From positions 1 to 64,000 of IMG/VR virus record IMGVR_UViG_3300001450_000028: a DNA stretch of 64,000 nt; one strand, given 5' to 3'. A program made the translations under genes and the position numbers. This DNA comes from a virus. Positions within the stretch are counted from its first letter, which is position 1; every line of letters begins with the position of its first letter. The notes beneath the pieces were generated by a model. That model had not been told where the DNA came from, did no database searches, and saw nothing but the letters and a program-made list of their open reading frames with translations. Below are positions 1-64,000 of this stretch, in pieces.

Positions 1-264
1 ACACATGTATCAGACATTGTTGAAGCAAATATGAAGGCAATTACTGCAGATCCACTTAATACACATGGGCACAAGATATACAATGTTGGGACAGGTAAAA
101 ATTACTCTATCAAAGAAGTCGCAAATATGATTGGTGGCCCAATTAGAAAAATAGATGACCGCCCGGCCGAAGTAAATCAAACTTTAGCTGACATAACAGA
201 AACTATACAGGATTTAGGTTGGACACCAAGATTTAATCTAGAAGACATGATAAATTCCTATTAA
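1..264 (+). CDS. NAD-dependent sugar epimerase/dehydratase, C-terminal fragment
   Basis: The reading frame is open from base 1, so the gene begins upstream of the window. The visible 87 residues start with THVSDIVEAN and continue with YNVGTG, both typical of the C-terminal half of extended short-chain dehydrogenases of the UDP-glucose 4-epimerase/dTDP-glucose dehydratase type. The first matches the 'YVDDVVEA' substrate-domain segment and the second the 'NVGTG' segment. The end of the fragment (DLGWTPRFNLEDMI) fits the usual 'LGW.P...LE.GI' finish. Such enzymes interconvert nucleotide sugars in the cytoplasm. Two glycosyltransferases follow within 2.2 kb, which supports a role in supplying an activated sugar. 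The Rossmann NAD site and the catalytic Tyr-Lys pair lie outside the window, so the exact reaction cannot be read. Confidence 0.8.
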   Translation, partial: THVSDIVEANMKAITADPLNTHGHKIYNVGTGKNYSIKEVANMIGGPIRKIDDRPAEVNQTLADITETIQDLGWTPRFNLEDMINSY

Positions 265-310
265 TGTAAAAATGTAAAAAATATTATATGATTTATGTGC
301 AGGAGTTTTT

Positions 311-1144
311 ATGAGTAATTTTCCAACAGCCAAACCGCACGTATCATTTTCAGAAGTCAAGCACTGGAAAGAATGTCCTTATAGACACAAGTTGATTTAT
401 ATCGACAAAATAGATATGCACAAACCATCACCGTACTTGGACTTCGGAACAGCTGTTCACGAAGGCTGTGAAAACTTACTTGAAGGAAACAGTGTAGATA
501 AAAACAAGTTACTATCTGACATTAGAACAGCTTGGAAAAAATATGATTTTGATAACCCTGAATGGGTAGCAAGTCAACCTGACTGGTATAAAAAGCAGTA
601 TGCACCGCTAGAAGAGTGGTGTAAATGGGCTGAAAATATGTGGGATGAAGTTGTTCCTTTCTTAGATGAAGAGTTTCCAGGGTGGTCAGTTCATGAAGCA
701 GAAGAAGAGCTGTACGAACCAATTCAGAATAAAGATCTTTCTTTCAAGGGTTTTATTGACGGTGTGATCAAAGTACCTAAAAAGAGAGGCAAAGGCTACG
801 AATACTGGATAATTGACTGGAAGACTGCAGGCAAAGGAGGCTGGAACCCTTACAAAAAGCGTGACTTTTTAATGCAGCTTCAGCTTGTTTTATATAAGTT
901 TTACTGGGCTGAAAAACACTCTATCCCGCACAATGAAATAAAATGTGCCTTTGTAACCCTAGGTAGAGGAGCAAAAAAAGGAAAAGTTTGTCAACTTGTA
1001 AAAGTGTCAGCTGGCCCTAAGACACTCGCCAAGGGCGTCAAAATACTTAATAGTATGATTTCAAGTGTTAGAAAAAAGATGTTTTTAAAAAATAGAAACT
1101 CTTGCAAATATTGTCCTTATTTTGAAACAGAACATTGCAGATGA
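311..1144 (+). CDS. PD-(D/E)XK nuclease, Cas4/RecB-like, with probable Fe-S cysteines
   Basis: A 277-residue protein of the PD-(D/E)XK nuclease superfamily (RecB/Cas4/PDDEXK_1 type). Candidate active-site residues are visible in order: His50 (GTAVHEG), Asp150 (GFIDG), Asp169-Trp-Lys171 (DWKT), then a QLQLVLYKF helix matching the conserved motif with Gln and Tyr. One cysteine near the N terminus (Cys22, in ECPYR) and three at the C terminus (Cys265, Cys268, Cys276) match the 1+3 layout of the 4Fe-4S cluster in Cas4 and AddB. It probably trims DNA ends during recombination or replication. The ATG follows a good AGGAG site. No CRISPR genes are nearby, so a phage DNA-metabolism role is more likely than spacer acquisition. 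The family is clear; the role is inferred. Confidence 0.85.
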   Translation: MSNFPTAKPHVSFSEVKHWKECPYRHKLIYIDKIDMHKPSPYLDFGTAVHEGCENLLEGNSVDKNKLLSDIRTAWKKYDFDNPEWVASQPDWYKKQYAPLEEWCKWAENMWDEVVPFLDEEFPGWSVHEAEEELYEPIQNKDLSFKGFIDGVIKVPKKRGKGYEYWIIDWKTAGKGGWNPYKKRDFLMQLQLVLYKFYWAEKHSIPHNEIKCAFVTLGRGAKKGKVCQLVKVSAGPKTLAKGVKILNSMISSVRKKMFLKNRNSCKYCPYFETEHCR

Positions 1145-1145
1145 T

Positions 1146-1174
1146 TTAACCTAAAATTATTTTTGTGTTATAAT
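1146..1174 (+). promoter_or_regulatory. Candidate sigma70-type promoter with extended -10
   Basis: In the 46-base gap before the first glycosyltransferase there is a TTAACC box (1146-1151), a 17-base spacer and TATAAT (1169-1174) preceded by TGT, that is, an extended -10. The ATG is at 1191. This looks like a host-polymerase promoter and would give a very short leader. Confidence 0.5.
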
Positions 1175-1190
1175 AATTTTTGAGGTATTC

Positions 1191-2444
1191 ATGAATAAGA
1201 AAAAGTTTAAAGTTCTTGTTCTTTCTGATCACGCATTATCAACTAGTGGTGTTGGAACGCAAACAAGACATTTAATTAATGGACTATTGAAGAAAGGCTG
1301 TTGGTCGTTTAGACAGTTTGGCGCAGCAATTAAGCACACTAATTACGACACAGTCGTTGTCAATGAAGATTTTATTATCAAACCTATTGACGGTTTTGGT
1401 AATCCAGACTTAATAAGGGTGACTTTAGCAACAGAGAAACCTGACTTAGTTTTTATCTTTACTGACCCTAGATTTTTTACTTGGCTTTTTGATATTGAAG
1501 ATGAGATTCATCAAGTTTGTCCAATTGTATGGTGGCATGTTTGGGACAATTACCCGTATCCTAAGTTCAACAACCAATATTATGCAGCAACAGATACCAT
1601 AAATTGCCATTCTCACATGACGTACACAATGATTAGTGAAGAAGGCACACACGCAGAAAAGACAAACTTTATTCCTCACGCAATACCTGGTGATATATTT
1701 CATCCTATTTCTAGTGAACTTCGAAAAGAAAATAAAGTTGCACTTTTTGGTGAGTCTAAAAAAGACGCGTTTGTAGGTATGTGGGTAAATAGAAATGCTA
1801 AAAGAAAAAGACCCAATGACATACTTTTAACATGGAGTATATTTCTTAAAAATCTTGAGAAAGAAAAAGGTCACAGAAATGCAATTTTAATAATGCATAC
1901 AGAGCCTACAGACTCAGAAGGACCTAATCTATTTGAGACATCAAAAGAACTAGGGTTAGAAGACACTGTATTCTTTTCAAGGGAAAGAATTGACTTTGAT
2001 AAGATGAATATTCTATACAATATAAGTGATTTTTGTATTACGATGTCCTACGCAGAAGGGTTTGGTCTGTCAACTTTAGAATCAATGATGACAGGTACAC
2101 CTATAATTTCGCCTACAACAGGCGGTCTAACACGACAAGTTGTAGACTTCAGAGATCAAACAGAAAATGGTGTTGCTATGCCTGTAGAACTTAAGACTCT
2201 TGTGGGTAGTCAAGGAGTTCCTTACATATATGAAGATTATGTAAGTTGTGATACAGCTGCAGAAGCAATTATGAAGATAAATAACTTAAGCAAGTATGAA
2301 AAAGAACTACTAGATGAGAAAGTTTTAAATTATTCAAAAGAAGCATTTAATTATCAAACTACTGTAGACTTGTGGCATAAAAGCATGATAGACACTATTG
2401 AAAACTTTAAAAATTACAAAACATGGGAAAAATTCACTTTTTGA
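1191..2444 (+). CDS. Glycosyltransferase, GT-B fold (GT4-like)
   Basis: A 417-residue GT-B glycosyltransferase. The N-terminal Rossmann domain has the acceptor-side glycine loop (SGVGTQTRHL near residue 18). The C-terminal domain carries the donor-binding EX7E motif, Glu289 to Glu297 in EGFGLSTLE, followed by GTPIISPTTGG. Both features are typical of retaining GT4-type enzymes using nucleotide-sugar donors. The acceptor cannot be read; phage enzymes of this type modify DNA bases, virion proteins or host surface sugars. The second glycosyltransferase starts 8 bases downstream, and the partial epimerase upstream points to one sugar pathway. The ATG follows a TGAGGT site and a candidate promoter. 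There is no signal peptide, so it is cytoplasmic. Confidence 0.85.
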   Translation: MNKKKFKVLVLSDHALSTSGVGTQTRHLINGLLKKGCWSFRQFGAAIKHTNYDTVVVNEDFIIKPIDGFGNPDLIRVTLATEKPDLVFIFTDPRFFTWLFDIEDEIHQVCPIVWWHVWDNYPYPKFNNQYYAATDTINCHSHMTYTMISEEGTHAEKTNFIPHAIPGDIFHPISSELRKENKVALFGESKKDAFVGMWVNRNAKRKRPNDILLTWSIFLKNLEKEKGHRNAILIMHTEPTDSEGPNLFETSKELGLEDTVFFSRERIDFDKMNILYNISDFCITMSYAEGFGLSTLESMMTGTPIISPTTGGLTRQVVDFRDQTENGVAMPVELKTLVGSQGVPYIYEDYVSCDTAAEAIMKINNLSKYEKELLDEKVLNYSKEAFNYQTTVDLWHKSMIDTIENFKNYKTWEKFTF

Positions 2445-2451
2445 GGAATAA

Positions 2452-3627
2452 ATGAAAAATATACTTTTAAGAGCACCTTTGCTTACAAATAGCGGCTATG
2501 GTGTACATTCTAGACAGCTTTTTGAGTGGTTAAGTGAAAAAAAAGATGTATCGCTGCATGTAGAGTGCTTAAAGTGGGGATTGACTTCTTGGGTCGTCAA
2601 CGGAAGCACAGAAGGTGGCTTATTTAACAGAATAATGTCTTGTTCAGCAGAGTTAAGAAAAAAATATGACATAACCTACCAAGTTCAATTACCTGATGAG
2701 TGGGATGAAAGCTTAGGAAGCTTTAATGTAGGTGTAACTGCTCTCGTAGAAACTGATAAGTGCAATCCTGCCTGGCTAGAAAAAATCAATGCCATGGATC
2801 AAGTAATCGTACCTTCTAATTTTACTAAAAAGATAATAGAAGATACTTTTGGAAATAAATTAAATAAAAGTATATATGTTGTTCCTGAGTGGTATAACCA
2901 AAATATAAACTTACAAAAAAATCAACTTTCAAAACTTCGTGATGACAGATTTGAATTTGATACTAGTTTTAATTTATTGACTGTTGGTACTCTAACCTCT
3001 GGCGACACTAGTTGTGATAGAAAAAATCTAGTAAATACAATTGCATGGGCACTTGAAGCTTTTGATGGAAATCCTGACGTCGGAATAGTTGTCAAGACGT
3101 GCTTAGGTAAAAGCTCAATTAGTGACAGAGAAATGACATGTAATGTAATACAGCAGATAACAAACGCATTCAGAGCTTCTAGTTTTCCTAAAATTCATTT
3201 AATACATGGCAATATGTCTTCAGAAGAAGTAGCTGCACTATTTAGATCTAAAAACATACATGGCTACATAACTGCAACCAGGGGTGAAGGTTATGGTCTG
3301 CCGTTAGTAGACGCAGCTGCATCTGGAATACCAGTTGTTGCAACAAATTGGTCAGGCCACTTGGACTTTTTAAATGATAAATTTTTAAAAGTTGACTACT
3401 CTCTTGTAGAAATCCCAAGCGAAAGAATAGACGGAAGAATATTTACCAAAGATACAAGGTGGGCTGAACCTGACAAGAACAGCTTTATAGAGCAGGTCAA
3501 GTATCTTAAAGAAAATTATAAAAAATGTTTAGATACATCTGCAAGTCTAAGAAAAAATATTAAAAAGAAGCTTACCAAACAAAAAGTATGTAAAAACTAT
3601 GAAAAATTATTTAAAGAGATTATTTAG
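2452..3627 (+). CDS. Glycosyltransferase, GT-B fold (GT4-like), second copy
   Basis: A 391-residue GT-B glycosyltransferase in tandem with the preceding one. It shares the start architecture (NSGYGVHSRQL near residue 14) and has the donor motif EGYGLPLVD (Glu279 to Asp287) followed by SGIPVVATNWSGH. The second acidic residue of the EX7E motif is Asp, which some GT4 enzymes tolerate. The two proteins look like diverged relatives rather than a recent duplication. They may add successive sugars, or act on different acceptors. The ATG follows GAGGA at good spacing. Substrate and product are unknown. Confidence 0.8.
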   Translation: MKNILLRAPLLTNSGYGVHSRQLFEWLSEKKDVSLHVECLKWGLTSWVVNGSTEGGLFNRIMSCSAELRKKYDITYQVQLPDEWDESLGSFNVGVTALVETDKCNPAWLEKINAMDQVIVPSNFTKKIIEDTFGNKLNKSIYVVPEWYNQNINLQKNQLSKLRDDRFEFDTSFNLLTVGTLTSGDTSCDRKNLVNTIAWALEAFDGNPDVGIVVKTCLGKSSISDREMTCNVIQQITNAFRASSFPKIHLIHGNMSSEEVAALFRSKNIHGYITATRGEGYGLPLVDAAASGIPVVATNWSGHLDFLNDKFLKVDYSLVEIPSERIDGRIFTKDTRWAEPDKNSFIEQVKYLKENYKKCLDTSASLRKNIKKKLTKQKVCKNYEKLFKEII

Positions 3628-3629
3628 AT

Positions 3630-3941
3630 ATGGTTATAGAGTATATACTTATATCTTGTGTTCTATTGCTTTTGATTCTGCTCACTTTTGTTTCTTACAA
3701 GCTTTTTAAATTTTCAATGATAATTATAGAATTTGAAGACAATATTGAAGAATGTCTAGATTTATTAGACAAAAAATATTCTTCAATATCTGAAGTTCTT
3801 GAAATTCCTGTTTTTTTTGATTCTATTGAAGTTAGAAAAGTAATAAATGATATAAATGCTTGCAAAGATTCCTTGGTTGTAGTAGCTAATAAACTTACAA
3901 AAAATACAAGGAGTGAAATTGAACTTAAAGAAAAAAATTAG
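3630..3941 (+). CDS. Small single-span membrane protein
   Basis: A 103-residue protein with one strong N-terminal hydrophobic span (about residues 3-23, rich in Leu/Ile/Val), followed by a soluble, mostly helical tail with several acidic residues. The layout suggests an inner-membrane anchor with a short cytoplasmic or periplasmic domain. It begins 2 bases after the second glycosyltransferase and overlaps the next gene by 29 bases. I do not recognise the family. Small membrane proteins like this can be lysis accessories (spanin or antiholin types) or superinfection-exclusion proteins, but there is no lipobox and no lysis gene beside it. Confidence 0.55.
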   Translation: MVIEYILISCVLLLLILLTFVSYKLFKFSMIIIEFEDNIEECLDLLDKKYSSISEVLEIPVFFDSIEVRKVINDINACKDSLVVVANKLTKNTRSEIELKEKN

Positions 3942-4644
3942 AAGAAAAAGCAAGAAACCTTACTTTGGAAAACATGTTCATGAATCTGTTGTTGACTTTC
4001 AAGAAACTAAATGTCAAGAAGAGCGACACGAAATATATGAGGTTCATATAAGAAATGCTTTTGAGAAGCTGTCAGAAAACCTAATATATATTTATGGTTT
4101 TAGCAGAGATGCAGAGCATTTTAAAATACTTAAATCAGACTGCGTTTCATTTTTGTATGAAACGCTTGAAAAGTTTGATGCAAGTAAAGGGAGTAAAGCA
4201 TTTTCTTATTTTAATGTTTGTGCCAAAAATCACTTACTTGCAAAAGCTAAGAAAACTCAAAAAAGAAAAATAAGAAATATATCTTTGAGCGATATAACAA
4301 CTATGAGTAGAGTTGAAAAAACTATGGTAGAAAGCCATAGTGTAATTCCGTCACCCGATGATCTATTCATTAGAACAGAAGACAAAGAAATTCTTAAAGA
4401 AATGCTTCAAAAAATAAGAGTCAAAGTATCAAATGAAAATGAAAAAGTCTGCATATCAGCAATCATTACTCTTTTTGACAATATTGAAGAACTAGAGTTT
4501 CTTAACAAGCGCGCAGTTTTTGTCTATCTAAGAGAAATATCTGGATTAAATCCAAAACAGTTAAGTGTAGCACTTTCAAGCATAAGAAAACACTACAGGG
4601 AGATAGTTAAATCGGACGACTTGTTTATGCTTTTTGGATCTTAA
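3913..4644 (+). CDS. Probable late-transcription sigma factor (T4 gp55-like)
   Basis: A 243-residue basic protein. Around residues 87-100 it reads KFDASKGSKAFSYF, followed by an AKNHLL helix and a run of lysines. This is the sigma-70 region 2 core signature (FD...G..F..YA) in the shortened form used by T4 gp55 and its cyanophage relatives, which direct RNA polymerase to late promoters. A C-terminal helical region (LNPKQLSVALSSIRKHYREI) resembles a helix-turn-helix. The start is uncertain: GTG at 3913 directly abuts AAGGAG, while TTG at 3919 sits at ideal spacing from the same site. It overlaps the preceding gene by 29 bases. The assignment rests on motif pattern and size; an alternative is another small DNA-binding protein. 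Confidence 0.6.
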   Translation: MKLNLKKKIRRKSKKPYFGKHVHESVVDFQETKCQEERHEIYEVHIRNAFEKLSENLIYIYGFSRDAEHFKILKSDCVSFLYETLEKFDASKGSKAFSYFNVCAKNHLLAKAKKTQKRKIRNISLSDITTMSRVEKTMVESHSVIPSPDDLFIRTEDKEILKEMLQKIRVKVSNENEKVCISAIITLFDNIEELEFLNKRAVFVYLREISGLNPKQLSVALSSIRKHYREIVKSDDLFMLFGS

Positions 4645-4645
4645 A

Positions 4646-4981
4646 ATGAATAAAAAAACAACTGAGGATAAAATAAAAGACTTTTCAGACCTTCTTGACT
4701 CTTTAGAAAGTACAGAAGACAAAAAGAAGCTATTGTGGAAAGATGCCTATAAAAATGCATTAGATGATAGAGAAACTGCTTCAATACTAGTTGACGATCT
4801 TTTACTCAACATACAAGGTAATTTAAGTAACCATCAACAATTTGGCACGCTAATGACAAAATACCTTGAAAGAATGTCAAAGTCTAATGATCAAATTTTA
4901 AAGCTTGCTGAATTAATATCAAAAGAAGATACTGAAAATACAATATCAGCTGATGATATTTTTGAGGAAATTCAACAATGA
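4646..4981 (+). CDS. Probable terminase small subunit (T4 gp16-like)
   Basis: A 111-residue helical, acidic protein starting at ATG 4646; a TTG at 4634 would add four residues but lies inside the previous gene. The central pattern FGTLMTKYLERMSKSNDQIL followed by KLAEL resembles the T4 gp16 oligomerisation segment '[22 protein letters not shown]' as I remember it, including the preceding helix and a His about two residues upstream. gp16 forms a ring that recognises packaging DNA and regulates the gp17 motor. Here it lies 40 kb from the large subunit and directly after the probable sigma factor. The next gene overlaps its stop by ATGA. The call rests on short, visually aligned similarity. Confidence 0.5.
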   Translation: MNKKTTEDKIKDFSDLLDSLESTEDKKKLLWKDAYKNALDDRETASILVDDLLLNIQGNLSNHQQFGTLMTKYLERMSKSNDQILKLAELISKEDTENTISADDIFEEIQQ

Positions 4982-6594
4982 GCATTAGAAGAAGACTTTT
5001 CAATAGAGGCGATGTGTCTGAAGATGACAAGCCTCAAGTAAGCGAAAGTCAAATCAAAGGAAACGTTTTTTTAAAAGCTGTTGTAAGAGAAGTAATATCT
5101 AATCCGATAGACTATTTTTCTAGAAATGTAATAGATGATGAGGGTAATGAAGTATCTGATGTAACAGTTGAAGATGTTGAAACAACAGCTGTAAGAGGCA
5201 ATCAAAATATTTCTAAAAAGTTTGCAAATAGCGAGGCTGTTTCATTTGTTGTTCAAAATTCTATATCTGCTACGCTAGTAAAAGATTTTAAAAATACCGG
5301 ATCTAATCCTTCTGCATATCTTTGTATGCCTTTTTTCCCTCAACATTTATCGCTACCTGTAAAACCAGGTGAATATGTATGGGTTTATAGAGCTGCTGAT
5401 GGAGTATATTACTGGCTTTGTAGAATATCAACAGTTAGGCAGGTAGATGATGTAAATTTTACTCACTTACCTAGAAGTGGAGTTGTAGAAAAAAATCATA
5501 AAAAAACACAAGACCAAAGCTTATTTTACAACTTTTCTCCTGTTCATGGGTTTGCAGGCGCACCTGGAAAGCTATTTGACAATATAGCTAAAAATTCTAT
5601 TGCGTATAGGGAAGAATTCACAGGCGAAGTTGTACCAAGAATGGTAAAAGACTGTAGTGACTTACTTATCCAGGGTTCTAATAACGCTCATATTCTTTTA
5701 GGCAAAGAAAAATTTGAGGATGCATCTACTACAGTAGCGCCTGAAGAAATGACGCCTCACGAAAATAGTGATGTAAACGAAAATAGAAAGCCTCTTTCTC
5801 CTGCCATTGATATATGTGTACTAAGAAAAGCAAGAGAACTTTTTGATTTAAAAAATAACATAGCCTCAGACAAAAGCAGTGTTATAGCTGAAACCTTTGA
5901 AGGTGAAGCTCATTCAGGTGAAGGTTCAGGGCTGTCTGCTGCAGCCGGCAGAGGTACAAAAGAAAGGGCAGGTTTAAGGTATTTTGAATTAGAAAAAGCA
6001 AGAGAGTCCTTAGAAGCCACAGTTGCTAAAGAAATATTTACTCAAGAATTTATTGACTCTGACATTTATAATTGCATTGCTAGAATTTATATGACCAATG
6101 CAAGTACAATCGATGATCTTCTTTTTATTCCTGACATTGAAGGCGAAAATTCCTCATCACCCCAGGATGTTTTAGGATTAGGAAACTACGGAGCGATGGT
6201 TGCGCTAGGTGCGAATACACGCATAGTCGGGACTGAGACAGTTAAGATACAGAATATTGTAGGTTCTAGTGGTATACAATTTACACCCGCAGGAGACGTT
6301 ATTATACACGGCAACAGAGCAGGTGGTGCAAAAATTGTTCTAGAGGCAGAAGGAGATATTAGAATTGTGCCCGGCGACGCAGGCATAGTAAAGATTGGCG
6401 CATCAGAAACAAATGAAGATTTTATGTTTGTTCCTGTTGGTGCAAGCCTAGACTTTACAACACCAAGTACTGACTCGGGATACGTTGGAAATACTGAGCA
6501 AATTATGACAACAGCAGGAGGACTATTAGCAGCCCCAGATCCCTTGGGACCTCATGGTACGCCAGTTTATTCAACAAAAGTAAAATTATATTGA
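4978..6594 (+). CDS. Baseplate central hub/spike protein (gp5/VgrG-like, no lysozyme)
   Basis: A 538-residue protein. Residues about 70-160 look like an OB-fold or gp27/gp5-type domain (PGEYVWVYRAADGVYYWLCRI). The last 150 residues contain short repeating beta strands (TETVKIQN, AGDVIIHGN, GDIRIVPGD, GIVKIGAS), the pattern of the triple beta-helix needle in gp5 and VgrG spikes. It would form the membrane-piercing tip under the tail tube. The T4 gp5 lysozyme domain is not recognisable between the OB and helix regions. It overlaps the previous stop (ATGA) behind GAGGA and leads the baseplate operon, which fits the role. The C-terminal repeats are visible; the hub assignment is inferred. Confidence 0.6.
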   Translation: MSIRRRLFNRGDVSEDDKPQVSESQIKGNVFLKAVVREVISNPIDYFSRNVIDDEGNEVSDVTVEDVETTAVRGNQNISKKFANSEAVSFVVQNSISATLVKDFKNTGSNPSAYLCMPFFPQHLSLPVKPGEYVWVYRAADGVYYWLCRISTVRQVDDVNFTHLPRSGVVEKNHKKTQDQSLFYNFSPVHGFAGAPGKLFDNIAKNSIAYREEFTGEVVPRMVKDCSDLLIQGSNNAHILLGKEKFEDASTTVAPEEMTPHENSDVNENRKPLSPAIDICVLRKARELFDLKNNIASDKSSVIAETFEGEAHSGEGSGLSAAAGRGTKERAGLRYFELEKARESLEATVAKEIFTQEFIDSDIYNCIARIYMTNASTIDDLLFIPDIEGENSSSPQDVLGLGNYGAMVALGANTRIVGTETVKIQNIVGSSGIQFTPAGDVIIHGNRAGGAKIVLEAEGDIRIVPGDAGIVKIGASETNEDFMFVPVGASLDFTTPSTDSGYVGNTEQIMTTAGGLLAAPDPLGPHGTPVYSTKVKLY

Positions 6595-6601
6595 GGATTA
6601 T

Positions 6602-7540
6602 ATGGGAACTCTTTTAAACTTTCTACCGGATGATGATGCTGAATTAGAAGCAAGTTTTAAGCTTAGCACACAAGATACCTTAGAAAACGGAATACCTGAG
6701 ATTGTTGGTATCCCTATAGGTCCGGAACTGCCTATGACGGAGTATGCAGGAGCCCAGGCCAGTGCTATTAAAGATGCAGAAGATATGGGCATTTTTTCAA
6801 AAGCATACGCACAGACAATAAAAGCAATAGACAAGGCACTACCACCGGGAATACTTTCTCCTCCTATTTTTGACCCTACTTTTGTTATAGATATTGATCC
6901 ATTTTTTGAATTTTTAATATCAGTAGGCATAGAAAATCCACTAGAGTGGTTTACAGAAAACTATCCACAAGTTTTAGAAATTGACCCGATAGCAATAACT
7001 GATATGGCACAGTGCAAAAATCAAAAGTTTGCTGAAGAAATGAATAAAATAGATTCTTCAATTAACGTCGACGAAGCTAAAGAAGCTGCAGAAAAAATTT
7101 GTGGCTTTACCATGCCTAGTTTTGCACTACCTGTCTTTGACTTTGAAATGCCTGATTTTGGGCTACCTGATCTTTTACCCATAGAACTGTTTGCCTTTCC
7201 TAATTTTCAAATACCGCAAATTAATTGGGCAATAAACTTTACTCTTTTAGAGCTTATTGAAATAATCAAAGCTTTATTGACTAAGATAGGAGACTTAATT
7301 TTAGCAATTATTCAAGGGGTAGTAGCGCTTATAAAGTTTATTGTTGAGTTTATTATTCAATCTTTGTTTGCATTAATATTGCCACTGTTAGGCCCACTAG
7401 GTGAGGCAATACTCTTTATGGCAAATCTAGTAACTTTTCTGTTTAAAGTTATTGCTGCATTCATTGTTGCACTTGTCGGCCATATAATTGGTGACGGATT
7501 AGTAACAGTGTTAGTCGCTTCTATGCTCGGTTTAGCATAA
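6602..7540 (+). CDS. Baseplate-operon protein with hydrophobic multi-span C terminus
   Basis: A 312-residue protein I cannot assign to a family. Residues 1-200 are soluble, Pro/Asp/Phe-rich, with short repeated strands (PSFALPVFDFEMPDFGLPD). From about residue 207 to the end it is almost continuously hydrophobic, with three to four segments long enough to cross a membrane and Gly-rich breaks. It sits between the spike gene and gp25, in the same operon, with a GAGGA site. A virion protein with membrane spans at the tail tip could form the channel through which DNA crosses the inner membrane. That is inference; a hydrophobic oligomerisation core inside the baseplate is also possible. Confidence 0.55.
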   Translation: MGTLLNFLPDDDAELEASFKLSTQDTLENGIPEIVGIPIGPELPMTEYAGAQASAIKDAEDMGIFSKAYAQTIKAIDKALPPGILSPPIFDPTFVIDIDPFFEFLISVGIENPLEWFTENYPQVLEIDPIAITDMAQCKNQKFAEEMNKIDSSINVDEAKEAAEKICGFTMPSFALPVFDFEMPDFGLPDLLPIELFAFPNFQIPQINWAINFTLLELIEIIKALLTKIGDLILAIIQGVVALIKFIVEFIIQSLFALILPLLGPLGEAILFMANLVTFLFKVIAAFIVALVGHIIGDGLVTVLVASMLGLA

Positions 7541-7600
7541 GATGCGGTAAATTCGAATAATATTTTTTTTTAAAGCATAATTACTACCGGAGGTATAGTT

Positions 7601-8098
7601 TTGGCATCATTTAGTTTTAAAAGCTCCGGAACGAGAGTAGACGATAGCGTCAATAATAAAGACAAAGAGTTGTCCTTAAATAATCAAACGGTAGGAATTA
7701 AAACTCCTTTGACAAACTTTAGGGGCAACCAGATATTTGATATGCATAATGATTTTATAGATCAAATAAAGGATAATTTAAGAAACTTGCTACTTACAAA
7801 CAGAGGCGAAAGATTAGGTCTTTATAACTTTGGAACAAACCTTTCGGAGCTTGTATTTGAGTATCAAAACAGAAAAGACTTTACTCAAGAAATAACTAAA
7901 AGAATTATAGAGAGTACAAAAATATACATACCCGCTATTGAAATTGACAATATTGAAGTAATAAAAACAGAAAAAAGTAATAAATTTGAACTTAACAAAA
8001 GAGGTCTTGCAGGAGTCAACTTAAGAGTAGATTTTAGCATTCCAGTTGCAAGAGTTACAAATCAAAGCATTGCTGTAGAATTAAATCCTGGAGGTTAA
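7601..8098 (+). CDS. Baseplate wedge protein, gp25-like
   Basis: A 165-residue protein of the GPW/gp25 family. The diagnostic stretch is around residues 45-110: a helix ending LRNLLLTNRGER, then LGLYNFGTNLSELVFE, and later IPAIEIDNIEV. gp25 joins the inner baseplate to the first sheath ring and may act as the sheath-polymerisation trigger. The start is TTG at 7601, placed 7 bases after a strong CCGGAGG site, and no ATG is better placed. It opens the wedge cluster and is followed 3 bases later by gp6. Confidence 0.9.
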   Translation: MASFSFKSSGTRVDDSVNNKDKELSLNNQTVGIKTPLTNFRGNQIFDMHNDFIDQIKDNLRNLLLTNRGERLGLYNFGTNLSELVFEYQNRKDFTQEITKRIIESTKIYIPAIEIDNIEVIKTEKSNKFELNKRGLAGVNLRVDFSIPVARVTNQSIAVELNPGG

Positions 8099-8100
8099 AA

Positions 8101-9942
8101 GTGGCAAGAAATATTAAAAAAGAAATCAATACACAAAAAGATGTTTCGTATACAAATAAAGACTTTGAAAGTCTTAGAACAGACCTCAAAAGATTTGCTA
8201 CAACTCACTTTGGTGATTTAGTTAAAGATACTAGTGACGCTTCCCTAGCAGGTCTGCTTATTGACTTAGCAGCGTATGTAGGTGATGTCAATTCTTACTA
8301 CATAGATCACCAATTTAATGAAAGCTCGCTTGAAACTGCTGTAGAACAAAAAAATCTAGAAAGAAAAATAAGAGAAGCTGGTGTAGAAATATCTGGAAAG
8401 TCTCCTGCAATAGGTTTTGTTGATATAACTGTAACAATACCTGCTTCACTATCTGGCGGCGAATATTCTCCAAATAAAGACTATCTTCCAAAAATAAAAA
8501 AAGAAACAATTTTTGGATCAAGCTCAGGTGTGGATTTTTATCTCCTAGAAGATGTTGATTTTGCAGAAGAAGACTCAGCAGGTAATCTTATTGCATCTTT
8601 TGAAATAAGCAGAGTTTCTAACGGAATTCCTCTAGAATTCTTGTTAAAAAAACAAGGAGTAGTTACTAGTTCAAAACTATCCCAAGAAACATTCAATATA
8701 TCTTCAACGTTTCAACCTTTTAGATTAATAACAGTCAAGCAAAACAATGTAAATGAAATAGTAAGAGTTGTAGACTCTGACGGTGATGACTATTATGAGG
8801 TGGAATCACTTACGCAAAGTACTGTATTTAAAAGATCAGTAAACTCTAGAAAAGACAAAGAGTACGCGCCAGAAAGAATACAGCTTATTCATGCCCCAAA
8901 AAGATTTATAAAGATCAGGAATGGCTCAGGAAACGTATCCCTTCAGTTCGGCTCAGGAAACGAGCTAAATTTTGACGAAGACATCATACCAGACCCATCT
9001 GATCATGCTATTAAGCTTTTTGGAGATAGAAAAACATTAAACAAGATCACGATCGATCCAAATTCTTTCTTAGGTACACAAACTTTAGGAATTAGTCCTA
9101 GAGCTACAACACTGACCGTGACTGTACGATCAGGAGGAGGACTTAATCACAATGTGTCAGCTAGACAAATTACTTCTGTAAAGACACTAATTACTGACTT
9201 TGGGGTAAATACTCCTACATCTATTGCTTCAAAGATAAGAGCCTCTACTATTGTTATTAATCCTAGCCCTTGCTTGGGTGGAGAAGATGAACCTAGCCTA
9301 GAGTCACTAAGACAGATAGCATTATTAAATAGAAACTCACAAAACAGAATTGTAACAAGAGAAGATTTAATTGCTAGAGTCTACTCAATGCCTGCAAAAT
9401 TTGGTAGAGTTTTTAGAGCTTCTGTTAGAGATAATCCTAATAATCCTCAAGCAGCACAACTCTACATAATGTCAAGGGACAGAAATAGTAAATTAATAAT
9501 TTCTCCTGATACACTTAAAGAAAGTCTTTCTTCTTATTTATCACAGTTTAGATTAGTATCAGATGCAATTGACATACTAGACGCATCAATAGTAAATATA
9601 GGTCTTAACTTCACAGTAACTATTGATCCAGAAGCAATCGCCTCTGTTGTTATAGCAGCAATTAATTCAAAAATATCTAGCTATCTTTCAATTGGTAACT
9701 ACCAGATAGATCAGCCAATAAAAATAGGAGAAATTGAAAACTTAATAATGAATACCCCAGATGTAGATGCAATAATGAGTCTGTCTTTTACAAACAAAAC
9801 AGGAACAGAAGGCGGAAGAATATACTCTAATTACTTTTACGATCCTCAAAGACACATAGATAGAGGATACTTATTCCCACCAAGAGGCGGAATATTTGAA
9901 ATGAAATACCCTAATTTTGATATAATAGGCAGGATTTCTTAA
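8101..9942 (+). CDS. Baseplate wedge protein, gp6-like (baseplate J family)
   Basis: A 613-residue gp6/gpJ-type wedge protein. The N terminus matches the gp6 pattern: a YTNKDFESLRTDLKRFA segment, SLAGLLIDLAAYVGDVNSYY, and a helix reading LETAVEQKNLERKI. A later region (IVTREDLIARVYSMPAKFGRVFRA) is the conserved baseplate-J core that forms the hexagonal wedge ring. The start is GTG at 8101 after a GGAGG site. It lies directly after gp25, the usual order for contractile systems. The length is close to T4 gp6 (about 660 residues). Its stop overlaps the next start. Confidence 0.9.
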   Translation: MARNIKKEINTQKDVSYTNKDFESLRTDLKRFATTHFGDLVKDTSDASLAGLLIDLAAYVGDVNSYYIDHQFNESSLETAVEQKNLERKIREAGVEISGKSPAIGFVDITVTIPASLSGGEYSPNKDYLPKIKKETIFGSSSGVDFYLLEDVDFAEEDSAGNLIASFEISRVSNGIPLEFLLKKQGVVTSSKLSQETFNISSTFQPFRLITVKQNNVNEIVRVVDSDGDDYYEVESLTQSTVFKRSVNSRKDKEYAPERIQLIHAPKRFIKIRNGSGNVSLQFGSGNELNFDEDIIPDPSDHAIKLFGDRKTLNKITIDPNSFLGTQTLGISPRATTLTVTVRSGGGLNHNVSARQITSVKTLITDFGVNTPTSIASKIRASTIVINPSPCLGGEDEPSLESLRQIALLNRNSQNRIVTREDLIARVYSMPAKFGRVFRASVRDNPNNPQAAQLYIMSRDRNSKLIISPDTLKESLSSYLSQFRLVSDAIDILDASIVNIGLNFTVTIDPEAIASVVIAAINSKISSYLSIGNYQIDQPIKIGEIENLIMNTPDVDAIMSLSFTNKTGTEGGRIYSNYFYDPQRHIDRGYLFPPRGGIFEMKYPNFDIIGRIS

Positions 9943-11465
9943 TGTATAGAATTTTATCAGCTTCAAAAGACGGCTATATTACCAATAAGATTGTAAACAA
10001 ATCATTCAGGGCAACAGACGCAAATGTAGGTCAAGCAGGTACACTTGATTTATTTAAACTTTACAACGAAAACACTTTGACAGGTAGTAAAAATCAAACA
10101 GAGCTTACACGACTCCTGCTTAAGTTTGACTTAAACAAAGTTTCTAAAATGCAATCTGAAGGTAAAATAGATATAAATAGCAATTCTTTTAAGTGTTTTT
10201 TAAAATTGCACGACGTATACGGCGGGCAAACAACACCAGAAAATTACGACGCAATATTGTTTCCTCTTTCTCAAAGTTTTGATGAGGGTGCAGGGTTTGA
10301 TATTACAAGCTTTAGAGACTTAGGCGCAGCAAACTATGTAACAGCTTCATTTTTAGGTGGCACCGCAGTTCCATGGAACAGCGCTGGCGCGATGGCTTCT
10401 GGCTCGCTTGGTAGTGCTAACATAGACGTAATAGTTAGTGGAACTTTGTCAGGTCCCTCTGGTACAAGTTCATACTCGTTATCTCCTACGCAAAAGTTCA
10501 TATCTGGCGAAGAAGATTTGTTAATTGACATAACAAGAATCGTATCTGGTACAGTTACAAATCAAATACCTGACCATGGTTTTCTTGTCGCATTCTCAGG
10601 TAGTTATGAAAAGAATAAAAAAAGCTACTTTGTTAAGCGCTTTGCTTCTAGAAACGCATCAAACACAGCAGTCAGACCAAAATTAATTATAAAATATGAT
10701 GATAGCTTACACGACAGTCACGAAGACTTTACGTTTGATTTGACATCTTCACTTTACTTAAATAATTTTCAGCAAGGTATAGCAAAAAACATAGTATCGG
10801 GTTTAGGTGCAACTGAATTAGTTGGTGAAAATGCATTAATTCTTAAAATAGAGTCAGGAAGTTTTAAAAAGACATTTAATGTCTCGCAAGCGCAACGAGG
10901 TATAAACAGACTTAAAGGTGTATATTCTGCATCCTTTGCAATCAGTAGTTTTGAAACTGCACTAAGGAGTCATATACTGTCTTCTGGTAGTATTACTTTT
11001 AACGAGATATGGTCTTCTTCTAATGAATCAATAACATTTCTTTCATCTTCAATAGAAATAAAGAACAATCAAAGAACAGCTTTTGATAACTTTCATCAAA
11101 ATTTATTAGTGACAGTAACAAACTTAAGGGATTCTTACAAGGTAGGCGACGTAATAAAAATAAGAGTTTTTTCAGAAGACAGAGACAGATCAATAGTATT
11201 TAAAAAACTACCTCGAGAAAAAAATAGTCAGATATATCATGAAATGTACTACAGGGTAAGAGACTTTCAAACTGATGATATTATAGTTGACTTTGACAAA
11301 ACAGACAAATCAACTAGACTGTCAACGGATTCAAATGGAATGTATTTTGAATTTTATGTAGACTCACTACCTAGAGGTAGAACATATGTTTTTGACTTTC
11401 TTATTAGAAAAGCTGGGTTTGATACAATAATAACAGATGCAGCATCAAAGTTTAGAGTTGAATAA
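9942..11465 (+). CDS. Baseplate/tail structural protein with DNRLRE-like beta domain
   Basis: A 507-residue protein. The N-terminal 100 residues have the layout of a DNRLRE-type beta sandwich: a short DANVGQAG strand, LLLKFDLNKVS, then an FKCFLKLHDV strand. Such domains stack in fibres and surface proteins. The rest is Ser/Thr/Gly-rich beta sequence without a recognisable enzyme motif. It starts one base inside the gp6 stop and ends one base inside the next start, so it is translationally coupled to wedge genes and is probably part of the wedge or a fibre adaptor. No T4 counterpart is recognised. Confidence 0.55.
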   Translation: MYRILSASKDGYITNKIVNKSFRATDANVGQAGTLDLFKLYNENTLTGSKNQTELTRLLLKFDLNKVSKMQSEGKIDINSNSFKCFLKLHDVYGGQTTPENYDAILFPLSQSFDEGAGFDITSFRDLGAANYVTASFLGGTAVPWNSAGAMASGSLGSANIDVIVSGTLSGPSGTSSYSLSPTQKFISGEEDLLIDITRIVSGTVTNQIPDHGFLVAFSGSYEKNKKSYFVKRFASRNASNTAVRPKLIIKYDDSLHDSHEDFTFDLTSSLYLNNFQQGIAKNIVSGLGATELVGENALILKIESGSFKKTFNVSQAQRGINRLKGVYSASFAISSFETALRSHILSSGSITFNEIWSSSNESITFLSSSIEIKNNQRTAFDNFHQNLLVTVTNLRDSYKVGDVIKIRVFSEDRDRSIVFKKLPREKNSQIYHEMYYRVRDFQTDDIIVDFDKTDKSTRLSTDSNGMYFEFYVDSLPRGRTYVFDFLIRKAGFDTIITDAASKFRVE

Positions 11466-14400
11466 TGTCGAAAAAAGCACTTTTAGATAGAAATATTCCG
11501 GGCAAAATTTTTAAGCCAAAATTTCGCCGCGGCGATCCATCTGTTTCTTACTTAAAAAAACCTGACAATATCGACTACACACTGTCAGACTTTTCTGACT
11601 CTAACATTGAAAGTTCTTCTTCTTTTAGATACGGCAATCAAAAAGAACTAGTTTCTACACAGCAAGTAAGAACAGATTATTCAAATTTTGTAAATCATAC
11701 ATTCTTTCACTCTGCAGTTGCAAATGTCAACGAAGCTTTTGATAAAATTGTAAACTTTTACCCGATGAATGGGACAAATAAAGAAATTGAAAAATTTGAA
11801 GATGAATTAACAGGGTTTGAAAAATATGTACTTGATAGCTTTCCTAAGAATGTAGGGTATCTTGTATTTTCTGGTACCCAGAAAGGTGAATCATCATCAA
11901 ACGGTACAAGTATATCTGTAAATGATAGAGAAGGTTCAACTTACACCACTATATCAAATAACAAATCAGCAAAAGCTGTGCTTGATCCTAAGACTAATCC
12001 ACTCACTATTAGTTTTTTTTGTAAAGCACCTAAAAAACAAAATGACAACCAGATACTTTTTCAAAAAAAATCAAGCCTAGCAAATAATTTTACAATAGCA
12101 TTGTCTTCATCTGCTTCTACTACAAAAACTAATGTTGTTTTTGGAATAACATCAGGTTCGCTTTATTCTTACGTGACCGGGTCGCTTAATAAAGGAAGTT
12201 TTTCAAATATTTCAGCAATTTATGACCCACAAGGAGATGAAAAAACTAAGCTAATCATAGATGATACTGTGTATTCTTCAAGCATGAGTACAGTTTTTAA
12301 TTCTTTAGACTTCTCATCAGAAAATCTAACCATTGGGACAGGCACTCAAGCAAGATTAAATAATTTAATATTTGATCAACAAGAGACTTTCTCTGGATCA
12401 ATAGACGAAATAAGATACTTTCATGATGCAAAAAATCTTACCCAGATTAAAAAAACAAAATACAAATCAGTCCAAGCATCAGACTCGCTTAAACTCTATT
12501 TTAAATTTAACGAGCCCAGCGGTAGTTATTCTGCTAAAAAAGTTGTATTAGATAGTTCAACAAGCAATTTACATTCCACAATTACAAATTATTTAGAAAA
12601 TTATACAAGAGTAACTGGTTCTGATAACCCAGTACTGAATGAACTTTCTGAGCGAAATCCAGTTCTTTTTCCTGACTATGTTCGAGTTTCTACACTTAAT
12701 AAAAATCTTTTAACGTCAGGTTCGCTCTATGATGATGCAAATCCTAATCTAATTACAAAGTTAGTGCCTCCTCATTACTTTTTAGAAGCAAATAATTTTG
12801 AAGACTTTAAAGATATATTGGGTAATTTAGGAAAATCATTTGAATCCGGATCAGATAATTTTCCTGGAAAAGAAATTAGTGAAATACAAAGTGCAGCTTT
12901 GTTAGTTAAGTTTTTATTGACCTGGGCCAAATTTTTTGATGAAATAAAAATATTGTCAGATGCGATAACAAGCGTTCAGCACACACATTATGATGATTTT
13001 GAAACAACACCTGACGTATTCTTAAAAAGAAAAGCACAAGAACTTAACCTGACATTACCTAACATGTTTGGGTCTGCTGAATTATCTCAAATTATTTCTG
13101 GTATAAATTTGACTGAAAATTATTCAAATGCAGCACTTACACTGAACCAGATACAGAATTCAATTTGGCGAAGAATACTTTCTGATTCTGTTAATATGAA
13201 AATGACAAAAGGTACAATAGACTCTTTAAAGTCAGTCTTTAGATCAGCAGGGATAGAACCTGATAATATTTTAACATTTAGAGAGTATGGTGGTGCTCAA
13301 CTTAAGTCACTAGAAGGATCAAGAGTTCATAAAGTAGATGTCTTAGGCATGCTAAACTTTTCAGGTTCGTTAAATCAAACAATTACAACAGTTGATAACG
13401 CTGGTTATAGTACAAATAAAATACCTAAGATGAAGTCTGGTTTTCTTTCTGGCTCTAGAATTCAAGCAGGTGTTCCAGAAATCAGCGGTCAATTTGTTCA
13501 AAAAACGCCTACAAAAATTCATGGAATAAGCAATAACTTAAATGACGGCCTCCTAACAAGCGGTTCTTTTACTTACGAAGGCTTATACAGATACACAAAG
13601 CCTACAAGCGAACCCCAAAGCTTAATTAGGATTCACACAACCGGTTCAACAGCGCCTTCAAACAAAGAGAGTATAATTGCAAATCTAGTAACAACAGATA
13701 AGAATAAAATAGAATTATTTATCAAAGATTCACCTACAGGATCAAAAGTAAAAAGATTATTTTTAACAGGTGTTAACATATTTGACGAAGAACCATGGCA
13801 CATATCTTTTGGTAGAAAAGCGCCTCACGACATAGGAAAGACAAGCAGGTCTGATTATTTTTTAAGAGCTGCAAAGCAAGAAAATGGAGAAATACTGGCA
13901 CAATATCATACTTCTTCAAATTACGCTGATATTGGTGACAGTATTTTTGTAAGTTCATCATTTGAACATAACGCATCTGGTTCTTTTTTAGTAGTGGGAA
14001 GTCAAAATTTTCAAAATGGAAGCGCTGGAAAATTTTTAAATGATAGTACAGGCGGCGTAGATACACTCGCACACAGCTCAAGCTTTTCAGGTCTTATTAC
14101 AAATAGCTTGTTTTGGTCAAAATTTATTACAAAGAAAGAATGGATTGAACATGTTAGAAACCATGCGTCTGTTGGTGTAATAGATCCTAAAATAAATTAT
14201 AACTTTGAAGTAAATGCATCTGGATCTTTCGAAAGATTAATCATTCAGACAAGCGGTAAGCAAGCCACAACTGCTTCTAACAGCGCAGGTAATGTTAGAT
14301 TGTTTGATTTTAGTCAAAATAATCTTCATTTCGAAGGCAGTAATTTTGAAAATTCAAAAGCAGTAGTTAAACCTACAAGAGTTGAATTTGAAATGCTATC

Positions 14401-14962
14401 TTCTCTATTCGATACAAACATAGCAAAAACAAAAGTAAGAGTTAGAAGTTTTCAAGATGCCGAAATGGTAGAAAATTCTAATTTTTCACAAATAGCTCCT
14501 GTCTACGAGACAATTCCTAGTGAAGAAGTTGTTGACGACAATAGATTTTCAATAGATATGAGCGTTTTTGGAGGTCTTAATGAAAACATACTCACAACTT
14601 TTGCAAACTTTTCTGCAATTGATGATGCTCTTGGCCGGCCAAATGCAATGTTTTCTGATCGATATGTTGACTTAGAAGATTTAAGAAAAATTTATTTTAA
14701 CAACGTATTAGAAAAGATTGACTTAGGAAAATTTAGATCAATATTTAAGTGGATTGACAATTCTTTTACCGATCTTGTGTTTTCGATGATACCTAGATCA
14801 ACTAATTTTATGGGAATAAATTTTATTTATGAGTCCCATGTACTTGAAAGAAATAAAATGAAGTACTTATATGACGAAATATACTTAAAGTCACTTCCAA
14901 GAGATCCAAGTAGAGGCAACTTGCTTTTAAGCCAGTTTGTCGGAAAACTTAAAAAACACTAA
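11465..14962 (+). CDS. Very long tail/baseplate protein with two LamG-like domains
   Basis: A 1165-residue structural protein. A first concanavalin/LamG-type jelly roll spans about residues 175-325 (PLTISFFCKAP ... IIDDTVY ... GSIDEIRYFHDA). A second lies at about 690-895 (FTYEGLYRY ... WHISFGRK ... GLITNSLFWSKFITKKEW). Between them is a helical region (about 450-620) that may anchor the protein to the baseplate. LamG folds bind glycans or serve as trimming domains in fibres, so receptor recognition is plausible. Its position after gp6 suggests a gp7/gp8-like or fibre-base role. Domain calls are from strand pattern, not a profile search. Confidence 0.6.
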   Translation: MSKKALLDRNIPGKIFKPKFRRGDPSVSYLKKPDNIDYTLSDFSDSNIESSSSFRYGNQKELVSTQQVRTDYSNFVNHTFFHSAVANVNEAFDKIVNFYPMNGTNKEIEKFEDELTGFEKYVLDSFPKNVGYLVFSGTQKGESSSNGTSISVNDREGSTYTTISNNKSAKAVLDPKTNPLTISFFCKAPKKQNDNQILFQKKSSLANNFTIALSSSASTTKTNVVFGITSGSLYSYVTGSLNKGSFSNISAIYDPQGDEKTKLIIDDTVYSSSMSTVFNSLDFSSENLTIGTGTQARLNNLIFDQQETFSGSIDEIRYFHDAKNLTQIKKTKYKSVQASDSLKLYFKFNEPSGSYSAKKVVLDSSTSNLHSTITNYLENYTRVTGSDNPVLNELSERNPVLFPDYVRVSTLNKNLLTSGSLYDDANPNLITKLVPPHYFLEANNFEDFKDILGNLGKSFESGSDNFPGKEISEIQSAALLVKFLLTWAKFFDEIKILSDAITSVQHTHYDDFETTPDVFLKRKAQELNLTLPNMFGSAELSQIISGINLTENYSNAALTLNQIQNSIWRRILSDSVNMKMTKGTIDSLKSVFRSAGIEPDNILTFREYGGAQLKSLEGSRVHKVDVLGMLNFSGSLNQTITTVDNAGYSTNKIPKMKSGFLSGSRIQAGVPEISGQFVQKTPTKIHGISNNLNDGLLTSGSFTYEGLYRYTKPTSEPQSLIRIHTTGSTAPSNKESIIANLVTTDKNKIELFIKDSPTGSKVKRLFLTGVNIFDEEPWHISFGRKAPHDIGKTSRSDYFLRAAKQENGEILAQYHTSSNYADIGDSIFVSSSFEHNASGSFLVVGSQNFQNGSAGKFLNDSTGGVDTLAHSSSFSGLITNSLFWSKFITKKEWIEHVRNHASVGVIDPKINYNFEVNASGSFERLIIQTSGKQATTASNSAGNVRLFDFSQNNLHFEGSNFENSKAVVKPTRVEFEMLSSLFDTNIAKTKVRVRSFQDAEMVENSNFSQIAPVYETIPSEEVVDDNRFSIDMSVFGGLNENILTTFANFSAIDDALGRPNAMFSDRYVDLEDLRKIYFNNVLEKIDLGKFRSIFKWIDNSFTDLVFSMIPRSTNFMGINFIYESHVLERNKMKYLYDEIYLKSLPRDPSRGNLLLSQFVGKLKKH

Positions 14963-14970
14963 GGTAAAAA

Positions 14971-16098
14971 ATGGCAGCAAGCAATACAAATCAAAACGCA
15001 GACCAACTAGTAGAATCGATTTTTACTGATTCACCAGGAGGATCATATCAGGTTGCATCTGTAAAATATAACTCAAGTACATCCACGCCTCTTTCTGGTT
15101 CTTATAATACACCAGCAGCTTCAAGAATAGGAGAAACTTCAAATAGAAAAGTTCAAATTAAAAAAACAGTAGAAGCGTCTGATGTTGGAACTGCTATATT
15201 AGATGTTGTTACAATGTTAGGAGAAGGAGAAACAATATTAGATTTTGATGCAACTCGTCAAGGATTTGATGTTAAGAATATTACACAATTTTCGAGAATG
15301 AATCTTCCTTTATTGTCTATTAACAGAGAAAAAATGGCTTTAAAAAGTGGTCAAATAAATCACATCTCAAGCTTTAATCTTTTTGGAATGCCAAAGTTAT
15401 TTAAAACGCTTGATGAAAAAAAGAAAACGCTAATACCTTTTGAAGACTTTCCCGGAAGATTAGACCCGGTAGCTTATGTAAATGCAGGCACTTATGTAAT
15501 GCAGTACATGATTTTAACAGATCTGACAAGGAACATTGATAAATTTGTCAACCCAGATACACTAGATGGTGCAATTGAAGTTTTTGAAATAAGAGAAAGC
15601 TTTGCAAATACAAGCATATCTGATATAAAAATTAAAGGAATAAAAGGCAGTATGTCAAATGAAAATTTCTATGCTGTTGGACAAGGCGCTTCACCAATCG
15701 ACAATAAGTTTGAAATTAATCAATTAAGCAATTCTGTTTTTGAAGATGCCCAAGATGTAATGTATTCAGAATCAACTTTCGGACCAAGAGAAGGTTATAC
15801 AAATAAAGGTTCACTAGCGATGGAAAGTGCAGTACCTGATGAAAATAGAAGAATGGCACCTTTCACAGAAGATAAAAACAACAGAACAGTTAAATTTAAA
15901 GATCACTTAAGAAATTTTCTAGGTTCTTCTTTTTCAGGTACTTTAAAATCTGAAAGAATGGTTCCTGAAATGGGAACAAGATTTAGATCGTCAGGTCGAG
16001 GTTTTATTAATTCGCCTAATTATGTTATAATGCCCACGGGAAGCTTTATAAATCCTGGAACAGATTCTATAGCTTTTTCAGGTTTAAGAAGAGGGTAG
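14971..16098 (+). CDS. Unrecognised tail structural protein
   Basis: A 375-residue protein with Ser/Thr/Asn-rich N and C termini and a central segment (about residues 95-175) mixing helices with strands (FSRMNLPLLSINREKMA; AYVNAGTYVMQYMILTDL). No catalytic motif, signal peptide or membrane span is visible. It starts 8 bases after the preceding gene with an AAGG site and precedes a LamG protein, so it is very likely a virion component of the baseplate or fibre connection. I do not recognise the family. Confidence 0.5.
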   Translation: MAASNTNQNADQLVESIFTDSPGGSYQVASVKYNSSTSTPLSGSYNTPAASRIGETSNRKVQIKKTVEASDVGTAILDVVTMLGEGETILDFDATRQGFDVKNITQFSRMNLPLLSINREKMALKSGQINHISSFNLFGMPKLFKTLDEKKKTLIPFEDFPGRLDPVAYVNAGTYVMQYMILTDLTRNIDKFVNPDTLDGAIEVFEIRESFANTSISDIKIKGIKGSMSNENFYAVGQGASPIDNKFEINQLSNSVFEDAQDVMYSESTFGPREGYTNKGSLAMESAVPDENRRMAPFTEDKNNRTVKFKDHLRNFLGSSFSGTLKSERMVPEMGTRFRSSGRGFINSPNYVIMPTGSFINPGTDSIAFSGLRRG

Positions 16099-16109
16099 TT
16101 GGGAAAAAA

Positions 16110-19100
16110 ATGCCAAGAAAAATAAAACAAATTTCAACATATGATTTATCTAAACCACTAAAAGCAAATGAAGACACACAAAATGCTTCTGCTTATAATA
16201 AACAAGAAAATCTTTATGCATGGTATAGATTTGAAGACGACATATCATCTTCAGGTAATGTAGAAGATTCACAACTAAGATCTAATTTTAAATTGGTTCC
16301 TGCTTCAAGTCGTCCAACTTTTTCACTTGATTCACCTTCATCAATAGCCACAGTTAGCGGCTTTAGTAAAAGAAGCAGCGTTTTTAACACAGATGTTGTA
16401 AGGGTACAAGATAAAACTTTGTTTCCTTTGAGGACAGGAACAGCAGGGGCTGAAGCAGCATTTTCTCTTTCTATTTGGTTTAACCTTGACGAAATTGGTT
16501 CACGTTCTCAATATCTCGTGTCAAAATACGGTATCGTAGATGCAAAAAAAGCATATGCTTTAGAAATAACAACAGCTGGAGAAATAGCTTTTACAATTTA
16601 CAATGGTGCTGCTTTTCGCCAAGTCAGAACTAACGATTCGATTGGGACAAATAGGTGGTATCATGTTGTTGTAACATTTTCTGGAACAGTAGCAACACAG
16701 CAGATACAGTTGTATGTAGACGGTGCAAGAGTGCCTTACTCAAAAACAACAGAATCTATCGGCGGAGGCGCTTTTACAGTTATTGCAGAAACAGATTCAC
16801 TTTTTGCGATAGGCAATGACGAATCAGATCCAAACTCAGGTAACAATGTAGACACAAGAGGCAAAATTTCAGAAGTTGCTTTGTGGACTACTTTGCTAGA
16901 TCAATCAGATATAAAAACACTTTATAACTTTAAAGACGCTATTTTGTATAGAACAGCTTCTGGTTTTGTTAATTTGCCACCAAGAGTTCTACTAAGACAG
17001 CGAGATAATGCAACCGGTTCATACCCGACAGTAATGAGAATGGGAGATAAAGGCAGAACAGGTGCATACAATAGAACCTTTGAAGACAACTATACGATCA
17101 ATTTTGGTAAAAAAATTAAAGACGTTTTTGAGATTAAAAATAGAGTTGGAGGAGTACTTGGGTTTTCAAGAGACATAGACTCAAGTAAATGGACCCACTC
17201 AAAAGGCATGGAAATCAGGCAAGAGTTGGTTACCGGAGACACCGGCGCAACAATACGCAAAACCGCATTAGTATTTTCAGGAGGTGGTCTAGCTGGAAAA
17301 CGTCGAATACAAACAAAAAATAAAATAAAAAACCCAAGAATTAAAATTGATCTAACAATAGGGCCTTATCAAGAAGATAGAACAGTATTAAAGTTTGGCT
17401 TAGGGCTGTCAGACGGAACAGCAACAGATGATTTAAAGATACAGGCAAGTACTAATGGAAGTGATTGGGTTGACATAAAAACAATACAAAATAATATATC
17501 AACATTGCTTCAATCTGCTTTTACTAGAGGTTTTAGGTCTGCTGATCTTGTCAAGCGAAGAAGCATCCAGGTAGACTTGTATCCAACTGATTTTCCTTTT
17601 GGAAATAATGCTTTCTATCTTAGAATAATACAAGAGTCAGTTTCTTCTAATGACGTTGTTGTGTGGGCAATGAGCAGTATTGAAATTGATTATCACGACG
17701 AAGAAAATATTTCATACCCTCTAATGGTTGACGTAGATTCTTTTGTAGGTAAAAAGATAGTTTCTTCATCAGTTACAGCACCACATCTCAACCCTACACT
17801 AAAAGGTCCAGGTAGATCAATATCAGGAATTAGTGATGTTCATTTATCTTTTACACCCGGTGAAAAATTACTACCTTTTATCGACAATAGTCACTTTTTT
17901 GATGATACAAGTATTTTCTTCAACCAAGGTACTTCACCAGATGTGATTCCAGGTTTTTCTTCTCCTGTTTCAAACAAAACAATTATTGAAGTGGATTTAA
18001 GCCCAAGTGAGCAAACAACATTCGGTCTTGATACAAGAGCAACACATGAAAGCACAGGTAACGGTTCCAACCGAGGCCCACGCCTAGAAACAGATGCAAC
18101 CAAAAAACAGCAATTGATGGTTTACTGGAATAAAGATTTAAGGCGCTGGGAAAAAATAGCGCAAGGAGTTAGTGGAAATGTAGTTGCAAAGCAGGATGAA
18201 GGGTTTACACCTTTAAGAAACATGATTCACAGTGGTGCACTAGGATTTTCTGGTATCGGAATGTGCAGTACTGGGTCAGATGTAACTTTAGCAAATCAAT
18301 TACCTGTTAATCAAGATGCACTCCTCTCATATGCAAGACCTACTTCTACATTTGGCTTTCCATTTGAAGGAAAATACGAAGCTACTGCAAGTCAGTTTAT
18401 TAAAGCAAGAGATATCGGAATAACAAAACCTTTTCTGCTAGAAAAGTGTTCAATAAGTTTTGATTCAAAGTTTGAGTTTGCTTCAAATCAATTCGATTCA
18501 GGCTCACGAGCATATTCGATGGCAGCAGCCAACTATTCATCAGGAGCTCCGTCTTCAAGAACGCTTGCAGATAATCAAAAGGTCTATATACCTACATTTT
18601 TTATGTTGCGCCAGTCAAAAGAAACTTTAGATGTGGAATATGAATATGAAATTGAAGATAAAGGAGTTAGGTCTTCTCAAAAACGAATAGTTTCAATACC
18701 TGACAGTGCTGTTCACTTATCCACAGCTCCAGGGCCTGATGATATTGTATCTGTGGAAAAATCAAGGGAACTAATAACATACGGTCAAATGACTCTGTTT
18801 GTCAGCGGCGTTGCAAATACTGCAGGGTCAGGTGATGGTAGAGGCAGTATAAATGCACAAGTTGACATAGATACAATAATAAATAACGGTCTAGGTAGAG
18901 ACACAATTGTTGATATACTTTCAGTAACAGGGCAGACAAACTTTAATATTGGCTCAAGTGGTCAATTAGCGGCAATTACGAGTTCTTTTAATATTAACTT
19001 TCCTTGTAGACTGTCTCCAAAAATTAATAACACATGCCCGACTATTCTTGTTATTTCAAACTCAGGAGGTACTGACACAGTGGGCGCGCTAATTCTTGGG

Positions 19101-20525
19101 AACACATTGGGTGGTCGAGGTTCCGGTGACATAGAATCATCTTCCAGGGCTATTGTTAATGGGTATGGATCTACTAAATTAGGTGAAAAATTTTTACATT
19201 TTGCACAAAGCGCATCAAAAACACCTTTTTCCTTAGTACCGCCTTCAGCAGAAACAATTGACTTACCTTCACCTTATATTATTTTACCTGATGATGAATT
19301 GGTAATGGGATGGCAATATCCAATGACAACAAGGATTGCAAATGCTGCGCCTGGAAAAAGCGATACATTCTTAAATACAATGTCACTTTATGGAAAGTCA
19401 AAACTGAAATTGATAGGCTCCTTAATAAAAAACAAAAAAGAATATCACGAAGGTCTAAATCAAAACATAAGCTCAAATGCTGTTCACGAAATTATAGGTG
19501 CAGAGACACCCATAGATCAGTTTAAGATTGAAAAGCAGTCTGAAAACATAGGCAGTTTTTATGATACCAGTGTAACTGTAACAAACAAATCACCCGTAGG
19601 CAGAATAGGATCAGAAACTGCTAGCAAGATATTAGTATTAGCCTCAGATGCAGGAAAAGCTTCAGGAAAAATTCGACTAAGTTCACCTTTTTTCATTTCC
19701 TCACCAGGCATACAGCAAGGGCTCGCAAATAACCAGATTATAGGGCTGACAGGTTCAGAAGGCGCAAAATATGCAGCCAAAGCAGGCTCTGCATTGAATG
19801 TCAGTTCTCCTAGTAACGGTGGAACATTTGAGTTATTTGGAAACGCAAATACTTATGCAGATGCGCTTTATACACTTATTTCACTGTCAGGACTTATTTT
19901 CTTAGATCCAGAAACCACAGATATTTTTACAACTTCAATAGAAACTGCTTACAACTCAGCCTCATCCTGGAGTGTTACACTAAACATTGCTCAAAAAGTA
20001 GGAGGCTTAGCCGGTAATCACCCTGTATCATTTGAATCCGACGGCGAGTCCAGACAACCTGCACGGCTTAGCGATTTTACTGGAGGTGCTGACGGTGAGC
20101 CTATAAGATCAAATTCTTTTTCAAGAAATGTCCAGCTAGAAGATGAAATAAGAATTTACACAGACAGCACAGGCTCTGCAGGCGCTTTTGACATACCTGG
20201 AGGCGTATCTAAGTTTGGAATAATGCAAACAACAAAAGGTATTACACCAAAATACTACTTTAATTCAAAAAACTTTGGTCATTTTTCTGATTTTATGGAT
20301 CAAGGAAAAGACTCAAAGTTTTCTCAAGCTATCGGAAGTAGAGTTTCAGCTTTTAAAGGCTCAGCACTTCAATCACCTGTTGAGATTATATTTGTCAGCG
20401 GCACTAATGAAAATACAATAGGCATTAAAAAGTTTGCCAAGAAGACTCCACAGTTTTCAGAAAACAAATCAAGAACTTCTGCTTTGACAGGATCTTTTAT
20501 GCTGCACACCGGCAGCTTTAGTTAA
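16110..20525 (+). CDS. Giant tail protein with N-terminal LamG domain
   Basis: A 1471-residue protein, the longest in the window. Residues about 35-275 form a clear LamG/concanavalin-like domain: ENLYAWYRFEDD, then AFSLSIWFNLDE, TNRWYHVVVTFSG, QLYVDGARVPY and a final ISEVALWTTLLDQSDIKTLY. Around residues 390-520 is a second beta-sandwich region (LKIQASTNGSDWVDIKTI) like those in sugar-binding or discoidin-type modules. The remainder is long, repetitive beta sequence. It is a probable fibre, spike or baseplate-periphery protein that contacts the cell surface. No endosialidase, lyase or chaperone motif is visible. Confidence 0.65.
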   Translation: MPRKIKQISTYDLSKPLKANEDTQNASAYNKQENLYAWYRFEDDISSSGNVEDSQLRSNFKLVPASSRPTFSLDSPSSIATVSGFSKRSSVFNTDVVRVQDKTLFPLRTGTAGAEAAFSLSIWFNLDEIGSRSQYLVSKYGIVDAKKAYALEITTAGEIAFTIYNGAAFRQVRTNDSIGTNRWYHVVVTFSGTVATQQIQLYVDGARVPYSKTTESIGGGAFTVIAETDSLFAIGNDESDPNSGNNVDTRGKISEVALWTTLLDQSDIKTLYNFKDAILYRTASGFVNLPPRVLLRQRDNATGSYPTVMRMGDKGRTGAYNRTFEDNYTINFGKKIKDVFEIKNRVGGVLGFSRDIDSSKWTHSKGMEIRQELVTGDTGATIRKTALVFSGGGLAGKRRIQTKNKIKNPRIKIDLTIGPYQEDRTVLKFGLGLSDGTATDDLKIQASTNGSDWVDIKTIQNNISTLLQSAFTRGFRSADLVKRRSIQVDLYPTDFPFGNNAFYLRIIQESVSSNDVVVWAMSSIEIDYHDEENISYPLMVDVDSFVGKKIVSSSVTAPHLNPTLKGPGRSISGISDVHLSFTPGEKLLPFIDNSHFFDDTSIFFNQGTSPDVIPGFSSPVSNKTIIEVDLSPSEQTTFGLDTRATHESTGNGSNRGPRLETDATKKQQLMVYWNKDLRRWEKIAQGVSGNVVAKQDEGFTPLRNMIHSGALGFSGIGMCSTGSDVTLANQLPVNQDALLSYARPTSTFGFPFEGKYEATASQFIKARDIGITKPFLLEKCSISFDSKFEFASNQFDSGSRAYSMAAANYSSGAPSSRTLADNQKVYIPTFFMLRQSKETLDVEYEYEIEDKGVRSSQKRIVSIPDSAVHLSTAPGPDDIVSVEKSRELITYGQMTLFVSGVANTAGSGDGRGSINAQVDIDTIINNGLGRDTIVDILSVTGQTNFNIGSSGQLAAITSSFNINFPCRLSPKINNTCPTILVISNSGGTDTVGALILGNTLGGRGSGDIESSSRAIVNGYGSTKLGEKFLHFAQSASKTPFSLVPPSAETIDLPSPYIILPDDELVMGWQYPMTTRIANAAPGKSDTFLNTMSLYGKSKLKLIGSLIKNKKEYHEGLNQNISSNAVHEIIGAETPIDQFKIEKQSENIGSFYDTSVTVTNKSPVGRIGSETASKILVLASDAGKASGKIRLSSPFFISSPGIQQGLANNQIIGLTGSEGAKYAAKAGSALNVSSPSNGGTFELFGNANTYADALYTLISLSGLIFLDPETTDIFTTSIETAYNSASSWSVTLNIAQKVGGLAGNHPVSFESDGESRQPARLSDFTGGADGEPIRSNSFSRNVQLEDEIRIYTDSTGSAGAFDIPGGVSKFGIMQTTKGITPKYYFNSKNFGHFSDFMDQGKDSKFSQAIGSRVSAFKGSALQSPVEIIFVSGTNENTIGIKKFAKKTPQFSENKSRTSALTGSFMLHTGSFS

Positions 20526-20565
20526 TAAATAAATTTTGATATGAATACTTATTAAAGAGGACCCG

Positions 20566-21621
20566 ATGGCCGGAATATTAGATAGTAAAACAAGATTTAT
20601 AGATTTGATAGTTACCCAAGAAGGTAAACGTCAAATTGCATCTGGAAAATTGCGAGCCGAGTATGCTTCTCTAAGCGATTCACAAGTTTTTTATGATAAA
20701 AATGAAATTGGAAACGTCAGCGATAGGATCTATTTTCAAGTAATGGACTCGCCTAACAATGTTATTGTTTTGGAAAAAGATGATAGCGGAAAACTTATTG
20801 AGTTCAATTTTTCTCCAACAGGTAGTATTGTAGGAAATGATATTTTTGACAAAGATACAACTGTAACTTCTAGTTTAAAACTTAAGGCAGTCACAGGAAA
20901 TGCTTTTGCATCAACATCAGAGTCAATAATGTCTTCTTTTACAGAGCATTTTGATGCACAGCAAATTTTAAGTTCTTTTGAAAAATCAGGTAATGAGTTT
21001 GAACTAAGCACTGATCGAGTCAATTTTGCAATATCAAATAGTGTTCCTTTTCCTAATGGCCCACATAAAGAAACTATTAATGTCAATGATGCTGAACCTT
21101 TCTTTTTAGATTCTAAGCTTACACATTTAGAAAGTTTTGACTTTTTACCACCAGTAAACATGGACGGAACGCCATACGGCAGATATGAAGATATTAGAAG
21201 CTTAAAAAGAGAAACACTTTTAGATATAAAAAAATCTTTAGGGTTTGAAGGGTTTCAAGACTCTAGTACGCAAGACGGTATTAGAAAAAGAAGGTCAAGA
21301 GGCAACTTTAGAACTGACAAAGTAGGCGATTTTGATGTTATTAATAGAAAAAAATTAAGATCAGCCTCTAGAAGCAACTTGAAACAATACAAGACTGTAT
21401 ATTTTGACAAAACTTCTGATCAAAATAATTTAGTTATGCAAATATTTGAAGATGGGCCAAATTCAAAAATGTTTAAGCTGGACTTAATAGATGCAGGATC
21501 TTTTTACGACAATAATAGTGAAGAATATCCAGAAAAAAGAATATTTTATGCAGGAAAAATTTATTTTGATGATTTAAATGTTCCTACTTTTATAAACCTA
21601 TTTACATTAGTACTAGAGTAA
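20566..21621 (+). CDS. Tail structural protein with shared 'LDxxTxxID' N-terminal domain
   Basis: A 351-residue protein opening with MAGILDSKTRFIDLIVTQEG, then KRQIASGKLRAEYASLSDSQVFYD. The same arrangement opens the 232-residue protein at 30825 (MGFLDHSTNNIIVDAVLTDL, GRQSLA, FALGDDEVDYG). The two therefore share an N-terminal module, probably an attachment domain. The rest of this protein is unrelated beta/helical sequence with no enzyme motif. A 40-base AT-rich gap precedes it, with AGAGGA before the ATG. It is probably a baseplate or fibre connector. Confidence 0.5.
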   Translation: MAGILDSKTRFIDLIVTQEGKRQIASGKLRAEYASLSDSQVFYDKNEIGNVSDRIYFQVMDSPNNVIVLEKDDSGKLIEFNFSPTGSIVGNDIFDKDTTVTSSLKLKAVTGNAFASTSESIMSSFTEHFDAQQILSSFEKSGNEFELSTDRVNFAISNSVPFPNGPHKETINVNDAEPFFLDSKLTHLESFDFLPPVNMDGTPYGRYEDIRSLKRETLLDIKKSLGFEGFQDSSTQDGIRKRRSRGNFRTDKVGDFDVINRKKLRSASRSNLKQYKTVYFDKTSDQNNLVMQIFEDGPNSKMFKLDLIDAGSFYDNNSEEYPEKRIFYAGKIYFDDLNVPTFINLFTLVLE

Positions 21622-21624
21622 AAA

Positions 21625-24507
21625 ATGATTGTTGACGTAACAAACAGAAAGATATTTTTAAAATCGACAGGTATTGACTTATCGCCTAGAGTCATAAACA
21701 AAAGAAAGATAGACAAAGGAAACGGTCAAAGATTTTCTCAAGAAAATAGGTTTGAAGACATACTGACAGTTGAAATTTCATGTTTTGTTGACCAAAAATC
21801 AATATTATCGCAAGACGTAAGTGAAATAAAGGTATTTACGTCAGATGTGTCACTGGGGGCACTTAAAAAAAGAAGCAGCATGCTAAGCAGCAGAAAAACA
21901 AACACGCCAAACCCAGCAGGAACAAACAAGAATAGCTTGGGACCTGTAGGACAAGCAATAGAAGATTCAAAAAGAAAAACAAGTAGAAAGAAAAATAAGT
22001 TTCAAAAAATAAAAGAGCAAAGTATTAAAACAGATGTTAGATCAAAAAGAAGATCTAAGACATCTGATATTATTAACATCGTTAGTGATATTGACAAAAT
22101 TAGTCAAAATGTAAGCTCACTAAAGTTTTCTTCTTTAAGATTTCTAACAAAGATAAATGTAAATCAAATACTTTCTTCTGCAAAGATAAAAAATATACAA
22201 AACTTAACTCAAACAGACTTAGAAATTTTTGGAGAAAGAGAAGTTTTTGAAATAAGACCTAGTGTAAGTTTTAAATCAAGAAAAATTAAAAGATCAACAA
22301 GAGAAGTAAGTGTTCCTATTACGAAAATGCTAAGCATTGAAAATGCATCAGATAGAAATTTTAGATCTGCGTACTTTTCAAGAGTAAAGTTAGGAAAAGA
22401 TCCTTTGAGTTCATTTCAGCATCCAGACAATTTTGTATCTTTGCAAGAAAGATTGATGGGCGTAAGTTTAATAGAAAAAATAAAAAATGATAATCTAAGA
22501 AATGTTTTTAAAATAATTTCTCAAAAAGAGTCTAATAGTGCTGGCGAAGCTGGAAACTTTAGAATTGTAAAATCTAAACAATCGAAAAGAAAAGAAATAT
22601 ACAAAACTACTTTTGACATGTCTAGAAGAAAGCTTAAAGAAATGTCTGCAAAGTCAACTATTAATTTAATTTTTTATGCTTATGACGAAAAAGGAATAAA
22701 AATTGATTCATTTAGTCAGGTATTGAATATAAAACAGCTTTTTTCAACAGAAGTTAATCCAACAATAGACTTTGACATATCTACGTCTAGAACAAATCGA
22801 GGAAATATTATTACAAATGTTAGTAATAAAGAGCTAGATGTAGGAAATTTTAATATTTATCAAAAGTTTTTTTCTAAATCTCAAAATTACAAAAGAAAAA
22901 GTTTTTCATTACTTGCTGATGACTTTAAAGTAAATCCAAGAAATACGCTAAGATTGGTTGACGGAAGAGTTCAAAACAAGGCAACACCTCAATTATCTAA
23001 AACAAAGTCTGTTTTTCATAGAGTTACATCAAATTTTCAAGATAGAGAAATCTTTAATACAAAGTCATCAAGCACAGATGCAGTTGAAGCTTTTTCAAAC
23101 CAGCTAACATGTGCTGTTTATGTTGAAATAGAATCTAGTGATAGCGGTCAAGGTGACAGTGCAAGAGGAATAGTTACGATCACAAACTTATCAGAAGATG
23201 TATATGCAGTATTGCCTGTTAAGAGAATTGCAAAAGGAAATAGAGGAAATGATTTTAAAACTGTAAAATACCTCAATGCAGGTACACTAGAAGATAATGA
23301 AAAAATATTTGTTGATAAAAATGAAGATGACTCTGTGTTTACTTTTTACGACGATGATCTTGAAGATGACGTCATATATGAGTATTCTGCAATTCTATAT
23401 TCAAGATCAGGTGCACCGCAGTTGTCCGGATCTAGATTTTTAGAAAAAAATGTTGAAAGAGAAGGTTTAATTAATACTAGTGTGGAAACAAATTTAACAG
23501 GGTTCAGTACTGACAATGAGGGCGCGCCAACAATACGTGTTGAGTTTGACATTACACTAAACAGACAAGAAGATGATGTAGATAAAATACTAAACAGTCT
23601 TTTTGGAGATAACAGAGCTTTGTTTGCAGATGACTTAAAAGAAATTAAAGATGCATCTAATCTAAATTATGGTGTAAGAGTTCATAAAATAGACACTGCA
23701 ACAGGAGAATTTTTGTATGTAGGCTCATTTAGAGCATTTAAGCAAGAAAGCACAGATGCACAATCAAGCACAGATATTCCAAAAACATATAGAGTAAAAT
23801 TTGAAGACTTTTCTTCTGCATCCAATTCTCAAATTTATAAAATTGATCCATACTTAATTCCACCTGCTCAGGTTTTAGACAAAGTTGTAAGTTCTTTAAC
23901 TAACATTATTAAACAAAACAATCGCTCAAGGTCTTCATTAAACAAACTTTTTGTTTCAAAACAAAAAATATTAAATCAACAAGTTGTGTCCAAAATTGGA
24001 ACAAAATTTGCAAGTGTTCAGGGTAGAAAAGGTGCATTATCAAGTCCAAAATCATTTGTTGAAAAAAATAGAAATGATTTGTTTCTTGAAGGAGCAACAG
24101 GCGACATAGAATATGAAACGGTCTCTCCTGAAAACTTATCAACGTCTTTTGAAAATTTTAAAATTGACGATAGCGATATTTCTTTATTAAAAACACTAGA
24201 TACAGACCCAAATTCAACAAATTTTATACCTAAAAACCTTGTAAAAGTAGAATTTTCTGTAGGCAATACAGATAATTTTGTTGATTTTTATGTTGTGGTA
24301 AGAAAAGAAAATGGCAATCCAGCGATAATTATAGATGGCGCAATACACAGTACAGACTTAACAGATGATAGCAGATTTATGAATTATACTTATTTATCAA
24401 AAGTAAAAACCTCAGTAGGGTTAATAAGGTACTTTATTGTACCAATTTCAAAACTAGGAACCAAAGGACCTCTCAGGTCAGTAGGTTCAATTGTTATGAG
24501 GGGATAG
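21625..24507 (+). CDS. Large tail structural protein, unrecognised
   Basis: A 960-residue protein, Lys/Arg/Ser-rich in its first 200 residues (many KRRSK and RKTSRKK patches) and more acidic and beta-rich later. Around residues 480-640 there are immunoglobulin or FnIII-like strand patterns (CAVYVEIESSD ... YEYSAILYSRSGAPQLSGS). No catalytic residues, signal or membrane spans are seen. It sits 3 bases after one structural gene and 6 bases before another. The basic N terminus could bind an acidic baseplate partner. I cannot assign it to a T4 equivalent. Confidence 0.5.
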   Translation: MIVDVTNRKIFLKSTGIDLSPRVINKRKIDKGNGQRFSQENRFEDILTVEISCFVDQKSILSQDVSEIKVFTSDVSLGALKKRSSMLSSRKTNTPNPAGTNKNSLGPVGQAIEDSKRKTSRKKNKFQKIKEQSIKTDVRSKRRSKTSDIINIVSDIDKISQNVSSLKFSSLRFLTKINVNQILSSAKIKNIQNLTQTDLEIFGEREVFEIRPSVSFKSRKIKRSTREVSVPITKMLSIENASDRNFRSAYFSRVKLGKDPLSSFQHPDNFVSLQERLMGVSLIEKIKNDNLRNVFKIISQKESNSAGEAGNFRIVKSKQSKRKEIYKTTFDMSRRKLKEMSAKSTINLIFYAYDEKGIKIDSFSQVLNIKQLFSTEVNPTIDFDISTSRTNRGNIITNVSNKELDVGNFNIYQKFFSKSQNYKRKSFSLLADDFKVNPRNTLRLVDGRVQNKATPQLSKTKSVFHRVTSNFQDREIFNTKSSSTDAVEAFSNQLTCAVYVEIESSDSGQGDSARGIVTITNLSEDVYAVLPVKRIAKGNRGNDFKTVKYLNAGTLEDNEKIFVDKNEDDSVFTFYDDDLEDDVIYEYSAILYSRSGAPQLSGSRFLEKNVEREGLINTSVETNLTGFSTDNEGAPTIRVEFDITLNRQEDDVDKILNSLFGDNRALFADDLKEIKDASNLNYGVRVHKIDTATGEFLYVGSFRAFKQESTDAQSSTDIPKTYRVKFEDFSSASNSQIYKIDPYLIPPAQVLDKVVSSLTNIIKQNNRSRSSLNKLFVSKQKILNQQVVSKIGTKFASVQGRKGALSSPKSFVEKNRNDLFLEGATGDIEYETVSPENLSTSFENFKIDDSDISLLKTLDTDPNSTNFIPKNLVKVEFSVGNTDNFVDFYVVVRKENGNPAIIIDGAIHSTDLTDDSRFMNYTYLSKVKTSVGLIRYFIVPISKLGTKGPLRSVGSIVMRG

Positions 24508-24513
24508 ACAAGC

Positions 24514-27500
24514 ATGGCTATTAATCCAACAAAAGCAAATTTTTCTCTCAGTAACATAACAAAAGAAGCTGTTGCTGCAGTTCCTGCTGTTTCTTTGTCA
24601 ACATCTAAAATAGAACTTAGCGAAGAAGATCAAGAAACACTAGACAATATAAATGCTTCTAATAAGTTTGAAATTTTAAATAAGCAATCTTTAAATCCGC
24701 TTAAACCAATTGTAATTGGTAACACTGAGTTTGTACCTATTGCAACAGGTAATACTTCGCCAGACTCAACAGGGTTAAAGGCACAATTTGGAGAAGGTAA
24801 CGTATTAAGTGTAAATAATATTACAAAATTATTTGAAATTCAAAGACAAATTAGAAATGCTAATCTTTCAAACTCTCAAAAGCTTTTAAAAATTGCTAAG
24901 GGTTACGATAGCGCAGAAATATTATTAAAAATAAGAAAAAAAATGGAAGAAGTTTTTGATGATATTGTTGATGAAGATATTGACAAAACAATTGAAAATT
25001 TTATAAAAGCGGTTGGCGAAAATCTTTCTTTTGACAGAAAGTCAAAGTCAAGAAACGAATCTGCATCTACAATAATTGGACGTACTAGCATAGCATCTCC
25101 AGGTCTTAAGAAAGTAAATACAGAGAATAAAAACGACCCATACTATAGAACACTTATTGAGTATGCTGCTTATGAAATAATACTTTACGAAGCAATAGAG
25201 TTTCTAAGCGGAATATTGAGATTTAAAAATGCAGCAGAAAAGTCATGGTCTATTTTAGAGGCGACTTCATTTACAGCAATAAAAGATATGTCATTTGATT
25301 CACTTGGTAATAGTGTAAAAGACTTTATAGATGCTTCAGGCTTGTCTGGCGTCGGTGCTCATAGAATGAACGAGCCTGGAAGTGAAAGATTTGGTGATGT
25401 AATAGGTGTAAATACAACAGGAAGGTCAACAGATACAGCACTGCTTATGCAAACTATTATTTCTGCATATGACGAAATACTTTTAAAAAAAGGCTACCAC
25501 GATGATATGCTTAATTTTGAAAAAAGAACCTTAAACGATAGCCCTAAAATTGAAACTTCCGATCCTGTTCGTGATGCTTTAATGACTCTTCAAAAATCAT
25601 GGCTTGTAGGATTGTATGATGAAACACTTAGCAGTAGTCTACAAAATACAATTGACGATATCAATAACGAAGGAACAGGATTAGAAGCAGTCGAAGGTTT
25701 TCTAGGTGAAAGTAAAATTAATAAAATGATGGACAATTTTCCTAGTGAGATGGGTGATTCAGAAGTTTATGGAGAACTCTTATCAGCGTGCATGTTTAAT
25801 GATGCTTTTGACATAGCACAGTCTCTGTCAGGCGCAACTGCACCAACACTTTATTACTTTAATAATGTAAGAAGCGGCGCAGAAAACATAAATAAGTTTT
25901 ATAAATTAATTTTAGGTGATGAAGTAGCAGACACAATGAGACCAGATGACGGTCAGTACGGAAGACGCGAAAGATTTATAGACTATGATCCTCTTGACTC
26001 AAATCCTTCTGTTGGACCGCTTGGAGGGTATCTAAGTTCAAAACAATCTGCAATAAACGACTTTAGATATTTACCATTTGAATCAACACAAAACTACGCA
26101 GGAAGTACGAAATACTTAACAGGACCTGAGTATTTTATTGATGTTGCATTACAAAGAGGTGATAGATCCTTTGCAGACTTTGAAAAATTTACAACAAACT
26201 ACAAAAACTTTTCAAAGGCTTATGTTACTGACGTGGAAAAAAGAACAAAGCTTTTTGAAGTTGAAGAATCTTTTATATCTCTTTGTACAATGATCGGAGA
26301 AGATCTAGAAACTGAGTCAGCAAAATTTGATAAATATTTACTTAGGCTTGGAATATTGGTAAAGAATGCAAAAACTAGAAAAGGAATGGCGAGAGCATTT
26401 AAGTCGGCTTATTTTGGAAATATGATTCTAGGACAATCTGATGACACAGCGCGCAGCAGTAGTAAGGAAGGAGATCCGTTTAAAGCAAGTTCAGATACTA
26501 TTACAAAGAGGCAATCCAGACAAAGAATTGTTAGATACAAGGCAAATAAAATTTTAAGAGATTTTATTGACAACACACTTAATGTTTCAGGTCTAAAAGA
26601 CGACAAAGACAAAGATTTTAGAGACTTAGGCGGTAACAAATATAGTAACGCGATTAGACAAAAAGAGTATACAGAAAAAGACAGGAATTTTGATAAAATA
26701 AACGGAACAAAGACAATCAATACAGGTACTCAAGAGTCTTTGTCAAACAAAAAAGAATACAAAATACACAAACAGAGTGGTAAAAAGTATGAAGGTTCTG
26801 ATGAACTTAACAAAGAACAATACAGACTGGACGCAGGATTAAGATTTGGTCGCACATCATTGGACGGATTTCTTGGCAACAAGCATTTTGAAAATACAAT
26901 ATTTCAAGGCGACAGTGCAGCGCGCAGATCTTTTAATCAAAGCAGACCAGGGCTTAGGCAGGGCGAAGTCACCCGATCTCTCACCGGGCTAGAGGATTTT
27001 ACTGACGTAGATATAACAGAAGCGCTACCTAAAACAATAAGAAACCAAGGGGGAATATACAGTCTTTCAGAGCATCACAGAGCGTTTATTCTATTTTCAT
27101 TTGTTGCAAAAATTTTACAACTATCATTAACAATAAAAGCAAAATCTTCAGAAGGCGCAAAAAAGAAAAATGGCAAAAGTAAAAGTAATAACGCATACAT
27201 AGATCTGATTGGAAACAAAGATGAATTTCTTGGTATTACTCAAGCATTTTTAGACATTGGTGAAAAAAGCTTAAATGTGTCTTCTTATAGTAGCAAGCCA
27301 GCTTCTTTTAGAGCAGCATATTCAAACACCACAACAAGCTTAAGAGAAGTCTTAGAGTCTATAAGAAGAAGAACACAAAAAATCTCACAACTTGTCCTGA
27401 CACCTGTAGTTCATTCAATGATGCTTGATAAGCAAAGAAAGACAATTGTTCAGTATATTTCAACTGGCGATGGGTCCAAAAGATCAGAAGCAGCAATTAA

Positions 27501-28746
27501 TTTATTAGAAGATAGAAAAATAAGAGCCTTTCAGGATAGCCTTTCTCTAATTTCAGAAGAATCAGTTTCTGAAATGTTTAATAGCTATATTCACACATTT
27601 ATTCCTAAAAAAGATACAATATTTACGACTGAAGATACAACAGACTACAAGCAAGTTAAGTTAATGATAAAAATTCTTTCAAACCCCGGTTATGGATTTT
27701 TATCATCAGAAAAACGAGGAAACCCAGTAATTAGTCATGTCGGTGTTACAAACTCAATGCTATCGACATTGAGGTATGAAGCTTACAAGGAGACAGGTAA
27801 CATAGCGTTCTTAGAGAGTAAGCGATTTTGTGTAAATATATTTAAGAGAAATGAAATTGATGCACAAGAAGTTGTTTACCCAAAGACTTTTTTGTTTGAT
27901 TCTAAGTATCAAATACATGATTATGACCAACTAGGAGAACCTTTAAATCATATTGCCAACTATTCTGATACTTGGACATTTGAAAATATCTTAAGTAATG
28001 TAGAATTTACTTCTTGGTCAGATCAAGTTGAAGGGCAAGAAAACGAAGACCCATTCAACAATATAAAAGAAGCGTATCGACCAAAAAGATCGCTTGGAAG
28101 TGACATGCTTAGTCAAAGTAACATATCTAAAGATTTATTGATAAATCACATAAATGATTATGCAATAAAAATATATTACAGATATGCGCTAGGTCTAGAA
28201 TTAGAAACATACAGTTTTACACTAAACTCTAGGGCTATTGACTATTCAAACCCAAGAGGAGGATTCAGTAGTGCAAGATCTGAAATGCTTCAAAATTATA
28301 ATAACTTAATTAGCCAAATAACAAATGCGTATCCTGCTGCAAACATTGATCCTGTTTTAGCTTCTGAATTATATAGAAGCATTAAGACGATTTCTGCCAC
28401 TCCTGTTTATTCCTTAGGAGAAAAGACAAAGCGAGTATTGTTGCCTAAAAAATTTGACAGAGTACTTTCAATTCCATTCAATGACAAAGACTTTGTACTA
28501 TACACACCTGCCTTTGACAAAGAGTTTGAAGAAATATTTAAAACATTACCTAATTTTAGCTATACTTCTAGGATTGCAAGACCCGAGTTTAAATACGGCG
28601 GGCAGCAAAATTCACAAGTATATTTTTCTTCAAATCCAATAAATAAGTCGGCAGAAGACAAGTATAAGGACAATTGCAAAGAAGACTTCCCGGAAATATT
28701 TAGTACATATGTCACAATAACTATTCTACCTGAAGGAACAAACTAA
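24514..28746 (+). CDS. Giant unrecognised virion protein (1410 residues)
   Basis: A 1410-residue, mostly helical and charged protein, unlike its beta-rich neighbours. Regions around residues 130-270 and 560-640 look like extended helices (KLLKIAKGYDSAEILLKIRK; FEVEESFISLCTMIGEDLET). No Walker, protease, lysozyme or polymerase motif can be seen. The start has GAGGGGA 9 bases upstream. It lies in the tail operon and its stop overlaps the next ATG. It could be a large baseplate wedge (gp7-like) or an injected inner protein. The helical content would also suit a tape-measure role, but the long gap-free coiled coil expected of one is not obvious. Confidence 0.5.
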   Translation: MAINPTKANFSLSNITKEAVAAVPAVSLSTSKIELSEEDQETLDNINASNKFEILNKQSLNPLKPIVIGNTEFVPIATGNTSPDSTGLKAQFGEGNVLSVNNITKLFEIQRQIRNANLSNSQKLLKIAKGYDSAEILLKIRKKMEEVFDDIVDEDIDKTIENFIKAVGENLSFDRKSKSRNESASTIIGRTSIASPGLKKVNTENKNDPYYRTLIEYAAYEIILYEAIEFLSGILRFKNAAEKSWSILEATSFTAIKDMSFDSLGNSVKDFIDASGLSGVGAHRMNEPGSERFGDVIGVNTTGRSTDTALLMQTIISAYDEILLKKGYHDDMLNFEKRTLNDSPKIETSDPVRDALMTLQKSWLVGLYDETLSSSLQNTIDDINNEGTGLEAVEGFLGESKINKMMDNFPSEMGDSEVYGELLSACMFNDAFDIAQSLSGATAPTLYYFNNVRSGAENINKFYKLILGDEVADTMRPDDGQYGRRERFIDYDPLDSNPSVGPLGGYLSSKQSAINDFRYLPFESTQNYAGSTKYLTGPEYFIDVALQRGDRSFADFEKFTTNYKNFSKAYVTDVEKRTKLFEVEESFISLCTMIGEDLETESAKFDKYLLRLGILVKNAKTRKGMARAFKSAYFGNMILGQSDDTARSSSKEGDPFKASSDTITKRQSRQRIVRYKANKILRDFIDNTLNVSGLKDDKDKDFRDLGGNKYSNAIRQKEYTEKDRNFDKINGTKTINTGTQESLSNKKEYKIHKQSGKKYEGSDELNKEQYRLDAGLRFGRTSLDGFLGNKHFENTIFQGDSAARRSFNQSRPGLRQGEVTRSLTGLEDFTDVDITEALPKTIRNQGGIYSLSEHHRAFILFSFVAKILQLSLTIKAKSSEGAKKKNGKSKSNNAYIDLIGNKDEFLGITQAFLDIGEKSLNVSSYSSKPASFRAAYSNTTTSLREVLESIRRRTQKISQLVLTPVVHSMMLDKQRKTIVQYISTGDGSKRSEAAINLLEDRKIRAFQDSLSLISEESVSEMFNSYIHTFIPKKDTIFTTEDTTDYKQVKLMIKILSNPGYGFLSSEKRGNPVISHVGVTNSMLSTLRYEAYKETGNIAFLESKRFCVNIFKRNEIDAQEVVYPKTFLFDSKYQIHDYDQLGEPLNHIANYSDTWTFENILSNVEFTSWSDQVEGQENEDPFNNIKEAYRPKRSLGSDMLSQSNISKDLLINHINDYAIKIYYRYALGLELETYSFTLNSRAIDYSNPRGGFSSARSEMLQNYNNLISQITNAYPAANIDPVLASELYRSIKTISATPVYSLGEKTKRVLLPKKFDRVLSIPFNDKDFVLYTPAFDKEFEEIFKTLPNFSYTSRIARPEFKYGGQQNSQVYFSSNPINKSAEDKYKDNCKEDFPEIFSTYVTITILPEGTN

Positions 28747-30776
28747 TGCCAACCGAAGATATGCAAAACTCAGCAATCTCAATAGAAAATATACAGTACG
28801 AAGCGCAAGAGTTGTCAGGTATTGAAGATACGACACCTGAACCTGAAAGCAGTCTCTCTTATGATGATGTTCAAAGAGTAATAGATAGTTATCCTTCTGT
28901 ACCCGCACTTCGAATTAATGTACCTGAAGCACAAAACGCAAAAGCATCATTTAAATATAACTTTTTTCTACCTGACGAAAGAGAAGTTATAAATAACGCA
29001 GGTGAAGTTATTAATGTATCTGTTTCAAGAAGCGATGAAATATTTTTTCAAATGTCTAATGATAGGATGCCAAGATATGTTGAATTGAGTTTTAAGCCAC
29101 CAAAAAAATACTCAAGAATAAAAGAAATTAGAAATTCAAGGCTAGTGTCATCAAATTTAGATAAAATTCTTGTAGAAGGAGGGTCAAATAGTAGTGACTA
29201 TACAAGCTTTGAACTACTAGATACAGGCGCAGAAAAACATCTTTATGACATAATGAACAGTTCTCTATTAATAACAGATGTTGGTGAGGAAAAAGATTCT
29301 CCTCAAGATGGATATAATAAACTTTTAGAAGCACAGTCAGATGGGTCTTTGACAGGTGAAGAGAAAAAACTTATTGCATCTGCGCTAAAAGGAATCCAGT
29401 CAAAAGGATATGCTGTTGCGAGATCAGATATAAGCCCAGAAGCTGCAGAAACTGCAGATGACCTTACTTCTCGCCAGAATTTTTCAATGCAAATGCATAA
29501 TCTAGTCTTTGATCAAGTAATTAAAAGCGGCCTCCGTATACCTGACTCTATATTTCAAGATGAATACGGATTTATAAGTACAAAATCTTCAAAAATCTCT
29601 GCAGATGCAAAAGTAAAAAATTCTTCAAATTCAATGGCAGAAAAACTTTATACAACACACATCAAACCCGTAGAAGTAAAGCCAATTCATCAACAAGGAA
29701 AATCAGAAAAATTTCAAACATTAAAATCTGCAACACTTCCTAGTTATGGATCATACCCAAAAATAAGTCATGCAGGGTATATTATTAAAAAGCTTGAGAT
29801 TTTATCTAACGACTCTTACGAAGACAGAGGATACTTGTTATCTGACAATCCTGACGGGCTGTACATTATAGATAAAAACGTAAGATATGGAGGCGTATAT
29901 ACATATGAGATTAGATCAATTTATCAAGTAGAACTAATCGCAGAAAGTAGAGTTGAATCTGATGCTTCACTAGACTCAGTTTCAGTTGCAAAAGTATTAA
30001 TAGCATCTGAGGGTTCAATGGCGTCAGTAAACTGTGTTGAAAAAGTTCCACCCCCGCCCCCTACAAATCTTAATATATCTTTTGACTACAAGACTAGAAA
30101 ACCTTTTGTTACTTGGCAGTTTCCTGTAAATCCGCAACGTGACATAAAAAGATTTCAAATATTTAAAAGACACAGTACTTCTGAGCCTTTTACTATGATA
30201 AGAGAGTATGATTTTGATAACTCTACCATTAGATCTTCTGTAAATGAAATTGCTCAAGAGCAAAATTTAACAAGTTTTAACTCTCCAAGAATAACATTTA
30301 CAGACAATACATGGAAAAATGGTCAAAAGCCAATATACGCAGTTTCATGTGTAGACGCTCACGGTCTTTCTTCAAATTTTAGCGCACAAATGAAATTTGA
30401 GTACATAAAAAGACTAAACAAGGTAAAAAATACACTGATTAGTTACCCAAATGCACCAAAACCCTATCCTAACATTCTGCTTAATAGAGACTCATTTCAG
30501 GACGCGATAAAAGTAAGCGGCTACGAACGAATGAGAATATATTTAGACCCGGAGTATTACAAAGTATCAAAAAATGTTCAAAACTCTGCAGCAGCTATTG
30601 AACAAGACTTAAATTTTATTAGCATTGATTCAAATAAGGATACATACAAGATACATATTTTAAACTTAGATTTGCAAAAAGATAAGATTTTAAATATAAG
30701 GGTTGGTGACTTTAGTGGATCACCGCTTGAAACAGTTGGAAAAACAACATATTCTTTTGATTCTATTGACTTATAG
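28746..30776 (+). CDS. Tail protein with a fibronectin type III domain
   Basis: A 676-residue protein. Residues about 435-545 form a fibronectin III domain: a proline-rich entry (VPPPPPTNLNISFDY), then KPFVTWQFPVNPQRDIKRFQ, and IYAVSCVDAHGLSS near the end. The conserved Trp, Tyr/Phe and terminal GLSS pattern are all present. FnIII domains occur widely on phage tails and are thought to hold weakly to cell-surface glycans or act as spacers. The N-terminal 400 residues are structural and unrecognised. It overlaps the preceding stop by one base. Confidence 0.65.
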   Translation: MPTEDMQNSAISIENIQYEAQELSGIEDTTPEPESSLSYDDVQRVIDSYPSVPALRINVPEAQNAKASFKYNFFLPDEREVINNAGEVINVSVSRSDEIFFQMSNDRMPRYVELSFKPPKKYSRIKEIRNSRLVSSNLDKILVEGGSNSSDYTSFELLDTGAEKHLYDIMNSSLLITDVGEEKDSPQDGYNKLLEAQSDGSLTGEEKKLIASALKGIQSKGYAVARSDISPEAAETADDLTSRQNFSMQMHNLVFDQVIKSGLRIPDSIFQDEYGFISTKSSKISADAKVKNSSNSMAEKLYTTHIKPVEVKPIHQQGKSEKFQTLKSATLPSYGSYPKISHAGYIIKKLEILSNDSYEDRGYLLSDNPDGLYIIDKNVRYGGVYTYEIRSIYQVELIAESRVESDASLDSVSVAKVLIASEGSMASVNCVEKVPPPPPTNLNISFDYKTRKPFVTWQFPVNPQRDIKRFQIFKRHSTSEPFTMIREYDFDNSTIRSSVNEIAQEQNLTSFNSPRITFTDNTWKNGQKPIYAVSCVDAHGLSSNFSAQMKFEYIKRLNKVKNTLISYPNAPKPYPNILLNRDSFQDAIKVSGYERMRIYLDPEYYKVSKNVQNSAAAIEQDLNFISIDSNKDTYKIHILNLDLQKDKILNIRVGDFSGSPLETVGKTTYSFDSIDL

Positions 30777-30799
30777 AATTACAATATTTTTTTTTAGTG

Positions 30800-30810
30800 T
30801 ATATTTAGAT
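30800..30810 (+). promoter_or_regulatory. Candidate late promoter box
   Basis: The box TATATTTA followed by GAT lies 25 bases before the ATG at 30825, in a 48-base non-coding gap. The same 11-mer stands before the gene at 50783. The position and AT-rich single-box form resemble T4-type late promoters (TATAAATA), which need only a -10-like element. The same 8-mer also occurs by chance inside genes, so support is moderate. Confidence 0.4.
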
Positions 30811-30824
30811 ACAAGGAGACTAGA

Positions 30825-31523
30825 ATGGGATTTTTAGATCACAGCACAAACAACATTATTGTTGATGCCGTTTTAACAGACTTAGGCAGACAATCACTTG
30901 CAAAGAACGATGGTTCATTTCAAATTTTTCAATTTGCGCTAGGTGACGACGAAGTAGATTATGGCGTCATCCAGCAGTTTGGCAGAACAGTAGGTAGAGA
31001 AAAAATAGAAAAAAATACTCCAGTCTTAGAAGCGTTTACAGCAGGAAGCTTGGGGCTTAAGCATAAGCTTTTAAGCATATCAAATGAATTTTTAACTCAC
31101 TTACCTGTTTTGGATATGACACTTTCAGGAACTGATCTCACAAACTCAGTTGTTTCATTTACAAGAACATCAACTACGTCTAACACTGTTAACGCGGCAA
31201 TTAGTTCTAAAACAGGCACAGGAATCGATCCTGACATTCTAGATGGAGAATTTAGAGTAGAAGTTAATAATTTATTTTTTACAATTTCAGGTGAACAACC
31301 TGATGTTGTATACACAGACAATGTTGCGGTCTATAGAATACCTGCAGATTTTAATACACAGGGCGATGAAGTTTCAGCTTCTATTACACTAAACTTAAAG
31401 AGTTTTTCTGATACAACTTTTTCAACTTATAGCGTGTCAGGCGGATCATATATTCGTGCTTTTGTTAAGGTAACAGGTATTAACTCAGGTCTTACAAAAA
31501 ATATAGAACTTCAGATATCATAA
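30825..31523 (+). CDS. Tail structural protein with shared 'LDxxTxxID' N-terminal domain, short form
   Basis: A 232-residue protein. Its first 45 residues match the opening of the 351-residue protein at 20566: LDHSTNNIIVDAVLTDLGRQ, a short LA segment, then FALGDDEVDYG. The remainder is a beta-rich domain of Ser/Thr/Val strands ending in YIRAFVKVTGINSGLTKNIE, which looks like an Ig-like fold. It begins a new group after a 48-base gap with a candidate late promoter and a CAAGGAG site. It is probably an attachment protein of the baseplate or tail fibre. No enzyme motif is seen. Confidence 0.55.
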   Translation: MGFLDHSTNNIIVDAVLTDLGRQSLAKNDGSFQIFQFALGDDEVDYGVIQQFGRTVGREKIEKNTPVLEAFTAGSLGLKHKLLSISNEFLTHLPVLDMTLSGTDLTNSVVSFTRTSTTSNTVNAAISSKTGTGIDPDILDGEFRVEVNNLFFTISGEQPDVVYTDNVAVYRIPADFNTQGDEVSASITLNLKSFSDTTFSTYSVSGGSYIRAFVKVTGINSGLTKNIELQIS

Positions 31524-31535
31524 TAAGAGGAAAAA

Positions 31536-32732
31536 ATGGCAACTTTTAAAACAATATCAAGCGCTGATATTAAAACAACAAAAACAGTACTGAATCAATT
31601 AATTGACTTCGTTGAAGAAGATATTTCCGGATCAGCATCAAGAAAGTCGTATCAAGTATTTGTAACATCGTCAGGTGGTAACGCAATTACTTCTTCTCTT
31701 TTTCAGACAGTTTTTGATCAAAACTTCTCCTTGCAAACAGCAAACGAACTTTTTGATGTAACATATGGAGTATTTTCAGGTTCAGCATCAGTTAGTAGTG
31801 CTTCAACAGGTATTGATACAAACGGTAAAATTTTGTTTACATCTCAGTCAGTCATGATGAGAGAAAAAATTAATATTTACAGGCAGTTTGCACAAACATT
31901 ATTAGGTAATGCTGATAATAGATTTAGAGCACCTTTTTCAAGTACAAGCACTTCTGACAATATTGACAATGCATTGTTTTTGTGCTTTAAGAGGCTTTTT
32001 GTTAGAGACGGAATTAAAAGAGAAACTTTCGCAATGAGATTTTTTCAGTCTTCTTCAAACCCAGCACCTCACTTTCCAGTAAACTTTGATAACATATACG
32101 GTCAGACTGCAGCACACCCTTCTTCTGGTTCTGTTATTTTTACAGATGTTGGTGCTGCGTCAAGCATAGAAAGATCACAGTTTGGAGGCGACGTAGGCAA
32201 CATTGTACTCTCTTCTGATACTACACAAACAGTAGGGCTGATGTTTTACCAAAAAGGTATTGCAATACTAGATCTTGAAAGAGCTCTAAACAAAAATCAA
32301 ATAATGAGCGGCACGATAGCATCAGTAGGGGCAGCAGCAACAACAGCCCACAGCGCATCTTTTATTCCACATTTTGTAAATTCTGCGTCAATGGATGATA
32401 TCATAAGGCATGTCGCAACTGAGCGTTTTGGAACAGGTAGTAACACATTTTTAACTTTCCAAAACAATACAAAGATCAATTCGACGCTTATCTTTTGCAG
32501 AGCAACAGCAGATGAGTTTAATTACTCTTCAAATCCAACATATACAGACTCAGAAGGCAGAATCCTTGTTATAGATGAATCACAGCAAGGTGAAGAAAAG
32601 TCTTTTTCTTTTGTTTCAACAGTTGGTCTTTACGATGCGAACGAAGAACTTCTAGCAACTGCTAAACTATCAAGACCTGTTGAAAAGAACGATGAAAAAG
32701 ATTTGACATTCAGGGTCAGATTAGACTTTTAG
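31536..32732 (+). CDS. Tail/baseplate structural protein with shared C-terminal module
   Basis: A 398-residue virion protein. Its C terminus reads VSTVGLYDANEELLATAKLS, followed by RPVEKNDEKDLTFRVRLDF. The next gene ends in a matching module (STVNIHDDNFNVIMQANFAQ ... FVIRLKQDF), so the two proteins probably share an assembly or docking domain. The body contains mixed helices and strands (IYRQFAQTLLGNADNRFRAPF; LDLERALNKNQIM). A clear AGAGG site precedes the ATG. The family name is not certain; a wedge or tail-fibre attachment role is the best guess. Confidence 0.55.
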   Translation: MATFKTISSADIKTTKTVLNQLIDFVEEDISGSASRKSYQVFVTSSGGNAITSSLFQTVFDQNFSLQTANELFDVTYGVFSGSASVSSASTGIDTNGKILFTSQSVMMREKINIYRQFAQTLLGNADNRFRAPFSSTSTSDNIDNALFLCFKRLFVRDGIKRETFAMRFFQSSSNPAPHFPVNFDNIYGQTAAHPSSGSVIFTDVGAASSIERSQFGGDVGNIVLSSDTTQTVGLMFYQKGIAILDLERALNKNQIMSGTIASVGAAATTAHSASFIPHFVNSASMDDIIRHVATERFGTGSNTFLTFQNNTKINSTLIFCRATADEFNYSSNPTYTDSEGRILVIDESQQGEEKSFSFVSTVGLYDANEELLATAKLSRPVEKNDEKDLTFRVRLDF

Positions 32733-32744
32733 AATGGAGAATCA

Positions 32745-35126
32745 ATGTCTTTTGTCAAGCTTGACAATAGAAACCTTGAACACGTTTCAATACTATTAAG
32801 ACCTAATGTTCACTTTGTTTCTTCTTCTGTTGGGCAAGGTGTAACAGGCTCACAGTTTGTAAGCCCAGTCAGATCACCTGCAATTAAACAGGTAATAGAT
32901 CTTAAGACTGCAGCAGATAATTTAGTCGAAGATATTCTCGATGGTGATTCCAATGTAAGCAATTACAATGTTGATAATTATGCTAGAGCAATAAGTTTAA
33001 AAAATGCAATTGATGCTGATGTTGGAGGATCAACAGACGTAGCAGCATACTTAAAAACATACTTAGGGTTGATAGATGAAGCACCAAAAGACGTTAGATA
33101 CACAAAAAAGATTGATGCTTTTAGATTTGATCCACCTTTTAAGTTTACAAAAAACACAACAGAAAAAAATGTTATTAGAAATGTTCTAATGCCTTACCAC
33201 CGCCACAAGTATGAAAATTGTGGATTTTGGTATACAAATTACAATACGTTAAACTTTTTTGATAATAGTAAAATTCCTTCTGCCTCTGTCTTAGCATACC
33301 CAAGCGTTAATGAAAGATATCATTTGCCTGATAGCTTTTCTGTTAACTTTTGGATAAATCCAAGATACTCAGATTCAAAAAAAGATTATAGAGCAGGCAC
33401 AATATTGCACATTTCATCGTCAATATGTATTTCTCTAGTATCGGGCTCATCTGTAGATGAGTATGGTGCAGAAAACACTTTTAAATTATTGCTTCAGCTC
33501 AGTCAAAGCGCTGACATTGCTCCTTCAACTATAGACTTAAGTTCTCCTGCTGGTGCATACCCAAGAGACCTAATTTTCACATCATCTCAGTTTTTGCAAA
33601 AGAACAACTGGCATAACGTTCTTGTTGCCTGGTCAAATTCTACAAACAACTCAACAGGTTCTATTTTTATAGGATCTGAAGAAACAAACTTTAGCGTGCC
33701 TTCATCTTCAATATCAGCAAATAAAAATTTGAGTCCAAGTTGTTTACTTTTAGGAAATTATCTTGATGCAAAATATGCTGGAAACGAGTCTTGGGGAAGC
33801 ATGGTAAATCAAGGTGCAACAGCGTCAGGTGTTTCTAGAAAAGATAATGTTGAAGGGTACAAATCAGAAAACGTTACAACAACAACAGACAATTTTACAG
33901 GGTCACAGCTTTCACACCCTCTAAACGCAGAAATACATGATGTAAGAATATACAATAAGTTTATAAACAAAAACTTATTAAAATATAAGACAATATCTGA
34001 TACTAGCCCTTCATCGACTGATGATTTAGTATTTTATGTGCCTGCTTACTTTTTTCCTTCATCTTCAAAAAGACAAGTACTTGTCACTCCTTTTCAAACA
34101 ATTGAAGGAACAACAAACGACCCATTTAGCGTACAGTTTTCATTTGGAGTTGGAGGTAAGTCTCTTAATTTAGAAAACTATACTCTAGACTTTGTGACGA
34201 TGGAACAGCCTAGACATTACGGATTGTTTCCACAAACAATCAACACGACAATACAAAATATCACAGCTGACAATTACATCTATGATACCGGTTCTAATAT
34301 TAAAAGAAACTTAACGGTTTTACCTAATGATAATGGGCTTCATAAACCAGTATACAGATTGTTAGAAAAGTCTTTAATGTCCAGTAGCGCAATGTTTAAA
34401 AAATCAGGCCGGTCATCTGATTATTCTATAATAAGTTTAGAAAATTTAATTCCAACGTCTTCTCTTTTTCCTGGTTTGGTTTTCGCCACAGGTTCTATTT
34501 TTGATCAAATAGTAGGATCCGCACCTGATAATCCAGGTGTAGCTCCAGGGTCAGTTTTGACAATTGCGCAGAGAACTAGAGACGTAAGTTCTAATGAGAT
34601 AACTGTGCTAGATATATCTAACCTGTACTATGGTTCAAAAATTCACCCTAAAAGCTTTCACCTATATGAAGAAAACTTAACAGGTTCTGGTGGTGATATA
34701 TCTGTAAATATAAAAGACAACGGGAGGGGAGGATTATATCGTGCAGATTGTTTAACAAAACAAGCTGATTGGAACAACATCGGTACAATTCTATATGAAG
34801 AAGGTGCTGCCGTAATCAAGACACCAAATTTATTTTATTACGGAAAAGATAAGGTTGATATGAAACTGAGAGGCGAGCAACAACTGCATAGTTTGGTAAT
34901 GAACATACCTGCTTTTACTGGGTTTTTTATGTCTTCTTCAAACAGAACTTATGAAAAATACCCACCCTCAGCATCACCTGATAATGAAAATTTGAGCACA
35001 GTCCATATTTCAACTGTCAATATTCATGATGACAACTTTAATGTAATTATGCAAGCAAATTTTGCACAACCAATTAACAAAACAGAAGAAGATGAGTTTG
35101 TAATTAGACTAAAGCAGGACTTCTAA
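32745..35126 (+). CDS. LamG-domain tail protein with shared C-terminal module
   Basis: A 793-residue protein. Residues about 195-405 form a LamG-type jelly roll: DSFSVNFWINPRY, NNWHNVLVAWSNS, GSIFIGSEETNF and EIHDVRIYNKFINKNLLKY. This is the third LamG-bearing protein in the operon. The last 40 residues repeat the C-terminal module of the preceding gene. It is the last member of the tail operon before the DNA-metabolism genes; its stop overlaps the next ATG by one base. Glycan binding is likely for the family but not shown here. Confidence 0.65.
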   Translation: MSFVKLDNRNLEHVSILLRPNVHFVSSSVGQGVTGSQFVSPVRSPAIKQVIDLKTAADNLVEDILDGDSNVSNYNVDNYARAISLKNAIDADVGGSTDVAAYLKTYLGLIDEAPKDVRYTKKIDAFRFDPPFKFTKNTTEKNVIRNVLMPYHRHKYENCGFWYTNYNTLNFFDNSKIPSASVLAYPSVNERYHLPDSFSVNFWINPRYSDSKKDYRAGTILHISSSICISLVSGSSVDEYGAENTFKLLLQLSQSADIAPSTIDLSSPAGAYPRDLIFTSSQFLQKNNWHNVLVAWSNSTNNSTGSIFIGSEETNFSVPSSSISANKNLSPSCLLLGNYLDAKYAGNESWGSMVNQGATASGVSRKDNVEGYKSENVTTTTDNFTGSQLSHPLNAEIHDVRIYNKFINKNLLKYKTISDTSPSSTDDLVFYVPAYFFPSSSKRQVLVTPFQTIEGTTNDPFSVQFSFGVGGKSLNLENYTLDFVTMEQPRHYGLFPQTINTTIQNITADNYIYDTGSNIKRNLTVLPNDNGLHKPVYRLLEKSLMSSSAMFKKSGRSSDYSIISLENLIPTSSLFPGLVFATGSIFDQIVGSAPDNPGVAPGSVLTIAQRTRDVSSNEITVLDISNLYYGSKIHPKSFHLYEENLTGSGGDISVNIKDNGRGGLYRADCLTKQADWNNIGTILYEEGAAVIKTPNLFYYGKDKVDMKLRGEQQLHSLVMNIPAFTGFFMSSSNRTYEKYPPSASPDNENLSTVHISTVNIHDDNFNVIMQANFAQPINKTEEDEFVIRLKQDF

Positions 35127-35689
35127 TGATACTTGGTGCAGATATATCTACAAGCTGTACAGGCTTTTGTATCGTCAATGACGAAGGAACACCTGTTCAC
35201 TTTTCATACGTTGAGTTATCTAAAGAAAAAAACTTTTTTGAAAAAGCAAAAAAAGTTAAACTTCACATTTTAGAACTAATGATAAAATATCAAATAGATG
35301 ACATAGCTGTAGAAGATTACCTGACAAGCTTTGCAAAAGGAAGATCTTCGGCAAAAACACTTTTTAAATTGGCAAAGTTTAACGGAATTATTCAGTGGAT
35401 TTGCTACAGCGATCTAGGAATGAAAGCGACGCCTATAAACGTTAATGATGCCCGAAAGACAAGTAGTATTATAGTCTTATCTAAAAAGAAAACAATAGAA
35501 ACAACTAAAGAGCAAGTTTTGCGTCAAGTCAAAGATCAAATTGGAGATCTTTTTTGCTTTCCTACAAAGATACTCAAGTCAGGCCCAAGAAAAGGGCTAG
35601 AAGTAACTGACAAGGTATCATATGATATGGCAGACGCCTATGTAATTGCAAAAGCAAATTGGCTTGAAAAAAGAGAAAAAGCTTTATAA
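35126..35689 (+). CDS. RuvC-like Holliday junction resolvase
   Basis: A 187-residue RNase H-fold endonuclease of the RuvC type. The acidic active-site residues fall in the expected order and spacing: Asp6 (GADIS), Glu63 (AVEDY), and Asp167 with Asp170 (YDMADAY), matching the D-E-D-x-x-D set of RuvC. The length is close to RuvC (about 170). It would cut branched DNA in the cytoplasm, clearing recombination intermediates before packaging, as T4 gp49 does with a different fold. It is coupled to the last tail gene by a one-base overlap and is followed by primase. Confidence 0.8.
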   Translation: MILGADISTSCTGFCIVNDEGTPVHFSYVELSKEKNFFEKAKKVKLHILELMIKYQIDDIAVEDYLTSFAKGRSSAKTLFKLAKFNGIIQWICYSDLGMKATPINVNDARKTSSIIVLSKKKTIETTKEQVLRQVKDQIGDLFCFPTKILKSGPRKGLEVTDKVSYDMADAYVIAKANWLEKREKAL

Positions 35690-35690
35690 T
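35664..35690 (+). promoter_or_regulatory. Candidate promoter giving a leaderless primase transcript
   Basis: TTGAAA (35664-35669) and TATAAT (35685-35690) are separated by 15 bases, at the very end of the resolvase gene. The primase ATG is at 35699, only 9 bases after the -10 box, and it has no Shine-Dalgarno site. If used, transcription would start almost at the ATG. The spacer is shorter than the 17-base optimum, so this is tentative. Confidence 0.3.
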
Positions 35691-35698
35691 ATCTCAAT

Positions 35699-36661
35699 AT
35701 GAGTATTGTAACTTTAAAACAAAAAAGAGAGCTTATTAGTTCTGTTTTTGGCAAAGGTGTTGTCGCAAGTAACGGTAGTGACATTGCTGTCTACTGCCCG
35801 GTTTGTGAAAAGTCTTCCAAGACAAAAAAGAAAAGAAAACTTTCTATCTCTATTGAAACGGGCGTGTATCACTGTTGGGTCTGTGAGACAAAAGGCAAAT
35901 TAATTACACGGTTTGTGCAAATTAATTTCCCGAATAGCAAACAGTTGCCTAAGTTTAGAGAATACTTTGGTAGTTTAAAAGAAGAAAGGATTGAAGAATT
36001 AAAAGTAGTTCTTAAACTACCTGAAGATTTTAAACTTTTAACTCTTTCTAGTTCAAGAAAATCAAAATTTCTAAAAAAGTACTTATCTACGCGAGGTATG
36101 GACTATGAGGATCTATATCGATTTAAAGCCGGTTACAGTTTTGAGCCTGGTTTTGAAAATAGAGTAATTTTTCCATCTTTTGACAGTGATCTAGACTTAA
36201 ATTTTTACTTAACAAGAGTTTGTGAAGAAACAAAATATCAAAAATATAAAAATTGCAAGGCATCAAAAAAAGAAATTATCTTTAATGAGCATGTAATAGA
36301 CTGGAAAAAGCCTGTAATACTCGTAGAAGGTATTTTTGATGCTGTAAAAGCTGGAAATAATTCTGTTCCTATACTTGGTAGCTGGATTGACACAAAATAT
36401 AGTCTATTTAGAAAAATAATCAAAGAAAGATCTGACGTTGTTCTTGCATTAGACCCAGATGCAAAAGAAAAGCAAATTAAAATTTCAAAAAACTTAATTT
36501 CGTATGGGGTCAATGTTAAAAATACTCAAAATTTAAAGAAAGATCTAGGTGACATGACAAAAAAAGAAGCGGAAAATTTAATATTGGATGCTAAACCTTT
36601 TGACAATATGGAAAGAATGAGATATTTAATAAGCGGAATTAAATCGGGTTCCATGTTTTAA
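35699..36661 (+). CDS. DNA primase, zinc-finger plus Toprim type
   Basis: A 320-residue primase. A zinc-binding domain holds four cysteines, Cys33 and Cys36 (YCPVC), then Cys59 and Cys62 (HCWVC), typical of DnaG/T7-type primases that read the template. The Toprim core follows, with catalytic Glu210 in LVEGIFDAVK and the DxD pair Asp252/Asp254 in LALDPDAK. It makes RNA primers for lagging-strand synthesis and would work with a separate helicase; no helicase domain is fused here. It is shorter than bacterial DnaG. No Shine-Dalgarno site is evident before the ATG. Confidence 0.85.
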   Translation: MSIVTLKQKRELISSVFGKGVVASNGSDIAVYCPVCEKSSKTKKKRKLSISIETGVYHCWVCETKGKLITRFVQINFPNSKQLPKFREYFGSLKEERIEELKVVLKLPEDFKLLTLSSSRKSKFLKKYLSTRGMDYEDLYRFKAGYSFEPGFENRVIFPSFDSDLDLNFYLTRVCEETKYQKYKNCKASKKEIIFNEHVIDWKKPVILVEGIFDAVKAGNNSVPILGSWIDTKYSLFRKIIKERSDVVLALDPDAKEKQIKISKNLISYGVNVKNTQNLKKDLGDMTKKEAENLILDAKPFDNMERMRYLISGIKSGSMF

Positions 36662-36670
36662 GGATAAGAA

Positions 36671-37204
36671 ATGAAAAGAGTCGACCTAAGAAGAATGATT
36701 CAGCAAGAAATGTACAGAGTAGAAGAAGACCTGCTTGTAAGACCAGAAGATATTCCTGACGATTTTAAGCGTCAAGTTGTAGTATCAGATGAAGAAGAGT
36801 GCGATTCTTGTATGAAAAACCCAGGCGGCTGCGAAGTTCATAATGCTCCTTACGATTCAGGGCGCGCTGGGCATATGAAAAGCAAAATGAGCTTAACCTG
36901 CAGTTCTTGCGGAGGCCCTCTTGTAATGGAAGGCGGCTGCGGGTGCAGCGGATCTTCTGTAGAATATGAAGATTATGAACCAGAAATGGTTTATTCTTTC
37001 GAAGCACCAGAAAAGCATCACAAGTCAGGCGCGTATATGGCTAAAGCCCAGTTACACAAAATAAAAGAATATGCAGAAAAACTCCAGCACATGATACCCG
37101 ACGGTCATGATCTAGACGATTGGATGAGGAGTCACATTTCTCAAGCTGCAGATGATATATCAGAAGTTTATCACAAATTAGATTACACACATTCTAAGGA
37201 CTAA
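36671..37204 (+). CDS. Cysteine-rich, probable metal-binding protein
   Basis: A 177-residue protein. The N terminus (MKRVDLRRMIQQEM) resembles the short Lys/Leu-rich openings of several other proteins in this window. Around residues 44-98 are about nine cysteines, in CDSC, GGC, TCSSC and GGCGC groups, likely binding zinc or another metal. The C-terminal 70 residues are helical and His-rich (KHHKSGAYMAKAQLHKIKEY). I do not recognise the family. It starts 9 bases after primase with an AAGGA site. If the N-terminal motif is a capsid-targeting sequence, it would be packaged in the head, but this is the weakest match of the set. Confidence 0.5.
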   Translation: MKRVDLRRMIQQEMYRVEEDLLVRPEDIPDDFKRQVVVSDEEECDSCMKNPGGCEVHNAPYDSGRAGHMKSKMSLTCSSCGGPLVMEGGCGCSGSSVEYEDYEPEMVYSFEAPEKHHKSGAYMAKAQLHKIKEYAEKLQHMIPDGHDLDDWMRSHISQAADDISEVYHKLDYTHSKD

Positions 37205-37218
37205 CTTACGAGGAAAAT

Positions 37219-38469
37219 ATGATTTCGCTTCAGCGTCTTTTTGAAGATGTAGACATTAGCAGTGTTCCAAAAAAATACAAGAAAAGAATGTCTAGAAAAT
37301 GTAAAATCTTCAAAGGTTTTGAAGAGACAATACCAGAATTGTCATATCCAAAAATAGACACAGATAGATTTGAAGAAGACTTGTCAGAAGTTAGAAGGTG
37401 TGTTAAAGATTCTTCACTTTCAGAAAAGTTTTTAAAACTAACTAATAGAGATTCTGAAGATGTATTTAAGAAGTTTTTAAAAGACGAAGACATAGACTGG
37501 TCTGAGTTAGATCCTATGCTTAAAGAGTTTGATGGCGTCATGCTTAGAATGAAATTTAAATATGACAGAAAACGACCGTTTGAATATTTTAAAGAAAGAG
37601 GCGAAGACATAAAGACGGAAGAAGCACATTCACCGTCCTTCCCATCAGGACACACTGCGTTTGCATACTTAATGTGCGACTATCTTTCTGACATGTTTCC
37701 AGGAAAATCAATGCAATTGCAAACTATTGCAGAAATGATAGCACAATCAAGAATAGAAAATGGAGTTCATTTCCCAACAGACATTGCTGCAGGAAGATTT
37801 CTAGGAGAACAAGCAGCAAAGTTTGTACTTGAAAAAGAAAGTATCAATGAAGGCTTTGCGTCAAGAGATCATCAAAAAACTTTTGTTAGATTTTTAAGAA
37901 AGAAAGCCCGAAAGGTAAGAAAAGGATTTAATAAAAATGAAGCATTGAAATTTTTTGTTAATGACATTGCCACTTTTATTAATGAGTGTACACACAAAGA
38001 GTTTAACATATGTTACGAAGCTAGTAAAAGTTTGGTTGAGGGTCATAGTTTAGATAGCTGCACAAAAGATGAAGAAATAAAAAGACTAATTGAAGGTATG
38101 ATTCATATTTTCTTTTCAAAACAAGATAAGTTTTCTGAAATTGTTAAATTAAATCAAGTACTAGAATTAAAATGCGAAATTAGAAAAGTTGACAAAGTTA
38201 CTCTATCTGGATTGTCTTACGCACCTGTTGAAAAAATACAAGAGTATGCTACAAAAGTTTGCAAGTTAAACAACAAACCTTTTTTAAAATTAGCGACAGT
38301 TAGTTGGATAGCTCCTTTTTCAAGAGGTAACAGAAAAATTACAAATCTTGTTTTTCTAAAAGAAACAAATTTTGATTTTGATATAACAAATCAAATTCTA
38401 ACTGATGATTTAGACTACATGTTAGAGAGTTTTTATGTGCAAGACAGAGCAAAAACTATTCTTTCATAG
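37219..38469 (+). CDS. PAP2-superfamily phosphatase with long C-terminal extension
   Basis: A 416-residue protein with the full PAP2 (phosphatidic acid phosphatase/haloperoxidase) signature: KX6RP (Lys112, Arg119, Pro120), PSGH (Ser143, Gly144, His145) and SRX5HX3D (Arg178, His184, Asp188). All catalytic residues are intact, so activity on a phosphomonoester or diphosphate is expected. There are no obvious membrane spans, unlike lipid phosphatases, which favours a soluble acid-phosphatase type. Residues about 210-416 are an extension I do not recognise. The N terminus MISLQRLFED has an L-F-E site, similar to gp21 protease sites. An AGGA site precedes the ATG. The substrate is unknown. Confidence 0.8.
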   Translation: MISLQRLFEDVDISSVPKKYKKRMSRKCKIFKGFEETIPELSYPKIDTDRFEEDLSEVRRCVKDSSLSEKFLKLTNRDSEDVFKKFLKDEDIDWSELDPMLKEFDGVMLRMKFKYDRKRPFEYFKERGEDIKTEEAHSPSFPSGHTAFAYLMCDYLSDMFPGKSMQLQTIAEMIAQSRIENGVHFPTDIAAGRFLGEQAAKFVLEKESINEGFASRDHQKTFVRFLRKKARKVRKGFNKNEALKFFVNDIATFINECTHKEFNICYEASKSLVEGHSLDSCTKDEEIKRLIEGMIHIFFSKQDKFSEIVKLNQVLELKCEIRKVDKVTLSGLSYAPVEKIQEYATKVCKLNNKPFLKLATVSWIAPFSRGNRKITNLVFLKETNFDFDITNQILTDDLDYMLESFYVQDRAKTILS

Positions 38470-38490
38470 AATGTAAAGAGTAAATAATTA

Positions 38491-38500
38491 ATGCTATAAT
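38491..38500 (+). promoter_or_regulatory. Candidate promoter, extended -10
   Basis: TGC followed by TATAAT (38495-38500) lies 20 bases before the ATG at 38521. A weak -35 (TGTAAA, 38472-38477) is 17 bases upstream. The TGn-TATAAT form matches the candidate promoter at 1169, so both may be read by host sigma70 polymerase. The gap after the PAP2 gene suggests a new transcription unit. Confidence 0.45.
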
Positions 38501-38520
38501 ACAAACAAGAGGGTTGTAAT

Positions 38521-38973
38521 ATGGCAAAAAAAAGAAGAATAGCTGCAAAAGACTTGCGAAACATTAGATCAAGCTTTAAAGAAGAAAAGCTTAATTCTGA
38601 TGTTGAGCTTCCTAATATTAACAAGCAGATTGCAGACGCAAAGGCAAAAGCAAGAGACATAAAGATTAATGAAACTGGCATGACGCCTAAAGAAATTAAA
38701 AAAGCTGCAAAAAATAAAATTAAAAATATTAAAGCAGACTTTACAAACAAGCAAACTGTAAAGGTGACATGTAGCTTTAATGTTGGAGATATCGTCTGTT
38801 TTAAATACGGAGGTTCAGAAGAAATAGGACTTATTTGCAAAATGTGGGTTCCTAACTCTGCTAATACTCGCGAAGAAGCAAAAAATGCAGGCAATGTTAC
38901 CTTGTTATCTTCTGTTGGAAGAGTAGACATAAAACCTATGAGTATTTATAAAAAAATTAATGAGTGCAATTAA
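38521..38973 (+). CDS. Small basic protein, unrecognised
   Basis: A 150-residue protein with a Lys/Arg-rich helical first half (MAKKRRIAAKDLRNIRSSF ... AAKNKIKNIKADF) and a second half of beta strands (VKVTCSFNVGDIVCFKYGG) that looks like a small barrel such as an SH3-like fold. This combination often binds nucleic acid, but no family is recognised. It has its own candidate promoter and a GAGGG-type site. The following gene is the MoxR ATPase, 48 bases downstream. Confidence 0.5.
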   Translation: MAKKRRIAAKDLRNIRSSFKEEKLNSDVELPNINKQIADAKAKARDIKINETGMTPKEIKKAAKNKIKNIKADFTNKQTVKVTCSFNVGDIVCFKYGGSEEIGLICKMWVPNSANTREEAKNAGNVTLLSSVGRVDIKPMSIYKKINECN

Positions 38974-39021
38974 GCAAATAAAGATTTAAAATAAACTTGC
39001 AAACAAAGAGGTATTAACTAA

Positions 39022-40110
39022 ATGAACATTGAAACTTTTGTAAAGGTCGCGCTAAGCCTTCCTCCTGATATATCAATCCTTGTCAAAGGTGACACAGGCA
39101 TTGGAAAATCAGATATTACAAAATATATTGCAACTCAAATTAAGACCAATGCTATGTTTCTAGATCACAAAGGTACAGGAATACCTGTTCTTGACTGGCG
39201 ACTAAGTTGTTTTTCAGAAGGTGACATTATTGGCCTTCCAGAACTTGTTGATGGAACAACAAGATTTGCTCCAAATGCTAGGTTTATGGCAGCCTGTAGA
39301 GAACCTCACTTGCTCTTTTTAGATGAAGGCAATCGAGCAACAAATGAAGTTTTGCAATGTGCATTTCAAATTGTTCTTGACCGAGAACTAAATGGTCAAA
39401 AGTTGCATCCAGAAACACGTATCATTATGGCAATTAATGAAGGTAATGACTTTACTGTGAACGAGCTCGACCCGGCTCTTCTTCGTCGATTTTGGGTAAC
39501 AGAGCTGCGTCCAACTGTGAACGACTGGCTTACATGGGCTCGAAGCAATGACATCGACCCAATGATTACAAGGTTTATTGAAAAGTACCCTTCTCACTTG
39601 ATGCACGAAGGAGAGCGGTCCCCCGGGGAAGTTTATCCTTACCCCGCATCATGGGCACGACTAGATAAATCGCTCAAGCATGCAAACTTAAGCCCAAGCA
39701 GCTACGCGGGCGCTGACATTCCTGATTTTGTTCTTCATCTGTCATCAGGGTTTATTGGTCTTCCAACAACAGCAGCATTTTTAGACTATCTTAAAAATTA
39801 TAAGCTCAAGCTGTCTGCATCTGACATCTTAGACAAATTCAAAACAGTAGAGTCTGATGTGGGATACATGACAAATGATAAGAAAAATGAAGCACTCGAT
39901 CAAGTTGTACTCTTCTTAAAAGAAGAAGAAATAACTGTTGCTCAAGCAGAAAATTTAAAAAAGTACTTATCACACACGTCAGATGAAGTTGTGGTCAACT
40001 TTATGCAAACTGTCTTAGGTTTAAAAAATATTCACAACATTAAATTAATTCACAAAGTAGTTAAGTCAAGGGTGCTTGAGGCAACAAGATCTTCAATGGG
40101 AATTAAGTAA
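39022..40110 (+). CDS. MoxR-type AAA+ ATPase
   Basis: A 362-residue AAA+ ATPase of the MoxR/RavA/CbbQ type. The Walker A motif is GDTGIGKS (23-30), Walker B is LLFLDE with Asp101 and Glu102, and an arginine-finger region follows (ELDPALLRRFW). MoxR ATPases act with a VWA-domain partner as chaperones that insert metals or remodel protein complexes. Here the next gene overlaps by one base and encodes just such a partner. The start has AGAGG about 10 bases upstream. The target in a phage infection is unknown; virion assembly or host-protein remodelling are possibilities. Confidence 0.85.
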   Translation: MNIETFVKVALSLPPDISILVKGDTGIGKSDITKYIATQIKTNAMFLDHKGTGIPVLDWRLSCFSEGDIIGLPELVDGTTRFAPNARFMAACREPHLLFLDEGNRATNEVLQCAFQIVLDRELNGQKLHPETRIIMAINEGNDFTVNELDPALLRRFWVTELRPTVNDWLTWARSNDIDPMITRFIEKYPSHLMHEGERSPGEVYPYPASWARLDKSLKHANLSPSSYAGADIPDFVLHLSSGFIGLPTTAAFLDYLKNYKLKLSASDILDKFKTVESDVGYMTNDKKNEALDQVVLFLKEEEITVAQAENLKKYLSHTSDEVVVNFMQTVLGLKNIHNIKLIHKVVKSRVLEATRSSMGIK

Positions 40111-41351
40111 TGCCAGCTTTAACACAATCTCAATTTGACTCAACGCTTCTTAAATTTTTAATAGAAGAGCCTTTTTTTGCAACAATCATTAGAGGCATGC
40201 AAAAAAATAGAACTTTTGACTTGGATACAGCAGGTGTAAGTTACGAAGACGGGTCAATGAAGCTTTTTTGGAACCCTAATTTTATGGGGTCCTTAAGATA
40301 TAAAAAAAGATCAGGACTGCTTAAACATGAGTGTTATCACTTAATCTTTAAGCATGTGACTACAAGAAAACAAAAGCCTCACATGGAGTGGAATATTGCA
40401 ACAGACTTGGCAATCAACAGCATTATTCCAGTTAGCGAACTTCCAGAATGTGGACTTATTGCAGGAAAGAAAAATAAACTTGAAGTAAATGAAGGCATTG
40501 AACTTTCAAAAGAAAGGCGTGAGCTAATAGAAAAGTTTAGCAATTTTATTGAATCGCTACCTAGTCGTAAATCGTCTGAGTGGTATATGAATGAAATTCA
40601 AAACAACAAAGAGATCAAAGAAGCGATTAAAAATCTTTACGAAAACAAAATTCTTGTCGTTATGGATGAACATGATGATTCAGAGCTTTCTGAAGCAGAA
40701 AAAATTATAGCTGACCATCAAGTAAAAGATCTGCTTAGCAAAGCAAAAGAAATTGCAGATACAAGGGGCTGGGGCTCTACTTCTTTTTCTGTTCGTGCTA
40801 AGATTGAGAGTATGGTGTCTAAAAAGTTTGAATGGGAGCGAGCGCTTAAGTACTTTTGTGGTAACAAAATGAGAAACAACTACTTTAAGACGCAAAGAAA
40901 GATCAACAGAAAATATCCCTATATCCACCCAGGCCGAAAAGCAAAAAAGACTTCTCATCTTGCAGTTTATGTTGACCAGAGCGGAAGTGTTGGAGGTGGC
41001 TCACTTGCTAGATTTGGAAATGTCTTAGAGCAGTTATCTAAGACACATTCTTTTACTTACTACTTTTTTGACTCACATGTAGATGAAAAAAGTAAAACTT
41101 CGTGGAAGAAAGGAAAAACCAGTAATTTTTCTAGAAGGCTTTCTGGAGGTACAAATTTTAACAATGTAGAAGATCATTTTAGAAAAGTAAGCAGAGAATA
41201 TGACGGTTACGTTATAATGACTGACGGGTATGCAAATAAGCCTAAAACTTGTATTTCTAAAAGATGCTGGGTAATATGTCCAGGTGGGTCTCTTGCATTC
41301 ACACCTGAAAAGAGAGACTACGTTATTAAAATGAGTAAGGAACATAGATGA
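40110..41351 (+). CDS. HEXXH metallopeptidase-like and VWA-domain protein (MoxR partner)
   Basis: A 413-residue two-part protein. Residues 73-77 are HECYH, a HEXXH zinc-peptidase motif in an N-terminal helical domain. The C-terminal part is a von Willebrand A domain whose metal site DQSGS starts at Asp289, with GGTNF and MTDGYAN completing the MIDAS pattern. This is the DUF2201-type architecture seen beside MoxR ATPases in bacteria. Its start overlaps the ATPase stop, so the two are almost certainly a complex. The next gene overlaps its stop by four bases. Whether the peptidase site is active cannot be told. Confidence 0.8.
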   Translation: MPALTQSQFDSTLLKFLIEEPFFATIIRGMQKNRTFDLDTAGVSYEDGSMKLFWNPNFMGSLRYKKRSGLLKHECYHLIFKHVTTRKQKPHMEWNIATDLAINSIIPVSELPECGLIAGKKNKLEVNEGIELSKERRELIEKFSNFIESLPSRKSSEWYMNEIQNNKEIKEAIKNLYENKILVVMDEHDDSELSEAEKIIADHQVKDLLSKAKEIADTRGWGSTSFSVRAKIESMVSKKFEWERALKYFCGNKMRNNYFKTQRKINRKYPYIHPGRKAKKTSHLAVYVDQSGSVGGGSLARFGNVLEQLSKTHSFTYYFFDSHVDEKSKTSWKKGKTSNFSRRLSGGTNFNNVEDHFRKVSREYDGYVIMTDGYANKPKTCISKRCWVICPGGSLAFTPEKRDYVIKMSKEHR

Positions 41352-44300
41352 AGATACTTCATATCGCAGATGTACACTGGAGAGGATTGTCAAGGCACGA
41401 AGAGTATATTCTTTCGTTTAAAGATTTGTTTAAACAGGCAAAAAAGCTTAATCCTGACGTTATTTATGTTGGAGGTGACATTGTTCACTCTAAGACTCAA
41501 GGAATATCACCTGAACTAGTAGAAAACTTAGTTTGGTGGTTTAATGAGATGGCATCAATTGCACCGACACATATAATCTTAGGTAATCATGATGGTTTAA
41601 TTCATAACAAAGACAGACAAGATGCGATATCACCAATTATCAAAGCAATAGATAATAAAAATATCTTCTTATATAAAGATTCAGGTGTTTATCCAACAGG
41701 CATACCAGGTTTCGACTGGTGTGTCTTTTCTTGTTTTGATGAAGAAAATTGGTCAAAAGTAAAACCAACAAAAAATATATCAATTGCTCTTTTTCATGGT
41801 GCAGTAACTGGATCATTGACTGATATTGACTGGCAACTTGATGGTGAAGTACCTGTTAGTTTTTTTGACGCATTTGACTTTGGAATGTTAGGTGATATTC
41901 ACAAAACTCAGTTCTTAAACACAAAAAAGTCGGTTGCTTATTGTGGAAGCACAATTCAACAAAACTACGGAGAAGATCCAGAAAAAGGATTTTTACTGTG
42001 GGATATTAGATCAAGAGAGGACTTTGATGTAACCTTCCATCCAGTTAAAAATGACTATAAGTTTATTACAGTAGAATGGCGAGGAGATATTGAAAAAACA
42101 GTAAAAGCCTGCATGGAACATTCTAGGCAATCAAGATTTAGAATACGAGCTGAAAATGATTACATTACTCCGGCGCAGACCAGATCACTACAAAAAGCAT
42201 TAAAAAAGCTTAAAAATGCATCAGAAGTTGTATTTAAGATTGATAACTCATTTGCCAGTGAGAAAATAAAAGAAGGCGAAGCAACTTCTGTTAATCTAAG
42301 AGATCCTAAAGTAATGAAAGATCTTGTTCGCCAGTACTATGCTGGAGTTGGTGTCAAAGAACAAGAATGGACCCAACTAGACGAAATGACAAATAAGTAC
42401 TTGTCAGAAGTTACCCAAGAAAACTCTGATTTGAGAAATGTCAAATGGGGTGTCAGCAAGCTTAATTTTGATAATACTTTTTGTTATGGTAAGGGAAATA
42501 CAATAAACTTAGATAAGTTGCCAGGAATTACAGGTATTTTTGGTAAAAACGCAAGAGGTAAGTCTTCAATTATTGGAACTATAGCATACGGTTTATTTAA
42601 TTCTTCAGACAGAGGGTCTATTAAAAACATACACATTATCAACTCTAGAAAAAATAGTTGTAAAACAGAAGTTGATATTGTTGTAAATGGATCGCTTTTT
42701 AGAGTTGTTAGAGAAACATTGAAAAAAGTAACCAAGAACAATGTTTGGGCTCCAACCACGCTTAAGCTGTATCGAATAGACTCGGCAGGAAAAATACTAG
42801 AAGACTTAACAGAAGAACAAAGAAGAGAGTCTGAAAAGATACTAAGATCGATGATCGGTTCGCCTGAAGAATTTCATATGACTAGCCTGGCTTCGCAAGG
42901 CGAGATGAATACTTTTATAAAAGAAAAAGCGACATCTAGAAAAAATATATTATCTAACTTTTTAGATATGAGCGTCTTCGAATCAATGAACGACATAGCA
43001 AAGAAAGAATCTAGCGAACTAAGAACTGAATTAAAACAGTACACTCCATCTTGTGGCGGGTGGGCAAAAGCAATTAACGAGCTTAAAGAAACTAAAAAGA
43101 ATCGTCAAGATAGGCTAGACGTAGTCAATGCAGAAAAAAATGAAATTCAACTAAAAATTGAAAAACTTACAAAGGAACTTCATCAAAATGTAAAAGAAGA
43201 TTTTGTTTCTCTTTCAGAAGTTAAAAAATCAATTCTTTTAAAAGAAAGCCTTGAGTCTAAAATAGAAGAAAATCAAAGTTCTCTAGACAGCATGTCTGAC
43301 GAAATATTTGAGTCAGAGCAAAAAATATCTAAAATAGAAAACTTTATTACTTCTTTTGATATTGATGATATAAAGGAAAAACATTCAGCCTCAAAAGAGC
43401 TAGTAAAGACGCTTTGGGAAATCGAAGGACACTTTAAGGCAGAAAATGCAGAACTAACCAACATGGAAAAATCTGTTAAAAAATTGTTAGAAGTCCCTTG
43501 CGGCGACAGTTTTCCAGATTGTAAGTTTATTAAAGATTCTCACAGAGACAAAAGAAAGATAGAAGAAAAAAGACTTAAAGTTAATAAACTACAGTCTAAT
43601 ATTTTGGATTTAAAGTCTGCATATAAGAAAATTCAAAAAGAAAACTACGAAGAGAAAATAGAAAAGTATAACGCGATTGTTGAGAAAAAGTCCCGCCTAA
43701 TTTCAGACATATCTAATAGTAGAGTTCAGATACAGATACTTCAAAATAAAATATCTAATCTTGAAAAAGATCTTATTAAGGCCAAAAAATCTACAGAAGA
43801 GTTAGAATTAAGATTTAAATCACAAGATCAAGAAGACGACAAAAGCGGAATTAGTAGAATATTAGACATTAAAAAAGAAGACTTTAGAAAAAATGATCTG
43901 CAAAGAGTAAAACTAATTAAGTCTGTTGAAGCAACTAGACTTTCACTCTCTCAATCAATTAAGCAAAAAAAGAGATACGATGAGTTAAGTTCACAACTTA
44001 AAGTTCAAGATTTATTTATTCAGGCAACTTCTAAGAGAGGAATGCCTGTTCAAATAATCAATTCTTTACTTCCAAAAATTAATTTTGAAATATCTAAGAT
44101 ATTAAAAGGAGTTGTTGCTTTCACAGTTGTTCTTGAAGCTGATTTGGAATCTAATGCGATGGACGTATTTATTGACTATGGAGACTCAAAAAGAATAATT
44201 GAATTGGCATCTGGTATGGAAAAAATGATTTCTTCACTAGCAATTCGAGTCGCACTAATTAACATATCTTCGCTTCCTAAGACTTCAATGCTTATTATTG

Positions 44301-44482
44301 ACGAAGGCTTTGGTACTCTTGATGAAACAAACTTAGAAGCTTGTGGTAGACTACTCCAGTCTCTTAAGAAATGGTTTAAAAATATTATAATTATTTCTCA
44401 CATCGATGCAATTAAAGATGTTGTTGATCACACATTAGAGATAACTAAAACAGGCGTGGATTCTTATGTTAAGAGTATATAA
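41348..44482 (+). CDS. Single-chain Mre11-Rad50 (SbcD-SbcC, gp47-gp46) fusion
   Basis: A 1044-residue protein fusing two subunits that are separate in T4 and bacteria. Residues 1 to about 340 are the Mre11/SbcD phosphoesterase: HIADVHWRG (Asp8, His10), GGDIVHSKT, LGNHDG and GDIHKTQ. From about 370 on is the Rad50/SbcC ATPase: Walker A with Gly399, Lys405 and Ser406 (GKNARGKSS), long coiled coils (about 570-930), a two-cysteine turn at Cys718 and Cys725 in place of the usual CXXC zinc hook, the ASGMEK signature and Walker B Asp985-Glu986. It would process DNA ends for recombination-dependent replication and host DNA breakdown. The frame is open throughout, so no frameshift is needed. Confidence 0.9.
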   Translation: MKILHIADVHWRGLSRHEEYILSFKDLFKQAKKLNPDVIYVGGDIVHSKTQGISPELVENLVWWFNEMASIAPTHIILGNHDGLIHNKDRQDAISPIIKAIDNKNIFLYKDSGVYPTGIPGFDWCVFSCFDEENWSKVKPTKNISIALFHGAVTGSLTDIDWQLDGEVPVSFFDAFDFGMLGDIHKTQFLNTKKSVAYCGSTIQQNYGEDPEKGFLLWDIRSREDFDVTFHPVKNDYKFITVEWRGDIEKTVKACMEHSRQSRFRIRAENDYITPAQTRSLQKALKKLKNASEVVFKIDNSFASEKIKEGEATSVNLRDPKVMKDLVRQYYAGVGVKEQEWTQLDEMTNKYLSEVTQENSDLRNVKWGVSKLNFDNTFCYGKGNTINLDKLPGITGIFGKNARGKSSIIGTIAYGLFNSSDRGSIKNIHIINSRKNSCKTEVDIVVNGSLFRVVRETLKKVTKNNVWAPTTLKLYRIDSAGKILEDLTEEQRRESEKILRSMIGSPEEFHMTSLASQGEMNTFIKEKATSRKNILSNFLDMSVFESMNDIAKKESSELRTELKQYTPSCGGWAKAINELKETKKNRQDRLDVVNAEKNEIQLKIEKLTKELHQNVKEDFVSLSEVKKSILLKESLESKIEENQSSLDSMSDEIFESEQKISKIENFITSFDIDDIKEKHSASKELVKTLWEIEGHFKAENAELTNMEKSVKKLLEVPCGDSFPDCKFIKDSHRDKRKIEEKRLKVNKLQSNILDLKSAYKKIQKENYEEKIEKYNAIVEKKSRLISDISNSRVQIQILQNKISNLEKDLIKAKKSTEELELRFKSQDQEDDKSGISRILDIKKEDFRKNDLQRVKLIKSVEATRLSLSQSIKQKKRYDELSSQLKVQDLFIQATSKRGMPVQIINSLLPKINFEISKILKGVVAFTVVLEADLESNAMDVFIDYGDSKRIIELASGMEKMISSLAIRVALINISSLPKTSMLIIDEGFGTLDETNLEACGRLLQSLKKWFKNIIIISHIDAIKDVVDHTLEITKTGVDSYVKSI

Positions 44483-44735
44483 TATAAATGTAAATAGAGG
44501 TACCCAGAAGACTGCTGAAGACAACTTCTTTTGTGATATATGTGGTTTTATGTTATGCACACAGGAGGACTTTCAGATCAATTCTGAGTACTTCTGTTGC
44601 CATGAGTGTTATCTAACATTTGCAGAAAGTAGAAAAGAAAAATGGAAATCAGGATGGCGACCAAAAAAAGTTGACATTAACAAATACATTAAGCAAAGAA
44701 AACGTCTAATTACTATCAAAGGGAGAATTAAATGA
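44466..44735 (+). CDS. Small zinc-finger protein
   Basis: An 89-residue protein with paired cysteines near residues 23-26 (CDIC) and about 44-48 (CCHEC), a treble-clef or zinc-ribbon pattern, then a strongly basic C terminus (WRPKKVDINKYIKQRKRL). It may bind DNA or RNA. The ATG overlaps the preceding gene by 17 bases and lacks a good Shine-Dalgarno site, so translational coupling is likely. The next gene overlaps by ATGA. The family is not recognised. Confidence 0.55.
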   Translation: MLRVYNINVNRGTQKTAEDNFFCDICGFMLCTQEDFQINSEYFCCHECYLTFAESRKEKWKSGWRPKKVDINKYIKQRKRLITIKGRIK

Positions 44736-45112
44736 ATTTTCAAGACTACAATATCCTCAGTACTGTTATTAACGACACATTTGGCCAGTCATACGAAGCT
44801 GTACCTGGGTCGATGAAGTGCTCAGTTCAGATCACAGGCGAAGATCAGATAAAAATGACTTCGATGACTGTTGTAAACTTACTCACTAGATCAAACATGC
44901 AAGTTGCATCAAAAGAATCAGAAGCAGAACTTCAGAAGCTTACAAATGAGTGTCTAAAAAGAATAAAAAAAGATTTTAAAGCAGCATGCGGAAGAGCACT
45001 AAAGACAAAAAAAATCTCAAGCGATACTTCAGTAGAGTTAATTAATATGAATATTTACTCTGACAAAGGCACTGCTCTTGTAAGACAAGTTCACATGTTT
45101 GAAATAAGCTGA
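44732..45112 (+). CDS. Hypothetical protein upstream of terminase
   Basis: A 126-residue protein with mixed strands and helices (MKCSVQITGEDQIKMTSMTV; LQKLTNECLKRIKKDFKAAC). A good GGGAGA site and an ATGA overlap with the zinc-finger gene argue that it is real. No membrane span, signal or catalytic motif is visible. Its place between DNA-metabolism genes and terminase is compatible with a packaging or structural role, but I do not recognise the family. Confidence 0.5.
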   Translation: MNFQDYNILSTVINDTFGQSYEAVPGSMKCSVQITGEDQIKMTSMTVVNLLTRSNMQVASKESEAELQKLTNECLKRIKKDFKAACGRALKTKKISSDTSVELINMNIYSDKGTALVRQVHMFEIS

Positions 45113-45135
45113 GATAAGTCCTATGTATCTTCGCA

Positions 45136-46752
45136 ATGGCGAAATACAATAAACAGCTTCAAGTCAAAGAAATAATTAAATGTGGTAAAGATCCTAATTA
45201 TTTCTTTAAAAACTACTTGAAAATTCAACACCCTGTCAGGGGTCTTATTCCTTTTGAAACATATGACTTTCAAGATGATTGCACAGAAGACTTTTTAGAA
45301 AATAGATTTAATATTGTTTGCAAGTCTAGACAGTTAGGTCTATCTACACTTGTTGCTGCATACGCAGTGTGGATGGCAATATTTCAAAAAGAAAAAAATA
45401 TTCTTATTATTGCAACAAAATTAACTGTTGCACAAAATTTTATTACAAAGGTAAAGACTATGATCAAGTCTTTGCCAAAGTGGTTACTACTTCCTGATAT
45501 CGTTGAAAACAATAAACAAAAAATAAGATTTAGTCACGGATCAGAAATTAAAGCAGTACCCACGTCAGAAGACGCAGGTAGATCAGAAGCATTATCATTG
45601 CTTATTGTAGACGAAGCTGCATTTGTTAGAAACTTTGATACAATCTGGACTGGTATTTACCCTACTATCTCAACAGGTGGTAGGGTTATTATTTTGTCAA
45701 CACCCAATGGAGTCGGAGGTCAATATCACAAACTCTATGTTGATGCCGAGTCTGGCTTGAATGAATTTAATGCAATAAACTTACCATGGCAGGTTCACCC
45801 AGAGCGAGATGAAGAGTGGTTTGAAAAAACTACAAAAAACATGAATAAGCGGCAAATTGCACAAGAATTTCTCTGTGATTTTGCTACAAGTGGCGAGACA
45901 TTTTTAGATAACAATACACTTGAATGGATAAGATCTTGTGTTCAAAAGCCTATTGAAAGAGCAGGCCTAGACAGAAATGTATGGATTTGGAAGTATCCGC
46001 TATCTTCTCATGACTATGTTTTGTCTGCTGATGTTTCAAGAGGTGACTCAAAAGACTTTTCAACTTTTCACATAATAGATACAAATGAAAATGAAATCGT
46101 TGCTGAATATAAAGGAAAGATTAGGCCTGATACTTTTGCAGAGCTTATTAACGAATTTGGTCTCAAGTACAATAAAGCACTTGCTTGCCCAGAAAACAAT
46201 AGCTATGGTTACGCAACAATACTAAAATTACAAGAACTTCAATATCCTAAGATATATTATAGAAGAAAAAAGCAAGTTTATGTAGGCGATTATATTCCAC
46301 CTGCTTCTGCAGATGTTGGTGGGTTTACAACGTCAGGAAAGTCAAGAGCAACAATTCTTGCTAAACTGGAAGAAATTTTAAGAAACAGGCAGTTAACATC
46401 GTACTCTTCTAGATTTTATGAAGAATTAAAGGTGTTTACATGGAATACTGGTAGAGCACAAGCTCGTTCTGGGTTTAATGATGATCTTGTAATGAGCCTT
46501 GCAATTGGTTCCTGGCTTATTGATGGTTCGTCTGACTACTCAAAATCGACCGCCGGTTTAAACGAAGCTATGCTTAGTTCAATATCAAAAAGTAATAGAA
46601 GCTATAATGATATACCTGAGCAGGTTTTTGCGCCAATAGGTGTTTATGGCGGAGGAAAAAATTCAAATCATGGTGGAAATACGAAGCAAGACCTAAATAA
46701 AACAAAAAATCGCAGTATGATACCACATGATTATATGTGGGTTTTAAAGTAG
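45136..46752 (+). CDS. Terminase large subunit (gp17-like)
   Basis: A 538-residue packaging motor. The ATPase domain has a deviant Walker A, KSRQLGLST (Lys63 to Thr71), in which the usual P-loop lysine is replaced by Leu69 and a lysine stands at the N-terminal side, as in lambda gpA. Walker B is LLIVDE (Asp159, Glu160), and the coupling motif STPNG follows. The C-terminal nuclease begins with the SADVSRGDSKDFS motif. It cuts concatemeric DNA and pumps it into the prohead through the portal, encoded 9 bases downstream. The ribosome site is weak. The small subunit appears to be the gene at 4646. Confidence 0.95.
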   Translation: MAKYNKQLQVKEIIKCGKDPNYFFKNYLKIQHPVRGLIPFETYDFQDDCTEDFLENRFNIVCKSRQLGLSTLVAAYAVWMAIFQKEKNILIIATKLTVAQNFITKVKTMIKSLPKWLLLPDIVENNKQKIRFSHGSEIKAVPTSEDAGRSEALSLLIVDEAAFVRNFDTIWTGIYPTISTGGRVIILSTPNGVGGQYHKLYVDAESGLNEFNAINLPWQVHPERDEEWFEKTTKNMNKRQIAQEFLCDFATSGETFLDNNTLEWIRSCVQKPIERAGLDRNVWIWKYPLSSHDYVLSADVSRGDSKDFSTFHIIDTNENEIVAEYKGKIRPDTFAELINEFGLKYNKALACPENNSYGYATILKLQELQYPKIYYRRKKQVYVGDYIPPASADVGGFTTSGKSRATILAKLEEILRNRQLTSYSSRFYEELKVFTWNTGRAQARSGFNDDLVMSLAIGSWLIDGSSDYSKSTAGLNEAMLSSISKSNRSYNDIPEQVFAPIGVYGGGKNSNHGGNTKQDLNKTKNRSMIPHDYMWVLK

Positions 46753-46761
46753 GAATTTTAA

Positions 46762-48738
46762 ATGGCAGAAAGTAGATCAAATATATTTCAAAGACTTACA
46801 CGACTTTTTAGGTCAGGACCGGTCGTTAAGCGAAATATTGTAAAAGCTGACGACAAATACACGTCATCAGCTTTTGAAATGTTTAGAAAAAATCAGAGCA
46901 AAGTTTATAGCAATGCTATGTCTGCGTATGGAACGTATGATAGGATGGCAAGATATTCAGATTTTAGTGAGATGGAGTATACTCCTGAAATAGGAAGTGC
47001 ATTAGACATATACGCAGAAGAGACAGCATCGGCAGATGAAAATGGTAAAGTTCTTCATATCCATTCTGACAATGTAAAAATTAAACAACTGCTTGATGAT
47101 CTTTTTTACGATACATTAAACGTTGAATTTAACATGACTTCTTGGATTAGAAACTTAGTTAAATACGGCGATCACTTTTTATTCAATGATGTGAGCCCAG
47201 AGCTAGGTGTCATTAATGCTTATCCGCTACCAATATCAGAAATTGAAAGAGAAGAGGGTTTTGACCCTAAAGATCCTATGGCAGTTCGTTTTAGGTGGGT
47301 AACACAAGGCAATCAAGTTTTAGAAAACTGGCAGATTTCACACATGCGTCTTTTAGGTAACGATGCTTTTATTCCATACGGCTCTTCTGTTTTAGAGCCT
47401 GCAAGAAGAATTTGGCGACAGTTAATCTTGCTAGAAGATGCAATGCTTGTTTACAGAATTGTTAGGGCACCAGAAAGACGTGTATTTAAGATTGATGTAG
47501 GCAATGTCCCTCCAGATGAAATTCCTGCTTACATGGAGCGTGCTCAATCATCACTCAAGAGAGCACCTATTGTAGACCAAGGTACAGGAAAAGTAGACTT
47601 AAGGTATAATCCACTCTCTGTCGATGAAGATTACTTTATACCTGTTCGAGGAAGTGAGTCTGGGACAGCTGTTGAGACTCTTGCAGGTGGTACAGTGGCA
47701 GGCGAGACTAACGATGTGGAATATATTCAGAAAAAGCTTTTTGCTGCTTTAAAAATACCAAAAGCTTATCTTGGGTACGACGAAGGACTAGGTGCAAAAG
47801 CTACACTTTCAATGGAAGACATTAGGTTTTCTAGAACAATTGCAAGAATACAGCGAACTGTGATTGCAGAAATGAACAAGCTTGCAATTATTCACCTGTA
47901 CTGCAATGGATTTACTGACACTGACCTCTTAGACTTCTCACTTACACTTTCAAATCCATCAACAATAGCACAACAACAAAAACTTGAATTGTTTAGATCT
48001 AAATTTGAAACTGCCGCCGCGGCATTAGGCAACCCTGGACTAGTTGATAAGCGCTGGGTTCAAAAAAATATATTAAGACTATCAGATGATGAAATTGCTC
48101 AAATCAAGAAAGGACAAAAGCTTGACAAGATTACAGAACTTGAAATAGAGTCAACTCAAATTTCTCAAGCAGAAGGACCTTCAAATCCTATGCCGGGTGG
48201 CGCTCCGCCAGAGATTGAGCAAACTATTGATTTAGGCTTCGGTCCGCCGGCACCCGGAGAAGGCGCACTTTCTGAATCTGACTCTGTTGAAGACATAGGT
48301 GTACCAATAAGAATACAAAATAAAATAGATAGTGTTACTTCTATGCTTGCAGAAGAAGAGTCTAAAGATGAAATTCTTACAGATGATGAAAAGCGAGAAA
48401 AGCTTAAACACGAATATGAAGAAAAAAGAAGAAAGCATCAAAGAAAACAACACGCAGAGTTTGCAGAAGATTTTACTACAATGAGAAGAGATGCAGGATC
48501 TAGAAGACAAAATGATGTAACAGGAATGCCGAGAGAGATGGATAGTTTAAAATCTATGGGAAACCTTAAGTTTGAAGACATAAATATAGATGACTATTTA
48601 GATAATAAAATTATTCAAAATGCTCAAATGACCAACAATATAAAATCTACCTTATCTAGACTAGATAATACTTATGGAAAACCTAAAAAATTCACAGGCG
48701 TTATCTCTGAGAACAATTCATCAGGGGAAGAAGAATGA
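46762..48738 (+). CDS. Portal vertex protein (gp20-like)
   Basis: A 658-residue T4-type portal. The core is recognised from YTPEIGSALDIYAEETASAD, WIRNLVKYGDHFLFND and RIWRQLILLEDAMLVYRIVR, then APERRVFKID, EYIQKKLFAALKIPKAYLGY and FSRTIARIQRTVIAEMNKL. The protein forms the dodecameric DNA channel at one head vertex and starts head assembly. The C-terminal 180 residues are acidic and Pro/Gly/Glu-rich and are longer than in T4 gp20 (about 520 residues), perhaps a flexible tail. An AGGA site precedes the ATG. The next gene overlaps by ATGA. Confidence 0.95.
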   Translation: MAESRSNIFQRLTRLFRSGPVVKRNIVKADDKYTSSAFEMFRKNQSKVYSNAMSAYGTYDRMARYSDFSEMEYTPEIGSALDIYAEETASADENGKVLHIHSDNVKIKQLLDDLFYDTLNVEFNMTSWIRNLVKYGDHFLFNDVSPELGVINAYPLPISEIEREEGFDPKDPMAVRFRWVTQGNQVLENWQISHMRLLGNDAFIPYGSSVLEPARRIWRQLILLEDAMLVYRIVRAPERRVFKIDVGNVPPDEIPAYMERAQSSLKRAPIVDQGTGKVDLRYNPLSVDEDYFIPVRGSESGTAVETLAGGTVAGETNDVEYIQKKLFAALKIPKAYLGYDEGLGAKATLSMEDIRFSRTIARIQRTVIAEMNKLAIIHLYCNGFTDTDLLDFSLTLSNPSTIAQQQKLELFRSKFETAAAALGNPGLVDKRWVQKNILRLSDDEIAQIKKGQKLDKITELEIESTQISQAEGPSNPMPGGAPPEIEQTIDLGFGPPAPGEGALSESDSVEDIGVPIRIQNKIDSVTSMLAEEESKDEILTDDEKREKLKHEYEEKRRKHQRKQHAEFAEDFTTMRRDAGSRRQNDVTGMPREMDSLKSMGNLKFEDINIDDYLDNKIIQNAQMTNNIKSTLSRLDNTYGKPKKFTGVISENNSSGEEE

Positions 48739-49598
48739 ACATTAAACACAATAAAAAAAGAAATATTGGTGTTGTATACGAATTGCTAATTCAACACATT
48801 ACAAGTTGCATTGTTGAGGGCGACAATAAGTCAGCAAAAATTGGAACAAGACTAATTGAAAAGCATTTTTCAAAAGAAAAAGAACTTTACAAAGAATTTA
48901 GATTGTTTAATGCACTTGTAAATTCAACAGTTAGTGATACACATATAGTTGCATCAATACTTTCAGAAGCAAAAAGAGCAGCAAGAAAAATTGACTATAA
49001 AAAACTTGAAAAAGAAAAATCAAATCTATTAAGAGATATTAACTACAAAATTAATAAAAAAGATTTTTTCTACCAGACAGTTTCAAACTATAGGCAATTA
49101 GGTTCAATACAAATAGCACTAAATGAATGGCGTAAGGACTCGCCGGACCTTGGGCGACTTATTGAATTTGAGAAAAAAATTGGAGAAAATCTTCTACTAG
49201 AAAAAACTAATAAAGATATAGTAGAAGTTAAAAACAATCTAGACGCTTCAAAGTCAGACAAGTTAATTCTTAAGCTAATGACAGAGAAAATTAACAAAAA
49301 GTATTCAAATCTTTCATCATCTGAGCGTGAAATTATTAGCAATTATGTTTTTTACTCTTCAAAAGAAGGCGACTACTTAAAATCTTATCTATCAGAAAAG
49401 AGAAAAGACGCTTTAAACCTTTTAGAAAACTTTGAAGACAAAGAAACAAATCAAATTTTGGTAGAAAAAGTAGGTAAAGTAAGAGACACTATTCAAAACA
49501 TTAGTGAGCAAGAAGTTAATGACGAAACCGTTATTAAATTTTTAACTATTACAAAGCTAATTAACGAACTCACTAAACAGGAGAATAAAAATGGCTGA
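48735..49598 (+). CDS. Helical head-cluster protein, possible core component
   Basis: A 287-residue, lysine- and glutamate-rich, almost wholly helical protein (NIKHNKKRNIGVVYELLIQH at the start). It lies between portal and prohead protease with overlaps at both ends (ATGA before it, 8 bases after). T4 has small core proteins (gp67, gp68) at this place, but this one is much larger and not visibly related. A scaffold or core role is an inference from position. No enzyme motif is seen. Confidence 0.5.
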   Translation: MNIKHNKKRNIGVVYELLIQHITSCIVEGDNKSAKIGTRLIEKHFSKEKELYKEFRLFNALVNSTVSDTHIVASILSEAKRAARKIDYKKLEKEKSNLLRDINYKINKKDFFYQTVSNYRQLGSIQIALNEWRKDSPDLGRLIEFEKKIGENLLLEKTNKDIVEVKNNLDASKSDKLILKLMTEKINKKYSNLSSSEREIISNYVFYSSKEGDYLKSYLSEKRKDALNLLENFEDKETNQILVEKVGKVRDTIQNISEQEVNDETVIKFLTITKLINELTKQENKNG

Positions 49599-50214
49599 TT
49601 TAAAAGTACTTAGAGAGTGGCTTCCTATTACATGTGACAAAGAAGTCATTAAGGAAAATAAAGAAAAGTATGGAAAAGTAATGCTAAAAGGTATTATTCA
49701 AAGAGCAAATACTTTAAACCAGAATGGCCGTGTTTACCCAAAATCAATCCTTCAAAGAGAAATTGAAAACTATCAAAAGCTAATAAGAGAGAATAGAGCA
49801 CTAGGCGAATGCGATCACCCGGACTCTTCTGTTATTGAGTTAAAAAATGCGAGTCATGTAGTTAGAGAAGCATACATGCAAGGTGATGATGTCTACGGAA
49901 CAATCGAAGTGCTTAACACTCCTAGCGGTAAGATTATTCAAGAATTAATCGAATCAGGAATTACACTAGGTATTAGCTCAAGAGGCGTTGGTTCTACATC
50001 TTCACAAGGAAATACACAGGTAGTCCAGGATGACTTTCAACTAATATGTTTTGACATGGTTAGCGAGCCATCAACCCCTGGAGCTTTTATGGGACTTCAC
50101 GAAGGAAAAACAATCAAACCTAAAGAATTAAATAATTTCTTTAACAGGACAGACAGGATAGATAGAATTTTTAATGAAATTCTTACTTGGGGAAAAAATG
50201 AGCAAGATAAATAA
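49591..50214 (+). CDS. Prohead core protease (gp21-like)
   Basis: A 207-residue serine protease of the gp21/herpesvirus-assemblin type. The family core is clear: LNQNGRVYPKSIL, ALGECDHPDSS with catalytic His76, LGISSRGVGS with the catalytic Ser at 129 or 130, and the later DFQLICFDMVSEPS segment. It matures the head by cutting scaffold, capsid protein and internal proteins after (I/L)-x-E sites. The next gene starts within its end and carries such sites, as does the capsid protein at Glu61. A GGAG site precedes the ATG. Confidence 0.92.
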   Translation: MADLKVLREWLPITCDKEVIKENKEKYGKVMLKGIIQRANTLNQNGRVYPKSILQREIENYQKLIRENRALGECDHPDSSVIELKNASHVVREAYMQGDDVYGTIEVLNTPSGKIIQELIESGITLGISSRGVGSTSSQGNTQVVQDDFQLICFDMVSEPSTPGAFMGLHEGKTIKPKELNNFFNRTDRIDRIFNEILTWGKNEQDK

Positions 50215-50734
50215 AAAATTACTTAAATCTATTGTAAAAGAATGTCTAGTTGAAATATTAGCAGAAGGTCTTGTGCAAGGCCAGGCAACTCCTGTTGAAA
50301 AGAAAAGATCTTTAAAGGAAACTGTTGAAAACACAGGAAGGGCACTTGGCAAAAAAAGAATAGATCCTAGATTAGGTAGAATGAATGAGGTACAACAAGC
50401 AAATCTTCAAAAGCGAGGAAGTTATTTAGACCAAGTAAGCTTTGGACAAAATAATTCAAAGCAAGCTCAAGAAGAACCATCTCAAAATAGAGCTAGCAAG
50501 CTTATATCTAGTGTAACTAAAGATCCAATTATGAGCGAAATTTTTGCAGACACCGCTGCTTCGACACTAAAAAGACAGGGTGCAGCTGAAAGAGGCGGTT
50601 CCCGCGGAGGAGGTGTTTCTATGCCTGCTGATGAAGCGGCAAGAATCGTAGAGGCATCTGACCCTATGGAGCTTTTTGGAAGTTCTGCAGGAAAATGGGC
50701 TGAAATGGCATTTGCTCCAAAATTAAATAGATAA
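50198..50734 (+). CDS. Candidate internal head protein with targeting-type N terminus
   Basis: A 178-residue protein starting at ATG 50198 after GGGGA, inside the protease gene. Its first 25 residues (MSKINKKLLKSIVKECLVEI, then LAEGL) form an amphipathic helix with V-K-E, L-V-E and L-A-E sites suitable for gp21-type cleavage. The rest is Gln/Asn/Ser-rich, with a Gly-rich linker (about 130-145) and a helical end (DEAARIVEASDPMELF). It lies between the protease and the scaffold, so a core or internal role is plausible. No family is recognised. Confidence 0.6.
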   Translation: MSKINKKLLKSIVKECLVEILAEGLVQGQATPVEKKRSLKETVENTGRALGKKRIDPRLGRMNEVQQANLQKRGSYLDQVSFGQNNSKQAQEEPSQNRASKLISSVTKDPIMSEIFADTAASTLKRQGAAERGGSRGGGVSMPADEAARIVEASDPMELFGSSAGKWAEMAFAPKLNR

Positions 50735-50741
50735 AAAATTA

Positions 50742-50764
50742 ATTGCAATATATTTAGATTGCAA
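50742..50764 (+). promoter_or_regulatory. Candidate late promoter box flanked by direct repeats
   Basis: TATATTTAG (50749-50757) lies between two exact copies of ATTGCAA (50742-50748 and 50758-50764). The 11-mer TATATTTAGAT also stands before the gene at 30825. TTGCAAACA, beginning in the second repeat, also occurs at 38997 before the MoxR gene. The ATG is at 50783. A late promoter with an operator-like flank is possible. Confidence 0.4.
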
Positions 50765-50782
50765 ACATTTTCTGGAGCCGCT

Positions 50783-51031
50783 ATGTCTAGACCCACAAAG
50801 CTTACAAAGTCAGTATTGAAAAGAATTATCAATGAAGAACGTCAAAAAATAATTGACCAAAAGAAAAAGATTAAAAACATAAAGCACTCAAAAGACATTA
50901 AGCGCCTTTATGAACTCAGAAAAGAATTAAAGACATTGTTACAGTTGAAAAAAGAACAAAAATTTCTTTTTGAAAGAATTAAAAAAATTCAAAAAAGAAC
51001 AAAAGTAATCTCAAAAAAGATTAAGGAGTAA
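50783..51031 (+). CDS. Small basic coiled-coil protein with targeting-type N terminus
   Basis: An 82-residue, very basic helical protein starting at ATG 50783, 5 bases after TCTGGAG; an upstream TTG-type start would ignore this site. Residues 6-19 (KLTKSVLKRIINEE) match the recurrent Lys/Leu motif ending in I-N-E. The remainder is one continuous Lys/Glu/Leu helix (RLYELRKELKTLLQLKKEQK). It resembles small head-core proteins of T4-type phages in size and charge, but sequence kinship is not established. Confidence 0.6.
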   Translation: MSRPTKLTKSVLKRIINEERQKIIDQKKKIKNIKHSKDIKRLYELRKELKTLLQLKKEQKFLFERIKKIQKRTKVISKKIKE

Positions 51032-51033
51032 CA

Positions 51034-51603
51034 ATGGCTGAAAAAGGCGATATATTAGTAGAACCAAAAATCGTAACTGCTGGAGGGCTAGGTAGAAGGT
51101 TTTCTGACAATTACACATCTGCTTACCCGTCATCACCAATATACGCAGGAGATATGACAGATGATGCTATTAGGCAAGTTTGGGCAGATGGAGTACAGTC
51201 AGAAGATCCAACTGATGCATTTGATGCGTACGGTTCGCCAGTTGCAAGCGGCGATGGAAACAGGTTTGATAGCTTTAATGTCGATTTTACTGGCACAACA
51301 GAAGATCCTGTACCTGATGTTGGTGGCAACACAGAAACTTTCGATGGAAAGGCTTTTGGTGACGGCCAAGGTGCCCCTACAACACCGTATATTCCGCCTT
51401 TAACATCCCCTGGCCCTGGGTCGCTATCTGCAACAGACCAGCCTGCCTTTACAGGAGCAACTCCAGACGCAGCACTTCAGTCTGAATTTGGATCTGGGTT
51501 GGGTGGTCTAGCTTCACCTCACGAAACGTCACCTGAGATTGCAACACAAGACACAGTTACTGCTCTAATTTCTGGCAGATCATACGCAACCTCAGCAGGT
51601 TAA
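51034..51603 (+). CDS. Low-complexity acidic protein in head cluster
   Basis: A 189-residue acidic protein rich in Gly, Pro, Ser, Thr, Asp and Ala, with no cysteine and few predicted helices, probably largely disordered (PYIPPLTSPGPGSLSATDQP). It begins 2 bases after the previous gene behind AAGGAG. It lies among core and scaffold genes. A role as a virion or assembly protein is inferred only from position. I do not recognise it. Confidence 0.45.
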   Translation: MAEKGDILVEPKIVTAGGLGRRFSDNYTSAYPSSPIYAGDMTDDAIRQVWADGVQSEDPTDAFDAYGSPVASGDGNRFDSFNVDFTGTTEDPVPDVGGNTETFDGKAFGDGQGAPTTPYIPPLTSPGPGSLSATDQPAFTGATPDAALQSEFGSGLGGLASPHETSPEIATQDTVTALISGRSYATSAG

Positions 51604-51613
51604 ACGGATATTT

Positions 51614-52258
51614 ATGAGTTATGAATCTACCATAGGCATTGCAAAGGCTCACGATGGAAATGTCTCTCGTGGTTATGGTAGAATTTCAACAGGTCATCCT
51701 GCACAAGGTGCAACTCAAGGCCAATCTAGACCCATGTATCAGTATCCTGAACTAGGTGAAAACGAAGAACTTGATCCTGACATAGACATACTTGATGATC
51801 TAGATACAGACATAATTGATGCAATTCATGCTGTAACTGACACTGAACTATATACAAACCCTAATAGATCTGGTCGCGCTGACAGAGGGTCTTTGACAGG
51901 TAGAAACATGGCAATGGAAGGTATGTCAGAAGAGTTTGAACATACAACTACTGCTGTTAGGGGTTTGTCGCCTAGAATAACTTATCGTCAAAAAGGTCCA
52001 ACAGGTACAGTACCTAGAAACAATAAAGGACCAGCATTTGGTGCTCAATCAACAGCACAGTATATTCGAAGCGCTCCTGGTAGAAAAGGAGGCACTCATT
52101 TTGGTACTGCTAGAGCTCCACTTCCTAGACATGACGAATATGATGAAAACATATTTTCTCTAATGGATTTAAAAGATCCAATGGAGCGATCTTTTTTAAA
52201 TCAGCAAAAAAGAGTCAACAAAATTAAAAACATGGTCAATTTAATTGAAAAAGAATAA
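51614..52258 (+). CDS. Head-cluster protein, unrecognised
   Basis: A 214-residue protein. The first half is Gly/Ser/Gln-rich with an acidic stretch (LDPDIDILDDLDTDIIDAIH). The second half is basic and Gly-rich, ending in a helix (LNQQKRVNKIKNMVNLIEKE). No catalytic or membrane features are visible. It sits between the disordered protein and the scaffold and has only a weak AACGGA site. An assembly function is possible but unproven. Confidence 0.45.
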   Translation: MSYESTIGIAKAHDGNVSRGYGRISTGHPAQGATQGQSRPMYQYPELGENEELDPDIDILDDLDTDIIDAIHAVTDTELYTNPNRSGRADRGSLTGRNMAMEGMSEEFEHTTTAVRGLSPRITYRQKGPTGTVPRNNKGPAFGAQSTAQYIRSAPGRKGGTHFGTARAPLPRHDEYDENIFSLMDLKDPMERSFLNQQKRVNKIKNMVNLIEKE

Positions 52259-52285
52259 TTAAAAAGAACATTAGCAAAAAACAGC

Positions 52286-52293
52286 TATATTTA
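52286..52293 (+). promoter_or_regulatory. Candidate late promoter box before scaffold
   Basis: TATATTTA stands 28 bases before the scaffold ATG, in a 55-base gap that also has an AGAGG ribosome site. The distance matches the box before 30825. A late promoter here would make scaffold and capsid transcripts, which end at the terminator at 55770. Confidence 0.4.
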
Positions 52294-52313
52294 TTAAGTT
52301 TAAGAGGTAATCA

Positions 52314-53765
52314 ATGTCAAACAAAATTTTTGAAGAAGCGATTGCGGATGCAAAAAAACTAAGAGAAGTTGCAGAAGAAAATGCTAAAAAAGCAATTCTT
52401 GAAGCAGTTACTCCAAAAATTAGAGAATTTATAGAGTCTGAGCTTATTGAAGGCAAAGAGGAAGAAATCGAAGAAGATGCAGAAGAACTAGATGAAGGTT
52501 CTGATGTTGAAGAAGAGATTACCCTTGATGAGGTTTCACTTAAAAAGCTATCTACTCTACTCGGTGTTGATATTACAAGCCAACTTGCAGATAAAAATAC
52601 AAAATCTGCAATATCAGAATCAACAAGAGACGCTTTCGACATGTTAGACGAAAGACAGAAGAAAGACCTTAAGAAATTGGCAAATAAAATTAACAGTAGA
52701 AAAAGAACTTTGTCTTCTGCTACCATAAATAATAAAGAATCGAATTTAAAGGAGAATTCACCAATGAAAGATAAGTACTATGAAGTAGATCTCAAGGCTC
52801 TAAGAGAAGCTGTTGAGGCAGAACTTTCAGAAACCCTCTATGAAGATGAAGGTGCTGATGAAGGTTCTGATCATGATGTTGAAGAGGCGAGTCTTGAAGA
52901 AATGCTTCAGGAGCTAAGACTTGTCTTGGATTTAGGCGAAGATATTGAAGAAGACCAAATCCCTGAAGAACTTCGCGGAATGCTAGAAGACGACGACGAA
53001 GATGAAGAAGAAGTCGAACTAGCTGACGATGATGCAGAAGAAGCCGAAGAAGCCGAAGAAGAAGGCGAAGGTGAAGAAGATGCAGAAGCAGAAGTTGATT
53101 TTCAAGCACTCGCTGAAATGATGTATGAAGAAGAAGATGCAGATGAGATGGTGGAAGTCGATGAAGCCGTTCTCGCTGAAGAAATTCTTCGAATTAGAAA
53201 AATGGTCCGCGAAGGGAAAATGGATCACCAGTTTGGTGGCAAAGGCGAAGGTAAAGCCGGCGTCGCAGGATCCTTTGGCGGAAAAGGCACCGGAAAAGCC
53301 GGTGTCAAAAAAGCTTTTGGTGGTGGATCAGAAGGACAAGATGTCTTTACCAACCCACCTACCTTAAACAAACTAGCGGAGGCATTCCGCACAGAGCGCC
53401 GCAAAAATCGTGCGCTTGATGAGAAACTGAAGAAATACAGAAGTGCTGTTGATACTCTTCGTGAACAGTTGGAAGATCTCAATCTTTTTAATGCCAAGTT
53501 GCTTTACGTTAATAAGCTTCTTCAGAATAAGAACCTTAACGAGTCTGAAAAGAAATCCGTTATCAAGGCGCTTGACGAAGCTAACAGTCTTAGAGAGGCT
53601 AAGTCATTGTACAAGTCTCTAACCGAGACATTTACTCGTGGTGGAAAAAAGACTCTTGCTGAGTCAAGAAGCCGTGGGTCTTCATCCAGACCAACAACCT
53701 CTTCAGCACCTAAGGGCGGAGCTCCCGAACTTGACCGCTGGCAGAGACTTGCAGGTCTAAAATAA
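52314..53765 (+). CDS. Prohead scaffold/core protein (gp22-like), with internal start
   Basis: A 483-residue, highly acidic, helical protein just before the capsid gene, the place of the T4 gp22 scaffold. Residues 1-150 are helices with Glu/Lys. A second segment from Met151 has its own strong ribosome site. Residues about 165-285 are extremely acidic (runs of Glu/Asp). Residues 300-345 contain Gly-rich repeats (GGKGEGKAGV, GGKGTGKAGV), and a coiled coil (about 360-445) follows, then a short basic end. Many (I/L)-x-E sites suit destruction by the prohead protease. The assignment rests on position and composition, since scaffolds are poorly conserved. Confidence 0.7.
   Translation: MSNKIFEEAIADAKKLREVAEENAKKAILEAVTPKIREFIESELIEGKEEEIEEDAEELDEGSDVEEEITLDEVSLKKLSTLLGVDITSQLADKNTKSAISESTRDAFDMLDERQKKDLKKLANKINSRKRTLSSATINNKESNLKENSPMKDKYYEVDLKALREAVEAELSETLYEDEGADEGSDHDVEEASLEEMLQELRLVLDLGEDIEEDQIPEELRGMLEDDDEDEEEVELADDDAEEAEEAEEEGEGEEDAEAEVDFQALAEMMYEEEDADEMVEVDEAVLAEEILRIRKMVREGKMDHQFGGKGEGKAGVAGSFGGKGTGKAGVKKAFGGGSEGQDVFTNPPTLNKLAEAFRTERRKNRALDEKLKKYRSAVDTLREQLEDLNLFNAKLLYVNKLLQNKNLNESEKKSVIKALDEANSLREAKSLYKSLTETFTRGGKKTLAESRSRGSSSRPTTSSAPKGGAPELDRWQRLAGLK
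52748..52766 (+). promoter_or_regulatory. Internal in-frame ribosome binding site and start
   Basis: AAAGGAG (52748-52754), a 9-base spacer and ATG at 52764 lie in frame inside the scaffold gene. The product would be residues 151-483, beginning MKDKYYEVDLKALREAVEAE, an opening like an independent core protein. This site is stronger than the AGAGG site of the full-length start, so two proteins from one gene are plausible, as with lambda C and Nu3. Confidence 0.55.
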
Positions 53766-53815
53766 ACTGTTCACAAATATAAACGACATAATTTAAATTA
53801 TAAAGGAGTTAAAAC

Positions 53816-55747
53816 ATGTCACGTTCATTCACTTTAAATCAGCTTACTGAAGGCATTCGCGACCGCGATATTGGCGCCGAAAGTAACAGACTGATGGAGA
53901 AGTGGACCCGCACAGGTCTGCTTCGTGGTCTCGCCGACACAGGTCGCGAAACCATGTCACGCCTTCTCGAAAACCAGGCAGCCCAGGTTCTTCGCGAAGC
54001 AAACGTTCTTGGTTCAGGCGGAAGCGCTGGTGCCATCGACGGTTTCTCAAACATTGCATTCCCGATTGTTCGTAGAGTTTTCGGCGGTTTAGTTGCAAAC
54101 GAACTCGTTTCAATTCAGCCAATGAGCCTTCCTTCTGGTCTGCTCTTCTACCTCGACTACACCTACGGCTCAGACGTTGGTGGTGACGATACGCTCGCTG
54201 CTTCACCTGATCTTGCTGGTACAGATGCTACCTTCAACAAAGGCGACTCACTCTACAACAACCCAGCAGGTAAGTCAATTCGTACAGGTTCTGATGCGGT
54301 CGGTGGTCAGTACGACCTCGTCGGTTCATCATACTCGCGCGTTCATAAGGGTGTTGTATTAAAAGCTGCAGAAGACGTCTTCAACGGCGCTTTTGGTGGT
54401 GCTTCAGCTCAGTCATGGACTGCAGGTTCTACATCTGTTAACGTTACAACAAGCGGTTCAGACGGAAAACTACTTCAGTTTGACCCTCAGGTTGTTCAGC
54501 ACATTACAGACGGCACATTCGGGTATCAGTTCTTAGTCATGTCAGCTTCAAAGCTTATTGATTCAACAAGTACATACAGAGTAGATTCTACTGCTATTAA
54601 GTCAATTGCTCTATTCTCTGATGCAGGCATTACAGGATATACAGTTCCTGGTTCTGATATGCAGGGTGGAAGTGGCATTCTTAACGTTCGTCGCTTAAAC
54701 CAGCTCGGTACAATGTCTGGTGCACCTAGCAATGTTTCATTCACACCAAACCCTCTTGTCGGTGTTTCAGCCACTGATTTAAGTTCAGGTGTGCTTTTTG
54801 TCATGCAGGGCGCTGCTGCTGACCTTGAAAACGTTTCAACCGCTCTTAATCTCACAGCTTCTTTTGCTGTAGGTGATCAGGTTGAAGCTGCTGGTGGCAC
54901 CGGTGGAACACTTACCATTCCGACCTTCGAGTCAGATTTTGGTTCTTCACCACAGCCTGTCATCCCTGAAATTGACATCAAGATTGAGTCAATTGCTGTT
55001 ACAGCTACCACACGTAAGCTCCGTGCTCGTTGGTCTCCGGAACTCGCACAGGATCTTAACGCTTACCACAGCATGGACGCCGAGGTTGAGCTTACTCAGA
55101 TCCTTTCAGAGCAGATTGCTCTTGAAATCGACCGCGAGATCCTTAACGACCTGCTCGTCGAAGCTCGTGGTGCTAACTTCTACTGGAGCAGAAGCCCCGG
55201 TAAGTTCGTTAACAAGCGCTCTGGTGCTGCTGTTCAGCTTGCTTCAACACTCGCAACCGGTCCCCAGTTCACTGGTACCGTCCGCGAATGGTACGAGACT
55301 CTTGTCGAGACCATTATTGATGTTGCTAACGAGATCCACAGAAAGACCCTTCGCGGTTCAGCTAACTTCCTCGTGTGTTCACCTGAAGTTGCTACAATCT
55401 TCGAAGCTTCTGTCCTCTACAAGCCTTCAATCAAGATTGACGGTCAAGGCCAGGTCGGTGCAGAGTTCACACTCGGTGCTGCTTCAATCGGTAGCTTAAG
55501 CAACCGATTCACAGTCTACAAGGACCCATACTTCCCACGCAACAAGATTCTTGTTGGTTACAAGGGAGGTTCATACCTTGAGACCGGTTACGTTTACGCT
55601 CCGTACGTTCCGCTAATTGTCACTCCGACAATCTTCGCGCCTGAAGACTTCACACCCCGCAAGGGCGTGATGACTCGTTACGGCAAGAAGATGGTTCGCG
55701 CTGACTTCTACGGTACAATTACCTGCCTCGACATGGACATTATCTGA
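53816..55747 (+). CDS. Major capsid protein (gp23-like)
   Basis: A 643-residue T4-type capsid protein. The N-terminal 61 residues are a propeptide: RLLENQAAQVLRE then ANVLG gives an L-R-E cleavage point after Glu61, close to Glu65 of T4 gp23. The HK97-like body follows (IAFPIVRRVFGGLVANELVS, IQPMSLPSGLLF), with the gp23-type C-terminal stretch (FLVCSPEVATIFEAS ... KILVGYKGGSYLETGYVY). Codon use is sharply different from its neighbours, favouring CTC, GTC, CGC, TTC and AAC, as expected for the most abundant product. A strong AAAGGAG site precedes the ATG and a terminator follows 23 bases after the stop. Confidence 0.95.
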   Translation: MSRSFTLNQLTEGIRDRDIGAESNRLMEKWTRTGLLRGLADTGRETMSRLLENQAAQVLREANVLGSGGSAGAIDGFSNIAFPIVRRVFGGLVANELVSIQPMSLPSGLLFYLDYTYGSDVGGDDTLAASPDLAGTDATFNKGDSLYNNPAGKSIRTGSDAVGGQYDLVGSSYSRVHKGVVLKAAEDVFNGAFGGASAQSWTAGSTSVNVTTSGSDGKLLQFDPQVVQHITDGTFGYQFLVMSASKLIDSTSTYRVDSTAIKSIALFSDAGITGYTVPGSDMQGGSGILNVRRLNQLGTMSGAPSNVSFTPNPLVGVSATDLSSGVLFVMQGAAADLENVSTALNLTASFAVGDQVEAAGGTGGTLTIPTFESDFGSSPQPVIPEIDIKIESIAVTATTRKLRARWSPELAQDLNAYHSMDAEVELTQILSEQIALEIDREILNDLLVEARGANFYWSRSPGKFVNKRSGAAVQLASTLATGPQFTGTVREWYETLVETIIDVANEIHRKTLRGSANFLVCSPEVATIFEASVLYKPSIKIDGQGQVGAEFTLGAASIGSLSNRFTVYKDPYFPRNKILVGYKGGSYLETGYVYAPYVPLIVTPTIFAPEDFTPRKGVMTRYGKKMVRADFYGTITCLDMDII

Positions 55748-55769
55748 TCTTTAATTAGATAATGTCTTT

Positions 55770-55796
55770 AAAGGCACCCTTCGGGGTGCCTTTTTT
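55770..55796 (+). terminator. Strong Rho-independent terminator after capsid gene
   Basis: A perfect hairpin AAAGGCACCC / GGGTGCCTTT closes a TTCG tetraloop (55780-55783) and is followed by a T run. The 10-base stem is GC-rich in its inner seven pairs. It ends the capsid transcript. Confidence 0.92.
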
Positions 55797-55828
55797 GTTT
55801 TTCACTTATAATTTTTAAAATAGTTTTC

Positions 55829-55834
55829 TATAAT
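55829..55834 (+). promoter_or_regulatory. Possible -10 box before the 55854 gene
   Basis: TATAAT lies 20 bases before the ATG at 55854 and after the capsid terminator, where a new promoter is needed. No good -35 box is visible at 16-18 bases, and there is no TGn extension, so it may depend on another factor. Confidence 0.3.
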
Positions 55835-55853
55835 AAGAAAATAAGGAGCTTAA

Positions 55854-56114
55854 ATGCTAATTGACGAAAATGATATGGAAAAAGAACCCTCAGGCCAAGG
55901 TGAGATTGTCGGTATTGCAATGATACCACCCGGAGAAATGGATCCGGATGAAGGATTAAGACTTCAACTGCTTATGCTTTCAAAAGAAATTCTTTTAGGA
56001 AAAGCAGCAATGCGTTGGGAAACACACAAGCAGTACGCAGACGTTGAAGTTGGCGAAATTATAAACGAAGCTCAAAGAATGTTTGAGTTTGTCAAGGGCC
56101 CTAATGAAAGTTAA
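55854..56114 (+). CDS. Small hypothetical protein upstream of dUTPase
   Basis: An 86-residue acidic protein. The first 30 residues are extended (EPSGQGEIVGIAMIPPGEMD). The rest is helical (GLRLQLLMLSKEILLGKAAM ... EIINEAQRMFEFVKG). An AAGGAG site precedes the ATG. It overlaps the dUTPase start by 11 bases, so the two are translated together. No family is recognised. Confidence 0.55.
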   Translation: MLIDENDMEKEPSGQGEIVGIAMIPPGEMDPDEGLRLQLLMLSKEILLGKAAMRWETHKQYADVEVGEIINEAQRMFEFVKGPNES

Positions 56115-56532
56115 TTTTAAAAAGCTGCACCCGAATGCCAAAACACCTCACTACTCTTTAGAAGGTGATGCATGTTTAGACTTATATGCAGCGTGGCAAA
56201 AAATAGATGATTTAGGTAACCGAGTATACGGTACAGGAATTGCAATGGAAATACCTAGAGGTCATGTAGGATTATTGTTTCCAAGAAGCTCTATATCAAA
56301 AACAAATTTAAGCTTAAGAAACAGCGTCGGTGTGATTGATAGCAATTATCGAGGCGAGATAATGTTAAAGTTTCTTGATTTAGAAGAGATGGGTGACCTA
56401 CCAGGGTATCTCCCGGGCAATAAAATCGGCCAGATCATGATAATTGAAAGACCTGAAATTCAACTTGGAGAAGTAGCAAAGCTTTCAGATTCTGTGCGCG
56501 GTGAAGGCGGCTTTGGGTCTACAGGAAGTTAA
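56104..56532 (+). CDS. dut: dUTP diphosphatase (dUTPase)
   Basis: A 142-residue trimeric dUTPase with all five motifs: I, DACLDLYA (22-29); II, PRSS (60-63); III, GVIDSNYRGE (76-85), with the catalytic Asp79 and the sugar-discriminating Tyr82; IV, GNKIGQIMI; V, RGEGGFGSTGS. It hydrolyses dUTP to dUMP and diphosphate, keeping uracil out of phage DNA and feeding dTMP synthesis. The start chosen is ATG 56104, after AAGGG, which overlaps the previous gene; an upstream TTG would only add residues inside that gene. Its 3' end overlaps the convergent reverse-strand gene by 14 bases. Confidence 0.95.
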   Translation: MKVNFKKLHPNAKTPHYSLEGDACLDLYAAWQKIDDLGNRVYGTGIAMEIPRGHVGLLFPRSSISKTNLSLRNSVGVIDSNYRGEIMLKFLDLEEMGDLPGYLPGNKIGQIMIIERPEIQLGEVAKLSDSVRGEGGFGSTGS

Positions 56533-56848
56533 GCCAGGCATACCTTGACCGATTATCTAAATACGTCATGTCTTTTTGCATTGCGTATGCTTCTTTTTCA
56601 AAAGGAATATCGTAATATGCCTGATCTTTATCTCTGTTCTTGACAAAGCTCTTGAGCCAATAAAAGCCGTAAAGTATATAAAAACCTACAACCAATAACT
56701 CCACCTGTTGACGCAGGTGGATTTTTTCATGGTTGATTGTGACTTCGTTTCCTTCATCTCTAATAAACACAAAAGGCCATAGTGCTATTGCATAAACATC
56801 TATGACAATTGATGCCCACTTAGGAACTTTGCTGTTTTTTATAATCAT
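56519..56848 (-). CDS. HEXXH membrane protein, probable zinc peptidase (only reverse-strand gene)
   Basis: A 109-residue protein read from the reverse strand. The ATG has a strong CTGGAG site just upstream, and the frame holds a coherent protein. Residues 13-29 and about 49-65 are hydrophobic spans; between them lies NHEKIHLRQQVE, a HEXXH motif at 40-44, and further on FEKEAYAMQ (Glu84, Glu86) could give a third zinc ligand, as in gluzincins. I recall similar small proteins in Bacteroidetes genomes. It may be a membrane-bound peptidase; substrate unknown. It is convergent with dUTPase and divergent from the next gene, an isolated position that fits an acquired accessory gene. Confidence 0.75.
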   Translation of the reverse strand: MIIKNSKVPKWASIVIDVYAIALWPFVFIRDEGNEVTINHEKIHLRQQVELLVVGFYILYGFYWLKSFVKNRDKDQAYYDIPFEKEAYAMQKDMTYLDNRSRYAWLNFL

Positions 56849-56875
56849 TTTAACTCCAGAAAATTAGTAATCAAC

Positions 56876-56881
56876 ATTATA
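56876..56881 (-). promoter_or_regulatory. Possible -10 box for the reverse-strand gene
   Basis: TATAAT on the reverse strand lies 28 bases before the ATG at 56848, within the 69-base divergent gap. No clear -35 box is present. The box supports independent transcription of the reverse-strand gene. Confidence 0.35.
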
Positions 56882-56917
56882 CTTATACACGAGTCATTCA
56901 TTTTATTGGAGGAACAG

Positions 56918-57133
56918 ATGGCAAGAAAAAGTACAAGTACAGCATCCGGTGCTGCAAAAGCACCAGAGTGCTGCGCAAAATGTGAAAAAGATATTGCAGA
57001 ACTTAGAAAAGAAATTGCAGCTTTAAAGGCTGCAATTGCAAAGAGATCTACAGACGGCGCTGACCCACGTGTTAATAAAATACTAGAAGCACTTGTAAAA
57101 TACAGCTCAAAATTTAAAAGTTTGCTTTCTTAG
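56918..57133 (+). CDS. Small Cys-containing coiled-coil protein
   Basis: A 71-residue protein starting at ATG 56918, six bases after GGAGG; a TTG at 56906 would contain this ribosome site and is rejected. The Ser/Thr/Ala-rich start is followed by ECCAKC (three cysteines, possibly metal-binding), then a helical repeat (IAELRKEIAALKAAIAKR) likely to form a coiled-coil oligomer, and a helical end. Its position between the dUTPase block and a probable capsid-surface gene gives no clear role. Confidence 0.65.
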   Translation: MARKSTSTASGAAKAPECCAKCEKDIAELRKEIAALKAAIAKRSTDGADPRVNKILEALVKYSSKFKSLLS

Positions 57134-57142
57134 GTCATATAT

Positions 57143-57191
57143 AGATCAGGCCCAACACAAGCATAATTAACTGATCTCGCCAGTGTGTTGG
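57143..57191 (+). promoter_or_regulatory. Interlocked inverted repeats: possible RNA pseudoknot leader
   Basis: Two perfect inverted repeats are interleaved. AGATCAG (57143-57149) pairs with CTGATCT (57171-57177), and CCAACACA (57152-57159) pairs with TGTGTTGG (57184-57191). The order A-B-A'-B' gives an H-type pseudoknot with loops of 2, 11 and 6 bases, or two mutually exclusive hairpins. It ends 15 bases before the AAGGAGG site of the gene at 57218, so it may control its translation or mRNA stability. Confidence 0.55.
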
Positions 57192-57217
57192 AATCTTGCG
57201 AAAATAAGGAGGAAATT

Positions 57218-57775
57218 ATGCCTAAAGTAAAGTTTACAAATTCAAAAGGTTTACATCAAGAGTCGGGTACAGAGTCATTTGACCTTCAAGGCGACGGTGT
57301 TTTATTTGGTCAAAGAAATAAAATATCTGGCTCTCTTAACTTAGGAGCAACACTATCACTTAATGATTCTGGAAAAACATTCATGATCGGATCAGGTTCA
57401 GCAGGTGCATTTACAATTGAATACCCTGTTACACATACTGGATGGAACGCAAAGTTTGTAGTAGGTCAAGATGCGGTTGTTTCTAAGGGTGGCGCAAGAA
57501 CAGGTCTGGGTGCAGCAGTAACACTTTCAGGATCAGACTCAGGTGGCGGTCACGTTGTAACAGGATCTTTTATTATTACAGGAACAGATGCAGCACCAGT
57601 CGGAATTGTACAAGGAAACGGGTCAAATGTAGGTAAGATGATATTTGCTGCAGGCGGATTGGCTGCAGGTGCAAGAGCTGGTGATTACGTAGAAATTGAA
57701 GTTTTAAGAGGTACAAAAGATACTTCTGATGGATTTATGGCTGTTGTTCACGGGCATGGATACTGTAAAAATTAA
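57218..57775 (+). CDS. Beta-rich virion protein, possible head decoration
   Basis: A 185-residue protein starting at ATG 57218, five bases after AAGGAGG; an upstream in-frame TTG would run through the leader structure and is rejected. It is Gly/Ser/Thr-rich and almost all beta (LNLGATLSLNDSGKTFMIGS; GGHVVTGSFIITGTDAAPVG) with one Cys near the end. The very strong ribosome site and its own terminator suggest abundant expression. A head decoration or outer-capsid protein is likely from position near the capsid gene. The family is not recognised. Confidence 0.6.
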   Translation: MPKVKFTNSKGLHQESGTESFDLQGDGVLFGQRNKISGSLNLGATLSLNDSGKTFMIGSGSAGAFTIEYPVTHTGWNAKFVVGQDAVVSKGGARTGLGAAVTLSGSDSGGGHVVTGSFIITGTDAAPVGIVQGNGSNVGKMIFAAGGLAAGARAGDYVEIEVLRGTKDTSDGFMAVVHGHGYCKN

Positions 57776-57797
57776 ATCGTAACAATTTTTTATAATT

Positions 57798-57825
57798 AAG
57801 GTGCTCCTTGCGGGTACCTTTTTTT
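57798..57825 (+). terminator. Rho-independent terminator
   Basis: AAGGTGCTC and GGGTACCTT form a nine-pair stem with two G-T wobbles, closing a five-base loop and followed by a run of seven T. It lies 22 bases after the stop of the preceding gene and isolates it as a single-gene transcript. Confidence 0.8.
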
Positions 57826-57890
57826 ATTTTTTAAAAAGACTTGCAGGACATTTAATTTATAATTAATATAAGGTACATAGCCTTCTGTAT

Positions 57891-57937
57891 AACTTTAAAT
57901 CGTAGCCACCTATCTATATTAGAGTGGTTTTAAAGTT
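57891..57937 (+). promoter_or_regulatory. Leader hairpin before the 57953 gene
   Basis: AACTTTAAA (57891-57899) pairs perfectly with TTTAAAGTT (57929-57937), and inside it GCCAC (57905-57909) pairs with GTGGT (57924-57928) around a 14-base loop. The five bases between the two stem arms on the left are unpaired. AGGAG follows five bases after the hairpin and GTG at 57953 six bases later, so the structure may tune initiation. It lies in the 177-base non-coding gap after the terminator. Confidence 0.5.
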
Positions 57938-57952
57938 CACCAGGAGTCATCT

Positions 57953-58483
57953 GTGAAGGTCCCAGCAGCCCTTTTAAAGGAGCTCATAAGCAGTATTATT
58001 GATGAAGAGATAAGAAAAGTCAAAGGGGGATACAAGGTTTACCCTAAGAAACCTCAAAAAGGTAGAAAGACTCGAAAAGCACTTTCAAAGAAAGCGATGT
58101 CTTATAAAAAGGCACTTAGTCAGCTTCGTGCTGTTGAAAGAAGCAAAGCTATGAACGAGGCTGATCCTGAAAAAGGGACAGGCAGAAAACCCAAAGGAAG
58201 TGGCCGAAGACTCTATACTGATGAAAACCCTAAGGACACTGTGCCGGTCAAGTTTAGAACAGTCGAAGATATAAGAAAAACTTTTTCGTCTTCAGCATTT
58301 AAATCAAAAGATCATAAGCGCCAATCACAGATAATTAATCTATTGCATCAAAGAGTGCGCGCTGCATATGAAAACGCAAAAGATCCAAAAACTAAAGCTA
58401 GACTTAAAAGAGCGTATGACTACGCAAAGAAAAGAAAAGAAGCTAGCAAAAAAAAGACTGAGCGATTAAAAAATAAAAAATGA
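57953..58483 (+). CDS. Very basic protein with targeting-type N terminus
   Basis: A 176-residue protein starting at GTG 57953 after AGGAG. Residues 1-19 (MKVPAALLKELISSIIDEE) are an amphipathic helix with an I-D-E site at Glu18. The rest is strongly basic (GYKVYPKKPQKGRKTRKALS; YDYAKKRKEASKKKTERLKN). Such a protein could bind phage DNA inside the head, like T4 internal proteins, after removal of the N-terminal helix. It is the first of three adjacent genes with this type of opening. The next gene overlaps by ATGA. Confidence 0.6.
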   Translation: MKVPAALLKELISSIIDEEIRKVKGGYKVYPKKPQKGRKTRKALSKKAMSYKKALSQLRAVERSKAMNEADPEKGTGRKPKGSGRRLYTDENPKDTVPVKFRTVEDIRKTFSSSAFKSKDHKRQSQIINLLHQRVRAAYENAKDPKTKARLKRAYDYAKKRKEASKKKTERLKNKK

Positions 58484-59379
58484 AAATTACAAAGATAAAA
58501 TTAAAATTACTAATAGAGGCAAATTTAGCAATTTGGGGTTTTGATCGTGTATTAGGTAGATTTTTTAAAGATACTTTTAGAAAACTAGGAGGTCAGAAAA
58601 AAGAAAATTGGCAAAACACGAGATTTATCTACTGGTTACACGCCAAACCTATTGAATCTATTCTTAAAGGAAATATTCCGGGTGAGATAGGAGTGCGTGC
58701 ATATCACAAAGATCAAATCATCAATAATCTCGGCTGGGACGCACCTTATGGTCTAGAAGTAGAAGGAAGAGTTACTTTAGCATCGATCGTTGATATTTTT
58801 TCAGGGACTTCTATGCCTCATTTTAAAGGTCCGGGTTCTTGGCCGAGTGAGAAAGAAATTGAACCTCACTTTGGAATTGACAATGTTGATTTTTTCAAAA
58901 CAAAACCAGGTCTAAAAAAATTTAGAAAATATCCTTCTTATGGAGAATATGCCTACAACCCGGAGGGTGGCCAGTTAGACATGGGTTTTATTGAAGACTT
59001 GTGGGAGGATACACCTGAAAATACTACTGAAAGTGAGCAATACGATTTCTTGCAAAGTAGAATCGCTAATAAAAGCAAAGAGGAGGTTGAGGAACTATTA
59101 TTCGACGCGAGCATAATATTAGACGACAAGCGTATCATGCCTTCAGGCGAAAGCGTCGTCGAATGGTCAAGTAAAAATAGACCTGGCAATGAGTTTTTAA
59201 TTGCAAATGCTGTTCCCGTTACTATCTGGATAAAAGAAGGTGATAGTTTTCCATCTAGTCTGCAAGATGCGGTTATAAATAGAAATTTAGAAGTAAAAAC
59301 TATTTCTTCTGGGGAGTCAAAAATAGTCGAAAGACTAGAATTAAAAAAAGTAATTCGTGAGATTTTGAAATCTTTATAA
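58480..59379 (+). CDS. Protein with targeting-type N terminus, function unknown
   Basis: A 299-residue protein opening MKITKIKLKLLIE, with an L-I-E site at Glu13. The body has RFIYWLHAKPIESILKGNIP near residue 47, which loosely resembles the His-containing entry of ADP-ribosyltransferase-like folds, but no complete catalytic triad is apparent. The C terminus repeats the motif style (LELKKVIREILKSL). T4 packages ADP-ribosyltransferases in its head, so the possibility is worth testing, yet the call is not supported by clear residues. It overlaps the preceding gene and has no good Shine-Dalgarno site. Confidence 0.55.
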   Translation: MKITKIKLKLLIEANLAIWGFDRVLGRFFKDTFRKLGGQKKENWQNTRFIYWLHAKPIESILKGNIPGEIGVRAYHKDQIINNLGWDAPYGLEVEGRVTLASIVDIFSGTSMPHFKGPGSWPSEKEIEPHFGIDNVDFFKTKPGLKKFRKYPSYGEYAYNPEGGQLDMGFIEDLWEDTPENTTESEQYDFLQSRIANKSKEEVEELLFDASIILDDKRIMPSGESVVEWSSKNRPGNEFLIANAVPVTIWIKEGDSFPSSLQDAVINRNLEVKTISSGESKIVERLELKKVIREILKSL

Positions 59380-59402
59380 CAAAAATCAAAGGCAAAGAAA
59401 AA

Positions 59403-60062
59403 ATGAAAATTACTAGAAAAAGACTAAGTCTAATTATTGAGTCCTTGCTTTCTGAAAGCAAGCATGGAGAAAAATATATTTGCCCCAAGTGCGGTCATGA
59501 GCACAAAGAAGAACCTGGTGAGAAATGTGCCAATTGTGGTCACAAATACGATGATCCATGGCAAGGAAAAGAGTGGGTAAAGCCTAAGGCAAAAGTTAAT
59601 GAAAAAAAAGACATGACTTGTCCAGCAGCGACCACAGACATAAGTGTAAACACAGCAAACAGAGACAGAGCCAGAAAGCTTGACTGGATTATGTACGGTC
59701 CTTTAAATGTAGAAGAACCAGGAAATTATTGGGAAAGAATTGCTGATAAATGGAACACTCTAGTTGAAGCAGCAAAAAAATCAAATTGTGGCAACTGTGT
59801 TGCTTTTGACAGATCGCCTAAGATGGTTGACGAGTGCATACCGGCGATTACAACAGAACCTGTTGCTGATGAATTTGGAGTCTTAGGTTACTGTTGGATG
59901 CACCATTTTAAATGTCATAGCGCAAGAACGTGCAATACTTGGGCCGCTGGTGGTCCAATTAAAACTGACCAGTCATCAAACGAGTGGATGAAAAGAAACC
60001 GCGAAGGTGCTACAAACAAAAGCCCGCTAGATCAAAAAATGTACAAAGACGACACTGCTTAA
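59403..60062 (+). CDS. Cysteine-rich metal-binding protein with targeting-type N terminus
   Basis: A 219-residue protein. Residues 1-13 (MKITRKRLSLIIE) nearly copy the opening of the preceding protein, with an I-I-E site. A zinc ribbon follows (YICPKCGHE ... CANCGHKY, about residues 24-49). The second half has another cysteine set: NCGNCVAFD, CIPAI, GYCWMHHFKCHSARTCNTW. The C-x-x-C, single Cys and G-x-C order resembles high-potential iron-sulfur proteins, so an Fe-S or zinc site is possible. If the N-terminal motif targets the head, this protein would be delivered to the host cell. The target is unknown. Confidence 0.65.
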   Translation: MKITRKRLSLIIESLLSESKHGEKYICPKCGHEHKEEPGEKCANCGHKYDDPWQGKEWVKPKAKVNEKKDMTCPAATTDISVNTANRDRARKLDWIMYGPLNVEEPGNYWERIADKWNTLVEAAKKSNCGNCVAFDRSPKMVDECIPAITTEPVADEFGVLGYCWMHHFKCHSARTCNTWAAGGPIKTDQSSNEWMKRNREGATNKSPLDQKMYKDDTA

Positions 60063-60105
60063 AATAAATTCTTTTTCTATATTTGTCAATCAAAAAATCT
60101 GAACA

Positions 60106-60114
60106 TATATATTA
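60106..60114 (+). promoter_or_regulatory. Candidate late promoter box before neck genes
   Basis: TATATATTA stands 34 bases before the GTG at 60140, in a 77-base gap, and a second near-match (TATATTTG) lies at 60078. Both deviate by one or two bases from the TATATTTA boxes elsewhere. A late promoter for neck and tail genes would fit here. Confidence 0.3.
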
Positions 60115-60139
60115 AGAACAGAAAAAGTCGGAGATTTTT

Positions 60140-61297
60140 GTGGCGACATTTGCAAATACAACTAATGCAACCCCTTTCGGTGTATTTGATGACGACTCTG
60201 AATTTAAAACAGAAGCAGATCAAATGGTCGTTTTTGTTAAGCGAAAGATGGGCGATGACGTCTTAAGTGTTGAACTTACAAAGAAACAAATTTTTGCCAA
60301 CATGGAAGAGGCAGGTCTTGAATACAGTTCAATATTAAATCAATATCAAGCAAAATCTCAATTAGTAAACTTTTTAGGATTTTCGACAGGTAGCATGTCA
60401 GGTTCGCAAGAAAAATACGTAAGGGATAATCTTGAGTACTTGACAAGATTTGCTGAGCCCTATGCTATGGAAGCAGGCATTGGTGGCTCTTATAATTCAA
60501 CATCAGGTTCGATTCAATTACAAGGCGGTCGCCAAGACTACGATATGTATACTGAACTTAAGGATGGGAACGATACTCCTTTATTTGACAGTTCAAAAGG
60601 CAAGCTAAAAATAGCAGAAGTATTTCACTTTAACCCTCAGGCAGCATACAGATTTTTTGACACAACATCAGCTGTTAACTACTTAAATAACGAATTTTCT
60701 TTTGAGTCATTTACACCAGAAACAATATTTTATGTTTTGCCTGTTTTTGAAGATATTCTTCGCGCAGGGCAGCTAGATTTATCAAACAGAGTTAGAAGAT
60801 CAAACTACTCTTACGAAGTTAATGGTACAAAAATAAGAATATTTCCTACACCAACAATAGGCTCTGAAAAGAAGCTTTGGATAAGAGTTCGACAGTATCC
60901 AGATCCTACTTCACCTGCGTACAAAGATGAAATGATACACGGTGTATCAAACATGTCAAACATTCCATTTGGAAATCTAACTTATTCTAGAATAAACTCT
61001 ATAGGAAAACAGTGGATTAGACAATATACACTTGCTTTAAGTAGAGAACAGCTAGGTATGGTTAGATCTAAGTTTGGAAATATACCAATACCAGGGGGCG
61101 ACGTATCTTTAAACGGCACAGATCTTGTAGCTCAAGGCCGCGAAGATCAGACAAACTTAAAAACACAGCTAAAAGAAATGCTTGAAACAATGACTTATGA
61201 CAAATTGATAGAAATACAATCTACTCGTGCAGAGCAGATGAACAAACAGTTACGTTACGTTCCAATGCCGCTTGGAAAAGCAATTTTTATGGGATAG
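60140..61297 (+). CDS. Neck protein, gp13-like
   Basis: A 385-residue protein matching the neck protein of T4-like cyanophages: FKTEADQMVVFVKRKMGDDV, then LSVELTKKQIFANMEEAGLE and YSSILNQYQAKSQLVNFLG near the start, with FNPQAAYRFFDT in the middle. gp13 sits on the portal and closes the filled head, preparing the tail-binding site. The start is GTG at 60140 after GTCGGAG. It is followed by gp14-, gp15- and gp18-like genes in the T4 order. Confidence 0.75.
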   Translation: MATFANTTNATPFGVFDDDSEFKTEADQMVVFVKRKMGDDVLSVELTKKQIFANMEEAGLEYSSILNQYQAKSQLVNFLGFSTGSMSGSQEKYVRDNLEYLTRFAEPYAMEAGIGGSYNSTSGSIQLQGGRQDYDMYTELKDGNDTPLFDSSKGKLKIAEVFHFNPQAAYRFFDTTSAVNYLNNEFSFESFTPETIFYVLPVFEDILRAGQLDLSNRVRRSNYSYEVNGTKIRIFPTPTIGSEKKLWIRVRQYPDPTSPAYKDEMIHGVSNMSNIPFGNLTYSRINSIGKQWIRQYTLALSREQLGMVRSKFGNIPIPGGDVSLNGTDLVAQGREDQTNLKTQLKEMLETMTYDKLIEIQSTRAEQMNKQLRYVPMPLGKAIFMG

Positions 61298-61300
61298 ATT

Positions 61301-61966
61301 ATGGGTAGATTTTTTATAACACCAAGAGAGATTAACTTTATTAATGATATTGCAAAAGAAATAGTCAAAGACGTAATTGGTCAAAAGATTTATTATTTTC
61401 CAATTAGTGAAATTAAATCAAAAGTTCATGACGTATACGAAGAGTCACCTGATAAAGTATTTGAAAACCCTATTGAAATAGACTGCTTGGTAAAATACCA
61501 ACCACAAGAAATAAGAACTAATAGGTTTGGGTCTGAAGAGTACTATACTGTTGAAGCATACGTTCAATCAAGAGATTTGCTTGACAAAGGTATCGAAGTT
61601 TTAGAAGGAGACTTTTTCTCTTACGGCACAACTTTTTTTGAAGTAATTAAAGGGCCTGCTTCTGATGTCATCTTTGGTCAAATTGAACATAAAACTTACA
61701 TTACAATAACCGGTAAGCAATCAAGAAAAGGCCAGTTTATATCAAAAATTTTTGGCCCTACATCAGAAGAATATACAGACTCAGACGCCGTTCAAGAAAC
61801 ATTTGTTCAACAACGAGGCGCAAAAACAAACAAAGAAGGTGTTACGGGTGACGTAAGAGAACTTCAAAAAAATGGTGTTCTTGATTCGCCAATAACAGGA
61901 CCAAAAGAAGTTTCTTCTCAAGGTGATCCTCAAAATGTAGGTTCTGCTTTTTACGATGAGGATTAA
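61301..61966 (+). CDS. Neck protein, gp14-like
   Basis: A 221-residue protein following gp13 by three bases. The N terminus (INFINDIAKEIVKDVIGQKI, then YYFPI) matches the gp14 pattern, and a beta-rich body follows. gp14 joins the head-closing gp13 ring to the tail terminator. The C-terminal 60 residues are acidic and Gln/Gly-rich, likely flexible. The position is canonical. Confidence 0.7.
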   Translation: MGRFFITPREINFINDIAKEIVKDVIGQKIYYFPISEIKSKVHDVYEESPDKVFENPIEIDCLVKYQPQEIRTNRFGSEEYYTVEAYVQSRDLLDKGIEVLEGDFFSYGTTFFEVIKGPASDVIFGQIEHKTYITITGKQSRKGQFISKIFGPTSEEYTDSDAVQETFVQQRGAKTNKEGVTGDVRELQKNGVLDSPITGPKEVSSQGDPQNVGSAFYDED

Positions 61967-61968
61967 AA

Positions 61969-63171
61969 ATGAGTAACAGCCCGAAAGGTGAAAAAGTAAT
62001 AAAAAGTTTTGATGGCAATAATGCACCAGATAATTTTGATATTCCTTCAATTGGAATTGAAGATTTAGACAGGGCAGTCTTTCAACTTTTTGACAAAAAA
62101 ATATTTTTTGAAGTTTCACATAAAGGAGCACTTCAAAAAGTACCTGTTATTTTCGCATCCGGGGAAAGATTTGCCCTTACAAGAAGAAAAAATCCTATAA
62201 GAGACAGCGAAAATACTTTAATTTTACCTCTTGTTTCTATTATGAGACAAAGTATAGATTTTTCTCCCTCACAAGCAAACAAAAGAACAGCAATATCATT
62301 TCGAGAACAAGAAAATTATATAATAAAATACAAGTTAAGTGAAAAAGACAGAAAGTATCAAAACATAATAAATAAGCAAGGATTAAAAAACCAACTTAAT
62401 GTTTCTTCTGAGAAAAACTTTCTTTTAAATACACCTTCTCCTGGATTTTCTGTAAAACCTGATTCTGTTTCAACTCGACGATCTTCTGCAAACATAGGCT
62501 TTTCAAGTGTTGCAAATATTTCACTAGGTGAAAATCTAGGAAGAAATATGTTTGAAATTATTGAAATACCATACCCGGAGTTTATTGCAGTTACATATGA
62601 TGTAGTTTTTTGGACACAGTATATGAAACAATCAAATCAAATGATAGAGACGCTTCTTCTAAATTTTACCGGTCAAGGAGAAGAAATTCCAATAACAACA
62701 GACGGTGGTTACGAACTAGTTGCATTCTTTTCTGGTCCTTTTTCAAATTCAGGGACAAACTTAGATGACTTTACAGAATCTGAAAGAATTATTAAGCATT
62801 CATTTTCTGTTACTATTCCAGGCTATATTATCAATCCTAAACACCCAGGAATGCCTAAGCTTTTAAGAAGTTATATATCTGCACCAGAAATTAATTTTGG
62901 TGTTTTTGAAGGAGACGCAGCAGTAATTGACTATCAACCTGAGAGAATGAAGGATAAAGTCAAAAGGCACGCACTTCAAGACTTAACAAATTTAGAAGAA
63001 TCTGAACTTAGAAGAGGCGAAAGTAGAGAAGTACTTGAAGATAAAATAATTAATCCATTTACAAATAGTACAAAAACTCAATTTTCAAAAGTAAGACTAA
63101 GAAATCAAAGATCTGGTGAAACAGTTGCTTCATCTGAATTAATAGAGGAAATTGAGTCATTTGATTCATAA
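61969..63171 (+). CDS. Tail terminator/sheath stabiliser, gp15-like
   Basis: A 400-residue protein. The gp15 signature is visible early: a short loop then KVPVIFASGERFA and LILPLVSIMRQSIDFS. Later FEIIEIPYPEFIAVTYDVVF and VTIPGYIINP complete the fold. gp15 caps the tail tube and sheath and receives the neck. It is longer than T4 gp15 (about 270 residues), with an acidic, flexible C-terminal 80 residues. It follows gp14 after two bases and precedes the sheath gene. Confidence 0.75.
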   Translation: MSNSPKGEKVIKSFDGNNAPDNFDIPSIGIEDLDRAVFQLFDKKIFFEVSHKGALQKVPVIFASGERFALTRRKNPIRDSENTLILPLVSIMRQSIDFSPSQANKRTAISFREQENYIIKYKLSEKDRKYQNIINKQGLKNQLNVSSEKNFLLNTPSPGFSVKPDSVSTRRSSANIGFSSVANISLGENLGRNMFEIIEIPYPEFIAVTYDVVFWTQYMKQSNQMIETLLLNFTGQGEEIPITTDGGYELVAFFSGPFSNSGTNLDDFTESERIIKHSFSVTIPGYIINPKHPGMPKLLRSYISAPEINFGVFEGDAAVIDYQPERMKDKVKRHALQDLTNLEESELRRGESREVLEDKIINPFTNSTKTQFSKVRLRNQRSGETVASSELIEEIESFDS

Positions 63172-63229
63172 TTAAAGAGATGTTTAAGAATTCGAAACAT
63201 AGTTATAATAGAAAATTTAGGAGAAATTG

Positions 63230-64000
63230 ATGGCAGAACAAACTTTCAGATCTCCGGGATTCTTTGAGCGAGAGATTGATCTTACTCAGCGTACTACAGA
63301 AATTGTAGGCACCCCGGCAGGAGTAATTGGAACTTCACAAAAAGGACCTGCGTTTGTTCCGGTAACCGTTGGTTCATTTGCTGACTTTGAATCAAAATTT
63401 GGAACTCTAGATCCAGATAGATTTGGCCCTTATGCTGCAAATGAGTGGCTTAAAAATAGAACATCGCTAACTTACGTTAGAGTCTTAGGCGCAGGATCAA
63501 ATTCCAGCACATCAGATATATCAGTTACACAAACAGCAGGAACAGTTAAAAACGCAGGGTTCTTACTTTCTGGTTCAAGGGCACACACAGAAGACGCAAG
63601 ATATAACGGCGTCGTTCAGTTTTTAGGTGCAACACACGAAACAAGAACTGATGAGCCTACTGGATATCCTGTATTTACAGACAATAGCTCTACAGATTCT
63701 ACAGGAGGAATTAATCTATTACGTTCAGTTATTTTAACTGCGTCAGGTTCAAGATTACTTGTTTTAGATGCAAATCAATCATATACAGTTGATAATGTAT
63801 CAAATGACATTGCAACAATCAGTGCTTATGACGGAACTGCTGAGCAAGGAATATTTAAGCTTGTTCTTTCTTCTGCGATGGGATCATCATTTGGAAATGA
63901 TGAGTCAAAAGCAGGACTTAGAATCTACACTGCTTCTCTTGATCCTTCAAGCCAACACTATGTTGGAAAAATACTAAATACAAGCCCAGATAGATTTGGA
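63230..64000 (+). CDS. Tail sheath protein (gp18-like), truncated by window end
   Basis: The frame is open from ATG 63230 to the last base, giving 257 visible residues. The start (FRSPGFFEREIDLTQR, then TPAGVIGTSQKGPAFVPVTV) is the conserved sheath N-terminal strand and loop, followed by a FGPYAANEWLKNR segment. The sheath contracts to drive the tube through the cell envelope. An AGGAG site precedes the ATG, and TATAAT lies at 63204-63209 with no clear -35. The gene order gp13, gp14, gp15, gp18 fits the call. Confidence 0.88.
   Translation, partial: MAEQTFRSPGFFEREIDLTQRTTEIVGTPAGVIGTSQKGPAFVPVTVGSFADFESKFGTLDPDRFGPYAANEWLKNRTSLTYVRVLGAGSNSSTSDISVTQTAGTVKNAGFLLSGSRAHTEDARYNGVVQFLGATHETRTDEPTGYPVFTDNSSTDSTGGINLLRSVILTASGSRLLVLDANQSYTVDNVSNDIATISAYDGTAEQGIFKLVLSSAMGSSFGNDESKAGLRIYTASLDPSSQHYVGKILNTSPDRFG

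Follow-up and report, generated by a model that had tools for sequence, protein, structure and literature searches.

A candidate capsid-targeting leader on many unrelated proteins of a T4-like virus and its relatives

A short N-terminal leader can load foreign proteins into the head of bacteriophage T4, and to our knowledge only a handful of natural cargoes of this leader are known. The capsid-targeting sequence (CTS) of the T4 internal proteins IPI, IPII and IPIII is cut by gp21, which cleaves after L/I-x-E, the T4 leaders being 10-19 residues long, and many T4 core proteins are degraded (PMC9026906). The 64,000-nucleotide stretch of virus DNA analysed here (the window) resembles this system in that short leaders ending in L/I-x-E precede unrelated basic or variable proteins, that an S77 protease is encoded in the genome, and that cargo genes are located away from the head cluster (PMC9026906). 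Leader length is likewise similar (about 10-19 residues in both, with a longer leader of 23 residues at 50198). Unlike the T4 leader MKTYQEFIAE, however, the leader of the window is a Lys/Leu helix, and the two can be aligned no further than hydrophobic-x-E; the likeness is slight. Furthermore, three to four genes share the leader in T4, whereas a clade consensus, with two length classes (14 and 18), is here found on up to 30 genes per genome.

Several other systems invite comparison. The leaders of cyanophage S-CREM2, found on a SAM hydrolase, a kinase and a cytidylyltransferase, and that of the S-SCSM1 NMNAT likewise end in hydrophobic-x-E and are borne by non-structural, virion-detected proteins, but they constitute a different family (FxxFLxE), and the leader as such goes unremarked in the accessible parts of the two reports (PMC10665884, PMC9602691). 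The head propeptides of phiKZ and SPN3US, cut at S/A-x-E by a gp21-like protease and associated with ejected cargo, resemble the system proposed below but show another motif in another phage group, a distinction drawn from their description rather than from sequence. Polyvalent phage proteins are predicted head-packaged effectors, and one tagged protein of the relative G044 matches ART-PolyVal; in contrast to the tagged proteins, however, polyvalent proteins are large and multidomain, with no described common leader (PMC5512222). A description of the leaders reported here was not found in the searchable papers, with the tag strings tried being absent from their text, and when consensus tags served as short tblastn queries, isolate phages yielded nothing useful for the tag of the window.

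The window forms part of a linear virus record of 72,326 bases with 59 genes. Its + strand bears a T4-like head cassette, with genes for a terminase (45136) and a portal protein (46762), then the S77 protease (49591), downstream of which lie 50198, 50783, 51034, 51614, 52314 and 53816. Three of its genes can be described as follows, with arrows here and below marking observed or predicted cut sites:
49591..50214, + strand: S77 prohead protease, gp21-like (PF03420, E 2.2e-27; phrog_207, head maturation protease, E 2.2e-51)
52314..53765, + strand: acidic, putatively scaffold-like protein at the place of gp22 (by position and composition only)
53816..55747, + strand: gp23-like major capsid protein (PF07068, E 3.5e-77), predicted cut V-L-R-E61↓A62

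The gp21-like protease recognised at 49591 in the initial annotation is thus placed in the S77 family by both Pfam and PHROG, and an S77 protease is encoded in 16/16 long relatives. The L-[RK]-E↓[AS] site of the capsid protein is invariant in 15 relatives and aligns with the T4 gp23 cut site (FLTE↓A), a conservation which points to the likely specificity of the protease.

Five genes of the window, 50198, 50783, 57953, 58480 and 59403, had been noted to open with a common leader, and all five N-termini were confirmed. A regular expression (Lys/Arg + Leu-x-x-hydrophobic pair-(x)-Glu) matches five of the 59 genes of the 72-kb record, exactly those named, against an expectation of 0.67 for shuffled N-termini and 0.41 for internal windows. 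As the expression was derived from the initially annotated motif, the window does not represent an independent test of it, which is provided instead by the relatives. An all-against-all, motif-blind comparison of the N-termini of the whole record, with homologous pairs removed, also grouped exactly these five genes into one cluster. The tagged genes are:
36671..36709, + strand: weaker tag of 36671, MKRVDLRRMIQQE (full tags kept by homologs)
50198..50266, + strand: tag of 50198, MSKINKKLLKSIVKECLVEILAE↓G, with cleavage predicted behind E23 (58-member cluster in relatives)
50198..50734, + strand: conserved tagged protein adjoining the S77 protease, probable prohead-core protein by its position beside the protease
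50783..50836, + strand: tag of 50783, MSRPTKLTKSVLKRIINE↓E (33-member and smaller clusters in relatives, LTPxxLKRIIxEE)
50783..51031, + strand: small tagged protein encoded in the head cassette, coiled and rich in lysine
57953..58006, + strand: tag of 57953, MKVPAALLKELISSIIDE↓E (homologs in G001, L004 and G002 with a changed leader, MELTEAQLRFLIRE)
57953..58483, + strand: basic tagged protein, probable cargo
58480..58518, + strand: tag of 58480, MKITKIKLKLLIE↓A (fits the clade consensus MKITRxxLRxLIxE↓A/S/T)
58480..59379, + strand: tagged protein with no assigned function, probable cargo (elsewhere one 100% identical copy only)
59403..59456, + strand: type-B tag of 59403, MKITRKRLSLIIESLLSE↓S, with cleavage predicted behind E18 (type-B consensus)
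59403..60062, + strand: tag, zinc ribbon and very widespread Cys-rich domain, probable cargo

Weaker versions of the motif had additionally been ascribed to 36671 and 37219. The former is accepted through homologs with full tags (MKRESLRKIIQQE, MSKLSKSMLKRMILEE and MKISRSQLRKMIREV), while 37219 was dropped, its PAP2 family showing a different conserved start (M-x-SL-x-x-LF-x-E-T/D/S). Two cut sites were also revised. Among 57 sequences of the 50198 family, E19 and E23 are invariant and G24 is more than 90% conserved, forming an I-L-x-E↓G site, and cleavage is therefore predicted more plausibly at E23↓G24 than at V-K-E15 as annotated initially; both the gene caller and the homologs favour the start at 50198 over that of the longer 50174 open reading frame. 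In 59403 the type-B consensus makes E18↓S19 the likelier predicted site, rather than I-I-E13. AlphaFold modelled this protein with low confidence (mean pLDDT 57), the sole feature in evidence being a helix spanning residues 5-20.

Nine long relatives with 72-260 called genes each were read in 20-kb pieces under one rule. The ten records contain 127 tagged genes, 122 of them in the nine relatives, against expectations of 15.4 (shuffled N-termini) and 10.3 (internal windows), with 5 to 30 tagged genes per record and 10-30 in the larger genomes. Clustering of 249 tagged proteins drawn from all loci, after removal of the leader, gave 117 mutually unrelated groups, in keeping with the original observation that the proteins are unrelated after the motif. 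Across 90 otherwise unrelated proteins, selected as members by the motif, the leader consensus is MKITRxxLRxLIxE. The position of the Glu is fixed, at residue 14 in 55/79 representatives of the type-A leaders and at residue 18 in 13/14 representatives of type B (LxxLIENYLxE). It is followed by A, S, T or G in 53% of cases, as compared to a background of 29% (p 1e-5), a moderate P1' bias.

The exact 12-residue tag pattern was matched by 33 stretches in viral contigs and by none in 257 Gb of bacterial and archaeal genomes. The S77 gene is absent from 24 of 27 tag-bearing contigs, which counts against the capsid-targeting reading set out below; the seven of these that were examined turned out to be fragments from the same phage group, and for them the notion of tagged phages lacking S77 was discarded. 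G003 and G004 each carry several tags, and 32% (G003) and 47% (G004) of their same-residue pairs use differing synonymous codons, indicating that it is the peptide which is under selection. Chance and codon effects were rejected as the cause of the leader on the basis of this codon use and of the shuffles.

The tag is almost wholly restricted to proteins outside known families. The matches of 90 tagged proteins comprise 4 Pfam families, as compared to 57 for 85 length-matched untagged proteins of the same records, and 10 PHROG families as compared to 97. The matches of the untagged set include ribonucleotide reductase, RecA, helicase, thymidine kinase and tail sheath, and, as the rarity of known families among tagged proteins shows, replication, metabolic and tail proteins are avoided by the tag. 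The concern that it might be equally common on clearly non-virion proteins is not borne out by these counts. Few tagged proteins can be recognised; they include a deoxyribonucleotidase, a transglycosylase, a LysM protein, an acetyltransferase-like protein and an ART-PolyVal ADP-ribosyltransferase. The last of these, encoded in G044 (PF18760, 1.3e-7), parallels the packaged protein Alt. Scans returned no homologs of an ART-like protein of G004, nor of 58480 beyond its identical copy.

At about residues 65-200, 59403 contains the Cys-rich domain, which was verified in at least 598 stretches (598 of 599 candidates among the matches listed) and retains 45 invariant columns in 53 sequences. In GenBank relatives it is annotated as 'high potential iron-sulfur protein'. 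The first 20 residues, however, vary by phage group, being MKITRKRLSLIIESLLSE in the window and MKKSELKNIIRE, MKTIKLFEEFKEA, MKKLLTEWRKYINEE or MGNFDLRKFIIEGKLFEA elsewhere, and in G044, G045 and G050 the leader on this domain is repeated elsewhere in the respective genome, on further genes unrelated to it. Of the 15 domain-containing records that reach at least 86 kb, S77 is encoded in 14. This exchange of the leader on a retained cargo domain, together with the fixed Glu, the use of different codons for the same residues and the near absence of the tag from proteins of known function, renders it extremely unlikely that the leaders have no targeting role and were merely spread by recombination, or reflect codon or translation preferences at gene starts, even though K-rich starts are common and some G003 tags are 84% identical at the DNA level.

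The leader is also matched to the gene adjoining the S77 protease, which shares the leader flavour of its own genome's cargo in seven of eight genomes. A 50198-type gene directly follows the protease in G000, G001, G003, G044 and G050 and lies one gene further in G008. In G045 the cargo starts with MKHIKLFEQFINEA and the protease-neighbour gene with MKIIKTFEEFTSSLQEDA; in G046 no clear cargo cluster was seen, and no tag on the protease neighbour either. The 50198 product may serve to read or anchor the tag.

We consider it likely that the leader is a capsid-targeting sequence, with tagged proteins being bound by the head core and the tag probably cut by the S77 protease. For this phage we infer that the basic amphipathic helix of 13-23 residues, M-K-[IL]-[TS]-[RK]-x-x-L-[RK]-x-[LI]-I-x-E, would bind the prohead core or scaffold during assembly, such that every leader-bearing protein would be drawn into the prohead. 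The protease encoded at 49591 would then probably cleave after the Glu of hydrophobic-x-E, and the mature protein may stay with the DNA in the packaged head and be ejected into the next host. As a modular element, the tag could be acquired by unrelated cargo, its version being specific to the phage group and matched to that group's own head core. The tag could instead represent a head-core assembly motif, with the tagged proteins being structural core parts that are bound and cleaved there and never delivered to a host. The presence of 50198 and 50783 within the conserved protease-scaffold cassette of the relatives is consistent with such a role, as is the degradation of many core proteins in T4 (PMC9026906), and for these two proteins it may well be correct; both are conserved prohead-cassette proteins and probably core parts rather than cargo. 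As a general explanation it appears unlikely, given that the larger genomes contain 10-30 tagged genes and the tagged proteins comprise 117 unrelated clusters, that many tagged genes are distant from the head cluster and restricted to a single phage, and that some of the products resemble host-acting enzymes (ART, acetyltransferase-like, nucleotidase). Under the capsid-targeting interpretation, 57953, 58480, 59403 and 36671 are probably cargo.

As a positive control, the same blind clustering was applied to T4, where it returned ipI, ipII and ipIII, plus gp61.1. In S-CREM2, for which mass spectrometry detections were taken from the published virion proteome (PMC10665884), clustering was performed blind to these detections, and all three genes of the top N-terminal cluster were virion-detected, as compared to 46 of 190 called genes overall. 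A pattern drawn post hoc, M[KNQ]x[FLY]xxF[LIF]xE, has five matches in 211 genes, 5/5 of them detected (PMC10665884); for the form MK-x-F-x-x-FL-x-E the figure is likewise 5/5. A profile built from the T4 and G045 leaders alone placed a virion protein at the top rank in S-CREM2, with four of the top seven detected (p 0.06). The G045 tags (MKHIKLFEQFINEA) resemble T4 MKTYQEFIAEA, with weak matches to Ip4 of T4-like phages (E=6). What links the tag of the window to the T4 CTS is their functional logic, together with the leaders of G045 and the S-CREM2 results.

Amphipathic N-terminal helices also target proteins to bacterial microcompartments and membranes, and the tag might address another site, such as the tail, the host membrane, a replication complex or another intracellular compartment. 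The tagged genes are indeed spread genome-wide, with no enrichment of the T4-type late promoter TATAAATA upstream of them (n=73). We nevertheless regard this as very unlikely, since the leader co-varies with the gene adjoining the prohead protease, its hydrophobic-x-E ending fits the capsid protein site, and both the T4 control and the S-CREM2 virion data point to the head. Of the modular cargo-delivery system first suggested for this locus, a modular, T4-CTS-like leader tied to the prohead cassette finds strong support in the relatives, the controls, T4 and one virion proteome, but 50198 and 50783 are likelier to belong to the core and 37219 has no part in it.

The best explanation overall is a capsid-targeting leader of T4 logic which has been expanded to many cargoes and diversified among phage groups. 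In these abundant aquatic phages such logic, with group-specific codes, is seen on tens of proteins per genome which are unrelated and for the most part uncharacterised. We lean slightly towards the broader proposition that phage-specific N-terminal address codes, matched to the core, load large and fast-changing effector sets (10-30 proteins per genome), that the injected proteome can be predicted from the tag alone, and that cargo domains move between phages with only the leader exchanged. The leader alone could thus flag candidate injected proteins. If this is correct, a simple scan of N-termini would turn a large share of the ORFans of uncultured T4-like phages into testable candidate head-delivered effectors, name the substrates of the prohead protease and supply new encapsulation tags. 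It would also suggest a rereading of published virion proteomes that list kinases, SAM hydrolases and NMNATs (PMC10665884, PMC9602691) and for which contamination had been raised as a possibility. One such virion protein, the NMNAT of S-SCSM1, starts with MKSFLQFLKE↓A (PMC9602691).

In the positive control, phage T4, the internal proteins and gp61.1 group together by N-terminus, and gp61.1 is a candidate for a further T4 internal protein. The proteins detected in virions of cyanophage S-CREM2 include a SAM hydrolase, a Cas9-like nuclease and a kinase, together with products of neighbouring genes (gp6, gp12-gp15); gp6, gp13 and gp14 start with an [FL]-x-x-F-L-x-E leader, and gp12 carries FASFMAE|A at approximately residues 19-26.

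T4 18966-19130 (L429): gp61.1, N-terminus MKTFKEFIKED
S-CREM2 (L431): gp6 and gp12-gp15
Viral record G004, 26415-31000 (L180): tandem tagged genes, 764 and 763 residues
G004 68324-70051 (L182): tagged protein, 575 residues, VYHGS...GLYGMGLY
Window 59403-60062: tagged gene, Cys-rich domain at residues 65-200
Window 37219-38469: PAP2-type phosphatase (PF01569; E 1e-14)
Viral record G044, 2644-6040 (L388): series of small genes, 'KxGDLV' near the N-termini
Window 56519-56848, minus strand: HEKIH (HExxH) motif and hydrophobic stretch

The G004 tandem genes look like a recent duplication. The 575-residue protein, which has no Pfam match, looks ADP-ribosyltransferase-like. The 59403 domain, named 'high potential iron-sulfur protein' in GenBank, is very common in phages, has 45 invariant columns, including seven Cys, and also forms part of 600-1000-residue fusion proteins in some phages (L332, L353, L361).

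Homologs of the 37219 phosphatase in relatives share a conserved N-terminus (M-x-SL-x-x-LF-x-E-T/S/D) which differs from the tag and perhaps represents a shorter leader of another kind. Another repeated N-terminal pattern is the 'KxGDLV' of the G044 small proteins, which are probably homologous. The sole minus-strand gene called in the record (56519-56848) possibly encodes a membrane metallopeptidase.
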